Positions 1-64,000 of a stretch of 64,000 nucleotides of DNA are shown here, in pieces. The stretch is from assembly GCA_026168455.1 (NCBI GenBank), contig CM047425.1:40754711-40818710 (forward strand). The letters run 5' to 3'. Position 1 is the stretch's first letter. The number at the start of each line of letters is the position of its first letter. Below the pieces are notes generated by a model, which worked only from the letters and a program-made list of their open reading frames with translations, was not told where the DNA came from and did not search any database. The position numbers and the translations under genes were made by a program. The stretch is from Theocolax elegans. Lineage: Eukaryota > Arthropoda > Insecta > Hymenoptera > Cerocephalidae.

Positions 1-74
1 GAGATAAAGTCACCGATATATTGTTTTTTAGAAATTTTTTTTAAATTAACTAACTGTAATAATAATAATAATAA

Positions 75-785
75 ACTAATATAATATGATATATTTGTTT
101 GTGATTTGCGAATAGCAAATATACATATAGTTAAATTGTATTTTATCAGTCACATTTTAATTTGTTTAATTATATTTTTAAAATGTGAATATCACAAACT
201 AGACCTTTTTTGTTCTTTTTGTAGTGAGTAAAGATCATTAATTAAATATTTATTGTACTGAAATCTACTTGGTCTCTTACGATAGAGAATTTCATTTGAT
301 TCCATCAGAATAAAATAGAATTTTATCAATGTAGAATTACAAACAATTTTGTTTCGAAAAGTATTGTCTAGTTGGGTATGAAAGTTAAATAGGTTTTTTT
401 TGTAGAAAAAATTAATGTTCAATCAATGAACTTAAATAAGATGGCTCCAAATTGATGCAGGTACAATCTTGTAAATTGTTACAATTTTTTAAGCCCAATT
501 TATTCTACTTCAACTTTCATAAAAATTGGCTTTGTACGGATTCAATCTAATGAAATTTTCTATCTTAACAGACCAACTAGATTACAATACAATAAATTCT
601 GAATTTAATGATTATCACTTACTGCAAAAGAAGTATACAAAAGGTCTATCTTGTGATAATGACATTATCAGTGTATAATTACAACGTTAAAAACATGACT
701 AACAAAATATAATTTATGTATATATGTATATTTGCAATTTGCAAACCCCAAACAAATATTGTTAGTATAACAATATTTATATATT
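75..785. repeat. Foldback inverted repeat
   Basis: Two arms of roughly 250 bases (about 75-330 and 520-785) are imperfect reverse complements around a spacer of about 200 bases. For example the stretch around 195-300 (CACAAACTAGACC, then CTTGGTCTCTTACGATAGA) is matched in reverse complement around 550-650 (CAAGATAGACC, then TTGGTCTGTTAAGATAGA on the other strand). No coding potential. A MITE or foldback element is likely, but I could not fix its termini or a target duplication. Confidence 0.6.
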
Positions 786-2332
786 TATTTTAACAAATGT
801 ATGCTATAAAGCACAAAATACCACCTATGGCCTTTCGGATAGGACATGTAAATTTTGGCGAGCTCCCATTTAGATGACCATAAAAAACACCGACTCTTCA
901 TTACGTTATATTGGACTGGACAGTAAACTCATCACCTAGCAGCAAATGCTTCAGACAGCCTTCCTAGACATCGAACACGTTAGGACGTTGACATTTGGAT
1001 ACGCTCCTTAGCACACACAGCTCACAGATAGATCTGTAGATAAATCCATTAATATAAGTATTTATATATACTCTAAAGGGAGTAGTAAAGGGCTGTATAA
1101 TACAACTGTATAATACAATTAATGGCAGCTGAAAGTGGGAAATGTGATTGGGAAGATTTGAAGTTATGATTTCGTTAACATAACCAGTTAATTCAATTAA
1201 TAACATATGCAAGCCCCTAGGAAAAGTATATTACCTGAAATCAAAACAGTGCATCATCTTCAGCAATGGAACCATTGACTTCAAGAAAAGAGAGACTAAA
1301 ACTTGTATCGCCCCATTGCCATAATCCATTGAAATGTAGAATCGTAGAATATACCTGATTTGATATACGTTGTAACAGTTGTTTGGTACACTTCTTGGAA
1401 TGTTCTGAAAGTATATCTAAAATTAGTATCTTTTCGGACAGCACATTAATGGCAAATGGATTGTCGTCACTTCCTCAAGTAAAAGCACTAACTAAATATC
1501 TTAATTAGTTATAAACATTATAATTTACTATTACCTAATCTCCTGAGTTTCTTCTTTTTGTTGTACTTTAGCTACCAGAACCAAATATCCAACTATAGTT
1601 ATCAATGATTCCTTGTAGATCTGGGTGCGTAAGATTATTTATTCTCAATCAAATGTTACCCAAAGCTTTCACTAAATAACTTATTAAATAGGTTTCCCCT
1701 CTTCCTTTTCACCTTCTACAAATAAAGATAAAGAGCACAGACAATTTATAAACGCTCACTTTTTCCAAATATAGGTTATGTTTGTCCCGGCGACCGGCGA
1801 ACGTTGCATACTGTATGTTCCCGACTTTAGAGAGGCAGTTAATATATATATTTTTATATCTTATATACTAAATAAGCCCGCGATCCTCTCGAAAAGGCAT
1901 ATCAAATATTTTAAGTAGACTTTTTATGTAGGTTAGAGGTTTCAAAAAATCAATCAAAACAGTAAACGATGGCCTCGATGATCAAGTCTATCCTATTGTA
2001 AAATTGAGTAAGCACTCGAATCGAAGATCTCGAATCTCGATCTCGAACATGAAAAAACTCGAAAATCAATGGAAAACAAAACATCGGCACGCGTAGCGCG
2101 CCCAAATCCACTAGTAATATAATATGAACGTTCAAGAATATCGCTATATGTATACTTTATATGTAGGACCAACTTTACTGTATAGGAAATCGATCAGTAC
2201 ATCACTCGCGAGTCGCGGCCGGCACGATGGCACGACGACAAGGTGACCGCCGATACACAATATACATGTATATATATATGGATATATGGCCCGGTCAAAA
2301 TAAAAATATTTATTATATACGTTTACATTATA
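786..2332. other. Unassigned AT-rich sequence
   Basis: No recognisable gene, RNA or repeat family. The short open frames here have no family resemblance. The stretch from about 1990 to 2060 is rich in TCGA-containing repeats (TCGAATCGAAGATCTCGAATCTCGATCTCGA) and is low complexity. Confidence 0.4.
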
Positions 2333-5300
2333 GCGCGAGCGTGATCCCCTCCCGAAGACTCCCAAACGGGAAAATTGATTTTCTTCTAGAGTAGAAGAGT
2401 TTTGTTAAAATGTATAGAGATTCTTCAAGATTTTTCTCAAGTTTTATCGCAATTACTAATAAATGTATTCACTAGTATTTTATAACCTAAATTTTATGAT
2501 ATAAATCGCGTTTTTATAATAAAATAAACAAAGAAACTGTAAATAAAAATATAAATAGAGTAGAAAATTCGTTCGTTGGAGCTATGGAGAAGGTGATTCC
2601 GCAACGCGATTTTACCATTCCAAACAGATGAAAAGGAATAATCGACGCAGCGCGCGTTCAGTACCCTACGGGCGGGGATTCGCTCGGAGGCGCGAGCGTG
2701 ATCCCCTCCCGTAGACTCCCAAACGGGAAAATTGATTTTTGTCTAGAGAAGAAGAGTTTTGTTAAAATGTATAAAGATTCTTCAAGATTTTACTCAAGTT
2801 TTTTCGCAATTACTAATAAATGTATTCACTAGTATTTTTTAACCTATATTTTATGATATAAATCGCGTTTTTATATTAAAACAAACAAAAAAACTGTAAA
2901 TAAAAATATAAATAGAGTAGAAAATAATCGTTCGTTGGAGCTATGGAGAAGGTGATTCTGCAACGCGATTTTACTATTCCAAACAGATGAAAAGGAATAA
3001 TCGACGCAGCGCGCGTTCAGTACCCTACGGGCGGGGATTCGCTCGGAGGCGCGAGCGTGATCCCCTCCCGTAGACTCCCAAACGGGAAAATTGATTTTTG
3101 TCTAGAGAAGAAGAGTTTTGTTAAAATGTATAAAGATTCTTCAAGATTTTACTCAAGTTTTTTCGCAATTACTAATAAATGTATTCACTAGTATTTTTTA
3201 ACCTATATTTTATGATATAACACGCGTTTTTATATTAAAATAAACAAAAAAAATGTAAATAAAAATATAAATAGAGTAGAAAATAATCGTTCGTTGGAGC
3301 TATGGAGAAGGTGATTCTGCAACGCGATTTTACTATTCCAAACAGATGAAAAGGAATAATCGACGCAGCGCGCGTTCAGTACCCTACGGGCGGGGATTCG
3401 CTCGGAGGCGCGAGCGTGATCCCCGCCCGTAGAGTCCCAAACGGGAAAATTGATTTTTGTCTAGAGCAGAAGAGTTTTGTTAACATTTATAATGATTCTC
3501 CAAGATTTTCTTCAAGCCTTTTCGTAATTACTAATATTTCTATTCACTAACATTTTATAACCTATATTTTGGGTTATGAATCGCGTTTTTATATTAAAAT
3601 AAACAAAGGAACTGTAAATAAAAATATAAATAGAGTAGAAAATAATCGTTCGTTGGAGCTATGGAGAAGGTGATTCCGCAACGCGATTTTACCATTCCAA
3701 ACAGATGAAAAGGAATAATCGACGCAGCGCGCGTTCAGTACCCTACGGGCGGGGATTCGCTCGGAGGCGCGAGCGTGATCCCCGCCCGTAGACTTGGAAA
3801 CGGGGAACTTGATTTTTGTCTAGAGCAGAAGAGTTTTGTTAACATTTATAATGATTCTCCAAGATTTTCTTCTAGCCTTTTCGTAATTACTAATATTTCT
3901 ATTCACTAGCATTTTATAACCTATATTTTGGGTTATGAATCGCGTTTTTATATTAAAATAAACAAAGGAACTGTAAATAAAAATATAAATAGAGTAGAAA
4001 ATAATCGTTCGTTGGAGCTATGGAGAAGGTGATTCCGCAACGCGATTTTACCATTCCAAACAGATGAAAAGGAATAATCGACGCAGCGCGCGTTCAGTAC
4101 CCTACGGGGGGGATTCGCATGGAAGCGCGAGCGTGATCCCCGCCCGTAGACTCCCAAACGGGAAACTTGATTTTTGTCTAGAGCAGAAGAGTTTTGTTAA
4201 AATGTATAAAGATTCTTCAAGATTTTTCTCAAGTTTTTTCGCAATTACTAATAAATGTATTCACTAGTATTTTTTAACCTATATTTTATGATATAAATCG
4301 CGTTTTTATAATAAAATAAACAAAGAAACTGTAAATAAAAATATAAATAGAGTAGAAAATTCGTTCGTTGGAGCTATGGAGAAGGTGATTCCACAACGCG
4401 ATTTTACCATTCCAAACAGATGAAAAGAAATAATCGACGCAGCGCGCGTTCAGTACCCTACGGGCGGGGATTCGCTCGGAGGCGCGAGCGTGATCCCCTC
4501 CCGTAGACTCCCAAACGGGAAAATTGATTTTTGTCTAGAGAAAAAGAGTTTAGTAAAATGTATAAAGATTCTTCAAGATTTTACTCAAGTTTTTTCGCAA
4601 TTACTAATAAATGTATACACTAGTATTTTTTAACCTATATTTTATGATATAAATCGCGTTTTTATATTAAAATAAACAAAAAAACTGTAAATAAAAATAT
4701 AAATAGAGTAGAAAATTCGTTTGTTGGAGCTATGGAGAAGGTGATTCCGCAACGCGATTTTACCATTCCAAACAGATGAAAAGGAATAATCGACGCAGCG
4801 CGCGTTCAGTACCCTACGGGCGGGGATTCGCTCGGAGGCGCGAGCGTGATCCCCGCCCGTAGACTCCCAAACGGGAAAATTGATTTTTGTCTAGAGCAGA
4901 AGAGTTTTGTTAACATTTATAATGATTCTCCAAGATTTTCTTCAAGCCTTTTCGTAATTACTAATATTTCTATTCACTAGCATTTTATAACCTATATTTT
5001 GGGTTATGAATCGCGTTTTTATATTAAAATAAACAAAGGAACTGTAAATAAAAATATAAATAGAGTAGAAAATAATCGTTCGTTGGAGCTATGGAGAAGG
5101 TGATTCCGCAACGCGATTTTACCATTCCAAACAGATGAAAAGGAATAATCGACGCAGCGCGCGTTCAGTACCCTACGGGCGGGGATTCGCTCGGAGGCGC
5201 GAGCGTGATCCCCGCCCGTAGACTCCCAAACGGGAAACTTGATTTTTGTCTAGAGCAGAAGAGTTTTGTTAAAATGTATAAAGATTCTTCAAGATTTTTC

Positions 5301-6523
5301 TCAAGTTTTTTCGCAATTACTAATAAATGTATTCACTAGTATTTTATAACCTAAATTTTATGATATAAATCGCGTTTTTATAATAAAATAAACAAAGAAA
5401 CTGTAAATAAAAATATAAATAGAGTAGAAAATTCGTTCGTTGGAGCTATGGAGAAGGTGATTCCACAACGCGATTTTACCATTCCAAACAGATGAAAAGA
5501 ATAATCGACGCAGCGCGCGTTCAGTACCCTACGGGCGGGGATTCGCTCGGAAGCGCGAGTGTGATCCCCGCCCGTAGACTTGGAAACGGGAACTTGATTT
5601 TTGTCTAGAGCAGAAGAGTTTTGTTAACATTATAATGTTTCTCCAAGATGTTCTTCAAGTCTTTTCGCAATTGCTAATAAATGTATTCACTAGTATTTTT
5701 TAACCTATATTTTGATATAAATCGCGTTTTTATCTTAAAATAAACAAAAAAACTGTAAATAAAAATATAAATAGAGTAGAAAATAATCGTTCGTTGGAGC
5801 TATGGAGAAGGTGATTCCACAACGCGATTTTACCATTCCAAACAGATGAAAAGAAATAATCGACGCAGCGCGCGTTCAGTACCCTACGGGCGGGGATTCG
5901 CTCGGAAGCGCGAGTGTGATCCCCGCCCGTAGACTTGGAAACGGGGAACTTGATTTTTGTCTAGAGCAGAAGAGTTTTGTTAACATTTATAATGTTTCTC
6001 CAAGATGTTCTTCAAGTCTTTTCGCAATTGCTAATAAATGTATTCACTAGTATTTTTTAACCTATATTTTATGATATAAATCGCGTTTTTATCTTAAAAT
6101 AAACAAAAAAACTGTAAATAAAAATATAAATAGAGTAGAAAATAATCGTCCGTTGGAGCTATGGAGAAGGTGATTCCGCAACGCGATTTTACCATTCCAA
6201 ACAGATGAAAAGGAATAATCGACGCAGCGCGCGTTCAGTACCCTACGGGCGGGGATTCGCTCGGAAGCGCGAGCGTGATCCCCGCCCGTAGACTTGGAAA
6301 CGGGGAACTTGTTTTTTGTCTAGAGCAGAAGAGTTTTGTTAACATTTATAATGTTTCTCCAAGATTTTCTTCAAGTCTTTTCGCAATTGCTAATAAATGT
6401 ATTCACTAGTATTTTTTAACCTATATTTTATGATATAAATCGCGTTTTTATATTAAAATAAACAAAAAAACTGTAAATAAAAATATAAATAGAGTAGAAA
6501 ATAATTGTTCGTTGGAGCTATGG
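2333..6523. repeat. 359-bp satellite array, about 11.7 units
   Basis: The anchor GCTATGGAG (truncated to GCTATGG in the last unit) recurs at 2581, 2940, 3299, 3658, 4017, 4373, 4729, 5088, 5445, 5799, 6158 and 6517, giving periods of 359, 359, 359, 359, 356, 356, 359, 357, 354, 359 and 359. Each unit has an AT-rich half and a GC-rich half. The GC-rich half holds an inverted repeat: CTACGGGCGGGGAT is followed, after a short GC-rich interval with a second CGCTCG/CGAGCG pair, by ATCCCCGCCCGTAG. Open frames in both strands recur once per unit and are by-products of the repeat. At least three unit variants are interleaved (see findings). Confidence 0.95.
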
Positions 6524-6815
6524 CTTTTACTCCCGAACTGCATATACAAATTTTCACCCTGATAATTTAAAAGACCTCTTTATTCAACAATAATTAATTT
6601 ATAATAAGTTATACACTTTTCAAATTCCTATACATTTTTGCAAGATTTTTTGGTATATTTAATTTAGTATTTGTAGGAAGAAGTCAAAATAAGTAATAGA
6701 GTTAGTGTATGTTGAATAAAGTGGGTTTACGGGGAATAAAGTGAGTCTACAGGGATCAAATGCACATTATAGCTGATTAGAGTGAAAAGTATATTTTATT
6801 TTTATACGAGACGCA

Positions 6816-6870
<55 letters not shown>
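6524..6870. other. AT-rich spacer with TA microsatellite
   Basis: No gene seen. A perfect (TA)n run occupies about 6818-6864 and abuts the start of the 1.65-kb tandem duplication; the same kind of TA tract also separates and ends the two copies. Confidence 0.7.
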
Positions 6871-6872
<2 letters not shown>

Positions 6873-8501
6873 CGCCACATAAGTATAGAGAAGTCTTTTA
6901 TAGAGAAGTAAAAAAAGTATATTATTTCATTTGAACGAATACATAATAATATTTTTGACGCAAATCAAACAAACGAGCGCCATCTCTAGGCAGCTGATGT
7001 AATTGCGCAACCAAGCATTCCGCAATGGCGTCGATAACAGAACACAGGTTTCGTACCTGTCAAATCGTACTTCTCACTTTACGACTTCAATAATAATTTT
7101 TCGGATTCATATCCGACTAAAAAATGTTCCCCGTTTGAATGGCTATGGCGCTCAGCTCAATATTTATGGATTGAGAGCTTCGTATTTTTATAATTTACAA
7201 TTATCGGTAGTTTCTATAACATTATCCCACCTGACTTCAGCGCCACCACTCGAGGTGACGTTTTTCTGAAACTTTGTGTACGGACTCCCCTTAAAGGTCA
7301 TTTAAGGGTTAAATGCTTAAAAATCACAGTTTCATGGATATTCAAAGATCAACGTAATTTTGTATATGGGAAACCTTATTTTCGAGACTAGATTAAGAAA
7401 GAGAGGAAAATATTTCGTCGAAAATGTTAGTTATAATATGTCGAATAAGTTTTACCTTATACCTTATAACTTTATTTATTTATTTATAACTTGCCCTACT
7501 AGCACATAACGTTGTAGCAACGTTGTGGCAACGCTGTTTTGACAACGTTACAATATTGTTATAAAATTGTTGAAACGTTGGAACAACGTTGCTACAACAT
7601 GGGATATGTCCGCTAAGATTTATGTAAGTTGCCGCGATAGGTTGAAATAACGTTGTAACAACGTTTGAGCAATGTTGAAAATTCCTTTGAAAAATATATT
7701 TCATATAAAAATTTAAAAAATGTCCTGGGCAAGCGAAAAAATACGTTTTTAAATGCATAAAATTTTAACTAATAAGAAAAAAATTTTTTTAATTTTCAAC
7801 AACTTTTATAACAACGTTGCCACAACGTTGCTACAACGTTGTGTGCTAGTAGGGTGGTGAAATAAAAGAATTATTTATAGTAAATTACATAAGTATCTGG
7901 AGTTCTTAACACTAATTAATAGAATTTTTTGTACTTCCAGTATTTCTGTTATAAAATAATTATCGATACTATTAAATTTAATTTTTTTAATATGACTAAT
8001 GTTTTCAAAGGAAAAATATTCATACATTTCAAATGGAAACAGTTAATAATAACACTTGTTTGCTGCTAATAACGCTTATAATTAATACTTTGATAACTGG
8101 TTTCTTTGTAAACCATATCAGCACATTTTGTTGAATGATGAATTCTAGAAATTCTTTAGTTAATCAATTTTCTTTAATTAATTCAAATAAAATAATTAAT
8201 AATTACACTACAGATAATTAATTTTTATGGTTAATAATTATTTGTTATGGTGCCGGGAACTTACTTAATACATAAATTGTGATAATTATTATATATAATT
8301 TATAATTCTAAGAACAATTTAGAAAATTTACATTTTTCTTAGCAAATGAAAATGCAGTCAGTTTCGAATGTTTACCTTAAAAAATAAAAACAATATAATA
8401 ATATTGCGTCTTGTTTTATTAGTTGAGGATGGTAATTGAGTAATCAGGAATTCGAAATAAATTAATAATAATAATGATTCTTTATTGTTTATAGTCATAT
8501 C
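6871..8501. repeat. Tandem duplication, copy 1
   Basis: From TACGCCACATAA to GATTCTTTATTGTTTATAGTCATAT this block is nearly identical to 8525-10158. The visible differences are single-base changes in homopolymer length (for example CAGGTTTCG against CAGGTTTTCG, AAAAATCACAG against AAAATCACAG) plus a substitution (ACGAGCGCC against ACGCGCGCC). The block carries a MITE at 7494-7854. The short open frames in it are not convincing genes. Confidence 0.93.
7494..7854. mobile_element. MITE with CAACGTTG sub-repeats (copy 1)
   Basis: About 361 bases bounded by inverted repeats: CCCTACTAGCACATAACG on the left and the complement of CCCTACTAGCACACAACG on the right. The terminal repeats extend about 40 bases and are built from the self-complementary octamer CAACGTTG separated by short spacers, which recurs through the interior as well. 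No coding capacity. I could not settle the target duplication (only TG is shared at both flanks), so I do not assign a superfamily. Confidence 0.75.
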
Positions 8502-8524
8502 TATATTATATAATATATATATAT

Positions 8525-10158
8525 ATACGCCACATAAAGTATAGAGAAGTCTTTTTATAGAGAAGTAAAAAAAGTATATTATTTCATTTGAACGAATACA
8601 TAATAATATTTTTGACGCAAATCAAACAAACGCGCGCCATCTCTAGGCAGCTGATGTAATTGCGCAACCAAGCATTCCGCAATGGCGTCGATAACAGAAC
8701 ACAGGTTTTCGTACCTGTCAAATCGTACTTCTCACTTTACGACTTCAATAATAATTTTTCGGATTCATATCCGACTAAAAAATGTTCCCCGTTTGAATGG
8801 CTATGGCGCTCAGCTCAATATTTATGGATTGAGAGCTTCGTATTTTTATAATTTACAATTATCGGTAGTTTCTATAACATTATCCCACCTGACTTCAGCG
8901 CCACCACTCGAGGTGACGTTTTTTCTGAAACTTTGTGTACGGACTCCCCTTAAAGGTCATTTAAGGGTTAAATGCTTAAAATCACAGTTTCATGGATATT
9001 CAAAGATCAACGTAATTTTGTATATGGGAAACCTTATTTTCGAGACTAGATTAAGAAAGAGAGGAAAATATTTCGTCGAAAATGTTAGTTATAATATGTC
9101 GAATAAGTTTTACCTTATACCTTATAACTTTATTTATTTATTTATAACTTGCCCTACTAGCACATAACGTTGTAGCAACGTTGTGGCAACGCTGTTTTGA
9201 CAACGTTACAATATTGTTATAAAATTGTTGAAACGTTGGAACAACGTTGCTACAACATGGGATATGTCCGCTAAGATTTATGTAAGTTGCCGCGATAGGT
9301 TGAAATAACGTTGTAACAACGTTTGAGCAATGTTGAAAATTCCTTTGAAAAATATATTTCATATAAAAATTTAAAAAATGTCCTGGGCAAGCGAAAAAAT
9401 ACGTTTTTAAATGCATAAAATTTTAACTAATAAGAAAAAAATTTTTTTAATTTTCAACAACTTTTATAACAACGTTGCCACAACGTTGCTACAACGTTGT
9501 GTGCTAGTAGGGTGGTGAAATAAAAGAATTATTTATAGTAAATTACATAAGTATCTGGAGTTCTTAACACTAATTAATAGAATTTTTTGTACTTCCAGTA
9601 TTTCTGTTATAAAATAATTATCGATACTATTAAATTTAATTTTTTTAATATGACTAATGTTTTCAAAGGAAAAATATTCATACATTTCAAATGGAAACAG
9701 TTAATAATAACACTTGTTTGCTGCTAATAACGCTTATAATTAATACTTTGATAACTGGTTTCTTTGTAAACCATATCAGCACATTTTGTTGAATGATGAA
9801 TTCTAGAAATTCTTTAGTTAATCAATTTTCTTTAATTAATTCAAATAAAATAATTAATAATTACACTACAGATAATTAATTTTTATGGTTAATAATTATT
9901 TGTTATGGTGCCGGGAACTTACTTAATACATAAATTGTGATAATTATTATATATAATTTATAATTCTAAGAACAATTTAGAAAATTTACATTTTTCTTAG
10001 CAAATGAAAATGCAGTCAGTTTCGAATGTTTACCTTAAAAAATAAAAACAATATAATAATATTGCGTCTTGTTTTATTAGTTGAGGATGGTAATTGAGTA
10101 ATCAGGAATTCGAAATAAATTAATAATAATAATGATTCTTTATTGTTTATAGTCATAT
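8525..10158. repeat. Tandem duplication, copy 2
   Basis: Second copy of 6871-8501, displaced by about 1655 bases, including its own MITE. It ends in a TA tract, as copy 1 does. Confidence 0.93.
9152..9512. mobile_element. MITE with CAACGTTG sub-repeats (copy 2)
   Basis: Same element as at 7494-7854, with the same CCCTACTAGC ends, the same length and the same flanks. It was duplicated with the surrounding block rather than inserted independently. Confidence 0.75.
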
Positions 10159-11744
10159 ATATATATATATATACCTGCTATTTGGTTTTGTTGCTCGTGG
10201 TCAAGGAAAAAAAGGAAAGGAAAATATTGTACTAATTGCGATAGTGGAAAACGAGCAACTAGCTATTAGCGTAGCTACCTTACTTGAAGAAAATCAAGTT
10301 TATCAAAAACCTACGCTGAGCGCACGCCGAGGAATGCTTTCTTCGGTTGCGGGAAATTGCAATTCAGCAGGTTAGCTTTTGGCACTAACTTACGATTCGT
10401 TTGCGCCGGATGTGTACAAGACGCAACAAAAAATGTAATCTGCTTATAATTTTCGAAATATATATATTTTATTAATTTACTGATTATTCTGGACGTTACA
10501 CCCTTACCCTTAGAATAGAGTATGGGGTAAACGTTATAAGCGCTTTCTCTACGATATAATTAAGATTTAATATTTACTTCCTAGGTGCTCTATGGGTCGA
10601 CGTTGATGACGCTGAAGAGTATATCAAAGTGGCCGTGTTCGGACATGTTCGGTTTTGAAATAATCAGAAGTGTTACCGGATGTCGAAGTATAAAGGGAAT
10701 TTACGACTGTGCCATGTTGACTTGTCAAGGGTTAATCATAGAACTAAAAATAGCTCTGAATAACTTAAAGCTACAATCGTATATTATATATAGTGTAGAA
10801 CTATGGATCAAGGTGTACATAAGAACCTTGAAGCATTCAAATACAAATATTACTCCCATAAATCCAGCACAAATTGTACCAAATTTAAGGAAACCTAGTA
10901 AAAGATGGTTAAAATTCTTTGTTTATAAGATTGCTGAATTCTCCGGTTTCTAATGAGTAAGATTTCGATGAGAGGCGCCTGACGATAGTTTCTTGTAAAG
11001 GTTGTAACGATGTGCTTACATCACATGTCACTTAGATATTTTACTCTACGTTATAACACGTAGCACTAGGCGAGCAAGCCAAAAGATGCTCGAAGAGAGG
11101 AGACACACGCACACTATTCCTTCCAGTAAACCTCCAGCACCAGTCCTACTCCTTGAAAATGATCCTCCCTGATTCTTGGATCCAACACCATGCTAGGAAA
11201 CCGTAGACCAGCAGTAGAGGCTATGAGGTTTGATAGCGCTCAATGGTTACACATAGAGTGGCCTCTCTTTAACATCGAGGTCCTCGCTCCAGCCTAGTAC
11301 CGAGTACCTGTAAAGGGTAATTAGTAAATTACCTATTTTAAGGTATAAGAAGAAGGACAGAGAAGCTGCGACAATATGCAAATCTCCCTGGGAATATAAG
11401 GAGGCACAGGAGAACCCTAGTGTTTACACTAAGTTAGAGGTTAGAAACACCTCAAATCATAATACTACTGCTACGGAAACATTGGCACTTACCTAGACGA
11501 TATCCTGTAATTGCTTCTCCGTAAGCACTCGTATGGAACCCGCATCTCAGCTAACCAGAGGAAATTACCCAGGCACCCAGGTCACCGTGGAAACTGCACC
11601 TAGAAATGTCAAACAAACGGCCTAATTAGCCTAACGGACAGATATTAAGGAACGACTGGAAATGTTACCTGACACCGGAACCTCCTGCAGCACCAACCTC
11701 CAGCTCCACGAATATGTCCTTTTAAATCCGAACTCCAGCACCAC
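10159..11744. other. Unassigned sequence
   Basis: No family recognised. An open stretch at about 10585-10953 (plus strand, about 122 residues) follows a CCTAG that could be a splice acceptor, but its translation has no motif I know and its base composition is ordinary. I record it only as a possible exon of unknown nature. The rest (10960-11744) shows no gene or repeat signature. Confidence 0.35.
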
Positions 11745-12345
11745 TATTCTGTCGGCCCGCGAATGTCAACATCGAGACATCGCCACGAACGGTCGGTGCA
11801 AATTACTGACCGTGCGTGGCTCACTGTATACGTGAGCACGCGCGCACGTTTGAGAGGCCCAGCATAGCTCTCGCATGGCCTTCGAGTAGAGAGCAGCGAC
11901 GAGTGCGAAGCATCTTCGCGCAGGGCTCGCTCCGAGACGAAACGAGCTGCCGTGAGAGCAGAACTTCCTGATCGGTGTAAGAATCGAGCCGTATCGAGAT
12001 TCGAGAACCAAAACATATAGCTAATATCCACCCGCATTGAGTGATTGAGATTTTCTTGGAGACGATTCTCCTAGTGTGTAGGTGAGTTTCACCTTCAGTT
12101 CTCCAGCTCCCTTTCCGTGAAAGTGTATGTGTTTGCTCATCGCGTCAAACCGCGTTACTTTGATCGCGCAAATCGGCGAGTACCTTTTTAAGCCGGGACT
12201 GGCAAGCGGCGAATCAGTATAATACCCTGATGGGTTTCCGTTCGTTTAAAATAAAGGAGCACATAAATTCTTATTTCTTAAGTGATAGTGTTTTTTATTG
12301 ATTGATTTTGCGACCTCCGTCTTAATTCCCAGAGGAAGCGTCACA
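11745..12345 (-). repeat. LTR fragment, minus orientation
   Basis: This is a diverged reverse-complement copy of 13199-13822. The minus strand starts TGTGACGCTTCC at 12345, followed by a GACGGAGGTCGC-type segment. The GC-rich centre (11800-12000) encodes, in one frame, the same accidental peptide as the plus copy (a shared CSHGSSFRLGASPAR). The far end has decayed and I cannot see a clean CA terminus or target duplication. Confidence 0.65.
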
Positions 12346-13198
12346 AGGTTGTCGCCTGATCGTAAACATTAAATGGTCGTGAAGCCGTTCGAGATTGGCG
12401 GCCGGATATATGGACAAATCTACAATAGTTTAAACATTTTATGTAAGTGAAACATGTTATTGTTTGTAATTAGTTTTTTAAAGGGACACATTATTGTATT
12501 TGCGCTTGATTTGTTTGTTATGCGGCTATGTAATAAAACATTTGTCGAATTTGGGAAAGCTAATACAGTTAATATTTTTTCGACCAGAAGCCGTTAAATT
12601 TAATTTTGATTTAAATTTTTAACTGTATATACGAAGCGAATGTTGTGATAGGTAGGAAGGATGACAAAGCGTGGGTGGGAAGGGGTAAGAGTTAAAGTTC
12701 TAGCGGTGATGGAGGGCGGGGGGGCTGGAAAAGAGGGGTTTGGCTGTAAAAGAAAAAACTGATAGATATTGAAGAAAAAGGAAACATTAATTATAATTTG
12801 TGTATCATATGTAATATCGGCCTTCCAAACTAAGTTACTTTATTTTTAAATAAATCAAGCCCTATTTACTCTTTATCCACTATAGTTGCTAGAATTTCCC
12901 AGAGCACGGCCTTTTTAAAAAAAAATTAAAGGCGTTTTGTCCTGGATCTTCGGCTTGGACTCCTCAGTAAGGAACTGGAGATGTCACCTTAGACGCCACT
13001 CGCAAGATGAACCGGGACCCCAGCAAGATATTTTGCGGTTATATATATAGAAAGGAGACGACGATCTCCCTAACGAGTGAAGAGAGATAATCGTTTCCAT
13101 CTAGCGGTGGGAAAAACCACCGACCAGAGTGCGACGTATTAGACCAAGTCACGAGTTATTGAAAATGAAAATGAATTTATCGTTCGGTGATATGTATT
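12346..13198. other. Spacer between opposed LTRs
   Basis: No gene recognised in the 850 bases between the two inverted LTR copies. A G-rich strand segment lies around 12660-12740. It does not resemble retrotransposon internal sequence, so I do not treat the pair as one element. Confidence 0.4.
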
Positions 13199-13822
13199 GT
13201 GACGCTTCCGCTGGGGATTAAGGCGGAGGTCGCAAAATAAATAAATAAAACACTCGCACTTAATTAATAAGAGTTCATATGATTCTTTATTTGATCATAC
13301 ACAACCCGATAGGGTGTTTACAGACTCGCCGTTTGCCAGTCACGGCTTAAAATGTACCCGCCGATTTTCGCGATCAAAGTAACGCGGTTTGACGCAACGA
13401 GCACACACACACTTGCACGGAAAGGGAGCTGGAGAACTTGAGGCGAAACTCACCTACACACCAGCAGAATCGTCTCCAAGATAAATCTCAATCTCTCACG
13501 CGGGCGGATATTAACTATACGTTTGTGGTTCGCAAATTCTCTATACGGCTCGTACCGCACACCGTTCGGGAAGCTCTGCTCTCACGGCAGCTCATTTCGT
13601 CTCGGAGCGAGCCCTGCGCGAAGACGCTGCGCACTCGTCGCTACTTTCGACTTCGCGGCCGTGCGAGAGCTATCCTGGGCCTCTCGAACGCGCGCGCATG
13701 TTCGCGTATATAGCGGCTACGCGCGGTCGGTAATTCGCCTCGACCGTTCGGTACTAGATCTCCGTGTTTGTAAAAAAATACTATAACTTGGCTTTGGGGC
13801 CGAGCGAAGCAAGAATGTTACA
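13199..13822 (+). repeat. LTR, plus orientation
   Basis: About 624 bases starting TGTGACGCTTCC and ending AGAATGTTACA, the TG...CA form expected of an LTR, with a TATATAG box near 13707 as a likely core promoter. It matches 11745-12345 in reverse complement. Flanking bases (GTAT left, TTTC right) do not form a duplication, so it may be a recombined or truncated copy. Gypsy pol sequence starts 130 bases downstream, but a gag is missing, so this LTR need not belong to that element. Confidence 0.65.
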
Positions 13823-13955
13823 TTTCGCGTCCTTAATGCATAATGTACTATTTTAGTATTTTATTTTTTTACATTTTATTAATTCTACCGTTAATATCAA
13901 ATTTATTATTATTCATAAGACGTTATTTTATGATTTAATTCAAATTTAGCAGCCT

Positions 13956-14229
13956 TTGCATTTAGCAGACTTCGGCTCTCTTGTTTTCATCCTGCCGCGC
14001 TCCAAGGTGTTGGGCAGGCTGGAGGTCCAGCCACTGCTTCTGTCAACAGCCAACCAGTCGCCTATCCGGACGTACGGCCAACACTTGCTGAGACTTGACC
14101 TGGGTCTTAGGCGACCTTTCAATTGGCCATTCATTGTCGCTGACATCCCCAGAGTCATTCTCGGTGCCGATTTTCTTGCGCACGCGGGACTGTTGATCGA
14201 TTTGCGGCATCAACAACTCATAGACTAGG
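13956..14229 (+). pseudogene. Gypsy aspartic protease (degenerate)
   Basis: About 90 residues with the layout of a retroviral-type aspartic protease. The segment ending in ILGADFLAHAGLLIDL is the typical second half (ILG-x-DFL motif). The position of the catalytic D-S/T-G reads DFG, so the active site is altered. It lacks a proper start and is followed by a stop before the RT frame. In an intact element this enzyme would process the Gag-Pol polyprotein. Confidence 0.75.
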
Positions 14230-14390
14230 TGACCTCTCTCAGCGTGAACGCTCAGTCGTAGACAGCCGTCATCCACAGTGTGGAGTTCACGGCGTTTCCG
14301 AACAGGAAGCCAAGAGCCGTCACGCGTATACGAATCTCCTAACCGATTTCGCTGACATCTCCTCACCGAGGCCACTGCACGCAACGCTCA

Positions 14391-15595
14391 ATGGTGTGCC
14401 AGTCAAGTACCACATCGAGACCTCAGGACTGCCGGCCTTCGAGCGTCCCCGATGTCTGTACGGAGAGTATCTCTAAGCGGCACAGCAACTCTTCAAGGAG
14501 CTCCGAGATCGAGGCATCGTGCAGCCGTCCTCCAGTCAATGAGCCAGGCCACTCCACCTGGTTAAGAAGGTGCGGGTTTTCGAGTGACAGGTGATTACTG
14601 TCAATTCAACACGAAGACGCTGCCGGACTGCTACCCGATTCCCTTCATCGAGGACCTGATTCACGAGTGCTATGGATTGTCGGTCTTCTCCACCGTCGAT
14701 CTCGAGAAGGCATACTACCAGGTATCGATGGCAGAGGAAGACGTCGCCAAAACCGCCGTCACCACACCGTTTGGTATGTTCGAGTTTCTGCGAATGCCGA
14801 TCGGATTGTGCAACTCCACGCAGGCGTTCCAGCGCTTCATGGATTCGCTGTTGAGAGACCTGCCGTTTGCGCACTATTACCTGGATAGCTTCATCTTCGC
14901 CTCCAGCAACTATCAGGAACATTTCGAGCATTTGCAGGCTTTCTTTCAGATCCTACGTCAGACAGGACTGTCCATCCACTTAGACAAATGCGCTTACGGC
15001 CTACCCGAGATAATCTTCCTCGGCTAAACCGTCACACAGGAGGGGTTTCGTCCACCGCAGCGCAAGGTTGAAGGCCATTGGAAATTTCTCGAAGCCGATC
15101 AACAGCACTCAACTAAAGAGGTTCCTCGGGATGCTCAACTACTACCGCCGCTGCATCCACCACGCGGCGCACATTCAGTCTCCGCTAAACCAATTGCTCT
15201 CGGGCAAGAAAAGCACCCGACGTTTCAACCTCACTTGGATTCTTGAAGCAGATGCCGCATTTCAGGCTTGTAAGCAGGCCCTCGAAGAGACGGCAACCAA
15301 CACCTTTCTATTGCTCTCTGCGCCTCTTGCGCTCGTCACGGAAGCGTCGAGCACCGACATCGGAGCCGTACTGGATCAACTACAGGGGGGAGTTTTGAAG
15401 CCAATCTCCTACGTCTCCAGAGGACTCTCGGTAGCAGAGCGCAATTACTCCACGTACGATCGAGAGCAGCTAGCCGCCTTTGCAGCCGTCAAGTTCTTCA
15501 GGCGATTCCTCGAGGGTCGCAGCTTTACTCTTCGAACGTACCATAAACTCCTCACCTTCGCAGGACGTCAACCGTCACACAAGGCTTCGCCGTGA
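14391..15595 (+). pseudogene. Gypsy reverse transcriptase and RNase H
   Basis: Frames at 14391-14594, 14584-15027 and 15068-15595 together give an RT-RNase H region with frameshifts near 14585 and 15028. Visible landmarks are NTKTLPDCYPIPFIEDLI and FSTVDLEKAYYQV (RT fingers/palm), MPIGLCNSTQAFQRFMD, then YYLDSFIFAS where the catalytic F/Y-x-DD would be; the second Asp is replaced by Ser, so the polymerase is dead. The connection has KRFLGMLNYYRR, and RNase H-like sequence follows (TEASSTDIGAVLDQ, ISYVSRGL, YSTYDREQLA). Confidence 0.88.
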
Positions 15596-15703
15596 CAGCA
15601 GAGGCAATTGGATTACGTGCTGTAGTTCAATGTCAGCTTTGAGTACCTTAAATGAGAAGACAACGTAGTAGCCGACGCCTTATTACGGTCCTGTGCAATC
15701 GGC

Positions 15704-16951
15704 ATGCCATCAGGGCTCTCAGCAAACATCATCGGCGCAGCTCAGCAGCTGGACGAGGAGCTGACACATCTCTTCGAGAACGGCATACTGAGTCTACAGA
15801 CGCTGCACTTGGACGACGTAGACATATCATGCAGTGTGATCGACGGCATCGTCAAGCCGTATCTGCCAGACTGTCTTCGTCGCAAGGCTTTCGACGTGCT
15901 CCACGGATCCGCGCACCTAAGTCTGCACACAACAGCTAAGCTCTTGGCTCAGAAGTTCGCTTGCCCGGAAATCAAGAAGGACGCTCATCAATGGGCGCGT
16001 AGCTGCGAGTCCTGCCAACGTACCAAGGTCAGCCGTCACAACCGAGTATCGCTCGACTCCATCCAGCTCCTGGATAACCGCTTCGAGCATCTTCACCTGG
16101 ATCTAGTCATTTTACCGCTAGCAGGCGGATACCGCTACTGCTTAACAATTATCGACCGCTTCACCAGGTGGCCAATAGCCGTACCGCTCAGCGACATCCG
16201 GACCGAGATAGTCGCGTCAGCGCTCATCAAACATTGGATCGCCTCGTACGACTGTCCCCTTACCATCACGACAGACCAGGGCACGCAGTTCAAGGCAGCG
16301 CTCTTCAGGGAGCACGCGAGTTTAGTTGGAGCAGAGCACATGCACACCACGCCCTACCATCTGCAGGCAAATGGGATGGTAGAGAGATTCAACAGAATTC
16401 TCGAGGCCTCGCTAATGTGTGAGCCTGACACGGCTTGGCCGGAACGACTGCCACTCACGCTGTTCCGACTTCGCAAGTGCTGGAAGGAAGATCTCTAAGT
16501 CTCGCTGGTTGAAATGCTATTTGGCACCACTCTCAGGTTGCCTGGAGAATTTTTTGTGTCGCTGAGTACTCTGGGAGACACTACAACATTCGTTCCAAGG
16601 CTCAGAGCTCTTTTCAAGGTCATCAGAGCAGTTCCAGCTTCCGACCATTCCAACTACCGAGCGTTCCAGTTCAAGGACATGAGGACTTGTACTCATATTT
16701 TCATGCGGCTCAGTTAGGTGCAAAAACCGCTGCAACCGCCGTACGCCGGCCCATATAAAGTGCTCGAGAGAGTGAGCGACAAGGTTTTCGTCATAGAGGT
16801 TAACGGACAGTCCGTCTCAACGAATAGCCTCAAGCCAGCGTACCTAGACGCAGCGGACCCGCAACTCGCACCGCCAGCCTACTTCACAGCCAGAATTGCA
16901 GCAGGCGCCGCAACGAGATTCGCAACCCCCGCTACAGTCCGAGCCAGCTGA
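15704..16951 (+). pseudogene. Gypsy integrase (broken)
   Basis: The frame at 15704-16498 contains the integrase zinc-binding region (H/H then CESCQRTK near residues 105-112) and most of the DDE core: HLDLVILPLAGGYRYCLTIIDRFTRWPIA, then TTDQGTQFKAALF, then NGMVERFNRILEAS with the catalytic Glu. A break follows, and the C-terminal part continues at 16718-16951 (PYAGPYKVLERVSDKVFVIEVNG, VSTNSLKPAYL), which is the usual post-core Gypsy domain. The enzyme would insert the cDNA copy, but this copy is split by stops. Confidence 0.9.
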
Positions 16952-17230
16952 CAGCGAATCGACAAACCCGAGAAGAAATTCGCCCCTTTGTCTGAGGAGC
17001 TCGCTCAAGTGGGAGTACCTGTGGCAACACCGCCCGAGCGCGCCAAGAAGCGAGTGCGCAAACAGAGACTACAACCGCGTCTCTGGTTGTAGAGGGGGCG
17101 AGCCTTCGTCTTTTTCAGTCCGGTTCATTCCGGTTCCGTCGACGCTATAAGACATACGCGGAAACACATGTTAAACATTGTAATTAGATAATTGTTAAAC
17201 CTTTGTACAGTTTGCAAATAAATGCTCTTT

Positions 17231-17640
17231 AAACAAAACGCCAACCACCAACAATTCCAGGGATACCATTTAGGGTTTTTCTGTCCTCTATTATCTAATG
17301 TAAATGAGGTCGTACTGTGTCAGTGGAACAAAGGAAAAATACTTCTATCTGGCAACACTGAACAACACTCGCGTATTCGATCAGATCCGATCCACCATAC
17401 AGCCTAATTCCAAATATACGGGTGGTTTTCTGTGACATCGAAGATGAAAAAAATGAATGTTGTTACAACTGTGGGAATGTTTTAGAGGTGTCCAGTTGTT
17501 CTTCTGAGTGTTTTAGATTTTTTCGGGGCCATTATTTTAAGTTACAGAGAGACAAAGTTGAAATTTTAGTACTTTTTTGCATTCTATGCCCATTTTAATG
17601 AATTTATCGCACCGTAGATAGGTATATACACTGTAGATAG
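17231..17640. other. Unassigned spacer between two Gypsy remnants
   Basis: No coding or repeat signature recognised. The 5' LTR of the downstream Gypsy would be expected here, but I find no match to its 3' LTR start TGTAACAAAT, so the element is truncated on its left side. Confidence 0.4.
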
Positions 17641-17749
17641 GTTATATAGGCGTTTACGCGGCGATTATACAGCCGCGGATTTCGTCCAGTCAACTAGTGA
17701 CGATGATTTAGTTTCGCGGACTCGTCGCGAACAAGGACTCTGCACCGTT

Positions 17750-19190
17750 TTGAAACATGCAAAATTTAGCGAAGAAGCGCAAGCACAGATTACGCACAGA
17801 CAATTTGAAAACCTCAATCATGCGGATGAGAGCGGATTCTTTCCGCTTGCCAATAGTTCGAAGTCAAATGACAATCAACATGCCGATTCCTATGCGGAAT
17901 CGCAGCATAGCGAGGTTAACGCGGGAAATATCGCGGGAAACCTTGCGAAAAACGCGGCAGAAAACATCGCCGAAAATAATTTGAAATCAAATTTTGAATT
18001 GACTTCGACAAAAACGCTTAGCACAACTATACCGGTAAGACCAATTCCTACCATTTCGACCGCGATGATAACGACCGCTACTACAATTACGTACTCGACG
18101 ACGCAAGCAGCAAGTACGCATTTACAATCAAGAGGTGCAATACCAAAAACGGTATTTTCTTAAAAATAATAATAAAATAGATAATGATATCGTTTTATGT
18201 GCATTAGTTAATTTCGCAGTTTACAACGCTCCAAGGTGGTTAGCCCTGGAGTTGAGTAAAGCGCAATCAAGCGAGGGAGCCTTACAATAAGAGAAGGAGT
18301 TGAATTCTCTAAGGCAGCAATTAGCGGATTTTGCGACGAGTACGCAGCTCCCGACGCAAACGTCAATTGCGGCGGAAAAGCAACGGAAAAATCGCAAAAG
18401 TGTAAATTTTTAGGATACGTTTAATTTAAATTATTTTGAAGCTGATAAGTATCCGCAAGCACCTCAAGCGTCAACGCACACACAAGCGGAAATTAATTCG
18501 GAACCACGTTTAAACGTCAACGCTCCGTTTTATTCGACTCCCACGTCTAGCGACATACGTCAGTTTTCGTCTCTGCCAGCTCTTGCGGATTGGCATGAGT
18601 CTGGAAGGGGGGGAAATGTGCCTGTAGTTACAAGTGATCAACTTACGCAACTCTTGTCGAATATGTCGACGAGAGCGCCTACACAGTCACATGACGTAGG
18701 TCGCACTGTTCGCCAGTGGAATATTAAGTTTTCCGGCGAAAAACGCGAAAGCATCGAGGAATTTATTCAGCGTATAGAAGAATGTCGCAAGTTAGCGCAT
18801 TTTTCCGACGCGGATTTACTGAATGCTTTCTCGGAGTTGTTAACTGGCGTAGCGCTACATTGGTACCGCCAATCGCGGAAAGATTGGAATACTTGGGCTG
18901 ATTTTTGCAATGCTGCTCGACGATGTTATGGAGTTGAGCAGAACTTTCTGCAGCGCTTAATGGCGGAAGCACAAGCACGCAAGCACGCAAGCAGGGTAGA
19001 GAAGAGCCTGCTTGTGATTACATTTTCTGCTTGTTAACCATATTTAGCAGAATGGATGCGCCTCCGAGTAAGCAGTTTCAGCTAGACATGTTGTATGCTA
19101 ACATGTTTCCGTCTGTTCGGAAGTTAGTTCCGGAAAAAAGATTACAAGCGTCGATAGGCTTGTGCAGCTAGCTCGTCAGGCGGAAGAGCT
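17750..19190 (+). pseudogene. Gypsy gag (broken)
   Basis: An N-terminal, Ser/Thr/Asn-rich stretch is open from about 17660 to 18163. After a noncoding break the core resumes at 18618-19037. It contains VRQWNIKFSGEKRESIEEF, then LTGVALHWYRQSRKDWNTW and CYGVEQNFLQRL, which is the Gypsy Gag core pattern (Retrotrans_gag). Related sequence continues in other frames to about 19190. Gag forms the retroelement's virus-like particle; here several stops make it nonfunctional. Confidence 0.8.
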
Positions 19191-19329
19191 TATCTAGGAA
19201 GAGCGAAAATTTCCCGCGTCTCCGCCGCCAGAAAAGAGCGTTCTGAATTCAAAGCTAGGTTGTACTAACTTAGCCGAGCATGAAATTGATGTGGGCGGTT
19301 CGCGTCTCATCATGTAGCGCTACTATCTA

Positions 19330-20048
19330 GTCTCTCACAAGATCGAGCTGTCGCTGATAGCGAAGCCGCAGCAGCTGTTCAAAATTGGCAACAGCGTATG
19401 CAAACGCTGCCAGAGCTGCAAGCTCAAGCTGCTGAATGAGCGACATGCGCACAAGCACGTCAGACTGAATATTATAATTCAAAACGCCGCGATGTACAAT
19501 TTGCCGTGGGACAAAAAGTTTCTAAGCGGAATCGTGTACTTTCGCCCGCTGACCAAGGCATAGGTGCTAAGGTAGCTCCGAAGAACATCGGTCCTTTTAT
19601 TGTTTCGGCCTTACTCGGCTCAAACGTGGTAGAGCTCATCGTCAATGATGGAAAAGAAGCAGGTAAATGCCACATCAATGACCTGAAACCGTATTATGAA
19701 GACCAGACAGACGTAGCTGAGGAGAGTAAATTAAATCGAGAGGATGCGACGAGGGACGGCAAAGGATTAAACGCAGAGCGAAGAGCTGGCGATGAGTCCA
19801 ACGATAATGATCCTGTGAGCGCGAACGCACTGCGTAAGCGAGGTAGGCCGCGCAAAACTCGGGTAGTTGTTAATCGTATGACCGCGGTTGATCGTGCCCC
19901 CTCTAACGAGCGATTAAAGGCGAACACTAATGTACACGCGAATCCTTCGACGACGGAAAATAGGCGCGGAAGACCGAAAGGGTTGAAGAACAGGCCCGTG
20001 TCCCCGGTGGAATCGATCGAACGGCGCACTCGGTCGCAAAAACCGTAA
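19330..20048 (+). pseudogene. Gypsy integrase C-terminus with AT-hook tail
   Basis: From about 19330 one frame resembles the end of a Gypsy integrase (RQTEYYNSKRRDVQF, VSKRNRVLSPADQG, NIGPFIVSALLGSNVVEL, HINDLKPYYE), with a stop near 19437. The DDE core is missing. The uninterrupted part (19506-20048, 180 residues) goes on into an acidic then basic tail with two AT-hook-like motifs: KRGRPRKTR (residues about 113-121) and RRGRPKGLK (about 153-161). AT hooks bind the minor groove of AT-rich DNA, so the tail could help choose AT-rich targets. That role is inference. Confidence 0.75.
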
Positions 20049-20169
20049 AATTCCCTTCGAGCAATTGATGTATTTACGCGTACCGTTCCCTGAATCTGTA
20101 ATTTTTATAATCTTTTTCATTCTGTCATTCGTAAAAAACATGGCCTGATATTTACTAACCTGTTCCAGA

Positions 20170-20940
20170 ATGATGTCTGATGAACTGCGCAAGGCGCTTG
20201 TTGATGCGGATATTGCTGAAGACGCCGCGTCAAGCTCAGGCACGTCAACGCCTGAAACGGTAATCGAGACGATGCCTCCAATCAATCAGGTCCTTCTGAC
20301 CTGCAAGGTTGGTGGACTCAGTTGGAGGTCAAATTGCTGCAAGTTCGCCAAGCCTCACGAGAACTTCGTCGGATGGAGACGGAGGTACTTGCAGAATATG
20401 ACCGCTTCTGTGAGCAATATGGCGATGACGCAACTCAAGCGTCTGGCAATTGGCCTAATGCAATTGCGGTGCGAAGACGCTGTCAAATGGCCTATGACGC
20501 AGAGAGACAGCGAATTCGCGAGGAAAATGAGCTCTTAGAAGCTGAAACGAGAGTGCGAGAAGCCATTAGTCGCTTCCAACGCGATTCAGAGCTCAGAGTT
20601 GCTCCTCTCTTAAATAGAGTACCATATGGGGAAGCGATCCGCTAAAGCGCGATGGACGGCGCTAGCGGAAGGATCAGCTTCTGGCGGAGAGCAATTGGCG
20701 GGATCAGACTCTGCAAGTAAAGAAGCTGAGGAGGTACTTGCGACGTTTCGTCGACAGAAGGAACGACAGGCGGTCTGTCTTCAGCAGCAGCTCGATGCGA
20801 TTTTAACTCGCAAAGCTCAAGCAGAGGGCAAAACAGTGCGTAATCGCAAGTGCTACGTCTGTGGGTTGCCAGCTGTAGCGCGTGGACGCGAATGTCCGAA
20901 TCGGGTAAACCACAGTACCTATCAGCGACCATGCCAATAA
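20170..20940 (+). pseudogene. Accessory ORF of the deleted Gypsy
   Basis: Three overlapping frames (20170-20538, 20322-20645 and 20626-20940) appear to be one protein split by two frameshifts. The middle part is strongly charged and helical (many Glu/Arg, likely coiled coil). The C-terminal part ends with a short Cys motif (CYVCG...ECP) of unknown role. It lies after pol, in the position an env gene would take, but has no signal peptide, membrane segment or glycoprotein features. I do not recognise the family. Confidence 0.5.
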
Positions 20941-21137
20941 CTTTTATAGATTTTTTTTATTATTATTATTATACTTATCTCCAATATGTACAATAAAGAG
21001 AGAAAAATTCATACTGGGCTTTATTTTATTTATTTATAAAATATTATTTATGTTTAATTATCTTTCTCATTTTATCTTTTGGCCTAGAGAGAGAGGGTAG
21101 AAATGCAGAGCTGGTACGTCTTCGGCTACCCAGCGTC

Positions 21138-21148
21138 TGGAAGGGGGG
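21138..21148 (+). promoter_or_regulatory. Polypurine tract of the Gypsy
   Basis: GAAGGGGGGAG immediately precedes TGTAACAAAT, the start of the 3' LTR. This is the usual place for the plus-strand primer. A very similar TCTGGAAGGGGGG occurs at 18600, inside the gag region. Confidence 0.7.
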
Positions 21149-21229
21149 AGTGTAACAAATCAATATTATATTTGATTATATTATATTGCTCATTACATTC
21201 TCTTTCTCTCTGTCTAGCCTGTGTATTAA

Positions 21230-22317
21230 GGGAGTCTCATACTCAATTTTTACCGACCGAGCCAATAGAGTGATAGTATGGTTGAAAAATACTTCAATCT
21301 AGATAAATATAAAGAATTTCGACAAACTAGAAGATAGGTGCCCTTTCTTTTGTAGTTATATATCACTGTGCAAAGCTTCTATTTATTATATTGAGGCATA
21401 GAAGAGAAAACCTTGTATAAAAAACACTATCTACGGCGTCCACATAATGAAATTTTCGTACAAGGTTTTCTCTTACACGTATCAATAAAATGACTTTAAA
21501 CTTTGTATAGAAGTAAATAATCATTCAATATAGGGCATCTAACTGTTTGTTTTGCATAGTTTTATAAAACTAAAAGTAGTTTTATTATCATTATTAAAAG
21601 AATATTTTACGCTAGATGGCAGTACGCACGGATCATGGCAAGCTAGAATATGCTTTCGCCGCCGCCACTATCGACATCACGCATGCGCATTTGTTTCAGA
21701 CTCGAGACAAATAGCCGAGCAAAATAATTTGATTTGACTCCTATAAAATTTTTAAATACGTGTCATACTGATACTCACATTATGACTAGTTGAATTATCG
21801 ACATGGCAAATTGAACCGTACTACGTATTTATCATAGATTCAATGTAAAAGGAAACGTACTGCTGCAAGAATCCGGCATATCTATCGATCAACCCAAGGG
21901 AGCGGATCAAAAATCGACTTGCGAGCCGTGCTCCGCTCCCTTGGGTTCTGCTATCGTTGGTCTTGAGTGTAATGTCGTATTTTTTCAGTATGTAAAAAAA
22001 ATAAATACGTATAATTGAAATACGTACAAATTCCGTAAACCAAATATACGTAACATTTATTATATCGAAATATGGATTATAATAGATAATAGAAAATGCG
22101 TATAAGTGAAATACGTTATTTTTTAATTTTTATATTGGAAAAAAATAGTCACACTATTTTTATTACGATGCTCTGGACATCAATGGCGCCATCTACGATC
22201 ACTTCGATTACGACTTGCCATAGATGGCGCTCTTGATGATAGTTATCATTTCGTATATATAACCAGCATTACCGGCGGTCAGAACGGTAAAATCGCAGAA
22301 TTGAGTATGAGACCCCC
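21230..22317. mobile_element. TTAA-flanked nonautonomous DNA element
   Basis: Flanked by TTAA on both sides (21226-21229 and 22318-22321). The ends are inverted: GGGAGTCTCATACTCAATT on the left and the complement of GGGGGTCTCATACTCAATT on the right, both followed by TTTTACCG-like sequence. Length 1088 bases, with no transposase. TTAA duplications are used by piggyBac and Kolobok-type elements; I do not choose between them. Several perfect internal palindromes are described in the findings. Confidence 0.75.
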
Positions 22318-22742
22318 TTAATCTTTACAGCTGTTACAGGTCGACGTTCGATGATTTTCGGTGATTTTCGCGGACCTTCGTAAAGGTAAAAGTAGGGAAA
22401 GAGAGAGAGAGTTTGCAGTTCGTAAGTGCGAGAGCACTTAGACTAATCTCAACCGGCGAGATATTCACTTAGACTTATTTCAACCGTCGCGACACTTATT
22501 TCAACCGTCGTGAGAGAGTTATTTTGTTTACTCTTATCTCTCCATTTCGATTGCCTCGTGCCTCTTGTGATCCTGGTGCTTTGCTGGTGACCCAGTGAAT
22601 CCGTGGTAGATGGTTCGGCGACGACGCAGCCCAGGAAGTTGAGGAGAGAAGCGACCACGCAGACTTCGCCTGGTCATCCATCGCGACTCACGCACTGTAA
22701 GTGCCAGTTTTGTAGTCTCTCTCTCTCTCTCTCTCTGCAGCA

Positions 22743-23627
22743 GGGGTACAACGCATCACACAAGATGCCAATGCGGTAGCCCTATGGGCTCACACGAACG
22801 GATTAAAACTAAATGTAAAAAAAACGAAGGTTATGATTCTGGGTAGTCAGGCCTTTTTATCGCGTATCGACTTGAACACTGCCCCGAAGGTAGGACTGGG
22901 AGCGGATTTCTTGAATTATGAATGTGAGGTTAAATAGCTTGGGGTCATGATCTCTCCCACTCTAGACTGGTCAAAACAGGTGTTAACCATCTCGAGTCGT
23001 GTACATGGGGTTTTGCATTCATTGCGATATTATAAGAAGTCGTTATCTCGGGGCCTTAGGAAAAAGCTGGTTGAAACACTAGTTTTTCCGCATCTTGACT
23101 ATGCGTGTGCGGTGTTTAATGATGTTGATCAGACCAGAAATCTGAAGCTTCAAAGGCTCCTGAATGCTTGTATCCGATTCGTGTGGGGGGACATAGAAAG
23201 GAGAGAACATGTAACTCCTTATAGGTTAAGTCTCAGGTGGTTATCAGTTGAGTCCAGACGCTCATACCTCATTGGTTCACTTGCATACGGCATCATTGCT
23301 CATAATTCACCTATTTACCTGGCTAATCATTTCATAAAATTAAATACGCTTCATCATAACCCTCGCACCTCTTCTCGTCATCCACCAAAATCGCTGCATT
23401 ATCTTCCCCCTCGTACTGAGGCTATGAATAAGTCATTTGCCATCACTGCATCTAAAATCATTAACGAACTTCCTGCATTTTCATTTGACACCTCATCCAT
23501 CAGCCATTTCAAAAATACACTATTTAATCATCTGTTTGGACTTGACAAAACTGCCTGGGAAAATAGAGTGCAAAATGAGGGCTTAGCACCTCCTCAGATC
23601 CCTCACCTCGATTTCGATTTAGATTAA
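22743..23627 (+). pseudogene. LINE reverse transcriptase, C-terminal half
   Basis: Open in one frame from 22743 except for an in-frame TAG at 22935-22937. It shows the RT thumb region and beyond: ITQDANAVALWAHTNGLKLN, KTKVMILGSQAFL, LGVMISPTLDWSKQV, LVFPHLDYACAVFND, LNACIRFVWGDI, REHVTPYRLSLRWLSV. The catalytic FADD region is missing because the copy is 5' truncated. It ends at TAA in 23627, after DLDKTAWENR-like sequence. Dead on arrival. Confidence 0.88.
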
Positions 23628-24055
23628 AACTTGTGAACGTAATTCTGCGTATACACATATATAGATTAATTTTCGACGCATGTTGTGCAATAATTTTTAT
23701 GTACGTGTACTATTTATTTATTACTCTGTATATAGCTACTAAGTATTTATTATTTTGTATATTGCTACTGAGCGAATGCGTAATACATGCCTTATTTAGC
23801 GTTAATCTAAAATTTTGTATATATTCTGTAATTATTGTTATTATTGTTTTATTTTATACGTTTTATTGTTGTTTTTTATATTTTTATATTTTTATATTTT
23901 TATATTATTATATTTTTTTTTTTTTTACATTTTTATATTTTTCATATTTTTTATATTATTTATATTGTTTATATGGTATAACAAATCAGACTGTATTTTA
24001 TTTTTAGTGCCTACGGGGTCTCAACCCCAAGGTCAAATAAATTTTATCAATCAAT
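22743..24055 (+). mobile_element. 5'-truncated Jockey-like LINE
   Basis: Begins abruptly inside the reverse transcriptase frame and runs through the C-terminal part of the ORF, a very T-rich 3' untranslated region (23630-24005), a small hairpin GGGGTCTCAACCCC (24015-24028) and a tail AATAAATTTTATCAATCAATCAATC. It sits between two CT-rich stretches (22711-22737 and about 24060-24080), which may be the duplicated target. The same ORF family and the same 3' hairpin appear in the LINE at 61,694-64,000. Confidence 0.85.
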
Positions 24056-25172
24056 CAATCAATCTCTTTCTCTCATTATTACTTTTGCGTATCGACCTGC
24101 AATCTCGCGTTCAGCGGCACGCGTTTATTATCTCTTTTCTTTTATAATATATGATTGCCTTTATTTTAAATTAAACATTGTGTTTTCACTCTTATTGTTT
24201 ACCCTTTTATTTTCGTTCGCGTTTGCTAAGTAGAGGATACCGCCGTCTCCGCCTATACGTGTCTTATAGACTCGTATTATTACTGAGCGGCTGATCGCGT
24301 AGTGAGACTATTGTTTTAACGGTAGTCAATTGTTATTGTTTTATTTATTATTATTAAAAAAATAGCATATCCGTTACAATATATATATATATATTTATAT
24401 ATATTGTAACGGGCCTATTATGATTCTGCCACATAAAAATACATTTATTTTAGCCGGATCAATAAACTAAACGCATAATTTGGAAACGACTGGGGTAGAT
24501 TGGGAGTAAGTAAAGTACTCCTTCTCATCGCTGATCAATTCTTTAGAGGTTTAAATAATTAAGAAAATTTAGAGAAAAGAATAGGATAAATCCAGTATCT
24601 ATCTTGCTCTAAGATTTTCTCGGTAAATTTAGGAATATGGATATATTAAAAGAGTCGGGTAGATGGTGGAATAAATCCAGGAGAAGAGTTTATACATACA
24701 TTGCCATATTTATTCATTTCAGTTTATTGTTATTTAACATTTTTCTAATTTAATTTATAAACTGATAAAATTTGATTTTTACTCCATTATGAGCATTTTT
24801 TCTTATTTATTTATTAATTTATTTACAACGATTTTATTACTTGTAATTATTCCAAATAATGTATAAAATATAAATAAATCTTCAAATTTTGTTAACATTA
24901 GTTATAAACAATATAATTTTGCAACTCAGTCAATTTTAGTCGTATCGACTTGATATTTTTACTAAATTTTAAAATTGTAAATTTTATCAATTTTGACTTA
25001 TTAATTATTTAAATTAATTTATTTTTTTTAAATATTATTTAACTTACTTAAATTTAAATATAACAATTCTTTATTATTAAATACTATTTAATTTATTTCA
25101 ATTTACTTATAATAATTTAATTATAAATTATTTATTTTAAATTTTAACTCTAAATCTCTCGGGCATGTCTTT

Positions 25173-25271
25173 ATAGGAAAGTATATATTATTCGGTCTTT
25201 CCGAGCTTACGTAATAAATATTGAGTAACACAAATTGGCTCGGAAAGACCGAGTAATATATACTTTCTTAT
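25173..25271. repeat. Long hairpin, 34-base arms
   Basis: The arms 25173-25206 and 25238-25271 are reverse complements with two mismatches (core GTATATATTA then TCGGTCTTTCCGAGC), around a 31-base loop. In RNA this would be a stable stem. It may be the remnant of a small MITE inserted into the LTR-like unit. Confidence 0.8.
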
Positions 25272-25649
25272 GAATTATTTAAATTATAATTATTTAAAAA
25301 AAATCTTCCGAGAGTCGGGTCATCACCCCCCTTTAAATTTGTGAATTATAAATGAAATACAAATTTACGAAGAAAAGAAAATAAAACCTCTGTCGTTTTT
25401 TACCCCATATTACCCCCCTTTAAATTTGTGTTACATTTATAAACTTGCAATTATAACTTTTAATAATTATATACAATAATATTCCAAAATATTCTTTTTA
25501 TAAAAAAAAAATCATTTTTTAATCAAAATAAATTTAATTTTATCATAAATTTTGTATTTAAATTTCTAAATTTAATGTTTTTAATAATATTCAATTTACC
25601 AGTCAACCAAACAGCATTGTTTAATTTTGTTGTTTTATGAAAATATGGA

Positions 25650-25930
25650 AATCCTCTGCCGACATTCCTGGGTAACTTAGACTATCAAAAAGGTTGTCCA
25701 ATTCATCGGTCGATGCTGGTATCATTTGTTCCTTTTCTTTTCGCAATTTTGTTACGTTTTTTCTTCAGTTTTCTTTTTCAATTTCTTTATTTTTTCTATA
25801 ACCTTTTCCATCTCTTCGTTGATGAACTTTCTTTTAGCTACCTTTGAGGTCTGGGTAAAAGAAGTTTTTGTTTTTACCCTTGCCGTGTGAACATATCGTC
25901 CTTCCGCTGACTGGGTTTTTTCCATCTATC
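25650..25930 (-). pseudogene. Coding relic of unknown family
   Basis: The minus strand from about 25925 gives MEKTQSAEGRYVHTARVK and then a Lys/Glu-rich helical stretch (EEMEKVIEKIKKLKKK). It then shifts frame to a tail with STDELDNLFDSLSYPG before ending. One frameshift and one stop interrupt it. The charged helix suggests a coiled coil. I do not recognise the family; a retroelement accessory or gag-like protein is possible. Confidence 0.4.
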
Positions 25931-26061
25931 CATTTATTTTTTATTTTTTATTTTCATATTGTTATACAATTTTCATGATGACGGAACCACTTCACTCCTT
26001 TATCATTCTCACAATTACTAGCCTGTCAGACATATAGTCGTGCCCGTTACAATATATATAT

Positions 26062-26600
26062 GGGATATTCCATGTGAGGTGGTCCGATCAAAATTTTAAA
26101 ATGCACCAAATTTTGGGTGCACATTGCAAATGTTTTGCAGAATACAGAAAAAAACTTTTTAGATACTGGAATCTATTTGCTCAAAAGTTATTCTAACCTC
26201 AAAAAGTAAATTTTCTAAGTTTTTTTCAACACCAGCTGGGTTCACCGCTATTCAACTCAAAATCTATTAACTTTTACTAACATTATATGTAACATTCGTT
26301 ACTAATTATGTCTAGAATTTATGTTTCTGGGGCAGAATTTCTAATCTCAAGGTCAATATTACATAAACTACATTTCAATATTCAACTTGAAAAATGTGCA
26401 AGTGCGCCATTTCATTTTTTTATCAAAAAGTCTAAAAGAAAGCTTTGAACAATACCTTTCAAATGGTCTGTAGCATTTTTGGGGCCTTCAGTTCTGTAAA
26501 AAGTTATGATAATTTAAAGACATATAAAATATTCACAAAAATTAACATGGTAATTCCCATTTAAATTTTTAAAAAAATTTCATATCAAATAATTTAAAGA
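26062..26600. repeat. One-armed copy of the GGTATTCCACGTG palindromic element
   Basis: Starts GGGATATTCCATGTGAGGTG beside a TA tract and follows the left arm of the palindromic element at 37947-38942 (CCGATCAAAATTTTAAAATG, CACATTGCAAATG) for about 500 bases. The second arm is missing. No coding sequence. From 26600 to 26815 I see nothing recognisable. Confidence 0.65.
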
Positions 26601-26814
26601 AACACGTAATTTTTTAAAAAATTTAAAAGGGTTTTCGCCCTTTTTGTAGCCATATGTATTTAATGATTTTTAATGTTAAACCGTCAATAAAGCAAAATGT
26701 TTTTTATTGATTAGTCCAGCGAGTGCAACCCAAAGTGTTCTTGAGAATGTAGCCATCATTGTTCCTACTCCGAAGCTTCCTCAATTAAAATGGTACAAAA
26801 ACTTGTGAATTTTT

Positions 26815-27080
26815 TTATCCGCCCAATTGGTCTATTATTTCAGTTATATTCGGTAATGGAAATTGGTCGTCTAAGGTTTTTGCATTTAATTTGCGATAGT
26901 CGATCACCATTCGGTAATGTTTGCGTCCTTGTATGTCCTCTTTCTTAGGTATTAGAAAACAAGGGCTTGAGTACGATGAGGTAGATGATTCGATAATACC
27001 ATTTTCAAATAATTCTTGCACCTGCCTTGCTCTTTCTTCTTTATGTACCGGAGGTAATCGGTATTCTTTCGAAATTATTG
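26815..27080 (-). pseudogene. Gypsy reverse transcriptase, N-terminal fragment
   Basis: Minus-strand peptide with RARQVQELFENGIIESSTS, then SSPCFLIPKKEDIQ, RKHYRMVIDYRKLNAKT and FPLPNITEIIDQLGG. This is the conserved start of a Gypsy RT (fingers and beginning of the palm). The catalytic YxDD is beyond the break at 26815. Confidence 0.88.
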
Positions 27081-27247
27081 GAAGATTTTTGTATCACGCG
27101 TGTCGAAATTAGCAACCTTTTTGCATCAAATTCATTTGCGTCTACACTTCCATTTCGTGCTAATACTTTTTTATATCTTATATTATTATCAAGACCTTCC
27201 GTGTCTTATCTCTTTACCTTAGAATTAAAATTTTTTTCATTACTTAG

Positions 27248-27668
27248 TTAGTCCTCGTTTCTTGAATTTGGGCGTGCGCTTGATGTATTGTTCGACTCAT
27301 CTATCTCAAGTTCATTTAATTGTTCCAAGAGATTATCATTTTTATTTGATGAGTGCTTCTGCAACCTTACTTTGTTAAATTTATGATTTAGGTATTCTTC
27401 TTTGATCTCCGTTATTACTGCATGAAACTTGGTTTTCGTTTTGAATTTTTTTAACCTCTCGGCGGCCGGGATTTCTGGATGGTTGAAAGTCACACTTTGC
27501 AAAAAATTTCCATACTAAACTTTCAAAAATATTTAGTGATAAGTGACCAACATCAGGTGATCCCAAAGGGGTCCTACCGGCCGCCTGTAGGGTAATAATT
27601 TTAGATTCTTGACTTGTTTCTTTATTTTCTTGTTCGATTGATACATACATTAGACTTATGTACTGCAT
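27248..27668 (-). pseudogene. Gypsy protease-RT linker relic
   Basis: Two overlapping minus-strand frames (27381-27668 and 27248-27502) lie between protease and RT of the same remnant. One holds a Lys/Glu/Asn-rich helical stretch (AERLKKFKTKTKFHAVITEI). I do not recognise a domain; it is most simply linker sequence of the same polyprotein. Confidence 0.45.
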
Positions 27669-27854
27669 TCGTACGCGAAATTTGATTTAGGCTTGGAATT
27701 TGATTTTGACTTCTATATTCAGTTACATTTGATTTCAAATTTAGATTTTGAATTTGATTTTGAATTTTAGTTAATCTTGAATTTTAATTTAGAATTTGAT
27801 TTTAAATTTAATTTTTTTTTATTATTTTAACATTCTTCTTTTTATGCTTCCAAA

Positions 27855-28022
27855 TCGGTGCTAATCTGCAACGGAGGTTATATGATGTCTTTGTTGAAAA
27901 AGCACTTGCATAAAATACATTCCTCATTGGATCTTGTATCAATCGGCCGGGGACGGGAATCGAACTTGGGACATCCAGATTACGAGCCCGACGCTCTAAC
28001 CGATCGAGCCATCATTGGCCTC
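27855..28022 (-). mobile_element. tRNA-derived SINE
   Basis: The minus strand contains a tRNA-like head: box A-like TGGCTCGATCGGTTAGAGCG (27992-28011) and box B-like AGTTCGATTCC (27956-27966), about 24 bases apart with an anticodon-loop-like CTCGTAATC between. T-stem and acceptor pairing are poor, so it is not a working tRNA gene. About 100 bases of unrelated tail follow toward 27855. The two boxes would form an RNA polymerase III internal promoter. Confidence 0.7.
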
Positions 28023-28559
28023 TTCAATCTCACTTGAACTTGAATTTTGATTTAGAATTTGATCTTCAATTGAATTTGATTTGGTTCGAATTTTGCTTAG
28101 AATCTTGTATTCCTTATTTTTAATTTTGCATTAAGGTCGAATTTGAATGTCTTTCTGACTTTTAAATTGATGTCGACTATATCGTCGGTTCTGACTCTGA
28201 GACTCAATTAAAATTGATTTTTACTTACGCGATGGACTTTTATGGCCTAGAATTTGTGTTTCTTCTACGAGATACACTTTTTCATTAATATGTTCAACCT
28301 CTCGGGTCGTCACATTCGTTCATTGGAAGTTCTCATTAGCGTAGTTTGTTTTCTCTTTTGTATCGACACTCATAGGGTTAGCAGAATCTCCCTTACACGT
28401 CCGCGTTTCGTTCGATATAATGTTACCTTTATTGGTAACGTTAAATGTCGGATCTCCATACTTTTCTTTTGTTTCGATCAATAATATGCTATCTTTCTAC
28501 AAACGGAATGCAGATGTCTACAACTCTTAACATGCTTTTTGCATAATCAATTTTTGCAC

Positions 28560-28810
28560 TTAATTGACAGAAAAATCACTTCCCAGTAATCCATCTTCAA
28601 CTATAGAAACACTATCATTTATTATGTGGAATTCAAAATTTCCAAATTTTGGAAAATGGATGTTAACTTTGCCTAAGGTAGAAAATACTTTCTCCAGTAT
28701 TTTTTTTAATTCTAAAATTTCAATTTGATTAATATTTCCGTCCTTCAGTATGTTCTATAATTTTAGTAAATTGAGACCTGCTCCTGAATCTAAAATAAGA
28801 ATTATTTCTT
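28560..28810 (-). pseudogene. Gypsy aspartic protease relic
   Basis: The minus strand near 28800 reads IILILDSGAGLNLL, containing the catalytic DSGA. About 60 residues on it reads VEDGLLGSDFSVN, the second-half G-x-LGSDF motif. The frame is interrupted between them. Upstream (about 29010-28960) lies a CRFFKKEDHSVEEC-type zinc knuckle of the nucleocapsid. Confidence 0.65.
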
Positions 28811-29200
28811 CATTGTTTTCTGCAATTTTAAGTTCAATAAATGGCAACCTGCAATTTTTATTTAATCGAACATATCTTTTAATGATGTGGATTTCTGATT
28901 TTCATAGTTCGGATGCCCTGTGTACTCGGTCTCTCGATTTCGATTATTAAATTTCCGTTCCCTACATTCTTCTACACTATGGTCCTCTTTTTTAAAAAAT
29001 CGGCATATTCTTTCCGCATTTGTATAATTTTGTTTTGGAAAAGTTGCATTTTGGCGACAAACATATTGATTTTTTCGCTGTTTAAATTCATTAATCCGTT
29101 TTCAAGCTGGCCATTTTGCGGTCTGCGTGACTCTCGAGACTTTTCCCGGTCATTCTTAAGTCGCCATTCTCCGGTTTGTGGTTGTCTAATTTTTTCTAAA

Positions 29201-29658
29201 TGATAGATAATCGTATAGAAAAGTAAATAAATGTATGTAATTGTACGGAAAGGTTAATAAATGTAAGAAAGTATACCTTTATGTAAACTCTAAACCCCAA
29301 AGAGTAAAAACTGCACCTTAAATGCGTAATTTGTTGATTTTACTCTTTAAGCAAAGATCAATATCCCAAAATTACACCTTTTAAACTACTAAACAGTTAA
29401 AATTACTCTTTGAGCAGTGTAAAATATAAAAATTACTCTTTACTATAGCGTGAAAAGAAAAAATTGCTCTTTAAGGAAAGTATAAAACGGAACTATTACT
29501 CCTTTGAAAAGTATAAAGTTATTCCAATGAGTTTAAAAGAGTAATTAATGAATTTTGACCTTTTTTCAATAGTATAATTTTTCCATTTTATACTTTACTA
29601 AAGTATAAAGTTATCTTTTTACTCTTTGACTAAAGGTCAAAGTTTTTACACCCGAGAC
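29201..29658. other. AT-rich stretch with recurring TACTCTTT
   Basis: No gene. The octamer TACTCTTT or its complement AAAGAGTA recurs about eight times between 29300 and 29630 in both orientations. This looks like an irregular repeat or decayed MITE; I cannot define ends. Confidence 0.4.
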
Positions 29659-30911
29659 AATGGAAAAAATTCGTATTTTCAACGCGAAATGGGAAATACG
29701 GAGTCAGTGTGGCGGACGCTTTACGTTTGCTACACTTTTCGACACGGTTTCGAACGCTTTGACGTTTTGATGAAAAAGTAAGTATTTGGTGATGTAAGTG
29801 GAATTAATTAGCGAATAACTTTCTTGCCCGATATGCGGCTAAAAATTTACAAAATTCCCACATAAGTTGAAAGTCAATGAAAGAATCAGTGTACCAGACG
29901 ATATGCATTCTTCTTCTCCGCCATGGAAAACCGTTAGATCCTAAATGTCCCGGTAGATGGCTTCAAGCATAGATTTCATAACCAAAATTTTATGTACTTG
30001 GTTCTCAATTCGTTATTTTTCAGATTTTTTAATTAAATTGTTTGTCAAAATTATCAACTGGCTATTGTTTAATCAATTTCCATAAAAAATATTTTTGTTT
30101 ATTAAAAATATCTCCATTACATTTTGGGAGTAAAACTACATAATTTGACTTCCAAATTTTATACATACCTAAATTTGTGCGTTGAAAAGCAAAAAGATCT
30201 TCATAAGCTCTTTAGTGCTATGTAATTGTAGATAAAAATTACATGAATAGAGATAAGATTTATTGTAGAAATAAATAATATAAATAGTATTATTTATTTA
30301 TATGAAATATTATACGAAATATCTATTTATCAATTTATAGGCTGTATAATTAACAGTATTGTAGCAAATGATTCGTAACATTTGAATATATACTGATTGA
30401 ACAGAATGAAATATTTTGAGCAAACGGTAAATAAATTCATTTGTTGTAATGATCAGCCTATTATTTTCAATCCATACGGGGTACTACACGTCAAAAATAA
30501 ACATTTATTCACTCTTATCCGCAGAAATAAAGGTCAGTGAGTCTACGGGGGAGCCTTACTTCTCAAGCGTCGCGGCGAGAGGCTTCCTCGTAGGCCCCGA
30601 AACGACATTTTGACCGTGAGCATGGAGATAAGAGTCAGGCTAAAATATTAATCCTGTGAAATCCAACTATTTAGTGACATAAGTATTGTACTGTATAAAC
30701 AGTTTGATTTTTAGAAAGACTTAAAATTCACTTAATTATGATTGGGACCATTTTTAACCAAAACAAATCAAAGATTTTGAGCAAATGATAAACAAATACA
30801 TTATGTCTAATGTTTAGATAATTTTTTTGCAGCTTGACATTAACGAATGTTGACAAGCAATTTAATTTAAATATCTAAAATATTGAATAACGAATTGAGA
30901 ACCAAATACAT

Positions 30912-32636
30912 GATGATGATGATAGAAATTTTATTGGCTTAAGGTTAACTTACATTGCCATGTTACATGAAATTTCGTCATTATAGCGAGTACATATTTA
31001 CATAAGTAAAGTTACAATATTAATTTAAACATCAAATAATATACAGTATAATACAATGTATAAATATATATATAAATATTTTTAAATCTTACAATCTAAT
31101 TTATCTATAAAATTAGCAATACAATATAAAATATTTTTGTTGTTGGAGGCTAGTAAAGAGACAATCGAAAATGGACCATATTTAACTATTCTCCTTATTT
31201 CCTTCAAAAAATTTTTCCTTTGAATGCAATAAATAGGACAATTCCAAAATAAATGTTCAGGAGAGTCTAAATTTGCACCACATTGACATTCATCATTATC
31301 AACAATTTTCTGTCTCAATAAACTATGATTAAGTGAAGAATAATTACTTCTCAGTCTGTTAATTGAAACTATACTTTTTCTTGACAGATTTAGATTATGA
31401 AACCAAGGTTTTTTACTATTATTATAAAAGTAATTGAAATAAAATTTACCTTTTGTTTTACCAATATTTATAATAATTTCATTATTTTCATTTTAACATT
31501 TTCTATTAAATTCTTCAAAAAAATCCGTAACAGGAATAGCTTCATCAAGATATAATCCATCCCCGACTGCCTCCCTAGCAGAATTATCAGCTAATTCATT
31601 GCCTTTAATGTCTCTATGACTTGGTATCCATATAAATTTAATAATTATTTCCTTTTTTGTCATATTACTATATAATTCTTTTATTTTGTTAATAATAACA
31701 GAAGAGCTTGAATCACTTAAAAGTGATTTAATTACGCTTTCTATGAGTCAGAGAAAATTAAATATTTGCCCTTGTTTATTTTGTCAATCATTTCCAATGA
31801 TTTTAATATAGCCCAAGATTCTGCAGTATAAATTGATGCTGATGCATCAATTTTATATTTATTACATAGATTTGTATTTTCACTCCAAATATCAAAACCT
31901 GTACCAATATCATCTCCCTCCTTAATCCTTGAACCATCAGTAAATACATGACAATATTCATCCGACAATGGAAACAATTCTTTAAAAGTTACATTAGGGA
32001 ATTTGCTTTCTAAAATTTTTCTACCTGATTTTAAGTCAACAAGTGGTTTGATATAAATACTATTAAAGTTTTGATAATATTTGATGTGATGTCACTAAAA
32101 ATAATTATATCCTTAAGAAACCATATATCTAAATAAGATTCTACCATTAATGGTTTATCGTAGTTATAATTGTAAACAATGTTATTTTCAAATTCAGACA
32201 TATTATTAAGTTATATTATTATTAAGTTTATCAATTATAGGATCATTGTAAGACATCCATTTCAATAAATATCTGTAACAAAGTTGTTTAAATCTTATGT
32301 GAATATAAGGAATATTGGATTCTGCAACAATTACATTAATCGGGGTGCTATTTCTATAGCCCATTGCAAGTCTTATAGCAGAATTTTGAATTTTTTGAAG
32401 TTTATAAAATACTTTTTCATTACATGGTGAAATAAACATACCACCATAATCCAATTTTGATCGTATTAAAGCTTTATATAAAAGTAATAATGAGCTGGGG
32501 TCAGCTCCCCACCATGTTGAACGTGAAAAACTTAGAATTCTTAATTTGCTTTTACAGCTATTTTCTAATATATTAATATGTTTATTCCAGTTTAGTCTAT
32601 TATCCAAAGTAAGTCCTAAAAATTTAGTATGATCTT
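30912..32636 (-). mobile_element. 5'-truncated LINE with RNase H, I-superfamily-like
   Basis: Flanked by an 11-base target duplication ACCAAATACAT (30901-30911 and 32637-32647). The minus strand ends in a short ATC repeat tail, next to the left copy of the duplication. It encodes, in order, the RT C-terminal region, an RNase H domain and a terminal Cys-rich motif, all with breaks. The 5' part of the element, including the catalytic RT, is absent. Confidence 0.88.
31082..32607 (-). pseudogene. LINE RT C-terminus, RNase H and zinc motif (broken)
   Basis: 32607-32206 gives the post-palm RT region (NRLNWNKHINILENSCKSK, LIRSKLDYGGMFISP, RLAMGYRNSTPI). 31977-31741 gives an RNase H with VFTDGSRIKEGD, YTAESWAILKSL and a final FSDS, i.e. 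the catalytic D, E and D. 31318-31082 gives the terminal CQCGANLDSPEHLFWNCPIY zinc-like motif. The three frames are separated by stops or shifts, so the protein is not made. Confidence 0.88.
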
Positions 32637-33840
32637 ACCAAATACATTAATGAAATGTGTGGTTGGCGCCATCTTTCGATACATTTAGGAACTAACGGTT
32701 TTCCATGTCGGAGAAGAAGAATGCGTGTCGTCCGCTAGACTAATTGTCTGGTAGCTTTTCAACTAATGCGAGGGCTGTATAAATTTATAGCAGCATATCG
32801 GACAAGAAATTTTTTTGTTATTCTATTCCACCTACATCTCTATATACTTGCTTATTCATCAAAACATCAAAGCGTTTGAAATCCTGTCGAGAATGTGTGG
32901 CAAACGTAAAGAACCCTTTCATGTGTTTATAATGTTTTACAATGATAATGTACTTCAAAACCTTTTTGAAATAGCTGCATGTTTGTTACGCTTATATTCT
33001 GTATTTGCACGTTTTCTGAAAATTCACCACTTTCCACCTGTTTATGTTTTTATCTTAAAATATTTGTGATATAAGACAAAAATTATTATATTACGCATAC
33101 AACATCAATATTGTGATCAATATTGTATATCAATTAAATAATAAAAAAGACAGCAAGTCATATATATGTATATTCAAATATTATGGATGATTTGCTGCAA
33201 TACTGTTAATTATAACTAAATATTTCGTTTGATTTGTCGCGTCCCGACGAAAATTATATTATTATTTTTCGTAAAAAGTACTGCGTAGTTTAAAATAAAA
33301 ATACGGCGTAGAAGACGAACAAAATAAGGTTGATAAAGAATGATTCTAAGTAAATGCAGTAATATAAAATAGAGCTAAGGAACAGATTATTTTACGAGTG
33401 TTTCAAACGAAAAAGAGACTGATAAGTAGAGTTGAAGATATTATTCAAAGCCAATACGCATATAAGCGGGATCGCGAAAGTGAGATCGGAACGAAGGGTT
33501 ACGCAAGAGTTTTTTTGTACTGCACTATAAAATCAATGCTCGGAGAAGAGCCGGCGATGGGAAACATCGACTAGAAAATTCGAGCATTAGAAGGAAGTAA
33601 TAAATTAAGCCGTTCTTTGGGTAACGTCGCAGTAATAAAAGGGGGACAGCAAATTCTCCGAATTAACTACGAAGCGATACAGAAAATGCACGGGATTCGA
33701 TAATTTTTAATTACGCACATCTAACGGCCCAATCGGGTGCAAGCACAGAAAAATCGAGAACTACTTACACAATTTCCATATAAGGCAAAATGTAAGACAA
33801 GGCAAAGCGTAAGACAAGGACAGATGCATAGAATTTTAGG

Positions 33841-33849
33841 GTATATAAA
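33841..33849 (+). promoter_or_regulatory. LTR core promoter, TATA box
   Basis: GTATATAAAGAGGACCC about 600 bases into the LTR is a good TATA box. It is conserved in the minus copy (complement near 37300-37312), where the surrounding AGAGACAC and AAGCTTTCGC-like sequence is also kept. This places U3 before it and R/U5 after. Confidence 0.6.
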
Positions 33850-34221
33850 GAGGACCCAGAAGAGACACAAGCACTCCTAATTTTACATCTAAAGTTTTCG
33901 CAAGGCGAAGCTCTGCTGGTCAACTCTTTGATTTTTATCCGAGGGCGTGGCTCTGCTACTTGAACTTTAAAGTAATACGCATTAAAAATCACGAGAGATC
34001 TTGTATTTGGGGATCGAGACGTATCATTGACATCTACAAGCCATAGTCAAGGAACTACGACTTCGACATCTGGAAATCATCGGGCTCCAACAGCATACAC
34101 ATCTAACGTCGACGCCCGCAGGTCTAGCAGGACATTATCCGGCAATTTGACACCGCTATCCCCGTTCAAGGCGGACCTTCGTTCCTCACCGAATACACAC
34201 ACACATATATATATATATATA

Positions 34222-34262
34222 CTAGGGGGGCTGCGCCCCCCTGCGCGCTTCGCGCGCCAACC
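34222..34262 (-). other. Helitron-type terminal hairpins
   Basis: CTAG is followed by GGGGGG...CCCCCC and then GCGCGC TT GCGCGC (plus strand CTAGGGGGGCTGCGCCCCCC then TGCGCGCTTCGCGCGCCA). Two consecutive perfect stems at a CTAG end mark the 3' terminus of a rolling-circle transposon on the minus strand. Confidence 0.6.
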
Positions 34263-34599
34263 CCCTATTTTTAATTTCGAAAAAGGTTTTTCGTAATAAA
34301 TTTATTTTAAATAATGTTTTAAATTATATTACTTTTTCACTACCATGGACACCTTAGAAATTAAACTGATTCACACAACACCTTGGAGGTACTGTTATAA
34401 TGCATTGGGTTTTATACCAAAAATTTAATTTTTTTTTAAATACGATTATAATTTATCAATAAAAGTTTTTACCAAAATTTAGTATAATGAAATCAGAATA
34501 ATAGTAATAAAAAAAATAAAGACATTAAATGTTAACTGTAAATTTTAAACTATATGAATTCCTATAAAGCTTAAATTTATATTTTAATAATTATAAATG

Positions 34600-35590
34600 T
34601 TAATGACAAATTAACTTACCAAAACTAGTAAAGTGCATATACTTACTAAATTGTAGTATTTAGTAACTACTTATGAAAATTTTGGAATATTTTAAACGGA
34701 TCTAAATAGAACTTCACCTCCTTAAATTAATTTCTTTAATGACAAAGGATCATCACCAAAAGTTCTATGGCATTAATATTTTGTACTTTTAGAGTAATAA
34801 GACTTTCTTCTTAAATAAATAAATTTTTTTATTATCTTTTATTAATTTTATAGAACTATTTATATAATTTTAGTGGCATATAAATAAAAACCTGTTTCTT
34901 CCATTTCTCCCGTAATTCGTAATTTGCACCCTCTTTCAAAATTTGCGTTTTAATCCATAATTATATCCAATTTATTTTTCCCTTTAGTTACAGAGCCCAT
35001 ATATTTATTTTAATCATTATAAACAAAGGCATTCCTTAAATAACCTTTTGTATCTAATAAATACATACTTGTTTATTTAAAATATTGTTTTCTATAAATA
35101 TACGTAATCTACTTACTTTTATATCCATACAATTTTTAAATTTGATTTGAATAATATTTAAATTAAATACTACTAAAATAATAATTTTCGAAAAACTTTT
35201 GAAATGTAATTCGTATTTTATATTGCCACTGTTAAAATTTGAATTTTCTTTTGCCATTACTGTTTATAATAGAATTATCTTAAAAATGCAATAATTAATA
35301 TATTTAATTTTTAACTTATTGTATATTTCACATATAGATATTTGGAAAAGTGTATGTTATACTTGATTAATATTTATTTAATCTTCGAACAATTTTGCAT
35401 CTGTATTTAAAGCATTACATTGCATTTTAGATCCGTTATTATATTATTGAGTATACGTTTAAACATTTTATGAGTTTCATCAAGAATGAGTAAGCTAATA
35501 CACATTCTTTCAAGTTATGTTCAAAAATTTTTTTTTGCGCAAGGAAAAAATACATATATTATGTATTCTTGAAAAAACAATTTTAAAATA
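34600..35590. repeat. Direct repeat D, copy 1
   Basis: About 990 bases shared with 38950-39840 in the same orientation, from AATTAACTTACCAAAA through GGATCTAAATAGAACTT, CCTGTTTCTTCCATTTCTCC and CATTCTTTCAAGTTAT to TATTCTTGAAAAAACAA. No gene; all open frames are short and AT-driven. The copies differ by many substitutions and indels, so the duplication is old. Confidence 0.8.
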
Positions 35591-35666
35591 TATATATATA
35601 TTATATAAATATTCCGCCGCACGCACACACACCCACATACATACATACATATATATACATATATAT

Positions 35667-36183
35667 GGTCTATTTCACGTCAAGTGGTACGATGAAAATT
35701 TTAAATCACTCCAAAATTTGAGAACAGGCTGGAAACATCTTCCAGAACATACAAAAAAAATTTAAGTGTTAAAAATAATTTGCTTAAGAGTTATTCGACC
35801 ATGAAAAGTGGAAATTTTTCAATTTTTTAGAAAAATTTCTATTTTTTAAGCCATTTATCTCAAAATCTGTTGATTTTTTTGAAAAAACATTAGAAACAAC
35901 TTTTGTTTAAATTAATCTTTAGAACTTATCTACCATGGTTACATTTCTTAATTTTAAAATCTCGAAGAGATAGAACACCCGGACATATTGAATATCAAAA
36001 AAAAGGCTACCACACCATAATCGATTTTAATCTAATACCTCTCAAAAGTTCACATTTTTCGCGAGCTTTCGAATGCCTTGGGTTAGCTTATTGGCCAAGA
36101 CCGCTGTTGTAAGTTATGCCTCATAAACCTCATAAAATCATTAATTTTCACGTATTTTAGGACATAACTTACACCAAAGGTGT
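35667..36183. repeat. Diverged one-armed copy of the palindromic element
   Basis: Starts GGTCTATTTCACGTCAAGTGG beside a TA tract, similar to GGGGTATTCCACGTGAAGTGG at 37947, then GATGAAAATTTTAAA. Similarity fades after about 150 bases. It is cut on its right by the solo LTR at 36184. Confidence 0.45.
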
Positions 36184-37922
36184 TGTCACGTCCAGACTTG
36201 CACCAATCACTATAAAAAATATTACAGGAAGGCAAATGGTTAATAAACCATTCGCGTTCCTTTCGCTCTTGTTTGACTAGGACTAGCCTTACGTCTCCGG
36301 GAGTAGCGAGCGAAGTTATTTTGAGAGTAGAGATGCAGGATATAATGAGGGATAAATAAAATAATATATGTTTATTTTCGTATTAATTATGCATTATTTA
36401 TTTAAATATAATATGCTGTTTTTCTTTTAATGAACACGTGAAACTAAATTATTACAGCTTTTTAATGGGCAAAAACACATAAATTTACACTATTTTATTA
36501 ACAATTGTATAAAATTATTTAAGTCGAATAACGATTAATTTTGATTAAATAAACAAATGTACGGCGAACACATTAACACATTATAGAATAAAAAAATACA
36601 CAAGGTTATTTTATTATAAACATTAATAATCAATAATTGAAATAGGAATCATTATAAATAAATGCAGATAAAATAAAAAAATGGTTGTCGTTTAAAACAT
36701 GAATTATAGTTAATAAATTGTAATTCAAACCGTGAATATTTCAATTCAAATACAATGTAACGAATAATTATTATGAATAAATTGTAATATATAATAATAA
36801 TTGTTTTAAAAGAAATCGGTTGGTTCAGCAATCGAAATAACATAAAATATCAGGTTGCCTTTACGAATAATACAAGCGTATAGATAGCCGAAAAGAATAT
36901 ACCTTAAGTACCCAAATATATAGATATATATATGTATATATATATATATATATATATGTGAGTATATTCGGTGAGGAACGAAGGTCCGCCTTGAACGTGG
37001 GTAGCGGTGTCAGATTGCCGTATAATGTCCTGCTAGACCTGCGGGCGTCGACGTTAGATGTGTATGCTGTTGGAGCTCGACGATTTCCAGATGTCGAAGT
37101 CGTAGTTCCTCGACTATGGCTTGTAGATGTCAATGATACGTCTCGATTCCTCTTGTGATTTTCAATACGTATTACTTAAAAGTTCAAGTAGCAGAGCCAC
37201 GCCCTCGGATAAAAATCAAAGAGTTGTCCAGCAGAGCTTCGCCTTGCGAAAGCTTTAGATGAAAATTTAGGAGTGCCCGTGTCTCTTCTGGGTCCTCTTT
37301 ATATACCCTAAAATCCTATGCATCTGTCCTTGTCTTACGCTTCGCCTTGTCTTACACTTTGCCTTATATGGAGATGTGTAAGTAGTTCTCGATTTTTCTG
37401 TGCTTGCACCCGATTGGACCGTTAGATGTGCGTAATTAAAAATTATCGAATCCCATGCATTTTCTGTATCGCTTCGTAGTTGATTCGGAGAATTTTCTGT
37501 CCCCCTTTTATACTGCGACGTTATCCAAAGAACGGCTTAATTTATTACTTCCTTCTAATGCTCGAATTTTCTAGTCGATGTTTCCCATTGCCGGTTCTTC
37601 TCCGAGCATTGATTTTATAGTGCAGTACAAAAAAAACTCTTGCGCAACCCTTCGTTTCGATCTCACTATCGGCGATCCCGCTTATACGCGTATTGGCTTC
37701 GAATGATATCTTTAACTCTACTTATCAATCTCTATTTCGTTTGAAACACTCGTAAACTAATCTGTCCCTTAGCTCTATAAATTATATTTTATATTACTGC
37801 ACTTACTTAGAACCATTCCTTATCAACCTTATTTCATTTTTCTTCTACGCCGTATTTTTATTCTAAACTACGCAGTACTTTTGTACGAAAAATAATAATA
37901 TAATTTTCGTCGGGACGCGACA
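36184..37922 (-). repeat. Solo LTR, minus copy
   Basis: On the minus strand it starts TGTCGCGTCCCGACG (37922) and ends GACGTGACA (36184). It is flanked by GTGT on both sides (36180-36183 and 37923-37926). Length 1739 bases. It is a diverged but complete copy of the LTR split at 33235/40816. Its central TA tract (36917-36957) is uninterrupted and marks where the other copy was hit. Confidence 0.85.
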
Positions 37923-37946
37923 GTGTAATATATATAATATATATAT

Positions 37947-38942
37947 GGGGTATTCCACGTGAAGTGGTCCGATCAAAATTTTAAAATGCACCAAATTTTG
38001 AGTACACATTGCAAATGTTTTTCAGAATACAGAAAAAAGGTTTTAGGTACTGGAATTTATTAGCTCAAAAGTTATTATAACCTCAAAAAGTGAACTTTTT
38101 CCTGTTTTTTTTAACACCAGCTGGGTTTATCGCTATTTAACTCAAAATCTATCAACTTTTAATATACAACATTATTTGTAACATTCGTTGCTAATTATGT
38201 GTAGAATTTATCCTTCTGGGTTAGAATTTATAATCTTAAGGTCAATGTTACATAAACTACATGTCAATATTCAACTTAAAAAAAGTGTAAGTTTGCCACA
38301 ATTGATTTTTTTATCCAAAAGTCTAAAAAAAAGCTTGGAGCAATACATTTCAAATGGTCTGTAGCATTTTTATGGCCTTCAATTCTGTAAAAAGTTATGA
38401 TAATTTAAAGAAACACCATATTTTTTTAAAAATTTAAATGGGAAATACCATGTTAATTTTTGTGAATTTTTTGTCTTTCTTTAAATTATCATAACTTTTT
38501 ACAGAATTGAAGGCCAAAAAATGCTACAGACCATTTGAAAGGTATTGCTCCAAGCTTTCTTTTCATCTTTTGGATAAAAAAATCAATTGTGGCCCACTTA
38601 CACTTTTTTTTAAGTTGAATATTGACATGTAGTTTAAGTAATATTGACCTTGAGATTAGAAATTCTAATCCAGAAGAATAAATTCTACATATAATTAGCA
38701 ACGAATGTTACATATAATGTTGTATAGTAAAAGTTGATAGATTTTGGGTTAAATAGCGATGAACCCAGCTGTTGTTGAAAAAAACTGGAAAAAGTTCACT
38801 TCTTGAGGTTATAATAACTTTTGAGCTAATAAATACCAGTACCTAAAAATTTTTTTCTGTATTCTGAAAAACATTTGCAATGTGTACCCAAAATTTGGTG
38901 CATTTTAAAATTTTGATCGGACCATTTCACGTGGAATACCCC
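37947..38942. mobile_element. Palindromic foldback element, 996 bp
   Basis: The entire element is an inverted repeat: GGGGTATTCCACGTGAAGTG at the left end, its near-perfect complement ending CACGTGGAATACCCC at the right, and arms of about 480 bases meeting near 38440. ATAT flanks both ends. There is no open frame of substance. One-armed relatives lie at 26062 and 35667. Confidence 0.85.
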
Positions 38943-38949
38943 ATATGTA

Positions 38950-39840
38950 TGGTAATGAACAATTAACTTACCAAAAATAGTAAAGTGCATATACTTAATT
39001 GTAGTATTTAGTAAAAACCTATTAAAATTTTAGATTATTTTAAACGGATCTAAATAGAACTTTACCTCCTAAAATTAATTTATTGAAGTCATCGCTAAGA
39101 GTTCTATATGTCATTAATATTTTGTACTTTTAGAGTAATAATACTTTCTTCCTAATTAAATTAATTTTTGTATTAGTTTTAAAGAATTATTTATAATATG
39201 TTAGCGGTATATAAATAAAAACCTGTTTCTTCCATTTCTCCCGTAATTCGTAATTTGCACCCTCTTTCAAAATTTGCGTTTTAATCCATAATTATATCCT
39301 ATTTATTTTTCCCTTTAGTTACAGATCCCATATATTTATTTTAATCATTATAAACAAAGGCATTCCTTAAATAACCTTTTGTATCTAATAAATACTTACT
39401 TTTATATCCATACAATTTTTAAATTTGATTTGAATAATATTTAAATTAAATACTACTAAAATAATAATTTTCGAAAAACTTTTGAAATGTAATTCGTATT
39501 TTATATTGCCACTGTTAAAATTTGAATTTTCTTTTGCCATTACTGTTTATAATAGAATTATCTTAAAAATGCAATAATTAATGTATTTAATTTTTAATTT
39601 ATTGTATTTTTCACATATAGATATTTGGAAAAGTGTATGTTATACTTGATTAATATTTATTTTGTCTTCGAAAAATTGTGCATATTTTTAAAAACATTAC
39701 ATTAAATTTTAGGTCCGTTTTTATTTTATGAGTTTTATCAGGAATAAGTAAACTAATACACATTCTTTCAAGTTATATTCACAACTTTTATTGCGCACGG
39801 AAAAAATACATATATTATCTATTCTTGAAAAAACAAATAA
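38950..39840. repeat. Direct repeat D, copy 2
   Basis: Second copy of 34600-35590, same orientation, lying directly after the palindromic element. Confidence 0.8.
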
Positions 39841-40047
39841 CACGTACACACACACACGCACACGCACACGCACACGCACACGCACACACACACACACACG
39901 CACGCACGCACGCACGCTCGCGCACACACATACACACTTATATATATGACATATATATATAAAACATATATATATATGTTGAATTCTGAATTCTTAGACA
40001 CGGCGGCGGCGGCGGCGGCGGCGAAATATTTATATATTATAGAGAGA
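39841..40047. repeat. Microsatellite cluster (CA, GCAC, TA, GGC)
   Basis: Runs of ACACAC, GCACGC, TATATA and a perfect (GGC)7 at about 40002-40022 follow one another. Peptides predicted here (Cys/Val or Ala runs) are microsatellite products, not genes. Confidence 0.9.
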
Positions 40048-41456
40048 TATATATATATATACATATATATATATCTATATATTTGGGTACTTAAGGTATA
40101 TTCTTTTCGGCTATCTATACGCTTGTATTATTCGTAAAGGCAAACCTGATATTTTATGTTATTTCGATTGCTGAACCAACCGTTTTCTTTTAAAACAATT
40201 ATTATTATATATTAAAATTTATTTATAATAATTATTCATTGCATTGCATTTGATTTGAAATATTCACGGTTTGAATTGCAATTTATTAACTATAATTCAT
40301 GTTTCAAACGACAACAATTTTTTTAATTTAATCTGCATTTATTTATAATGATTCTTATTTCAATTATTAATTATTAATGTTTATAATAAAAAAACCATGC
40401 GAATATTTTATTCTGTAATGTGTTCACGTGTTCGCCGCACACTTGTTTATTTAATCAAAATTAAAATCGTTATGTGACTTAAATAAATTTATGCAATTGT
40501 TAATAAAATAGTGTGAATTTATGTATTTTTGCCCATTAAAAAGCTGTAATAATTTAGTTACACGTGTTCATTTAAAGGAAAACAGCATATTATATTTAAA
40601 TAAATAATGCATGATTAATACGAAATAAAACATATATTATTTTATTTATCCCACATTATATCCTGCATCTCTACTCTCAAAATAACTTCGCTCGCTACTC
40701 CCGGAGACGTAAGGCTAGTGCTTGTCAAACAAGAGCGAAAGGAACGCGAACGGTTTATTAACCATTTGCCTTCTTGTAATATTTTTATAGTGATTGGTGC
40801 AAGTCTGGACGTGACAGATTATAATGTTATTTATATTATTTATTTCTAAAATAAATCTCATACCTAAACATGTAACTTTTATGTACTTTACATAGCACTA
40901 AATTTTTGTACATATTTTTGCTTTTCAGCGCACAAAATTAGGCACGTATAAAAGTTGGAATAGCAATTATGTAATTTTACACCAAAATGTAAAGGAGAGA
41001 TGTTTAACATACAAGAATATTTTATATGGAAATTCAGTAAACAATACCCAGTAGATAATTTTCAGAATAAATTTAATTTAAAATCTGAAAAGTTCAATAG
41101 CGAAAGGAGAACCAAATACTTTTGATAATGAAATGTCTGCTTGTCGCCATCTACGCGGACATTTAGGATCTCACGGTTTTCCATGGCGGAGAAGAAGAAT
41201 GCATGTCGTGTGCTACACTGATTGTCTCATCGACTTTCAACTTATGTGAGGATTTTGTAAATTTTTAGCCGCATATCGGACAAGAAAGTTATTTGCTATT
41301 TTATTCCACCTACATCACCAAATACTTACTTTTTCATCAAAACTTCAAAACGTTTGAAACCGTGTTGAGAAAGTGTAGCAAACGTAAAGCGTCCGCCACA
41401 CTGACTCCGTATTTCCCATTTCGCGTTGAAAATACGAATTTTTTCCATTTATTGGA

Positions 41457-41800
41457 TTATTGGTTGAGCATAAGTATCTGATTGAGACACAAGGCAGTGC
41501 GATTTGGTGAAATATTTACTTGATGTATTTTTTAAGTTAAGATCTAATAAACGGACAGGCCGACATGACTCCGAGGGAACTTATACTGATTCGCTTTCCA
41601 CATCAGATTATTTATAACCTTGTTTACAACGTTACTATTTATCTAACTTAAGTAGAGATCTACAATAATTTACATAGATTTGATTTCTGCATTAGATGGC
41701 CAATGATTAATTGATGCGACTCGAAGAGATTCTGATTTATTATATTCTATATAAGTAGTAAGGGTACCTTATAGCGCGCCGACATGGGCGTGGCCTAACA
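41457..41800. other. Unassigned spacer
   Basis: No gene, RNA or repeat recognised. Confidence 0.4.
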
Positions 41801-41938
41801 ACAATGGTGTCTGGCGCGAACAATGAAAACAATGGGATTGTCTAGCGCGAACAATGGGAACAATGGGAACAATGGGGAACAAGGGGGTTGTCTAGCATGT
41901 ACAATGGGGTTGTCTAGCGTGGACAATGGGGTGTCTAC
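41800..41938. repeat. Minisatellite TTGTCTAGCGYGAACAATGGG
   Basis: Five to six imperfect units built from TGTCTAGCG and (GAACAATGG)n, for example at 41838, 41887, 41910 and 41924. It abuts the left end of the Polinton. Confidence 0.8.
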
Positions 41939-41939
41939 C

Positions 41940-42014
41940 CCGGTGGGGGGCCCGCGCGTGCCAGAGAGGGAGTGAGAGGGAAAGAGGGAGAGAGAGAGAG
42001 AGGGAGAGAGAGCG

Positions 42015-42052
<38 letters not shown>

Positions 42053-42549
42053 TTATGTATAGGTAGTGTGGAACGGACTCTGTGACGTGACAGCGGGCCC
42101 CGTCGGAGTACATGGGTGCGAGAGAGAGAGAGGTAGAGGGAGTGCGCGCGCAGTGCGTCTCTCTCGTGCTGAGGTTGCTCCGGCGTCATAGACGCCCCGA
42201 TGCAGTGCGTGGGTGTGAGAGAGAGAGGTAGAGGAAGTGCGCGCGCAGTGCGTCTCTCTCTCGTACTGAGAGTGTTCTGACGTTATAGCGGGACCGGAGG
42301 CCCGCGCGTGTATGTGTGAGAGAGAGAGAGAGCAAGAGGGGTTGCGCGCGCAGTGCGTCTCTTGCAGTAAGAAGAGTGACGCATGTAAGAGAGAGAGAGA
42401 GAGAGCACTACTGCGCGTACCCACGCTCTCTTCCTCTACCTCTCTCTCTCGCACTCACGCAGAGATACTGATGATGCGCTAGGGTATTCTGACGCCGTGT
42501 TATAATAGCTGACCCAGAGCGTCTATGTTGGTGTGAGAGAGAGAGAGAG
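41940..42549. repeat. Polinton left terminal inverted repeat
   Basis: 42040-42549 is matched in reverse complement by 61192-61693 (for example ACTTATGTATAGGTAG, GGAACGGACTCTGTGACGT, GACCCAGAGCGTCTATGTTGG). 41940-42040 has the same GA-rich, GCCCGCGCGTG-containing style and probably belongs to the repeat, with its counterpart lost on the right. The interior holds three to four sub-repeats of about 100 bases, each with GCGCGCAGTGCGTCTCT. Confidence 0.92.
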
Positions 42550-43271
42550 TATGCATTTGTAAGAGAGAGAGGAAATGATAGGTGACAATTTTAGATATTG
42601 AACGAATATGTTATTTACGTTTATTATTGGTGGCCCTAAAAAAGGGCCGTTTATTATTATTTATTAAATATAAATTTACAATTTTTTGTAACCGTCTTTC
42701 TGTGGCAATGATTTATTATTTATTGAAACTTTTTCCGTATATTTTTTCCATTGCGACGACATTGAATGATGATTACTGTTATCCTTAGTATTGGATTTTT
42801 TATCGATGAGAGGAACTCGATCTGAACTTTGGTTTGGACCCATCGTGTTTGAATAATCAAACGGAAATGAAATAAAATTTGAACGTAAGCTTATTTTATA
42901 AAATATAAATGTCGTAGGTGTATTCAAAAAGGTTAAAAGTCGACTCGTCGTGAGAAAAGGTCGTATACCCAAAAGTGCAGGTGTGCAGACAATAGAGGCG
43001 AGGGTGACCGGAGGATTTTGGTTTACCGGGAAGCTATTTATCTTAATAGGTAAAGTAAGTATTGCGGTTAGTACGAAAGAGAAGCAATAAATTATCGTAA
43101 GGTGAGCGTATTTAAGAAAATAGAATAAACGCGTGAGAAGATTTTCTTTTTATTTCTATGTTGTAAGCAGGAAGGAAAAATGTTAGGTAAGTAAATACGA
43201 AATACAAAATTATGTACGAGGTAAGTGCCGATTTATTTAAATATTTTACGAGATATTACAGGCAATATATA
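42550..43271. other. Polinton left intergenic region
   Basis: Mostly noncoding. A minus-strand frame at 42676-42972 (98 residues; an internal Met would give a 55-residue Ser/Asn/Lys-rich peptide) has no recognisable domain. I list it here as doubtful rather than as a gene. Confidence 0.4.
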
Positions 43272-44111
43272 TTATACATTGTAATACATACGTATTATTT
43301 CATCACAAATATAATTAGAATGAAAGCATGTTAACTCCAAGTATACAATATCAAAGTAATATTCTGAGAAAAATTTAGACTCTTCCTTATTAAATCGATC
43401 TTTTACTCTCGATTTTATGTCATAATTACCGATCACAAAACTTTTAAAGAAATTTCGTCCTTCGCGTAAATTTAAATTATAATCGGTAACTTTTTCTTTC
43501 ACAATATCGCAAATAAAATTTTTACATTTTTCAATATCGTTGATATAGCGTTCGAGTCGACGATATCGTTCTTCTACACAAAAAATACTATCCTTTAGTC
43601 CTTCGAAAGTTGATTTTTGCATAACTATAGCTGGTTGAAAACATTTTCTCTTCTTTTCTGTTTTGTTTCCGTTGGATAATTTTGACGTTTTATTCAAAAT
43701 AATAGATTTTCCTCCATACGACGTAGCAAACACTATTTCCAAATCGTTGATGTAGATTCTTGTTCGACTTTTATAAGATAAGTCATTGTCGTTATTAAAA
43801 TATTCCGATATTTCGTCGAGTTTATTTTGTAGTTCTACCCAAGTATCCGAATCGATTACTAGTCCTGTCGAGTGAGTTTGATTTAACAATTGAATAACGG
43901 GTTCCATTTTTTGATTATGAAAAACTTGTACACTGACATTTATTATTTTTGTAGCCGATTTATTTAGCGAGTACGAAGTTTCGAGTAAATTTCGATGCAG
44001 CGTATGTCTTTTATCTTCTAAATTCACAGACACTTTTTTCTCACTATCCATTTGTTTGAAGGTTTCGTCTTCGGTAAAAATAAAATCAGTTTCTAACAAT
44101 GCTTGAGTCAT
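43272..44111 (-). CDS. Polinton minus-strand protein, possible PC4-like repeats
   Basis: 279 residues, open from an ATG at 44111 with no breaks. It is the only large intact minus-strand frame of the element. I do not recognise it with confidence. Two segments, STGLVIDSDTWVELQNKLDEI (about residues 81-101) and QPAIVMQKSTFEGLKDSI (about 158-175), share the pattern of the end of a PC4-type transcriptional coactivator domain (hydrophobic strand, small turn, amphipathic helix). Each follows beta-strand-like sequence (RIYINDLEIVFATSYGGKSI). A tandem single-stranded-DNA-binding protein is therefore possible. The rest is helical and charged, without signal peptide or membrane segment. Confidence 0.6.
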   Translation of the reverse strand: MTQALLETDFIFTEDETFKQMDSEKKVSVNLEDKRHTLHRNLLETSYSLNKSATKIINVSVQVFHNQKMEPVIQLLNQTHSTGLVIDSDTWVELQNKLDEISEYFNNDNDLSYKSRTRIYINDLEIVFATSYGGKSIILNKTSKLSNGNKTEKKRKCFQPAIVMQKSTFEGLKDSIFCVEERYRRLERYINDIEKCKNFICDIVKEKVTDYNLNLREGRNFFKSFVIGNYDIKSRVKDRFNKEESKFFSEYYFDIVYLELTCFHSNYICDEIIRMYYNV

Positions 44112-44959
44112 CTTTGTAATACTTTATGTCGCACAGGTCTCGACGAGTTTACCGATTATAGGAAAACTAGTTTACAGAAAAGATGCTGTAATACTGCATT
44201 CAGGGTGAACGGTGTGTCCCTTTTAAACCCTGGCCGGTCCCGCGCAAAGGTCGCTCGTAAAATAGGAGGGGGTCTATTTAGAGGGTTACGGGTTTGTACA
44301 AGTAACTTCAAAGTCACATGTATTAAGAAAGAGGTTCTTTTACATATTTTAGAAGAGAAGGAAAACGCGTAAAGATACTTGTTTCGAACGAAAATGCATA
44401 AGGCAAAAGACAACGATGTCTCGAAAGAAAATTTTTGTTCGTACAAATTTCAAAAGAAAACCCTGATCGTAAAATTCTACCAATTATTGAAAATTTATAA
44501 GGAGTCGGTAAAGTAACGCGAAACGCAAAAAATTTATGTTTCCTTCTTTTTCAATCAATCGTAGGTAACGTTTTTCGAAAGATTTTTCTAAACGTCTTTG
44601 AGGTTTTTCGTTGTGTCTAGAAATTTACAAAAAAAAAGTAAGAGTGGGGTTGTCATAGAAAAAGTTAATTTGCTAGGAAAAAATGGAGATCGTAGTTAGT
44701 TCAAATCTTGCTTTCGACGCGAAAGAACCTTAACGCGTACATAAAAATATAATTTCGTGTTCGAGTTCTATTACAAAAACTATATATTATAAAACTGTGA
44801 AAGTGTATTTGTGAATGTACTGAAAAAAGTGACACTGAATAAAAAAGTACACACATTCGCAAATTAACGCAGGAAAAATTTTAAACTGCAAAAAACGAAC
44901 GTTTAAAATAATTATTAAAAATAGAAATCGCGCAACGATAAATAAAACAAGTGTTCGCA

Positions 44960-45337
44960 ATGGAAGGAAAAATTTATATTAAGTTTATATTAATTTTATC
45001 TCGCATTATTGGATTTTTATCGGTTTTTATACCGTCATTAACGGTAACGTTCGATCGCGATTTTTTTATTTTCTTACGGAGCAACATGACGTTAAATCAG
45101 GCTCGCGATTGTATGATCGAAATTATCCGAATTTTAAGTGTAGAACAGTTTATTTTAATTTATAAAATGTTTTTACATGACGAAGAGTTTGCAACGTTGA
45201 TCGCGGGTGATATATTAATTTCTCGCGGTCTTAGAAACCATATGTTATTGGACGAATTTTTTAAACATTACGAAAGATTAGGTAGTTATTTCGGTTTTAA
45301 AAATATAAATACAAATAATAATTATACAATTTTTTAA
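44960..45337 (+). CDS. Small Polinton protein, unknown
   Basis: 125 residues from ATG at 44960. The N-terminus is hydrophobic (IKFILILSRIIGFLSVFIPSL, residues about 7-27), which could be a membrane anchor. The remainder looks all-helical (QARDCMIEIIRILSVEQF, then FATLIAGDILISRG). No family recognised. It lies immediately upstream of the exon that leads into DNA polymerase B and might supply its first exon by splicing, but I see no clear donor. Confidence 0.5.
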   Translation: MEGKIYIKFILILSRIIGFLSVFIPSLTVTFDRDFFIFLRSNMTLNQARDCMIEIIRILSVEQFILIYKMFLHDEEFATLIAGDILISRGLRNHMLLDEFFKHYERLGSYFGFKNINTNNNYTIF

Positions 45338-45361
45338 TTATTTATCTTAAATAAATTTTAG

Positions 45362-45790
45362 AAATTATAACGGATACGGAGGACAGCTGTATTCCTCGAT
45401 TACGTCGGCAGTTAGGCGACATAGCGGTTCAGAGAGAAATACTCGAACCAACCATTCGTGAAGCAGAACGTATCGCGGAGATACGTAGTCGAGGGCAGAG
45501 GACGCTAAGTGAACTCGAGCGCGAGGCTGCTTGCATCGACAAAAAGCTTGCGCGAAATTCCAAACAAGCTATCGAGAGGATGGAAATTCAAATGTCCAGC
45601 CGAAATGAAAATCTCTCGGACGATGAAGATGACGACTATGTTGTCCAAGCAGCCCCAAATTGTAGTCGTAAAAGGAGGATACCGGGTCGCGACGAGAGGC
45701 CACTTGGATCTGGATGGATATGTTGCAAAACTCCTAAAGTATCAGAATATGCGTTAAATGATTACGCATTAGGTCAGATATCGCAAATCG
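45362..45790 (+). CDS. Upstream exon of Polinton DNA polymerase B
   Basis: One frame stays open from an acceptor-like TTTTAG (45356-45361) to a strong donor CG|GTGAGT (45790/45791). The peptide is Arg/Glu-rich and helical (IREAERIAEIRSRGQR, LSELEREAACIDKKLARN), then has an acidic patch (SDDEDDDY). The exon phase matches the next exon at 46229, so splicing would keep the frame. Polymerase sequence downstream has no suitable early Met, which supports translation from an upstream exon. The true first exon was not found. Confidence 0.6.
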
Positions 45791-46228
45791 GTGAGTAACA
45801 CTTTATTACTTTTTACAATAGATATAGAAATATTTTAACACTTTTTGTTCAATACAACACTACAATAATCTGTATTGAAAATTAAAAATTAAAATAATGA
45901 AAATAATAAAACGTGTTAAAATAATTCTATAATTGTAAACATATATAGGTTTAAAAGTAATATTAATTTAATAATATATATTTAAGCTCGAAGACGATTG
46001 TTTTTCGACAATCGAGAATATCTGTCGACGGCTTGGCGAGTCGGGGTATGGATAAGCGAGGAGTACGAGCTGTCCCCTCACTTATATCCGCCAACAGCCG
46101 ATTCAATTTTACGAGCGTTCGATTCTTTACGGCATCGCGTTGAAAAATAATTAAAATAATAACTTTTAAATTTTTATAAAATTAGTAAGCGAATTATATA
46201 GTAATAATAATATTATATTTTTATTTAG
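45791..46228 (+). other. Intron in polymerase B gene
   Basis: 438 bases, starting GTGAGT and ending TTTTATTTAG. It contains stops in every frame and is AT-rich. A GC-rich inverted repeat, CTGTCGACGGCTTGGCGAG near 46022 and a CGCCAACAGCC-type segment near 46088, lies inside. Spliced introns are uncommon but known in Polintons. Confidence 0.65.
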
Positions 46229-49200
46229 CGTCTTCGTGTGAAAAACAAATAGGTGGAGGCCGTACAGCTGAATTTCAACGTGTACATCTTCAGGCAAATA
46301 GCGAACGATACGTGCCCCATTTTCGTACATTAGGTCGCGAGATAAAATTTAAGATTACAGATTATGCAGGAATCGAAAATCCTGTTAAATATGTCGAAGG
46401 CGCGTTTCATGAAATAACTCGTTATATATTAAAATATCGCTCGAACAGTGATATGATCGGATTAACTTTAAGTTCCGACAAATTTGCGTTAGGAAGTGCC
46501 GGGTCGCGTTTTACACGCGTACAAGATTTTCAATCAAAAGAAATATGGGAATTGTTTGGCAAGGTCTGTCAAAGCAATACCGATTTTTCAATTGATGAAT
46601 CGTTGAATATCAGTGTTGTTTACGTTGAAATGCCCGTCGGAAAGGGAAATTCGGGTGTTGAGAACAAAGAGGTTGATTTTCATAAAAATTCAATTCTCAG
46701 AATAAAAAATAAAGATAATTTATGTCTACCCCGCGCTCTTGCTTGCGGTGAAGTCTACTCGAGGAAAGTAGACACTCCCGAATGGCGAAGCGAATGGAAG
46801 GCTATTTCTCACCACATGCGTTTTCGACAAACAGAGTGTGCACGAAACTTGTGCACTCTTGCGAAAATAAAAGTTCCAGAAAACGGATGTGGTCCTGATG
46901 AATTTAGGTTATTTCAAAATTATTTTCTTGAAAAAAATATAAAATTAATAATTTTTGAAGAAAATAATTTTGGAAAAGGCGCAAAACCGATTTTTGACGG
47001 AACATCGCATTTTTCTGACGAAAGTATAAATATTAAAACAATTTATTTATTGTATAATTTTAATAATAAACATTTTGATTTAATCTTAAATATATTAGGT
47101 ATCGTGTCAAAATTTCGATATTGCATAAATTGCAATGTAGCATACAAAAACGTTCTGTCTCACAAGTGTACGAAACAATGCACTCAATGTTTAAATGATT
47201 CAAATTGTGAAAAATTAAACGAAATTTCGTGCATTGATTGTAAGCGCGTATTTTATAATGACGCGTGTATTTAAATGCACAAGCGACCCGGCTCGATAAG
47301 TTGCAAAGCATCAAAAAAAACTGTAAAAAGCGTATGCGATAGTTTAAAATATTGTTCTACATGTAACCTTATTGTAGATTTAAGAAAAGAATTACACATT
47401 TGCGGTGAAAAATATTGTAGTAGATGTCGTTCGAGACATTCTATAAATAAATTATGTAATATTGAACCAATTCAAGAAACGCGTGTAAGGAGGAAAAATA
47501 ATTATCATCCGACTACTCAATTTATTTTTTATGATTTTGAGACCCGTCAAGATGAAATTTACGGAGAAAAATCTTTGAAACATAGCGTTAATTTATGTGT
47601 CGCACAATTATGTTGCGACGATTGTAAAAAAACTGATTTGAAAAATTTGTGTTCGTTTTGCGGTGTTCGTCAACACGTATTCGAAGGTGATAATTCGATA
47701 CGTGATTTCTTAAATTTAGTCATTCGAAGAAAAACGAATTTTAATGATATTATTTGTATTGCGCATAACGCACGGGCTTTCGACTCTCAATTTATTTTAA
47801 AATATTTAATCGATTTTTCTAAAATTTATTTTAATGAAAATGTTTCGCCAACCGTTATTATGAACGGTCGAAATATTATAAAATTGCAATTAAAAAATAC
47901 AAAACTTATTGATAGTATCAATTACATGCCAATGAAATTGGCAAATTTACCCAAAGCATTTGGGCTTTCAGTTGATGTAAAGAAAGGCTACTTTCCACAT
48001 CTTTTTAATACAAAAGAAAATATAAATTATGTAGGCTCGATTCCGGATGATAAATATTTTTCCCCCGAAACGATGTCGAACGAAGATCGACAAACCTTCT
48101 ATAATTGGTACAATAGTATTGACAAAAATAATGTATATAATTTACGCAACGAAATAATAAAATATTGTATAGACGATAAAAATATATTGCGAGAGGCGTG
48201 TATAAATTTTCGCGAAATATTTAAAAAATATAACGTTTGCCCATTTGAAGAAGCTGTAACGATAGCTTCAGCCTGTTCGATATTATACCGTAAAAATTTT
48301 TTAAAAAAAGATACAATAGGTATAATACCGTCAACTGGCTATGCGCAAACGGGACAAAATTCACAGGAAGCTATTTCGTGGCTTCTGTGCGAAGAAAAAA
48401 AAATCGGTCGCGAAATTATACACGCCGCACGCGCTCGAGAATATATTTTAACCGAAGGTTTCCGAGTTGATGGTTTTTTACCGAGCGTAAACCATAAGGG
48501 TACCGTTTATGAATATCACGGTTGTTTTTACCACGGGTGTCCTCGCTGTTTTTCGTCGAGTCGTGATAAAATTTTAACAGACGGTTCGACTTTTAACAGT
48601 CGTTACGAAAAAACCGTTCTAAAAACTAAACACATTGAAAGCTTCGGATATATTGTAATAGAAATGTGGGGGTGTGATTTCAAAGAATATTTATCAGATA
48701 ATACCGATTTAAATAACTTTTTAAAATCACATCCTCTTTTAAAAGGGATTAAAATAGAACCGAGGGATGCGTTTTACGGTGGTCGTACAGGTAATACCGT
48801 AATTATGTACGAGACGAAAGACAGCGAAAAAATTAAATATTTAGATGTATGTTCGCTGTATCCGTACATTAACAAGTACGGAAAATACCCGCTAGGTCAT
48901 CCAAAAATTTATATTAGTCAAAATTGTAACGAATTAGCAGGTACCGATTTTAAAAATTTCAATAATGTCGAAGGTTTAGTAAAATGCGACATTTTACCTC
49001 CGCAAAATTTATTTCATCCCGTGTTACCGGTAAAAATGCACGAAAGATTACTTTTTCCATTGTGTCGTACGTGTACAGAAATGCTAAATGAGCAAGAGTG
49101 TACGCACGACCGGGAAGAAGAACGTATTTTTACCGGTACATGGGTGTCTGATGAAATAAAAAAAAGTTTAGAACGCGGCTATAAATTAATAAAAATTCAC

Positions 49201-50025
49201 GCGATTTGGCAGTTTAGTGTTTGTCAATATACAGCCAATACAGACGTTCTTTTTAACGAATATATTAATACTTTTTTAAAATTAAAGCAAGAGGCCAGTG
49301 GGTATCCCAGTGAATGTACAGACGACATAAAAGAAAAACAATTTATAGAAGAGTATAAAAATAAAGAGGGTATAAATTTAGATCCGAAATTAATTTAAAG
49401 AAACCCTGGTTTACGCTCGGTAGCTAAATTATGTTTAAATTCATTCTGGGGAAAGTTTGGGCAACGCGATAATCTGACGAGAACGGAAATCGTCAAAGAT
49501 TATCAAAGCTTGCTCAAACTTTTTTCAGACCCCGAGATAAATGTGAAACAAATCGTTATAGCGAACGACGAGGTACTCTATGTCTCTATAGAATACATTA
49601 AAGAAACAGAAACTGAGTCGGGGGGTAGCAACGTAGCGATCGCCGCCTACAATACAGCACACGCTCGTTTGTTATTGTACTCGTATTTAGAAAAACTAGA
49701 TAGACGCGTACTTTACTACGACACCGACTCAATTATTTTTACAAGTAAACCGAGTGATACGTACGAACCAAAGGTAGGGTCCATGCTAGGCGAATTAACC
49801 TGCGAATTGGAAATTTACGGTAAAGGTTCATATATTGAAAAATTTGTTTCAGGAGGTCCAAAATTTTATGCTTTTAAGGTAAGAAATAGTAAAAATGAAA
49901 CATTTGAAATTTGTAAAAATAAAGGAATAAAATTAAATTATGAAAATCTTATTAATAATAGAAACGATGACGATAAAAATAAAATACAATTGCAGTTCAA
50001 TTCGCGAAGAAACAAAAACTTGTAG
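46229..50025 (+). pseudogene. polB: Protein-primed DNA polymerase B (Polinton)
   Basis: Replicates the element's linear DNA by protein priming. The N-terminal region (46229-47271) has the Polinton signature (VPHFRTLGREIKFKITDYAG, KNKDNLCLPRALACG) and a Cys-rich zinc region (CINCNVAYKNVLSHKC). Then come exonuclease motifs FYDFETRQD (about 47527) and NARAFDSQF (about 47770), polymerase motif A DVCSLYPYINKYG (about 48844), motif B LCLNSFWGKFGQR (about 49430) and motif C YYDTDSI (about 49712). In-frame TAA codons at 47272-47274 and 49396-49398 break it; otherwise the frame is continuous. It ends at 50025, shortly after SGGPKFYAFKV, so the C-terminus looks short. Confidence 0.95.
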
Positions 50026-50140
50026 CATCGTTTTGAAAAAACGAAGATTTGTTTCAAATACTTTGTCTCTTCCGTTCGGTCATATATAATTGTCCTGCGT
50101 TCAATTATAACTCTATGTATATATGTATATAAATATAACG

Positions 50141-51211
50141 TGTAACGGGGTACAATCTTTCGCGTCGGTAGGGGTAAAGGGATCAGTTGCTACGGCACTG
50201 CCTAGTTATACTCCTAGGCGGTGCTCCGAGAGTGCGCGGCGGATTCAAATCAGTGAACCCCGCGCACGACCTACCGTTGCGATGTCCGTTAACAACCGCG
50301 AGATCACTTGCCGATCTCGCGTCTTTTTACAGCTAAAACGTCTTGAGCTGAAAAGGACCGCGACTAAAAGGGATAAATTCGCGGTAAGTTTACCTCGGCC
50401 GCTCCTGAAACGGAGAGGGCAGTATTCGGGATAACGGGAATAACGTACGCCGGTAATCAATAATCAAACTCGTACTCGGATATTGATTACATTTGAATTT
50501 TATTCAAGTTAAAGGAATAGAAAAAAAGTTTAACAAAGAACGAAGATTTAACAAAAGCCGTATATAGGCCGCGTGAGGTCTCGCGACGAGGTGTAACCAC
50601 CGGGGTTACTCGCACTATCTCTTTTTCTAGCATGCGTACGCGGACGCCCGTTTGCTACCTCGCCGTCGCGCGCGGGCGAGATCCGCCGATCCCGAACTTA
50701 TAGTTATAGCCGTAAAGAGAGAGTCTTTACGGCTTCGGCGACTCGCGAGTGGTGCACCACGTACCTTAAATCTCGATTCTCCCCGTCGATGCGTTCGACT
50801 TCGCCTGTTTCCCCTCTCTCCGTCGGGCTCTCGCGCGCGGCAACTTCGCCGTTCTCGCAGGTTCCTGGGAGTCGCTGGAGCTGTGCACTTAACACCAGCA
50901 CGCTCACTCCACCAAGTCACTCACTCTTCACGGCGCGAAACCCAGAACCCGAGCAAGAATCCGCGATAACGATTCTTGTTCTCTTGCCGCAAAATATCAA
51001 GGAAGGCGTTACCGGCGACGTGTCTATCTACGATGACTCGCATAAACTCTCTATATACTCTCCTCAGTCAGCTTGCGCATCGGACCATTATTAGTCCTTA
51101 AGCGGCTTACGCGCGGGCTTTCCCGATCACCTACGAGCTTTTCCGATCGTCACTCGCGCTCGTTATAAGGTATAGCTTCATACGCATAAGAGTATGTAGC
51201 TTACCTTTACA
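50141..51211. repeat. Solo LTR inside the Polinton
   Basis: Starts TGTAACGGGG, ends CCTTTACA, and AACG lies on both sides (50137-50140 and 51212-51215). The 4-base duplication and TG...CA ends indicate a Gypsy-type solo LTR of 1071 bases. It is far more GC-rich than its AT-rich neighbourhood. A TATA-like CTATATACTCTCC at about 51049 would be its promoter. Proteins predicted from it are accidental. Confidence 0.8.
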
Positions 51212-51423
51212 AACGTTAATGATAATTAAATATTTATTTTAAAAATTAAACATTTGCAATTTACTTTTTTTCCCCTATTCTGTTCCTTATCCTTTTATTT
51301 TTATTTTCAGGTATTTAAATAAACGTACAATCAATTATATTTCAAACATATATTTATTATCAAATTTTAAATTCTAATAACAATAATATAACATTTCCAA
51401 GGTAAGAGTTTTTATTTTTAATA

Positions 51424-52254
51424 TTAACAAGGTGTATCGGTTGGCCAGAGTGGATGATGAATTCCGCTTGCATCGAATATCGCTAAATCTAACGCTACGA
51501 GTAACCAGCCTAAATGTATCTCGGTATTATCGTTATCTTGACACGTTAAGCAAGTATACGCAGTGTCGTGAAATAGTCCTTTATGCTGAAAAATTGCGGT
51601 TAACTTTCTATCAGTCATTACGTCCTTCATAATTTTACAAGCTTTGACGGTCCATCGATGCGGTTTATCAGTTTTTGGTAATATGTTTGAAAGTCCGCAT
51701 AGGTATGACTCTCGAGGGTAGCAGCATGAAACGATCGTCCAAGTCATAGATCCCATTTTCTATTACGTCTTGGGTAAGCTCGATACTATCTCCAGTGTCT
51801 ACCGATCTGCAACGTTCGATGACGTCATCCGTGATATATCGTCCCCATTCACCGTTTACCTTTATAGCTATAAACTGACTTGGCTGAAAAAATAATATTA
51901 ATAAATTATTTAATTATTAAATTAATTTTCATTGTCATTGTTTAAATTTCTTTGTATACTTACATAAAGGTCTGCATAATTTAATTTACTAGTCACAGGT
52001 ACAATGACTACTCTTTCTTGATTATTTTCAGACACAATTTTTTCGGTGTGAATGTATTTCGGTACTACTTCGTAATACTCGTTGATTTCCTTCTGTTGAG
52101 CACTGTACGCTTCGTCTTCGTCGATTATTTGTACGTAGAAAGACGAAGGGGTATGAAACGTTGACACTCTTACACTTTGTTTCGAATTAATTATTCTTCT
52201 CATGTCGCGATGTTTTAAATCTCTCAAAACGTGTATCCTACAGTTACTCGACAT
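51424..52254 (-). pseudogene. Tudor-domain gene carried by the Polinton
   Basis: Minus strand, two exons. Exon 1 (52254-51964) starts AAAATGTCG and has SVRVSTFHTPSSFYVQIIDE, typical of an extended Tudor domain's opening strand. An 80-base intron (GTAAGT...TTTTTTCAG, 51963-51884) follows. Exon 2 (51883-51424) has QFIAIKVNGEWGRYI, RCRSVDTGDSIELTQD, IYDLDDRFMLLPSRVIPM: the VDTGD turn, then L-D-D-x-F then LP, as in Tejas/TDRD5 and TDRD7 proteins. A frameshift near 51680 then leads to KPHRWTVKACKIMKDV and TEIHLGWLLVALDLAIFD, the domain's end. Tudor domains bind methylarginine tails of Piwi proteins. No LOTUS domain. The frameshift may be real or a base-call error. Function here is inference. Confidence 0.65.
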
Positions 52255-53152
52255 TTTGCCAAAATTCTATTTTAGCTGTAGTTTTAAAAAATGACTGACT
52301 CTCCCTACACAAAGTTTCGATATTTAAGTCGACGACGAGTAGAGGTGGAAAAATTAGCAGAGGGAGTAAAATAAAATAGGAAAAAATTTTGGCCAATGGT
52401 GAAGTTGCAGCGTTACTTAGGTACCACCTCCAAAGAAAATCGAGGGTAAGTTGTAAGGGAGGATATCGTGGGAAGGTGCGTATACGTAAAAATTATTTTT
52501 TCTCGCAATATCGCAAGAAAAGTTTGAATAGATTTTTATTCCGTGTACGTTTTTGTGTAGTTGACAAAGTAAGAAACGGATGAAACGTCATAAATTTAAA
52601 AATATACAATAAAAAGTCGTAAAGATTATTTATTTCTTACTATAAAGAAAGTTCACGCGTCTACGTTTGTCGGTAAATGAACAATACGCGTAATAAATAA
52701 AAACTTCTTTTGTAAATTTTTAAAATTTTAAGAATTACATAAATTTTTATAGAGTCGTGGAAAAATTTTGAGAGTATAAAGAAAATTCTATAAATAATTC
52801 ATTTAACGATAATCTTTGAACAGATGTCATTCTCTAAAAGTGTGGGAATCTAATATTTGAATATTGTTATTTAAAAAAAGTTTAACAATCGAATGCTCAA
52901 GCTTTTACTCAATCTCGTAAATTAAATTTTATACGTTACGTGTACTCAAAAGATTTTTTCATGTATTCTTCTTGGACACCTTGTCTTCGCGGAATTCTAT
53001 TTTTAAATATTTGAAAAACTAATACATTGACAAACTAATAAATTGACAAACAGATATAAATTTAGAAAACGTACAATAGAAAAGTAGTCAAAATTTTTTA
53101 TTACATTTCTTTCTGTAAAAAAGGAAAAAGGACAACGCATCTTCCTTTGTAG
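52255..53152. other. Polinton intergenic region
   Basis: About 900 bases, AT-rich, with no recognisable gene. It holds the divergent start regions of the minus-strand Tudor-like gene (52254) and the plus-strand genes beyond 53153. Confidence 0.5.
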
Positions 53153-53494
53153 ATGAGTCAACAATACCTCGTATTAAAAACTACGCCTTCCTTTGTTAAT
53201 TTGTTAAATCGCAGTCATCCTGTCGTGGGAGAATATTGGATTCAAAAAAAGGAAAAATCGATAAATTATACGCTTAATGGTTGTAATTTTGAACAGATGG
53301 CGTTACATAATAATAGTTTTAGTGAAATAGTACCTCGTCCGCTCACCCGCGCTCATAAATCAGTTATTCTAAGCGAACGCGTTCAAAAAAGGTTTTTCAG
53401 CGTGCGCGTTCAAACAAGCTTTTTTCAGCGTGCGCGTACAAGCAAGATTTTCCCGCGTACGTCGCTGGGTCAGCTGGTCTGCGCAACGCTGTAA
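53153..53494 (+). CDS. Small Polinton frame, doubtful
   Basis: 113 residues from ATG at 53153. The first 60 residues (LVLKTTPSFVNLLNRSHPVVGEYW) could be real protein. The second half is encoded by three near-repeats of GCGCGTTCAAA-AAGGTTTTTCAGCGT (about 53377-53460) and looks like repeat-derived sequence. No domain recognised. Confidence 0.3.
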   Translation: MSQQYLVLKTTPSFVNLLNRSHPVVGEYWIQKKEKSINYTLNGCNFEQMALHNNSFSEIVPRPLTRAHKSVILSERVQKRFFSVRVQTSFFQRARTSKIFPRTSLGQLVCATL

Positions 53495-53631
53495 AATTAA
53501 CATTGCGCAGCGTCCGCTAAATATGCTTTTTATTCCGCGTTTAGCTAATTAAATAAAACGACGCTAAAACTCTAGCAGTGCGTTGACCGCCGCCGCCGCC
53601 GCCGCCGAACGCGGAACGACCTTATCACAAA

Positions 53632-54294
53632 ATGGATACGCGTTGGCGTCATCCGTGGACTTGTACGATTTCCGGTCCTACGAGTTGTGGTAAATCGGTG
53701 TGGGTTCGAAAATTCATAAAGTTTCGTACTCAAATGACCGACGTTGTTTTCGATAGGATTATTTTTTATTACGGAGAGTGGCAAGACGGTTACAAAAGTC
53801 AAGAGTTTTCGTGTGTTGAATTTCGCGAGGGTCTACCGAGACCCGAAGATTATTCAAACGATCCACATTTGAAAAAATTAATTATAATCGACGACTTGAT
53901 GCGTGAATCGTCAAACAGTGTTATAGTCGATTTATTTACCAAAGGATGTCATCATAAAAATATAAGTGTTATTTTTATAACTCAAAATATTTTTCATCAA
54001 GGACAGGGTCAACGCGACGTCAGCTTAAACTCAAATTACATAGTGTTGTTTAAAAATCCTCGGGACCAAGCTCAAATTCGATATCTCGCGCGACAAGTGT
54101 ACCCCGAAGACGCTAAATTTTTGCAGGAAGCATATCTAGATGCTGTAAAACAGGCATACGGTTATCTTTTATTAGATTTGACGCAGACAACACCCGACGA
54201 GTTTCGATTTCGAAGCTGTATATTTCCAGACGACGAGTTTCATTACGTCTATGTGCCTAAAAATCGTAGTAGTACATTTATAAAATATATTTAA
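53632..54294 (+). CDS. DNA-packaging ATPase (A32/FtsK-HerA type)
   Basis: 220 residues, fully open from ATG at 53632, which follows an in-frame stop and a (CCG)6 run. Walker A is GPTSCGKS (residues about 15-22); Walker B is KKLIIIDDLM (about 82-91). A conserved ISVIFITQNIFHQG segment (about 113-126, sensor-like) and NYIVLFKNPRDQAQIR follow, all typical of Polinton and adintovirus packaging ATPases that pump genomes into capsids. It is one of the few core genes here without a stop. Confidence 0.94.
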   Translation: MDTRWRHPWTCTISGPTSCGKSVWVRKFIKFRTQMTDVVFDRIIFYYGEWQDGYKSQEFSCVEFREGLPRPEDYSNDPHLKKLIIIDDLMRESSNSVIVDLFTKGCHHKNISVIFITQNIFHQGQGQRDVSLNSNYIVLFKNPRDQAQIRYLARQVYPEDAKFLQEAYLDAVKQAYGYLLLDLTQTTPDEFRFRSCIFPDDEFHYVYVPKNRSSTFIKYI

Positions 54295-54347
54295 AAATAC
54301 AATAAATAAAAGTATCAAGCAGATGATACTTCAGTTTAAGAACGATA

Positions 54348-54722
54348 ATGGCAAAGACTGCATCGAAATCTTTCCGAGTAAAAAATAAATCAAAAGTATT
54401 TGAACAAAGGTACGTTGTTCTGTTGCACGCTTTAGCACGAGCAAACAAAGAGCAACGTTTAGCAATATTAAAAACCGCCGATAAAAAATTAATTAAATAT
54501 ATTTGTGAGTGCGCTTTAAATACTTTACAAGGTGTAGTACCTTTGAAAGATTGTCAATTTAAAAAATTAAAACGTCACAAAAATATTCTCAGAAAATTAT
54601 GCAACAAGACTAACGGCTGCTGGAAAAAAAAGAAGCGTATAATCGTGCAAAAGGGTGGTAGTTTCTTACCGTTTCTACTACAGCCTATAATATCGACGCT
54701 TTTTTCCACGCTTTTACAGTAA
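54348..54722 (+). CDS. Small basic Polinton protein with hydrophobic C-terminus
   Basis: 124 residues, intact. A helical, basic N-terminal part (VVLLHALARANKEQRLAIL) is followed by KKKKRIIVQKGGSFLPFLLQ and a hydrophobic end. A protein of this size, with a basic stretch, a Gly-Gly (possible cleavage site for the viral protease) and a hydrophobic tail, regularly follows the ATPase in insect Polintons. The role is unknown; an amphipathic virion component is possible. Confidence 0.7.
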   Translation: MAKTASKSFRVKNKSKVFEQRYVVLLHALARANKEQRLAILKTADKKLIKYICECALNTLQGVVPLKDCQFKKLKRHKNILRKLCNKTNGCWKKKKRIIVQKGGSFLPFLLQPIISTLFSTLLQ

Positions 54723-54724
54723 TA

Positions 54725-55513
54725 ATGGAAAGAACAAACAAAATGATTCTTGTCCCCGCCGAACAGATGGAAAGAATTCAAAAGCAATCAGTTACATCAA
54801 ACTCTACGGACGGTAAACCCAACGAAAATGTTTCAAACTTACAAACAACGCAAACTGTAGGCGATAATCTCTCCAGACTCGACGATGAAATGAAAAGAGT
54901 TTTAGATTCTACAAACATTTTAGATGACAGAGATCGTTTAAAACAGTATATACAGTTGTTACAACGTTACTTATTTTTTAAATCTGAAAAAAAATATCCA
55001 AACCCGCTGACAAACAATACATTTGAAGAGATTGAAAACGAAATTACTTACGATAAAATAATAAACACTGTTCCACCCGTTTATAAAAGAAAATCAGAAC
55101 TTTTGTTGAACCACTTGAATAATTTTAAGACTAGAATTTTTTGGAACAGAAAGGGACTGGTGACCATTGACGGTAAGACGATCAAAAATTCAAATATCAT
55201 TGATTTAATCAATTTTGCTGCACGACACAGAAAAACGACCAATCCAGAGGGAAAAAGAGAATTTACCAAGTTTTTAAAGGATGTCTTGACACCTCAAGAG
55301 TATATCGGTAATAGAAGAATGTTTGACGATGTGACTCAAAAGTTAAGTTTTTCAGACACTCCGAAATCAAAAGATGTACATCAATCCGACAGTGACGAAT
55401 ATAACTCGATGTTTAATAATAGTTTCGACAGTCTTAAAAACAGTACCATTGTCCAAAAACCGCCTTCGAAAAAAAAGGAAATTAAAAAAAAATGGCTCAG
55501 TCTAAATATGTAA
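54725..55513 (+). CDS. Conserved Polinton protein of unknown function
   Basis: 262 residues, intact, starting 3 bases after the previous stop. It starts MERTNKMILVPAEQMERIQ, then has DNLSRLDDEMKRVLD and LKQYIQLLQRYLFF, a helical core, and a C-terminal Ser/Lys-rich tail (PPSKKKEIKKKW). The layout matches an unnamed protein found between the small basic protein and integrase in insect Polintons. It overlaps the integrase start by 22 bases. No enzymatic motif seen. Confidence 0.75.
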   Translation: MERTNKMILVPAEQMERIQKQSVTSNSTDGKPNENVSNLQTTQTVGDNLSRLDDEMKRVLDSTNILDDRDRLKQYIQLLQRYLFFKSEKKYPNPLTNNTFEEIENEITYDKIINTVPPVYKRKSELLLNHLNNFKTRIFWNRKGLVTIDGKTIKNSNIIDLINFAARHRKTTNPEGKREFTKFLKDVLTPQEYIGNRRMFDDVTQKLSFSDTPKSKDVHQSDSDEYNSMFNNSFDSLKNSTIVQKPPSKKKEIKKKWLSLNM

Positions 55514-56595
55514 ATAAAAGGTTAGAGTCTCAGTATTTTGATCCTTCGCACGAAGCAGGGTTTTCGGGTGCAAGAAATTTAATCAGATTGAATAAAGATG
55601 TACCGCGGGAACAGATCTATAAATAGTTGGAAAAATACGACGCTTATACTTTACATCGTCCTGTACGAAGAAAGTTTAAGAGATTGTGTTACAACGTGTC
55701 GTATTTAGATCAAGTTTGGGAGGTCGATTTACAGGACTTGCGCTCAATCAAAAATTACAACGACGGAGTGTCTTACGTTTTGGTGGCGATCGACGTTTTA
55801 AGTAAATTTGTGTGGGTGGAACCTTTGAAAGACAAATCGAGTGACCAAGAAACCGAGGCAATCAAAAAAATTTTAAAACGAAGCGGAGAACGTTTTCCGT
55901 ACATGGTTCAAAGCGATCGAGGAAAGGAGTTTCTCGGTAAATTTATGCAAAATTTTTTAAAACGTAATGATATTCGATTTCGCGTTGTGCGTAATCCGGA
56001 TGTGAAGGCTGCGGTGGTTGAACGAGTAAATAGAACTCTGAAAGAACGTATGTGACGTTATTTCACACATAAAAATACTCGTAGGTACATTGACGTATTA
56101 CAACACATCGTCAAGGCTTACAATAACACAAGACATTCTAGCATTAAAATGACACCGGCTTCGGTAACTATTCACAACGAAGAGATTGCGCGAAAAAATT
56201 TAGAACGTCTGTGCAGAAACAAATTACCGAAACGGAAAAAGAATATATACAAAGTCGGTAGTTACGTTCGAATCAGTAGAGACAAGAACGCTTTTGAAAA
56301 AGGTTACGTCAGAGGATGGCAAGAGGAAATTTTTATAATTAAAAGTGTTGCGAAAAAACAAAACATTTACGTTTATACTTTGACCGATTTGGTCGGTGAA
56401 AGCATTGAAGGATTCTTTTATCCCGAAGAACTCACGGCCGTTGATAGTTGTCGCGTAGAAAATCGTGAACACAAAATAGATAAAATTATACGTAGTAAAG
56501 GCAAAGGTAAACGTAAACAGTAGTTCGTCAGTTGGGTTGGATATCCTGAAAAATTTAATTCGTGGGTCTCTGTCAACGATTTAAAAGCATTGTAA
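55492..56595 (+). pseudogene. Retroviral-type integrase with chromodomain
   Basis: Inserts the element into the host genome. The frame runs from ATG at 55492 to TAA at 56593-56595, with in-frame stops at 55624-55626, 56053-56055 and 56521-56523. The DDE core shows YLDQVWEVDLQDL (first D), YVLVAIDVLSKFVWVEPL, MVQSDRGKEFLGKF (second D) and AAVVERVNRTLKER (E). After the core come NNTRHSSIKMTPASV and an SH3-like KVGSYVRISRD. The C-terminus has a chromodomain-like VSWVGYPEKFNSWVSV, lying after the third stop. The minor capsid gene begins one base after the end. Confidence 0.93.
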
Positions 56596-56596
56596 A

Positions 56597-57373
56597 ATGG
56601 ATTCCGACGATTTTACCATTGTTTTACCGAGCAACAGTAGTATGAAATATTTTCCAGACAATACAACGACGTGCTTTTCAACTAAATTACCAAAGCAGAT
56701 AGCTTTATAAGGACGATGGATGGTTGGACTATCCGAGATACACGTACCCTGCACTACCCTGCACTTGAGCAGAGAGGAATCAAAATTATCGTCAACGGAA
56801 AACTATTATTTTCAACACGGTATATACGATGATATTAATCAGCTTGTCGATTGTATAAACGACAGTTTATTCAAATATCACGGCAACACTGAAATTGAAA
56901 AATTAATCTATAACGAAAACGGAGGTTTCGTACAAATGATAAAATTCAAAGAAAATGAAAATCGTACGAAACCGTTTGCTACATTTTCAACGACGGTTAA
57001 TCGTATTTTAGGTTTCGATTTGAACGAAACGTTAGAATTTGAAAGTTACGATGGATCGACGATTCAAGTAGCAAATTTTCCCGCCAGCCTCTCGAGAGCC
57101 ATACCCGATCAACTTTTTGTTTATTCAAATCTGTGTGAACCTTGTATAGTAGGAGATTCTCACGCACCACTGCTTCGCATAGTGAATATTCAATCGAAAC
57201 ACTTTAATTATGGAAACACTGTAGTTAAACGTTTTGCACCCGTCATTTATACACCCATACTTTACAATTGTTTTCAAGTTATCGGCATTGATATAAGAGA
57301 TCAATATGGTCATCCAATACTATTCGAGTTTGGTACGTTGACCGCAGCGTTACATTTTAAAAGGATTGACTAA
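56597..57373 (+). pseudogene. Minor capsid (penton-like) protein
   Basis: Starts ATG at 56597 (DSDDFTIVLPSNSS), with an in-frame TAA at 56708-56710. It then runs open for 217 residues with ATFSTTVNRILGFDLN, FPASLSRAIPDQLFVYSNL and FQVIGIDIRDQYGHPILFEF. This arrangement, right before the pVI-like and major capsid genes, is that of the Polinton penton-type single jelly-roll capsid protein that closes the icosahedral vertices. It would be about 258 residues. Confidence 0.82.
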
Positions 57374-57389
57374 GTGTCGTTCGTTTGGC

Positions 57390-57968
57390 ATGGCTTATTA
57401 CTCTCTTTATTACGTTAGTCAAATTGGAAGCGGACGGGGCGTACATCACGTTTATGCAGGTTCAACATCGCAACGAGGACACGGTGTGGGTAGTTGGCTC
57501 GCAGGTTTATTTAGAAGAGCGGTGCCTTTGATTGCTAAAGGTGCTCGCGCCCTTGGTAAAGAAGCAGTCCGAGCAGGCGTCAACATATTAGATGACGTGT
57601 CGGATGGAAATCTGTCGTTCAAAAAATCGTTTAATAATCGTATGAACGAATCTAGTAAAAATTTGAAACGTAAAGCCGTAGACAAAATTAATAAAATGAT
57701 GGAGGGGTCTGGATATAAAACATTCGACAAAAGGAGAGCTCTACAGTTTCCGTGGAACGGTGAAAGTGTACGTATCAAACAGCTTAAACCTCGTAAAAAG
57801 TACAAACGTCGTCAAAGTATAAAGAAAAGGAAACGTACAAAAAAAACCAAGTCTTTAAAACGGTTACAACCAAAAGTGAAGCGTAAGAAACAGAATAAAA
57901 AGAAGAAATCGAGGAAAATATCGAAAACAAAAAAGAAGACAAAGAATAATTTTGACGTTTTCAATTAA
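57390..57968 (+). CDS. pVI/pX-like basic virion protein
   Basis: 192 residues from ATG at 57390. An N-terminal part with VSQIGSGRGVHHVYAGS (Gly-rich, resembling adenain cleavage sites) leads into an amphipathic helix SWLAGLFRRAVPLIAKGARA and then GKEAVRAGVNILDDVSDGN. The C-terminus (from about residue 115) is almost wholly Lys/Arg. In Polintons such a protein between the capsid genes is compared with adenovirus pVI/pX: membrane-active helix plus DNA-binding tail. Intact. Confidence 0.7.
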   Translation: MAYYSLYYVSQIGSGRGVHHVYAGSTSQRGHGVGSWLAGLFRRAVPLIAKGARALGKEAVRAGVNILDDVSDGNLSFKKSFNNRMNESSKNLKRKAVDKINKMMEGSGYKTFDKRRALQFPWNGESVRIKQLKPRKKYKRRQSIKKRKRTKKTKSLKRLQPKVKRKKQNKKKKSRKISKTKKKTKNNFDVFN

Positions 57969-57970
57969 AA

Positions 57971-59281
57971 ATGGCGTTTTTACATTCTCACAGCTCAGAG
58001 TGTCTCAAAAGTGAGTTGGATATATTTTCACTCCCTCAAATGCAAACCAGTGTAGAATCGAGTTGTTGGACTACTTATAATCCAATTTCGTCGTTAAACG
58101 ACGATTCGCCCATCGAATTTTGCGTTCAAAATCAAGGAGAAGATTACCTGGATCTTGCGCATACACTTCTCAAAGTTTGTGTAAAAATCAAGCCTTATTC
58201 GAAAGACGATGACAAACACGTAGGACCTGTAAATAATTTCTTACACTCGTTATTTAATCAAATCGATATTTATTTTAATCAGAAACCAATCACTCCTCCG
58301 AATAACGCTTATCCGTACAGAGCGTACATAGAAACACTCTTGAATTACGACCCAGCAGCTAAAGAATCGCATCTATCGACGACTTTGTGGTACGCAGCTA
58401 CACCTAGAAAGATGGACAGCACCCCTGACGAGGGTACAAACGCAGGACTTGCAAACAGACAAAATTTTACATCCGATGGCAAAACCGTCGATCTCATTGG
58501 ACATTTGCATTGCGATATTTTTAATCAGGATAAATTACTCATCAATGGCGTCGAAATGAAAATACGCCTTGTACGTTCCAAGGACTCAGTTTGTTTAATG
58601 GATTCGTCAGCCGCAGGCTCATACACCGTAAACATCACCGAAGCAAATTTACTCGTAAGACGCGTGAAAATAAGTCCTGGAATTCTATTGGCCCATGCAA
58701 AAACTCTCGCAACTACAACCGCTAAATATCCCATAACCAGAGTGGAAATCAAAACATTCACGATACATAGCGGTGTCTTGGGTGAAACACTCGACAACGT
58801 GATTTTAGGACAACTACTGAAACGAGTGATACTGGGATTTGTTGATAATAAGGCTTTCAATGGAAACAAAACTTTGAATCCTTTCAATTTTCAAAATTAG
58901 GGTATAAATTACTTGTCTCTCTACGTAGATGGTGTACCTTCGAAACCTTTACAACCTACGTTTTCGAATACAAGACCAATGTACGTTGACGCATATCACA
59001 CCTTGTTCTCAGGTACTGGTATACATTTTCTTAACGAAGGAAATTCTATCAGTAGAGAGAATTACCCTAATGGTTATTGTCTATTCGCTTTCGATCTTAC
59101 ACCAGATTTTTCGGCAAATAGTTTTTCTCATTGGAATTTAGTAAAATCTGGAAGTCTCAGAATCGAAGTTAAATTTCAAAGTGCATCGAATAAAACGATT
59201 AATTGTATCGTTTATGCCGAGTTTGACAACGTTCTTGAAATCGACTCTGCTAGACAGGTCGTAACAGATTTTCATTCTTAA
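57971..59281 (+). pseudogene. Major capsid protein (double jelly-roll hexon)
   Basis: Starts ATG at 57971 and ends at 59281, about 436 codons, with an in-frame TAG at 58898-58900. The frame is otherwise continuous. Recognisable segments include WTTYNPISSLNDDSPIEF, NNFLHSLFNQIDIYFNQKP, YPYRAYIETLLNYDPAAKE, SLYVDGVPSKPLQPTF, HTLFSGTGIHFLNEGN and YCLFAFDLTPDFSAN. These are hallmarks of Polinton/adintovirus MCP, which trimerises to build the capsid. The stop removes the second jelly roll's final part, so no functional capsid is expected. Confidence 0.94.
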
Positions 59282-59365
59282 ACTCAAAGTAGGAGTCAAA
59301 AAAAATGGTAGGGATTTTCTTTGAAAACTTTTCTTTTCAATTCAGTGAGAAGAAGGAGGTCTTAA

Positions 59366-60388
59366 AGGTATTCTGCTGAGCCAAGGAAAAACATTTTGTC
59401 AGTTCAGCTTGTTACCTTGAGTGGTGTAGTACAAGTGACTCAAGTTCTCCGCAACTCAAACGGCATGGAGAAGCTCGATTATATAATCGATATTCAAGCG
59501 TTTCACGACAAGGAAGGTCTCTTACTACCGAAAGAAATTGCTGTTATCGGCGTAGATTGCAATTTCATAGCGCACTGGCTGATCAAGGCTCCATACGACT
59601 ACACAGAACTGTCCAAGGGTATCGTAGCCACTAACAGTTACTTAACGTGCTATCACCATGGCATAGAATGGTTCGACGGTGAATCCAACAGTGTCGACGT
59701 GTACAACAGTCTACGAGAAGTTGCACGAAACGCTTTGAGGATCTACGTTAGGGTATAAATACCTAAAATTTTATTCCTTCAAAACCTTCTCGCTAGACAA
59801 ATAATCAATTTGGAGGAGTTCAACTGTCCGTCGTTTAGAAACCTTCCACGCGTTAACGACCACTTTTGTTTTTTACATGGACGGAAAAGGGAGTACATGA
59901 GTTGTGCATTGACATATGCATATAAACTACGTATTTGGCTGCATAAAACATTAGCCTATCGCCCTTGAACCAGCAAAGTCATCGATCTAAAAGAAAAAAA
60001 GAAGGAAACGGAAAAAGAGGACATCAACAAGGACAAAAGACGACATACAATTATTGCGTCTACGAGACAAGGAACTCCGTCTGGGAAACCACGACAAAAA
60101 ACGCCAACACCAACCAAATCAAGACAGAGCACTCCGATAACCGTAACTTGTACTGCATACTCAACTCCTATAGATGCTAGCAACACAAGTATTTCCACAA
60201 TCTCCCAAGATACGATCGATGCCGATCATTTATACGACATAGTACGCGAGGAGGAGGAAGCCGCTGCAAAGCATGAACACGTTGCAAATACTCAACGCAA
60301 TAAAAATTTTGCCTCTGCAGACAGTGGGAGTGTACCCTGCGGACAAGATTCCTCAGATTCTGACGAAGCCGACTGCAATTGTTGTTAA
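59366..60388 (+). pseudogene. Broken Polinton frame before the protease
   Basis: One frame holds VQLVTLSGVVQVTQVLRN, AVIGVDCNFIAHWLIKAPY and HHGIEWFDGE, then a TAA (59756-59758), then IINLEEFNCPSF and HFCFLHGRKREYMSC. A TGA (59966-59968) is followed by a Lys/Thr/Ser-rich stretch and an acidic, Cys-ending tail (to 60388). The first two parts belong to a family common in insect Polintons, unnamed to me. Whether the part after 59968 is the same protein is uncertain. No upstream ATG in frame. The tail overlaps the protease start in another frame. Confidence 0.6.
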
Positions 60389-60734
60389 CAATGAGGACCA
60401 CCGAAAATCCGGTGAGCATTGGCTGGCCATCTACATCGATAAACGCGGAATCGGATACTTCTTTGACAGTTTCGGTCGACCACCCACCGTACCACAACAT
60501 ATTCAATGTCTCCGAAGAAACTGTAAGGTTTACACCTGGAGTCCTAAGCAGCTACAAGATTTCGCTTCTATCCTGTGCGGTCAGTATTGCGTTAATTTCA
60601 TTCATCACATGTCTCACGGTCATTGCATGGACAGTTTTTGGAGATTGTTCACCGACGATACTGCATACAACGATAAATTAAATTTAAAATTATTTTATAA
60701 GAATATCAACAATAATTTTAATTATAATATATAA
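60273..60734 (+). CDS. Adenain-like cysteine protease
   Basis: 153 residues, intact from ATG at 60273. Catalytic residues are visible in the Ulp1/adenain order: His in GEHWLAIYIDK (about residue 49), Asp in GYFFDSFGRPP (about 65), then ASILCGQYCVNFIHHM with the nucleophilic Cys (about 103 or 107) after a Gln-containing LQDF segment. In Polintons this maturation protease cleaves capsid precursor proteins at Gly-rich sites such as those of the pVI-like protein. A short hydrophilic tail ends the gene 460 bases before the right repeat. Confidence 0.9.
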   Translation: MNTLQILNAIKILPLQTVGVYPADKIPQILTKPTAIVVNNEDHRKSGEHWLAIYIDKRGIGYFFDSFGRPPTVPQHIQCLRRNCKVYTWSPKQLQDFASILCGQYCVNFIHHMSHGHCMDSFWRLFTDDTAYNDKLNLKLFYKNINNNFNYNI

Positions 60735-61191
60735 ACAGGTACATTAGGTGTAAGTTTCTATTATTAACGTAATATATATTTAACCGAATGCAAAACACGT
60801 ATAATTTTACTCTTATTTACTCTATATCTAAGTGTGTGAATTACTATAAGTTTTATCAGGTCAACCGGAATCACTGTCTATTTATAAGTTTCGTATAATA
60901 AAATGTGTGTGAGTGTCTTTGCGTCTATTCTTAAGCAACTCTTATACTTAATATTAACCGAGTGTCAAATATAGTTTTAGTTTTATGTATTGTATAATCA
61001 TCTATATGTATATCTCTGCGTGCGTAATTATTCATTCTATGTCTCGTTCTCTCCTTTTATATTATAATACTTGAATAAACATCTGGGAATTTATCTACAA
61101 ATTACGTACATTTAATTATTTAACCCTCTCACCTCCAACTCTCATTCGTACCATGCTAAATATAAGTCTATACGCATACTGTATACACACA
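60735..61191. other. Polinton right noncoding region
   Basis: AT-rich, with no gene seen. Scattered AATAAA-like signals (for example TTGAATAAAC near 61073) could end the rightmost transcripts. Confidence 0.5.
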
Positions 61192-61691
61192 CACTCTCTC
61201 TCTCTCACACCAACATAGACGCTCTGGGTCAGCTATTATAACACGGCGTCAGAATACCCTAGCGCATCATCAGTATCTCTGCGTGAGTGCGAGAGGTAGA
61301 GGAAGAGAGCGTGGGTACGCGCAGTAGTGCTCTCTCTCTCTCTCTCTTACATGCGTCACTCTTCTTACTGCAAGAGACGCACTGCGCGCGCAACCCCTCT
61401 TGCTCTCTCTCTCTCTCACACATACACGCGCGGGCCTCCGGCCCCGCTGTAACGTCAGAACACTCTCAGTACGAGAGAGAGACGCACTGCGCGCGCACTC
61501 CCTCTACCTCTCTCTCTCACACCCACGCACTGCATCGGGGCGTCTATGACGCCGGAGCAACCTCAGCACGAGAGAGACGCACTGCGCGCGCACTCCCTCT
61601 ACCTCTCTCTCTCGCACCCATGTACTCCGACGGGGCCCGCTGTGACGTCACAGAGTCCGTTCCACCCTACCTATACATAAGTAAGAGAGAG

Positions 61692-61693
<2 letters not shown>
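61192..61693. repeat. Polinton right terminal inverted repeat (truncated)
   Basis: Reverse complement of 42040-42549 with few differences (for example GGTAGGGTGGAACGG against GGTAGTGTGGAACGG). The outer 100 bases seen on the left are missing; the repeat passes directly into the GATA tail of a LINE. Peptides predicted across it are made of repeat sequence. Confidence 0.93.
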
Positions 61694-61722
<29 letters not shown>

Positions 61723-64000
61723 TTATTAACCTGGGGGTATAACCCCAAAAGGTTCAAAGATTACAAAATTATTTACAAAATAATCGCTAATTATACAAAC
61801 ATTATATACATATACATATTTATACGCAGTCGCAAGAAAACATAAATTAATTTTTTGTTTGTTTATTTGTTGACGCTCAGGTTTACGAGATTAAACTATT
61901 AATTACTAAAGAAATTTGTACAATACAATCAGGAATTAAATTAAGAAATAAGAAATAACACATCATGCAGTTTGTGAGATGAACTTAGAATAAATTGTAC
62001 GTATCATCACAGTCGAAAAGCCATTCTCTTAGTAATTTTTTAAAGCTGTTTAAGTTATTTATATTTAAATCGGGCAACGGTGGAGTTATCGCGTTCAGCA
62101 AGTAGGATGTATAGGTGACAAATGCGCTCCTCCAGGTTTCTGTCCTAAAGGGCGCAATTACCAAAGGCTTGGCAGGTAGACGTGACGATTGTCGAAGCCC
62201 AGTGCAAGAATTTACAAGTTTAAAAGTATCATATAGATATGACGGTACACCTAAGCTCAACACTTTAAAGGTCACCACACCCGCCAGAAATTCGCGGCGC
62301 CGCGCGACGGACATCCACCCCAGTTCCCTTCTAAAAGGTGTTACATGATCACGCCAGCCAATACTGCCATGAACAAACCGCACGCCGCATTCTGGGCTCG
62401 TTGTAAGCGGAGATTCTGATCCCTATTAAGGGAGATGTAAACTGCAGCTGCATAATCGAAATGAGGAAAAATGAGCGCCCGCACCAACAAAGATCTAACC
62501 TCTCTTGTTAAAGCATTTCTGAATTGTCTAAGCGAGCGCAGACCCAAAAAAACCCTTTGCCTAACCGCAACGATATGTTCACTCCAACTTAAAAGCGGGT
62601 TCAAAATGATGCCCAGGCTTTTGACCTTATTTTCATAAGGAATGAATGTACCATCGACAACTATGCAGGGCAAGCTTTGCAAATCAAAGGTATCGAGGTA
62701 TGCCTGACTCCCGAAAATCATCGCCTTAGTTTTTTGAGCATTAAGGTAAAGACCGTTTGAAGAGGCCCACCGTGAAACCACCGCGACATCATTATTCAAC
62801 AGCTCGAGCGCAGAACGAAAACGGGCGAGTCTCTCATGATGTTTGCCAGGTGAGAAGGAGAGGTAGATTTGTGTATCGTCAGCAAAAATTAGATGACGAG
62901 TGTGCCTCAGATTCTTCGAAATGTCGTTTATAAATACCAGAAAGAGAAGAGGACCGAGCACACTACCCTGTGGGACACCAGAACTGACCGATTTCCAATC
63001 TGTACTCGCTCCTACACCTGTCGAAATCGCCTGCTTTCTATTTTGGAGGTAAGAGGCGAACCATTTGATGGTGTTATCATCACAGTTTATAAACTTGAGT
63101 TTGCGAAGAAGCTGGTCGTGAGGAACAGTGTCAAACGCCTTAGAGAAGTCAAACTGGATGAGGATGGTGATCATGCGTTTTTCGATCGCGTACTTAATGT
63201 CATCTGTAAGCCGAATAAGGGCTGTCTGTGTACTATGACCGGGCCGAAAACCTGCCTGAAAGGGATCAATAATGTTATTTAATGTAAGAAATTGATGCAG
63301 TTGTTGGTGCACGCATCTCTCCAGAATCTTCGAAATCTCACATAGTCTTGCAATGGGTCGAGTATCAGATGGTGACGTTAAAGTTTTGGTTTTAGCTAGC
63401 GGTAAAAGGAGTGATTGTTTCCAGGGGCCAGGAAAAACAGCACTTTCTATCGACAATCTAAAGAGCTTGCTCAACGGACCGACGAGGACAGGAGCTGCCA
63501 ACTGTAGCATGGAAATTGAAATTTGATCGTGCCCTATAGCTTTTGATCTGGAGAGGTGAATCGCTTTATCAATACTATCAGGTGATGGTGGCTTAAGGCT
63601 AAAAGACGGATAATCAAAGTGTGGGGCGACCTCAGAAAGAATACCAAGTAACCCACTGGGTGTGACTTCCGGCGAGGCGTTCGACACCACCGCGTAGTGC
63701 TCGTTCAACAAATCAAGACTAAAGCACAAAGTTGGATCCGGCAAGATTTGTTTCTTAAAGCCTAGGTGACGAATTTGTGACCATTTGTCAGATAGTGAAT
63801 TCGATGACGCTATTTTAGCTGCAAAAAATTTATTTTTAGCTGTGTCCAATTTGTTTTTGCATACCGCGCGGAGAGTTTTAAATTGGATCATGAGCGCTGG
63901 GTTTGTTTTGGCTCGCTTGTAGACACGATTTCTCTCCCTCATTAAGTCACGGAGTGCGTTGTCAACCCAAGGTTTACGCCTCGGGCGGGATGTACATGGC
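61694..64000 (-). mobile_element. Jockey-like LINE running off the window
   Basis: On the minus strand, the RT gene is followed by a 3' untranslated region and a hairpin GGGGTTATACCCC (61734-61746), then AATAAATT and a (TATC)n tail at 61694-61721. It inserted into the right repeat of the Polinton. It continues past the window end upstream of the RT, so it could be full length. It is the same family as the truncated LINE at 22743-24055. Confidence 0.9.
61985..64000 (-). pseudogene. LINE reverse transcriptase (partial, one frameshift)
   Basis: The frame is open from the window edge (64000) to 62341, with a linker after an endonuclease lying outside (KPWVDNALRDLM). RT motifs: WKQSLLLPLAKTKT, DTRPIARLCEISKILER, IDPFQAGFRPGHSTQTALI, ILIQFDFSKAFDTVPH, SGVPQGSVLGPLLFLVFIND and HLIFADDTQIYLS with the catalytic FADD, then NAQKTKAMIFGSQAYL. 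Near 62380 the sequence shifts frame and continues at 62383-61985 (GWRDHVTPFRRELGWMSVAR, KKLLREWLFDCDD). That single frameshift is the only break I see, so this is a young copy or has a base-call error. Confidence 0.93.

What the first reader, a model, noticed from the sequence alone, without database searches (positions are those of the whole stretch)
51424..52254. A Tejas/TDRD5-like Tudor gene inside a Polinton
Between polymerase and ATPase, on the opposite strand, lies a compact gene with a good Kozak-like start, a GT-AG intron of 80 bases, and an extended Tudor signature (SFYVQIIDE, SVDTGDSIEL, YDLDDRFMLLPS). Tudor proteins of the Tejas/TDRD family organise Piwi proteins in germ granules, and piRNAs silence elements like this one. 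A mobile element carrying a stand-alone Tudor domain would suggest capture of a host piRNA-pathway part, perhaps as a decoy or to steer the element to germ granules. The retained intron suggests capture as DNA rather than via mRNA. The alternative is a chance insertion of a host gene fragment into a dead Polinton.
Basis: partly seen in the sequence, partly recalled or inferred. Interest (0 to 1): 0.88.

Follow-up and report, generated by a model that had tools for sequence, protein, structure and literature searches.

The report
Jumping element carries a Tudor gene
One family of giant virus-like jumping elements in an animal genome carries its own copy of a host-type Tudor gene, the kind of gene animals use to organise the defence against jumping elements, and the gene stayed under selection while the elements multiplied.

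Summary
The gene is real and belongs to the Polinton. Between polymerase and ATPase, on the opposite strand, lies a two-exon gene (51964-52254, 80-nt GT-AG intron, 51424-51883) for a stand-alone extended Tudor domain. Searched apart, both exons beat all 2000 shuffles each against a host Tudor profile. The window copy is dead, but undamaged copies exist. Exon 1 occurs at about 97 places. Of 77 ATPase matches at >=70% identity, 66 have it within 6 kb, all on the opposite strand; of 73 scored at 62-69%, none. Changes shared by three or more copies are 67% synonymous; private changes are 21%, the neutral level. So the gene was selected while elements moved and drifts after insertion; a chance insertion is excluded. 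By eye, all four sDMA-cage aromatics are replaced, so a simple methyl-arginine decoy is unlikely; a cage-poor eTudor such as Krimper eTud1 is the better analogy. Tejas/TDRD5 membership is not shown: no LOTUS domain, weak tree. That it acts on the piRNA pathway is inference, and other species could not be searched.

The parts
51964..52254 (-). Tudor gene exon 1 (97 codons): N-terminal part of the extended Tudor domain
   Evidence: PF00567 22.0 bits, E 1.7e-4, under the cut-off of 23; host eTudor profile 15.9 bits, 0 of 2000 shuffles
51884..51963 (-). 80-nt intron, GT-AG, phase 0
   Evidence: GT and AG kept in 33 of 33 copies aligned at both sites
51424..51883 (-). Tudor gene exon 2: Tudor core and SNase-like part; frame broken in this copy
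   Evidence: exon 2 of an undamaged copy scores 37.7 bits with the host eTudor profile, 0 of 2000 shuffles; open frames of 162 aa listed for many other copies
46189..50025 (+). DNA polymerase B region of the Polinton, in ORFs separated by in-frame stops
   Evidence: PF03175 133.6 bits for 47275-49398, 25.6 bits (cut-off 25.8) for 49399-50025; no Pfam match for 46189-47274, which aligns with the same region of other Polintons
50142..51211 (.). extra GC-rich insertion between polymerase and Tudor gene, with a 5-nt overlap at the empty site
   Evidence: present in 2 of 20 distinct places readable there; ends read
53587..54294 (+). packaging-type ATPase
   Evidence: weak ATPase_2 (E 0.0014) and Pox_A32 (E 0.0037) matches, below cut-off; 150 relatives scored of 913 candidates in the genome
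55627..56523 (+). integrase (rve), interrupted by an in-frame stop
   Evidence: PF00665 52.5 bits for 55627-56055; ORFs
60243..60734 (+). adenovirus-type protease candidate
   Evidence: PF00770 16.4 bits, below cut-off 21.3
42019..42553 (.). left terminal inverted repeat, inner part
   Evidence: outer end not fixed
61188..61714 (.). right terminal inverted repeat; its outer end appears cut off by a reverse-transcriptase element

Best explanation
One Polinton family captured a host-type extended Tudor (eTudor) gene as DNA, intron included, and holds it tail-to-tail with the polymerase gene and head-to-head with the ATPase gene. Shown: the gene sits in this slot in most close copies of the family and next to none of the 73 more distant ATPase matches scored; undamaged copies exist, some identical over the whole gene; it evolved under purifying selection while the element transposed and drifts after insertion; it encodes a stand-alone eTudor protein of 249 residues without a LOTUS match. 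By eye: all four aromatics of the methyl-arginine cage are replaced, while the arginine and aspartate beside the cage remain. Inferred: capture as DNA; and that the protein is made in the host germ line and binds a component of the Tudor/PIWI network without needing arginine methylation (as Krimper eTud1 binds unmethylated Ago3). It would thereby either compete with a host Tudor scaffold, weakening silencing of the element, or tether element products in germ granules where they reach the next generation.
For: Tudor identity. In the reverse search with a host Tejas-type Tudor exon, 50 of the 56 matches at E<=10 are Polinton exon-2 places, best E 0.057. Travel: 116 exon-1 matches merging to 97 places; 66 of 77 ATPase matches at >=70% identity with a Tudor exon within 6 kb, 66 of 66 on the opposite strand, against 0 of 73 at 62-69% (150 of 913 candidates were scored); polymerase end on the tail side of the Tudor gene in 20 of 23 distinct places. 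Slot without Tudor: in 10 of 13 fetched slots of other families polymerase and ATPase ORFs lie 0.15-0.83 kb apart, and a sister copy at 75-79% DNA identity lacks the insert (L092). Selection: shared by 3+ copies 35 synonymous/17 not, private 59/216; Fisher p 2.4e-10; neutral expectation 21-26% synonymous. Recent activity: three places are identical over 830 nt. Replaced cage positions are nearly constant across copies. Analogy: Krimper eTud1 lacks three of four cage aromatics and binds unmethylated Ago3 (PMC8249470, passages).
Against: No expression, localisation or binding data. The closest host Tudor family is unresolved. A Tudor/SNase fold could serve virion assembly or nucleic-acid binding instead. 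Exon 2 found no relative in the protein database, and neither exon did in IMG/VR, so nothing shows the gene outside this one genome. Exon 1 is weak against smaller profiles: 9 of 2000 shuffles reach its score with the Tejas trio, 11 with the best Tejas domain alone, 2 with one multi-Tudor domain. One of the five profile domains was itself found through exon 2; the two multi-Tudor domains, found without it, still give exon 2 25.3 bits, 0 of 2000. In 11 of 77 close ATPase matches no Tudor exon was found; most of these look like deletions or truncations, but L090 and L092 may be elements that never had it.
Confidence: 0.45

Rival explanations
1. The Tudor gene serves the element itself (virion assembly, genome packaging or DNA replication) and has nothing to do with piRNAs; the eTudor fold was re-used as a protein- or nucleic-acid-binding module after losing its methyl-arginine cage.
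For: Cage positions non-aromatic and nearly constant in copies (mapping by eye); gene lies among replication and packaging genes; very long branch.
Against: More distant families in the same genome do without it (0 of 73 scored), so it is not a core structural part. The Arg and Asp beside the cage and the SNase-like half are kept, as in host eTudors.
Confidence: 0.33
2. Neutral passenger: a captured gene fragment that spread because the element spread, without function.
For: Many copies are broken (29 of 42 places not fully open by the test); private changes are at the neutral ratio (59 synonymous of 275).
Against: Changes shared by three or more of 43 places are 67% synonymous (35 of 52; p 3e-10 against 0.256); fully open gene in 13 of 42 places examined; splice sites kept in 33 of 33 (weak).
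Confidence: 0.04
3. Chance insertion of a host gene fragment into one dead Polinton.
For: The window copy is dead, and its polymerase-Tudor gap holds an extra insertion.
Against: About 97 places across the genome, with a constant orientation to the ATPase in 66 of 66.
Confidence: 0.01
4. The Tudor protein acts in the germ line only to place element nucleoprotein in germ plasm for transmission, without weakening silencing.
For: Tudor domains place proteins in germ granules: deleting the LOTR-1 Tudor domain cut its adult germline granules by 85% (PMC9200344, passages).
Against: No localisation data; Pfam shows no second domain in the two exons that would carry cargo.
Confidence: 0.17

Closest known systems
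Maverick/Polinton elements
   Same: Polymerase B and integrase, ATPase and protease candidates, long terminal inverted repeats, about 20 kb.
   Different: Carries a host-type Tudor gene between polymerase and ATPase; in 13 slots fetched from other Polintons of the same genome the host Tudor profile found nothing better than E 0.45, and that outside the slot.
Tejas/TDRD5 and Tapas/TDRD7 (LOTUS + Tudor germ-granule proteins)
   Same: By raw score exon 2 aligns best with a host Tejas-type Tudor exon (31% over 54 aa).
   Different: No LOTUS match, stand-alone 249 residues, intron at a different place, cage aromatics lost by eye; tree support weak.
Krimper eTud1 and TDRD2, eTudors with incomplete cage
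   Same: Cage aromatics replaced while the eTudor framework remains; known to bind unmethylated arginine peptides (PMC8249470, passages).
   Different: The pocket residues are not the same ones; binding not tested; Krimper was not compared by sequence here.
VANC anti-silencing proteins of VANDAL elements (Arabidopsis)
   Same: An element-encoded protein that may counter host silencing (PMC10398659 and PMC5735166, search-listing abstracts).
   Different: Other kingdom and pathway (DNA methylation); no sequence comparison made; here the effect on silencing is not shown.
TART-A of Drosophila, titled as targeting the piRNA machinery
   Same: A transposon acting on the piRNA machinery (PMC7785250, search-listing title and abstract, and one reference passage).
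   Different: PMC12992792 (passages) describes a transposon whose piRNAs target a piRNA factor, citing Ellison et al. 2020, which I take to be this paper; here a protein-coding gene is carried.

Membership tests
Maverick/Polinton | type B DNA polymerase of the viral/organellar kind | tested here: met
   PF03175 133.6 bits
Maverick/Polinton | retroviral-type integrase | tested here: met
   PF00665 52.5 bits
Maverick/Polinton | packaging ATPase and adenovirus-type protease | tested here: inconclusive
   Pox_A32 17.2 bits and Peptidase_C5 16.4 bits, both below cut-off
Maverick/Polinton | long terminal inverted repeats | tested here: met
   arms of 329, 145 and 120 nt at 98%, 85% and 96%; outer right end truncated
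Maverick/Polinton | 6-bp target-site duplication (recalled) | tested here: inconclusive
   right end replaced by a reverse-transcriptase element, so not readable
Maverick/Polinton | major and minor capsid proteins | tested here: inconclusive
   no Pfam match for the ORFs at 56711-59278; no fold search made
extended Tudor domain (Tudor + SNase-like) | significant Tudor profile match | tested here: met
   Pfam 22.0 bits for exon 1, under the cut-off of 23, no Pfam match for exon 2; profile of five host eTudors 15.9 and 37.7 bits for the exons apart, 0 of 2000 shuffles each; exon 1 weaker with smaller profiles
extended Tudor domain (Tudor + SNase-like) | four-residue aromatic cage for symmetric dimethylarginine | tested here: not met
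   TDRD1 positions F767, Y774, F791, Y794 (named) fall by eye on I104/K105, G111, S124, T127; R112 and D126 kept. Known eTudors also lack it, so this does not exclude the domain
Tejas/TDRD5 | LOTUS (OST-HTH) domain | tested here: not met
   no PF12872 match in either exon; the three host Tejas-type genes do match
Tejas/TDRD5 | eTudor groups with Tejas/TDRD5 domains | tested here: inconclusive
   exon 2 joins Tejas trio and a multi-Tudor domain with 74/80 support, branch 3.78, long-branch warning
Tejas/TDRD5 | Vasa and PIWI partners in nuage | not testable with these tools
   needs protein experiments

The most novel reading that the evidence does not exclude
A DNA transposon of an animal encodes its own Tudor protein that enters the host's Tudor/PIWI network and blunts or redirects piRNA silencing: a protein-based counter-defence against piRNAs carried by the element and kept by selection.
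Probability: 0.37. Interest if true: 0.94.

Novelty: new variant of a known kind. Interest (0 to 1): 0.82.

Why it matters
Piwi-pathway genes often evolve quickly, and an arms race with transposons is one proposed explanation; PMC12992792 (passages) says that evidence for transposon anti-silencing is scarce and names the search for transposon-encoded evasion as promising. Here a candidate sits in an element family with recent copies, with a sequence-level sign of selection, a defined domain, more distant element families in the same genome without it, and one sister copy with an empty slot. That makes the question directly testable by small-RNA sequencing, RNAi of the transcript and pull-down. 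In the open-licence library searched, no paper was found that reports a Tudor gene in a Polinton. Of the 11 papers that hold both 'Polinton' and 'Tudor' I read passages of three: PMC12859917 and PMC11244446 for both terms, unrelated to each other, and PMC11125864 for Polinton and Maverick only. The other eight were seen as listings. PMC13269885 was seen in passages on Maverick.

Tried and rejected
Chance fragment and neutral passenger: rejected. Direct descent from a present host gene: the exon-2 search of the genome at E<=10 gave 132 matches; the only three I looked up as non-copies were a helicase ORF that looks Helitron-type (L064), noise (L065) and a host Tejas-type Tudor gene (L066), at E 0.5, 0.6 and 2.0. 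So no near-identical progenitor was seen; I did not check every one of the 132 or 116 matches for Polinton neighbours, and 35 of 116 exon-1 rows had no ATPase among the 150 scored within 6 kb. Searches that led nowhere: PDB by sequence, PHROGs, protein database with exon 2 only (8 candidates, none scored), IMG/VR. No eukaryotic genome collection was on hand, so presence in other species is untested, and the host species is not known from any call. The Pfam Tudor family search of the own genome did not complete, so the list of host Tudor genes is incomplete. A structure prediction was not run: the window exons alone are fragments, and copies from the genome search are not among the sequences that tool lists as admitted. 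The selection test has no second element gene as positive control, and misalignment near indels could add private changes; private changes and the intron serve as internal comparison.

Full report
WHAT IS THERE. The window holds a Polinton between about 42.0 and 61.7 kb: inverted repeats 42019-42553 and 61188-61714, arms 85-98% complementary, polymerase B (PF03175, 133.6 bits), integrase (PF00665, 52.5 bits), weak ATPase and protease matches below cut-off. This copy is dead: in-frame stops split polymerase and integrase, and the right repeat runs into an element whose reverse transcriptase matches PF00078. In this copy exon 2 has a frame break. A 1.07-kb GC-rich stretch, 50142-51211, is an extra insertion found in the window copy and the C139 copy, 2 of the 20 distinct places readable on both sides.

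IS IT TUDOR. Pfam alone is marginal: exon 1 gives PF00567 with 22.0 bits against a cut-off of 23, exon 2 of an undamaged copy gives none. Three further tests settle it for me. A profile of five eTudor domains from the same genome scores exon 1 at 15.9 and exon 2 at 37.7 bits, each above all of 2000 shuffles. Against this: with smaller profiles exon 1 is weaker (9, 11 and 2 of 2000 shuffles reach it with the Tejas trio, the best Tejas domain and one multi-Tudor domain), and one of the five domains had been found through exon 2; the two multi-Tudor domains, not found that way, still give 25.3 bits for exon 2 and 13.2 for exon 1, 0 of 2000 each. Run over 1773 ORFs from the window and 13 other Polinton slots, the five-domain profile ranks the three window pieces first, second and third, in the right order along the domain (the third at E 0.12 is not significant on its own). 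And a host Tejas-type Tudor exon, searched against 658 Mb at E<=10, gives 56 matches: itself, five other host Tudor exons, and 50 that coincide with Polinton exon-2 places, the best at E 0.057. No PDB chain of a Tudor protein matched by sequence.

DOES IT TRAVEL. Exon 1 has 116 matches at E<=1e-3, 97 places after merging neighbours. The ATPase has 913 candidates, 150 scored. Of 77 ATPase matches at 70% identity or more, 66 have a Tudor exon within 6 kb, all 66 on the opposite strand; of 73 at 62-69%, none has. The other 763 candidates were not scored. In 20 of 23 distinct places the polymerase end lies on the tail side of the gene (in the other three the fetched DNA does not show it). Thirteen slots of other families were fetched: in 10 the polymerase and ATPase ORFs lie 0.15-0.83 kb apart, in L032 3.35 kb apart, and in L035 and L040 no polymerase was found beside the ATPase; the Tudor profile found nothing in any slot. 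Of the 11 close ATPase matches without Tudor exon, ten were fetched, 2.65 kb each: two keep a Tudor tail beside a deletion (L085, L089); in L086, L087, L088, L091 and L094 the family sequence ends before the Tudor gene; in L093 polymerase runs up to the ATPase match; L090 has degraded polymerase next to the ATPase; and L092, at 75-79% DNA identity, passes from polymerase to the ATPase upstream region with about 80 bp between. L092 looks like the state before capture, but a deletion is not excluded. The eleventh, at C4:53.33 Mb, has a Tudor tail match nearby.

IS IT SELECTED. Against one undamaged copy, 43 distinct places were compared, window included and 20 chosen for divergence. Changes seen in one place only: 59 synonymous, 216 not (21%; neutral expectation 21-26%). 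Changes in two places: 24 and 38. Changes in three or more: 35 and 17 (67%). Fisher p 2.4e-10 between the first and last class. By my arithmetic on these counts the last class corresponds to a dN/dS near 0.15. So the gene was kept by selection while elements moved, and copies drift after landing. Three places are identical over 830 nt, which suggests recent activity. GT and AG are kept in 33 of 33 copies aligned at both sites, a weak point since few changes are expected there. Thirteen of 42 places other than the window are fully open, one with an altered C-terminus.

HOW IT MAY WORK. The cage of TDRD1 TD3 is F767, Y774, F791, Y794 with R775 and D793 beside it (PMC9200344, passages). By eye these fall on I104 or K105, G111, S124, T127, R112 and D126; these positions are nearly constant (for example G111 in 39 of 41 and T127 in 37 of 39 copies with letters there), so the loss is old and kept. 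Krimper eTud1 lacks three of four aromatics and binds unmethylated Ago3, and incomplete cages may prefer unmethylated arginine (PMC8249470, passages); Vreteno shows a second, cage-independent surface (PMC10711660, passages). Hence I favour a methylation-independent partner in the Tudor/PIWI network over an sDMA decoy. That step, germline expression and any effect on silencing are inference. The main rival is a role in the element's own particle or replication; it is weakened, not excluded, by more distant families doing without the gene.

NOVELTY. Paper searches for Polinton or Maverick with Tudor, adintovirus with Tudor, gene capture and explicit phrases found no report of such a gene (open-licence library only, mostly listings). 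I call it a new variant of a known kind: a Polinton with a captured, selected Tudor gene.

Noticed in passing
G000 whole genome: Very large Polinton load: 913 ATPase candidates (150 scored), many at 62-69% identity to this one with open frames.
   Followed up: partly
window 50142-51211: GC-rich 1.07-kb insertion of unknown type with a 5-nt overlap at the empty site, in the window copy and one other copy (C139).
   Followed up: partly
window 61695-63999: Reverse-transcriptase element (RVT_1, 130.8 bits) with a TCTA-repeat tail where the right inverted repeat of the Polinton breaks off.
   Followed up: no
window 14566-19037: ORFs that look like a Ty3-type retroelement (reverse transcriptase, integrase) by eye.
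   Followed up: no
L072 and L073 (C3:61.03 Mb): Host multi-Tudor genes with near-identical neighbouring exons; one domain reads DTGE at the cage, similar to DTGD of the Polinton gene; L072 has a stop where L079 reads on.
   Followed up: partly
C5:66313183 and C5:66319476: Two neighbouring Tejas/TDRD5-type genes beside a third on C2: several Tejas-type genes in this host.
   Followed up: partly
window 43272-44123 (-): ORF of 283 aa without a Pfam match above cut-off, next to the left repeat of the Polinton, on the strand opposite to most genes.
   Followed up: no
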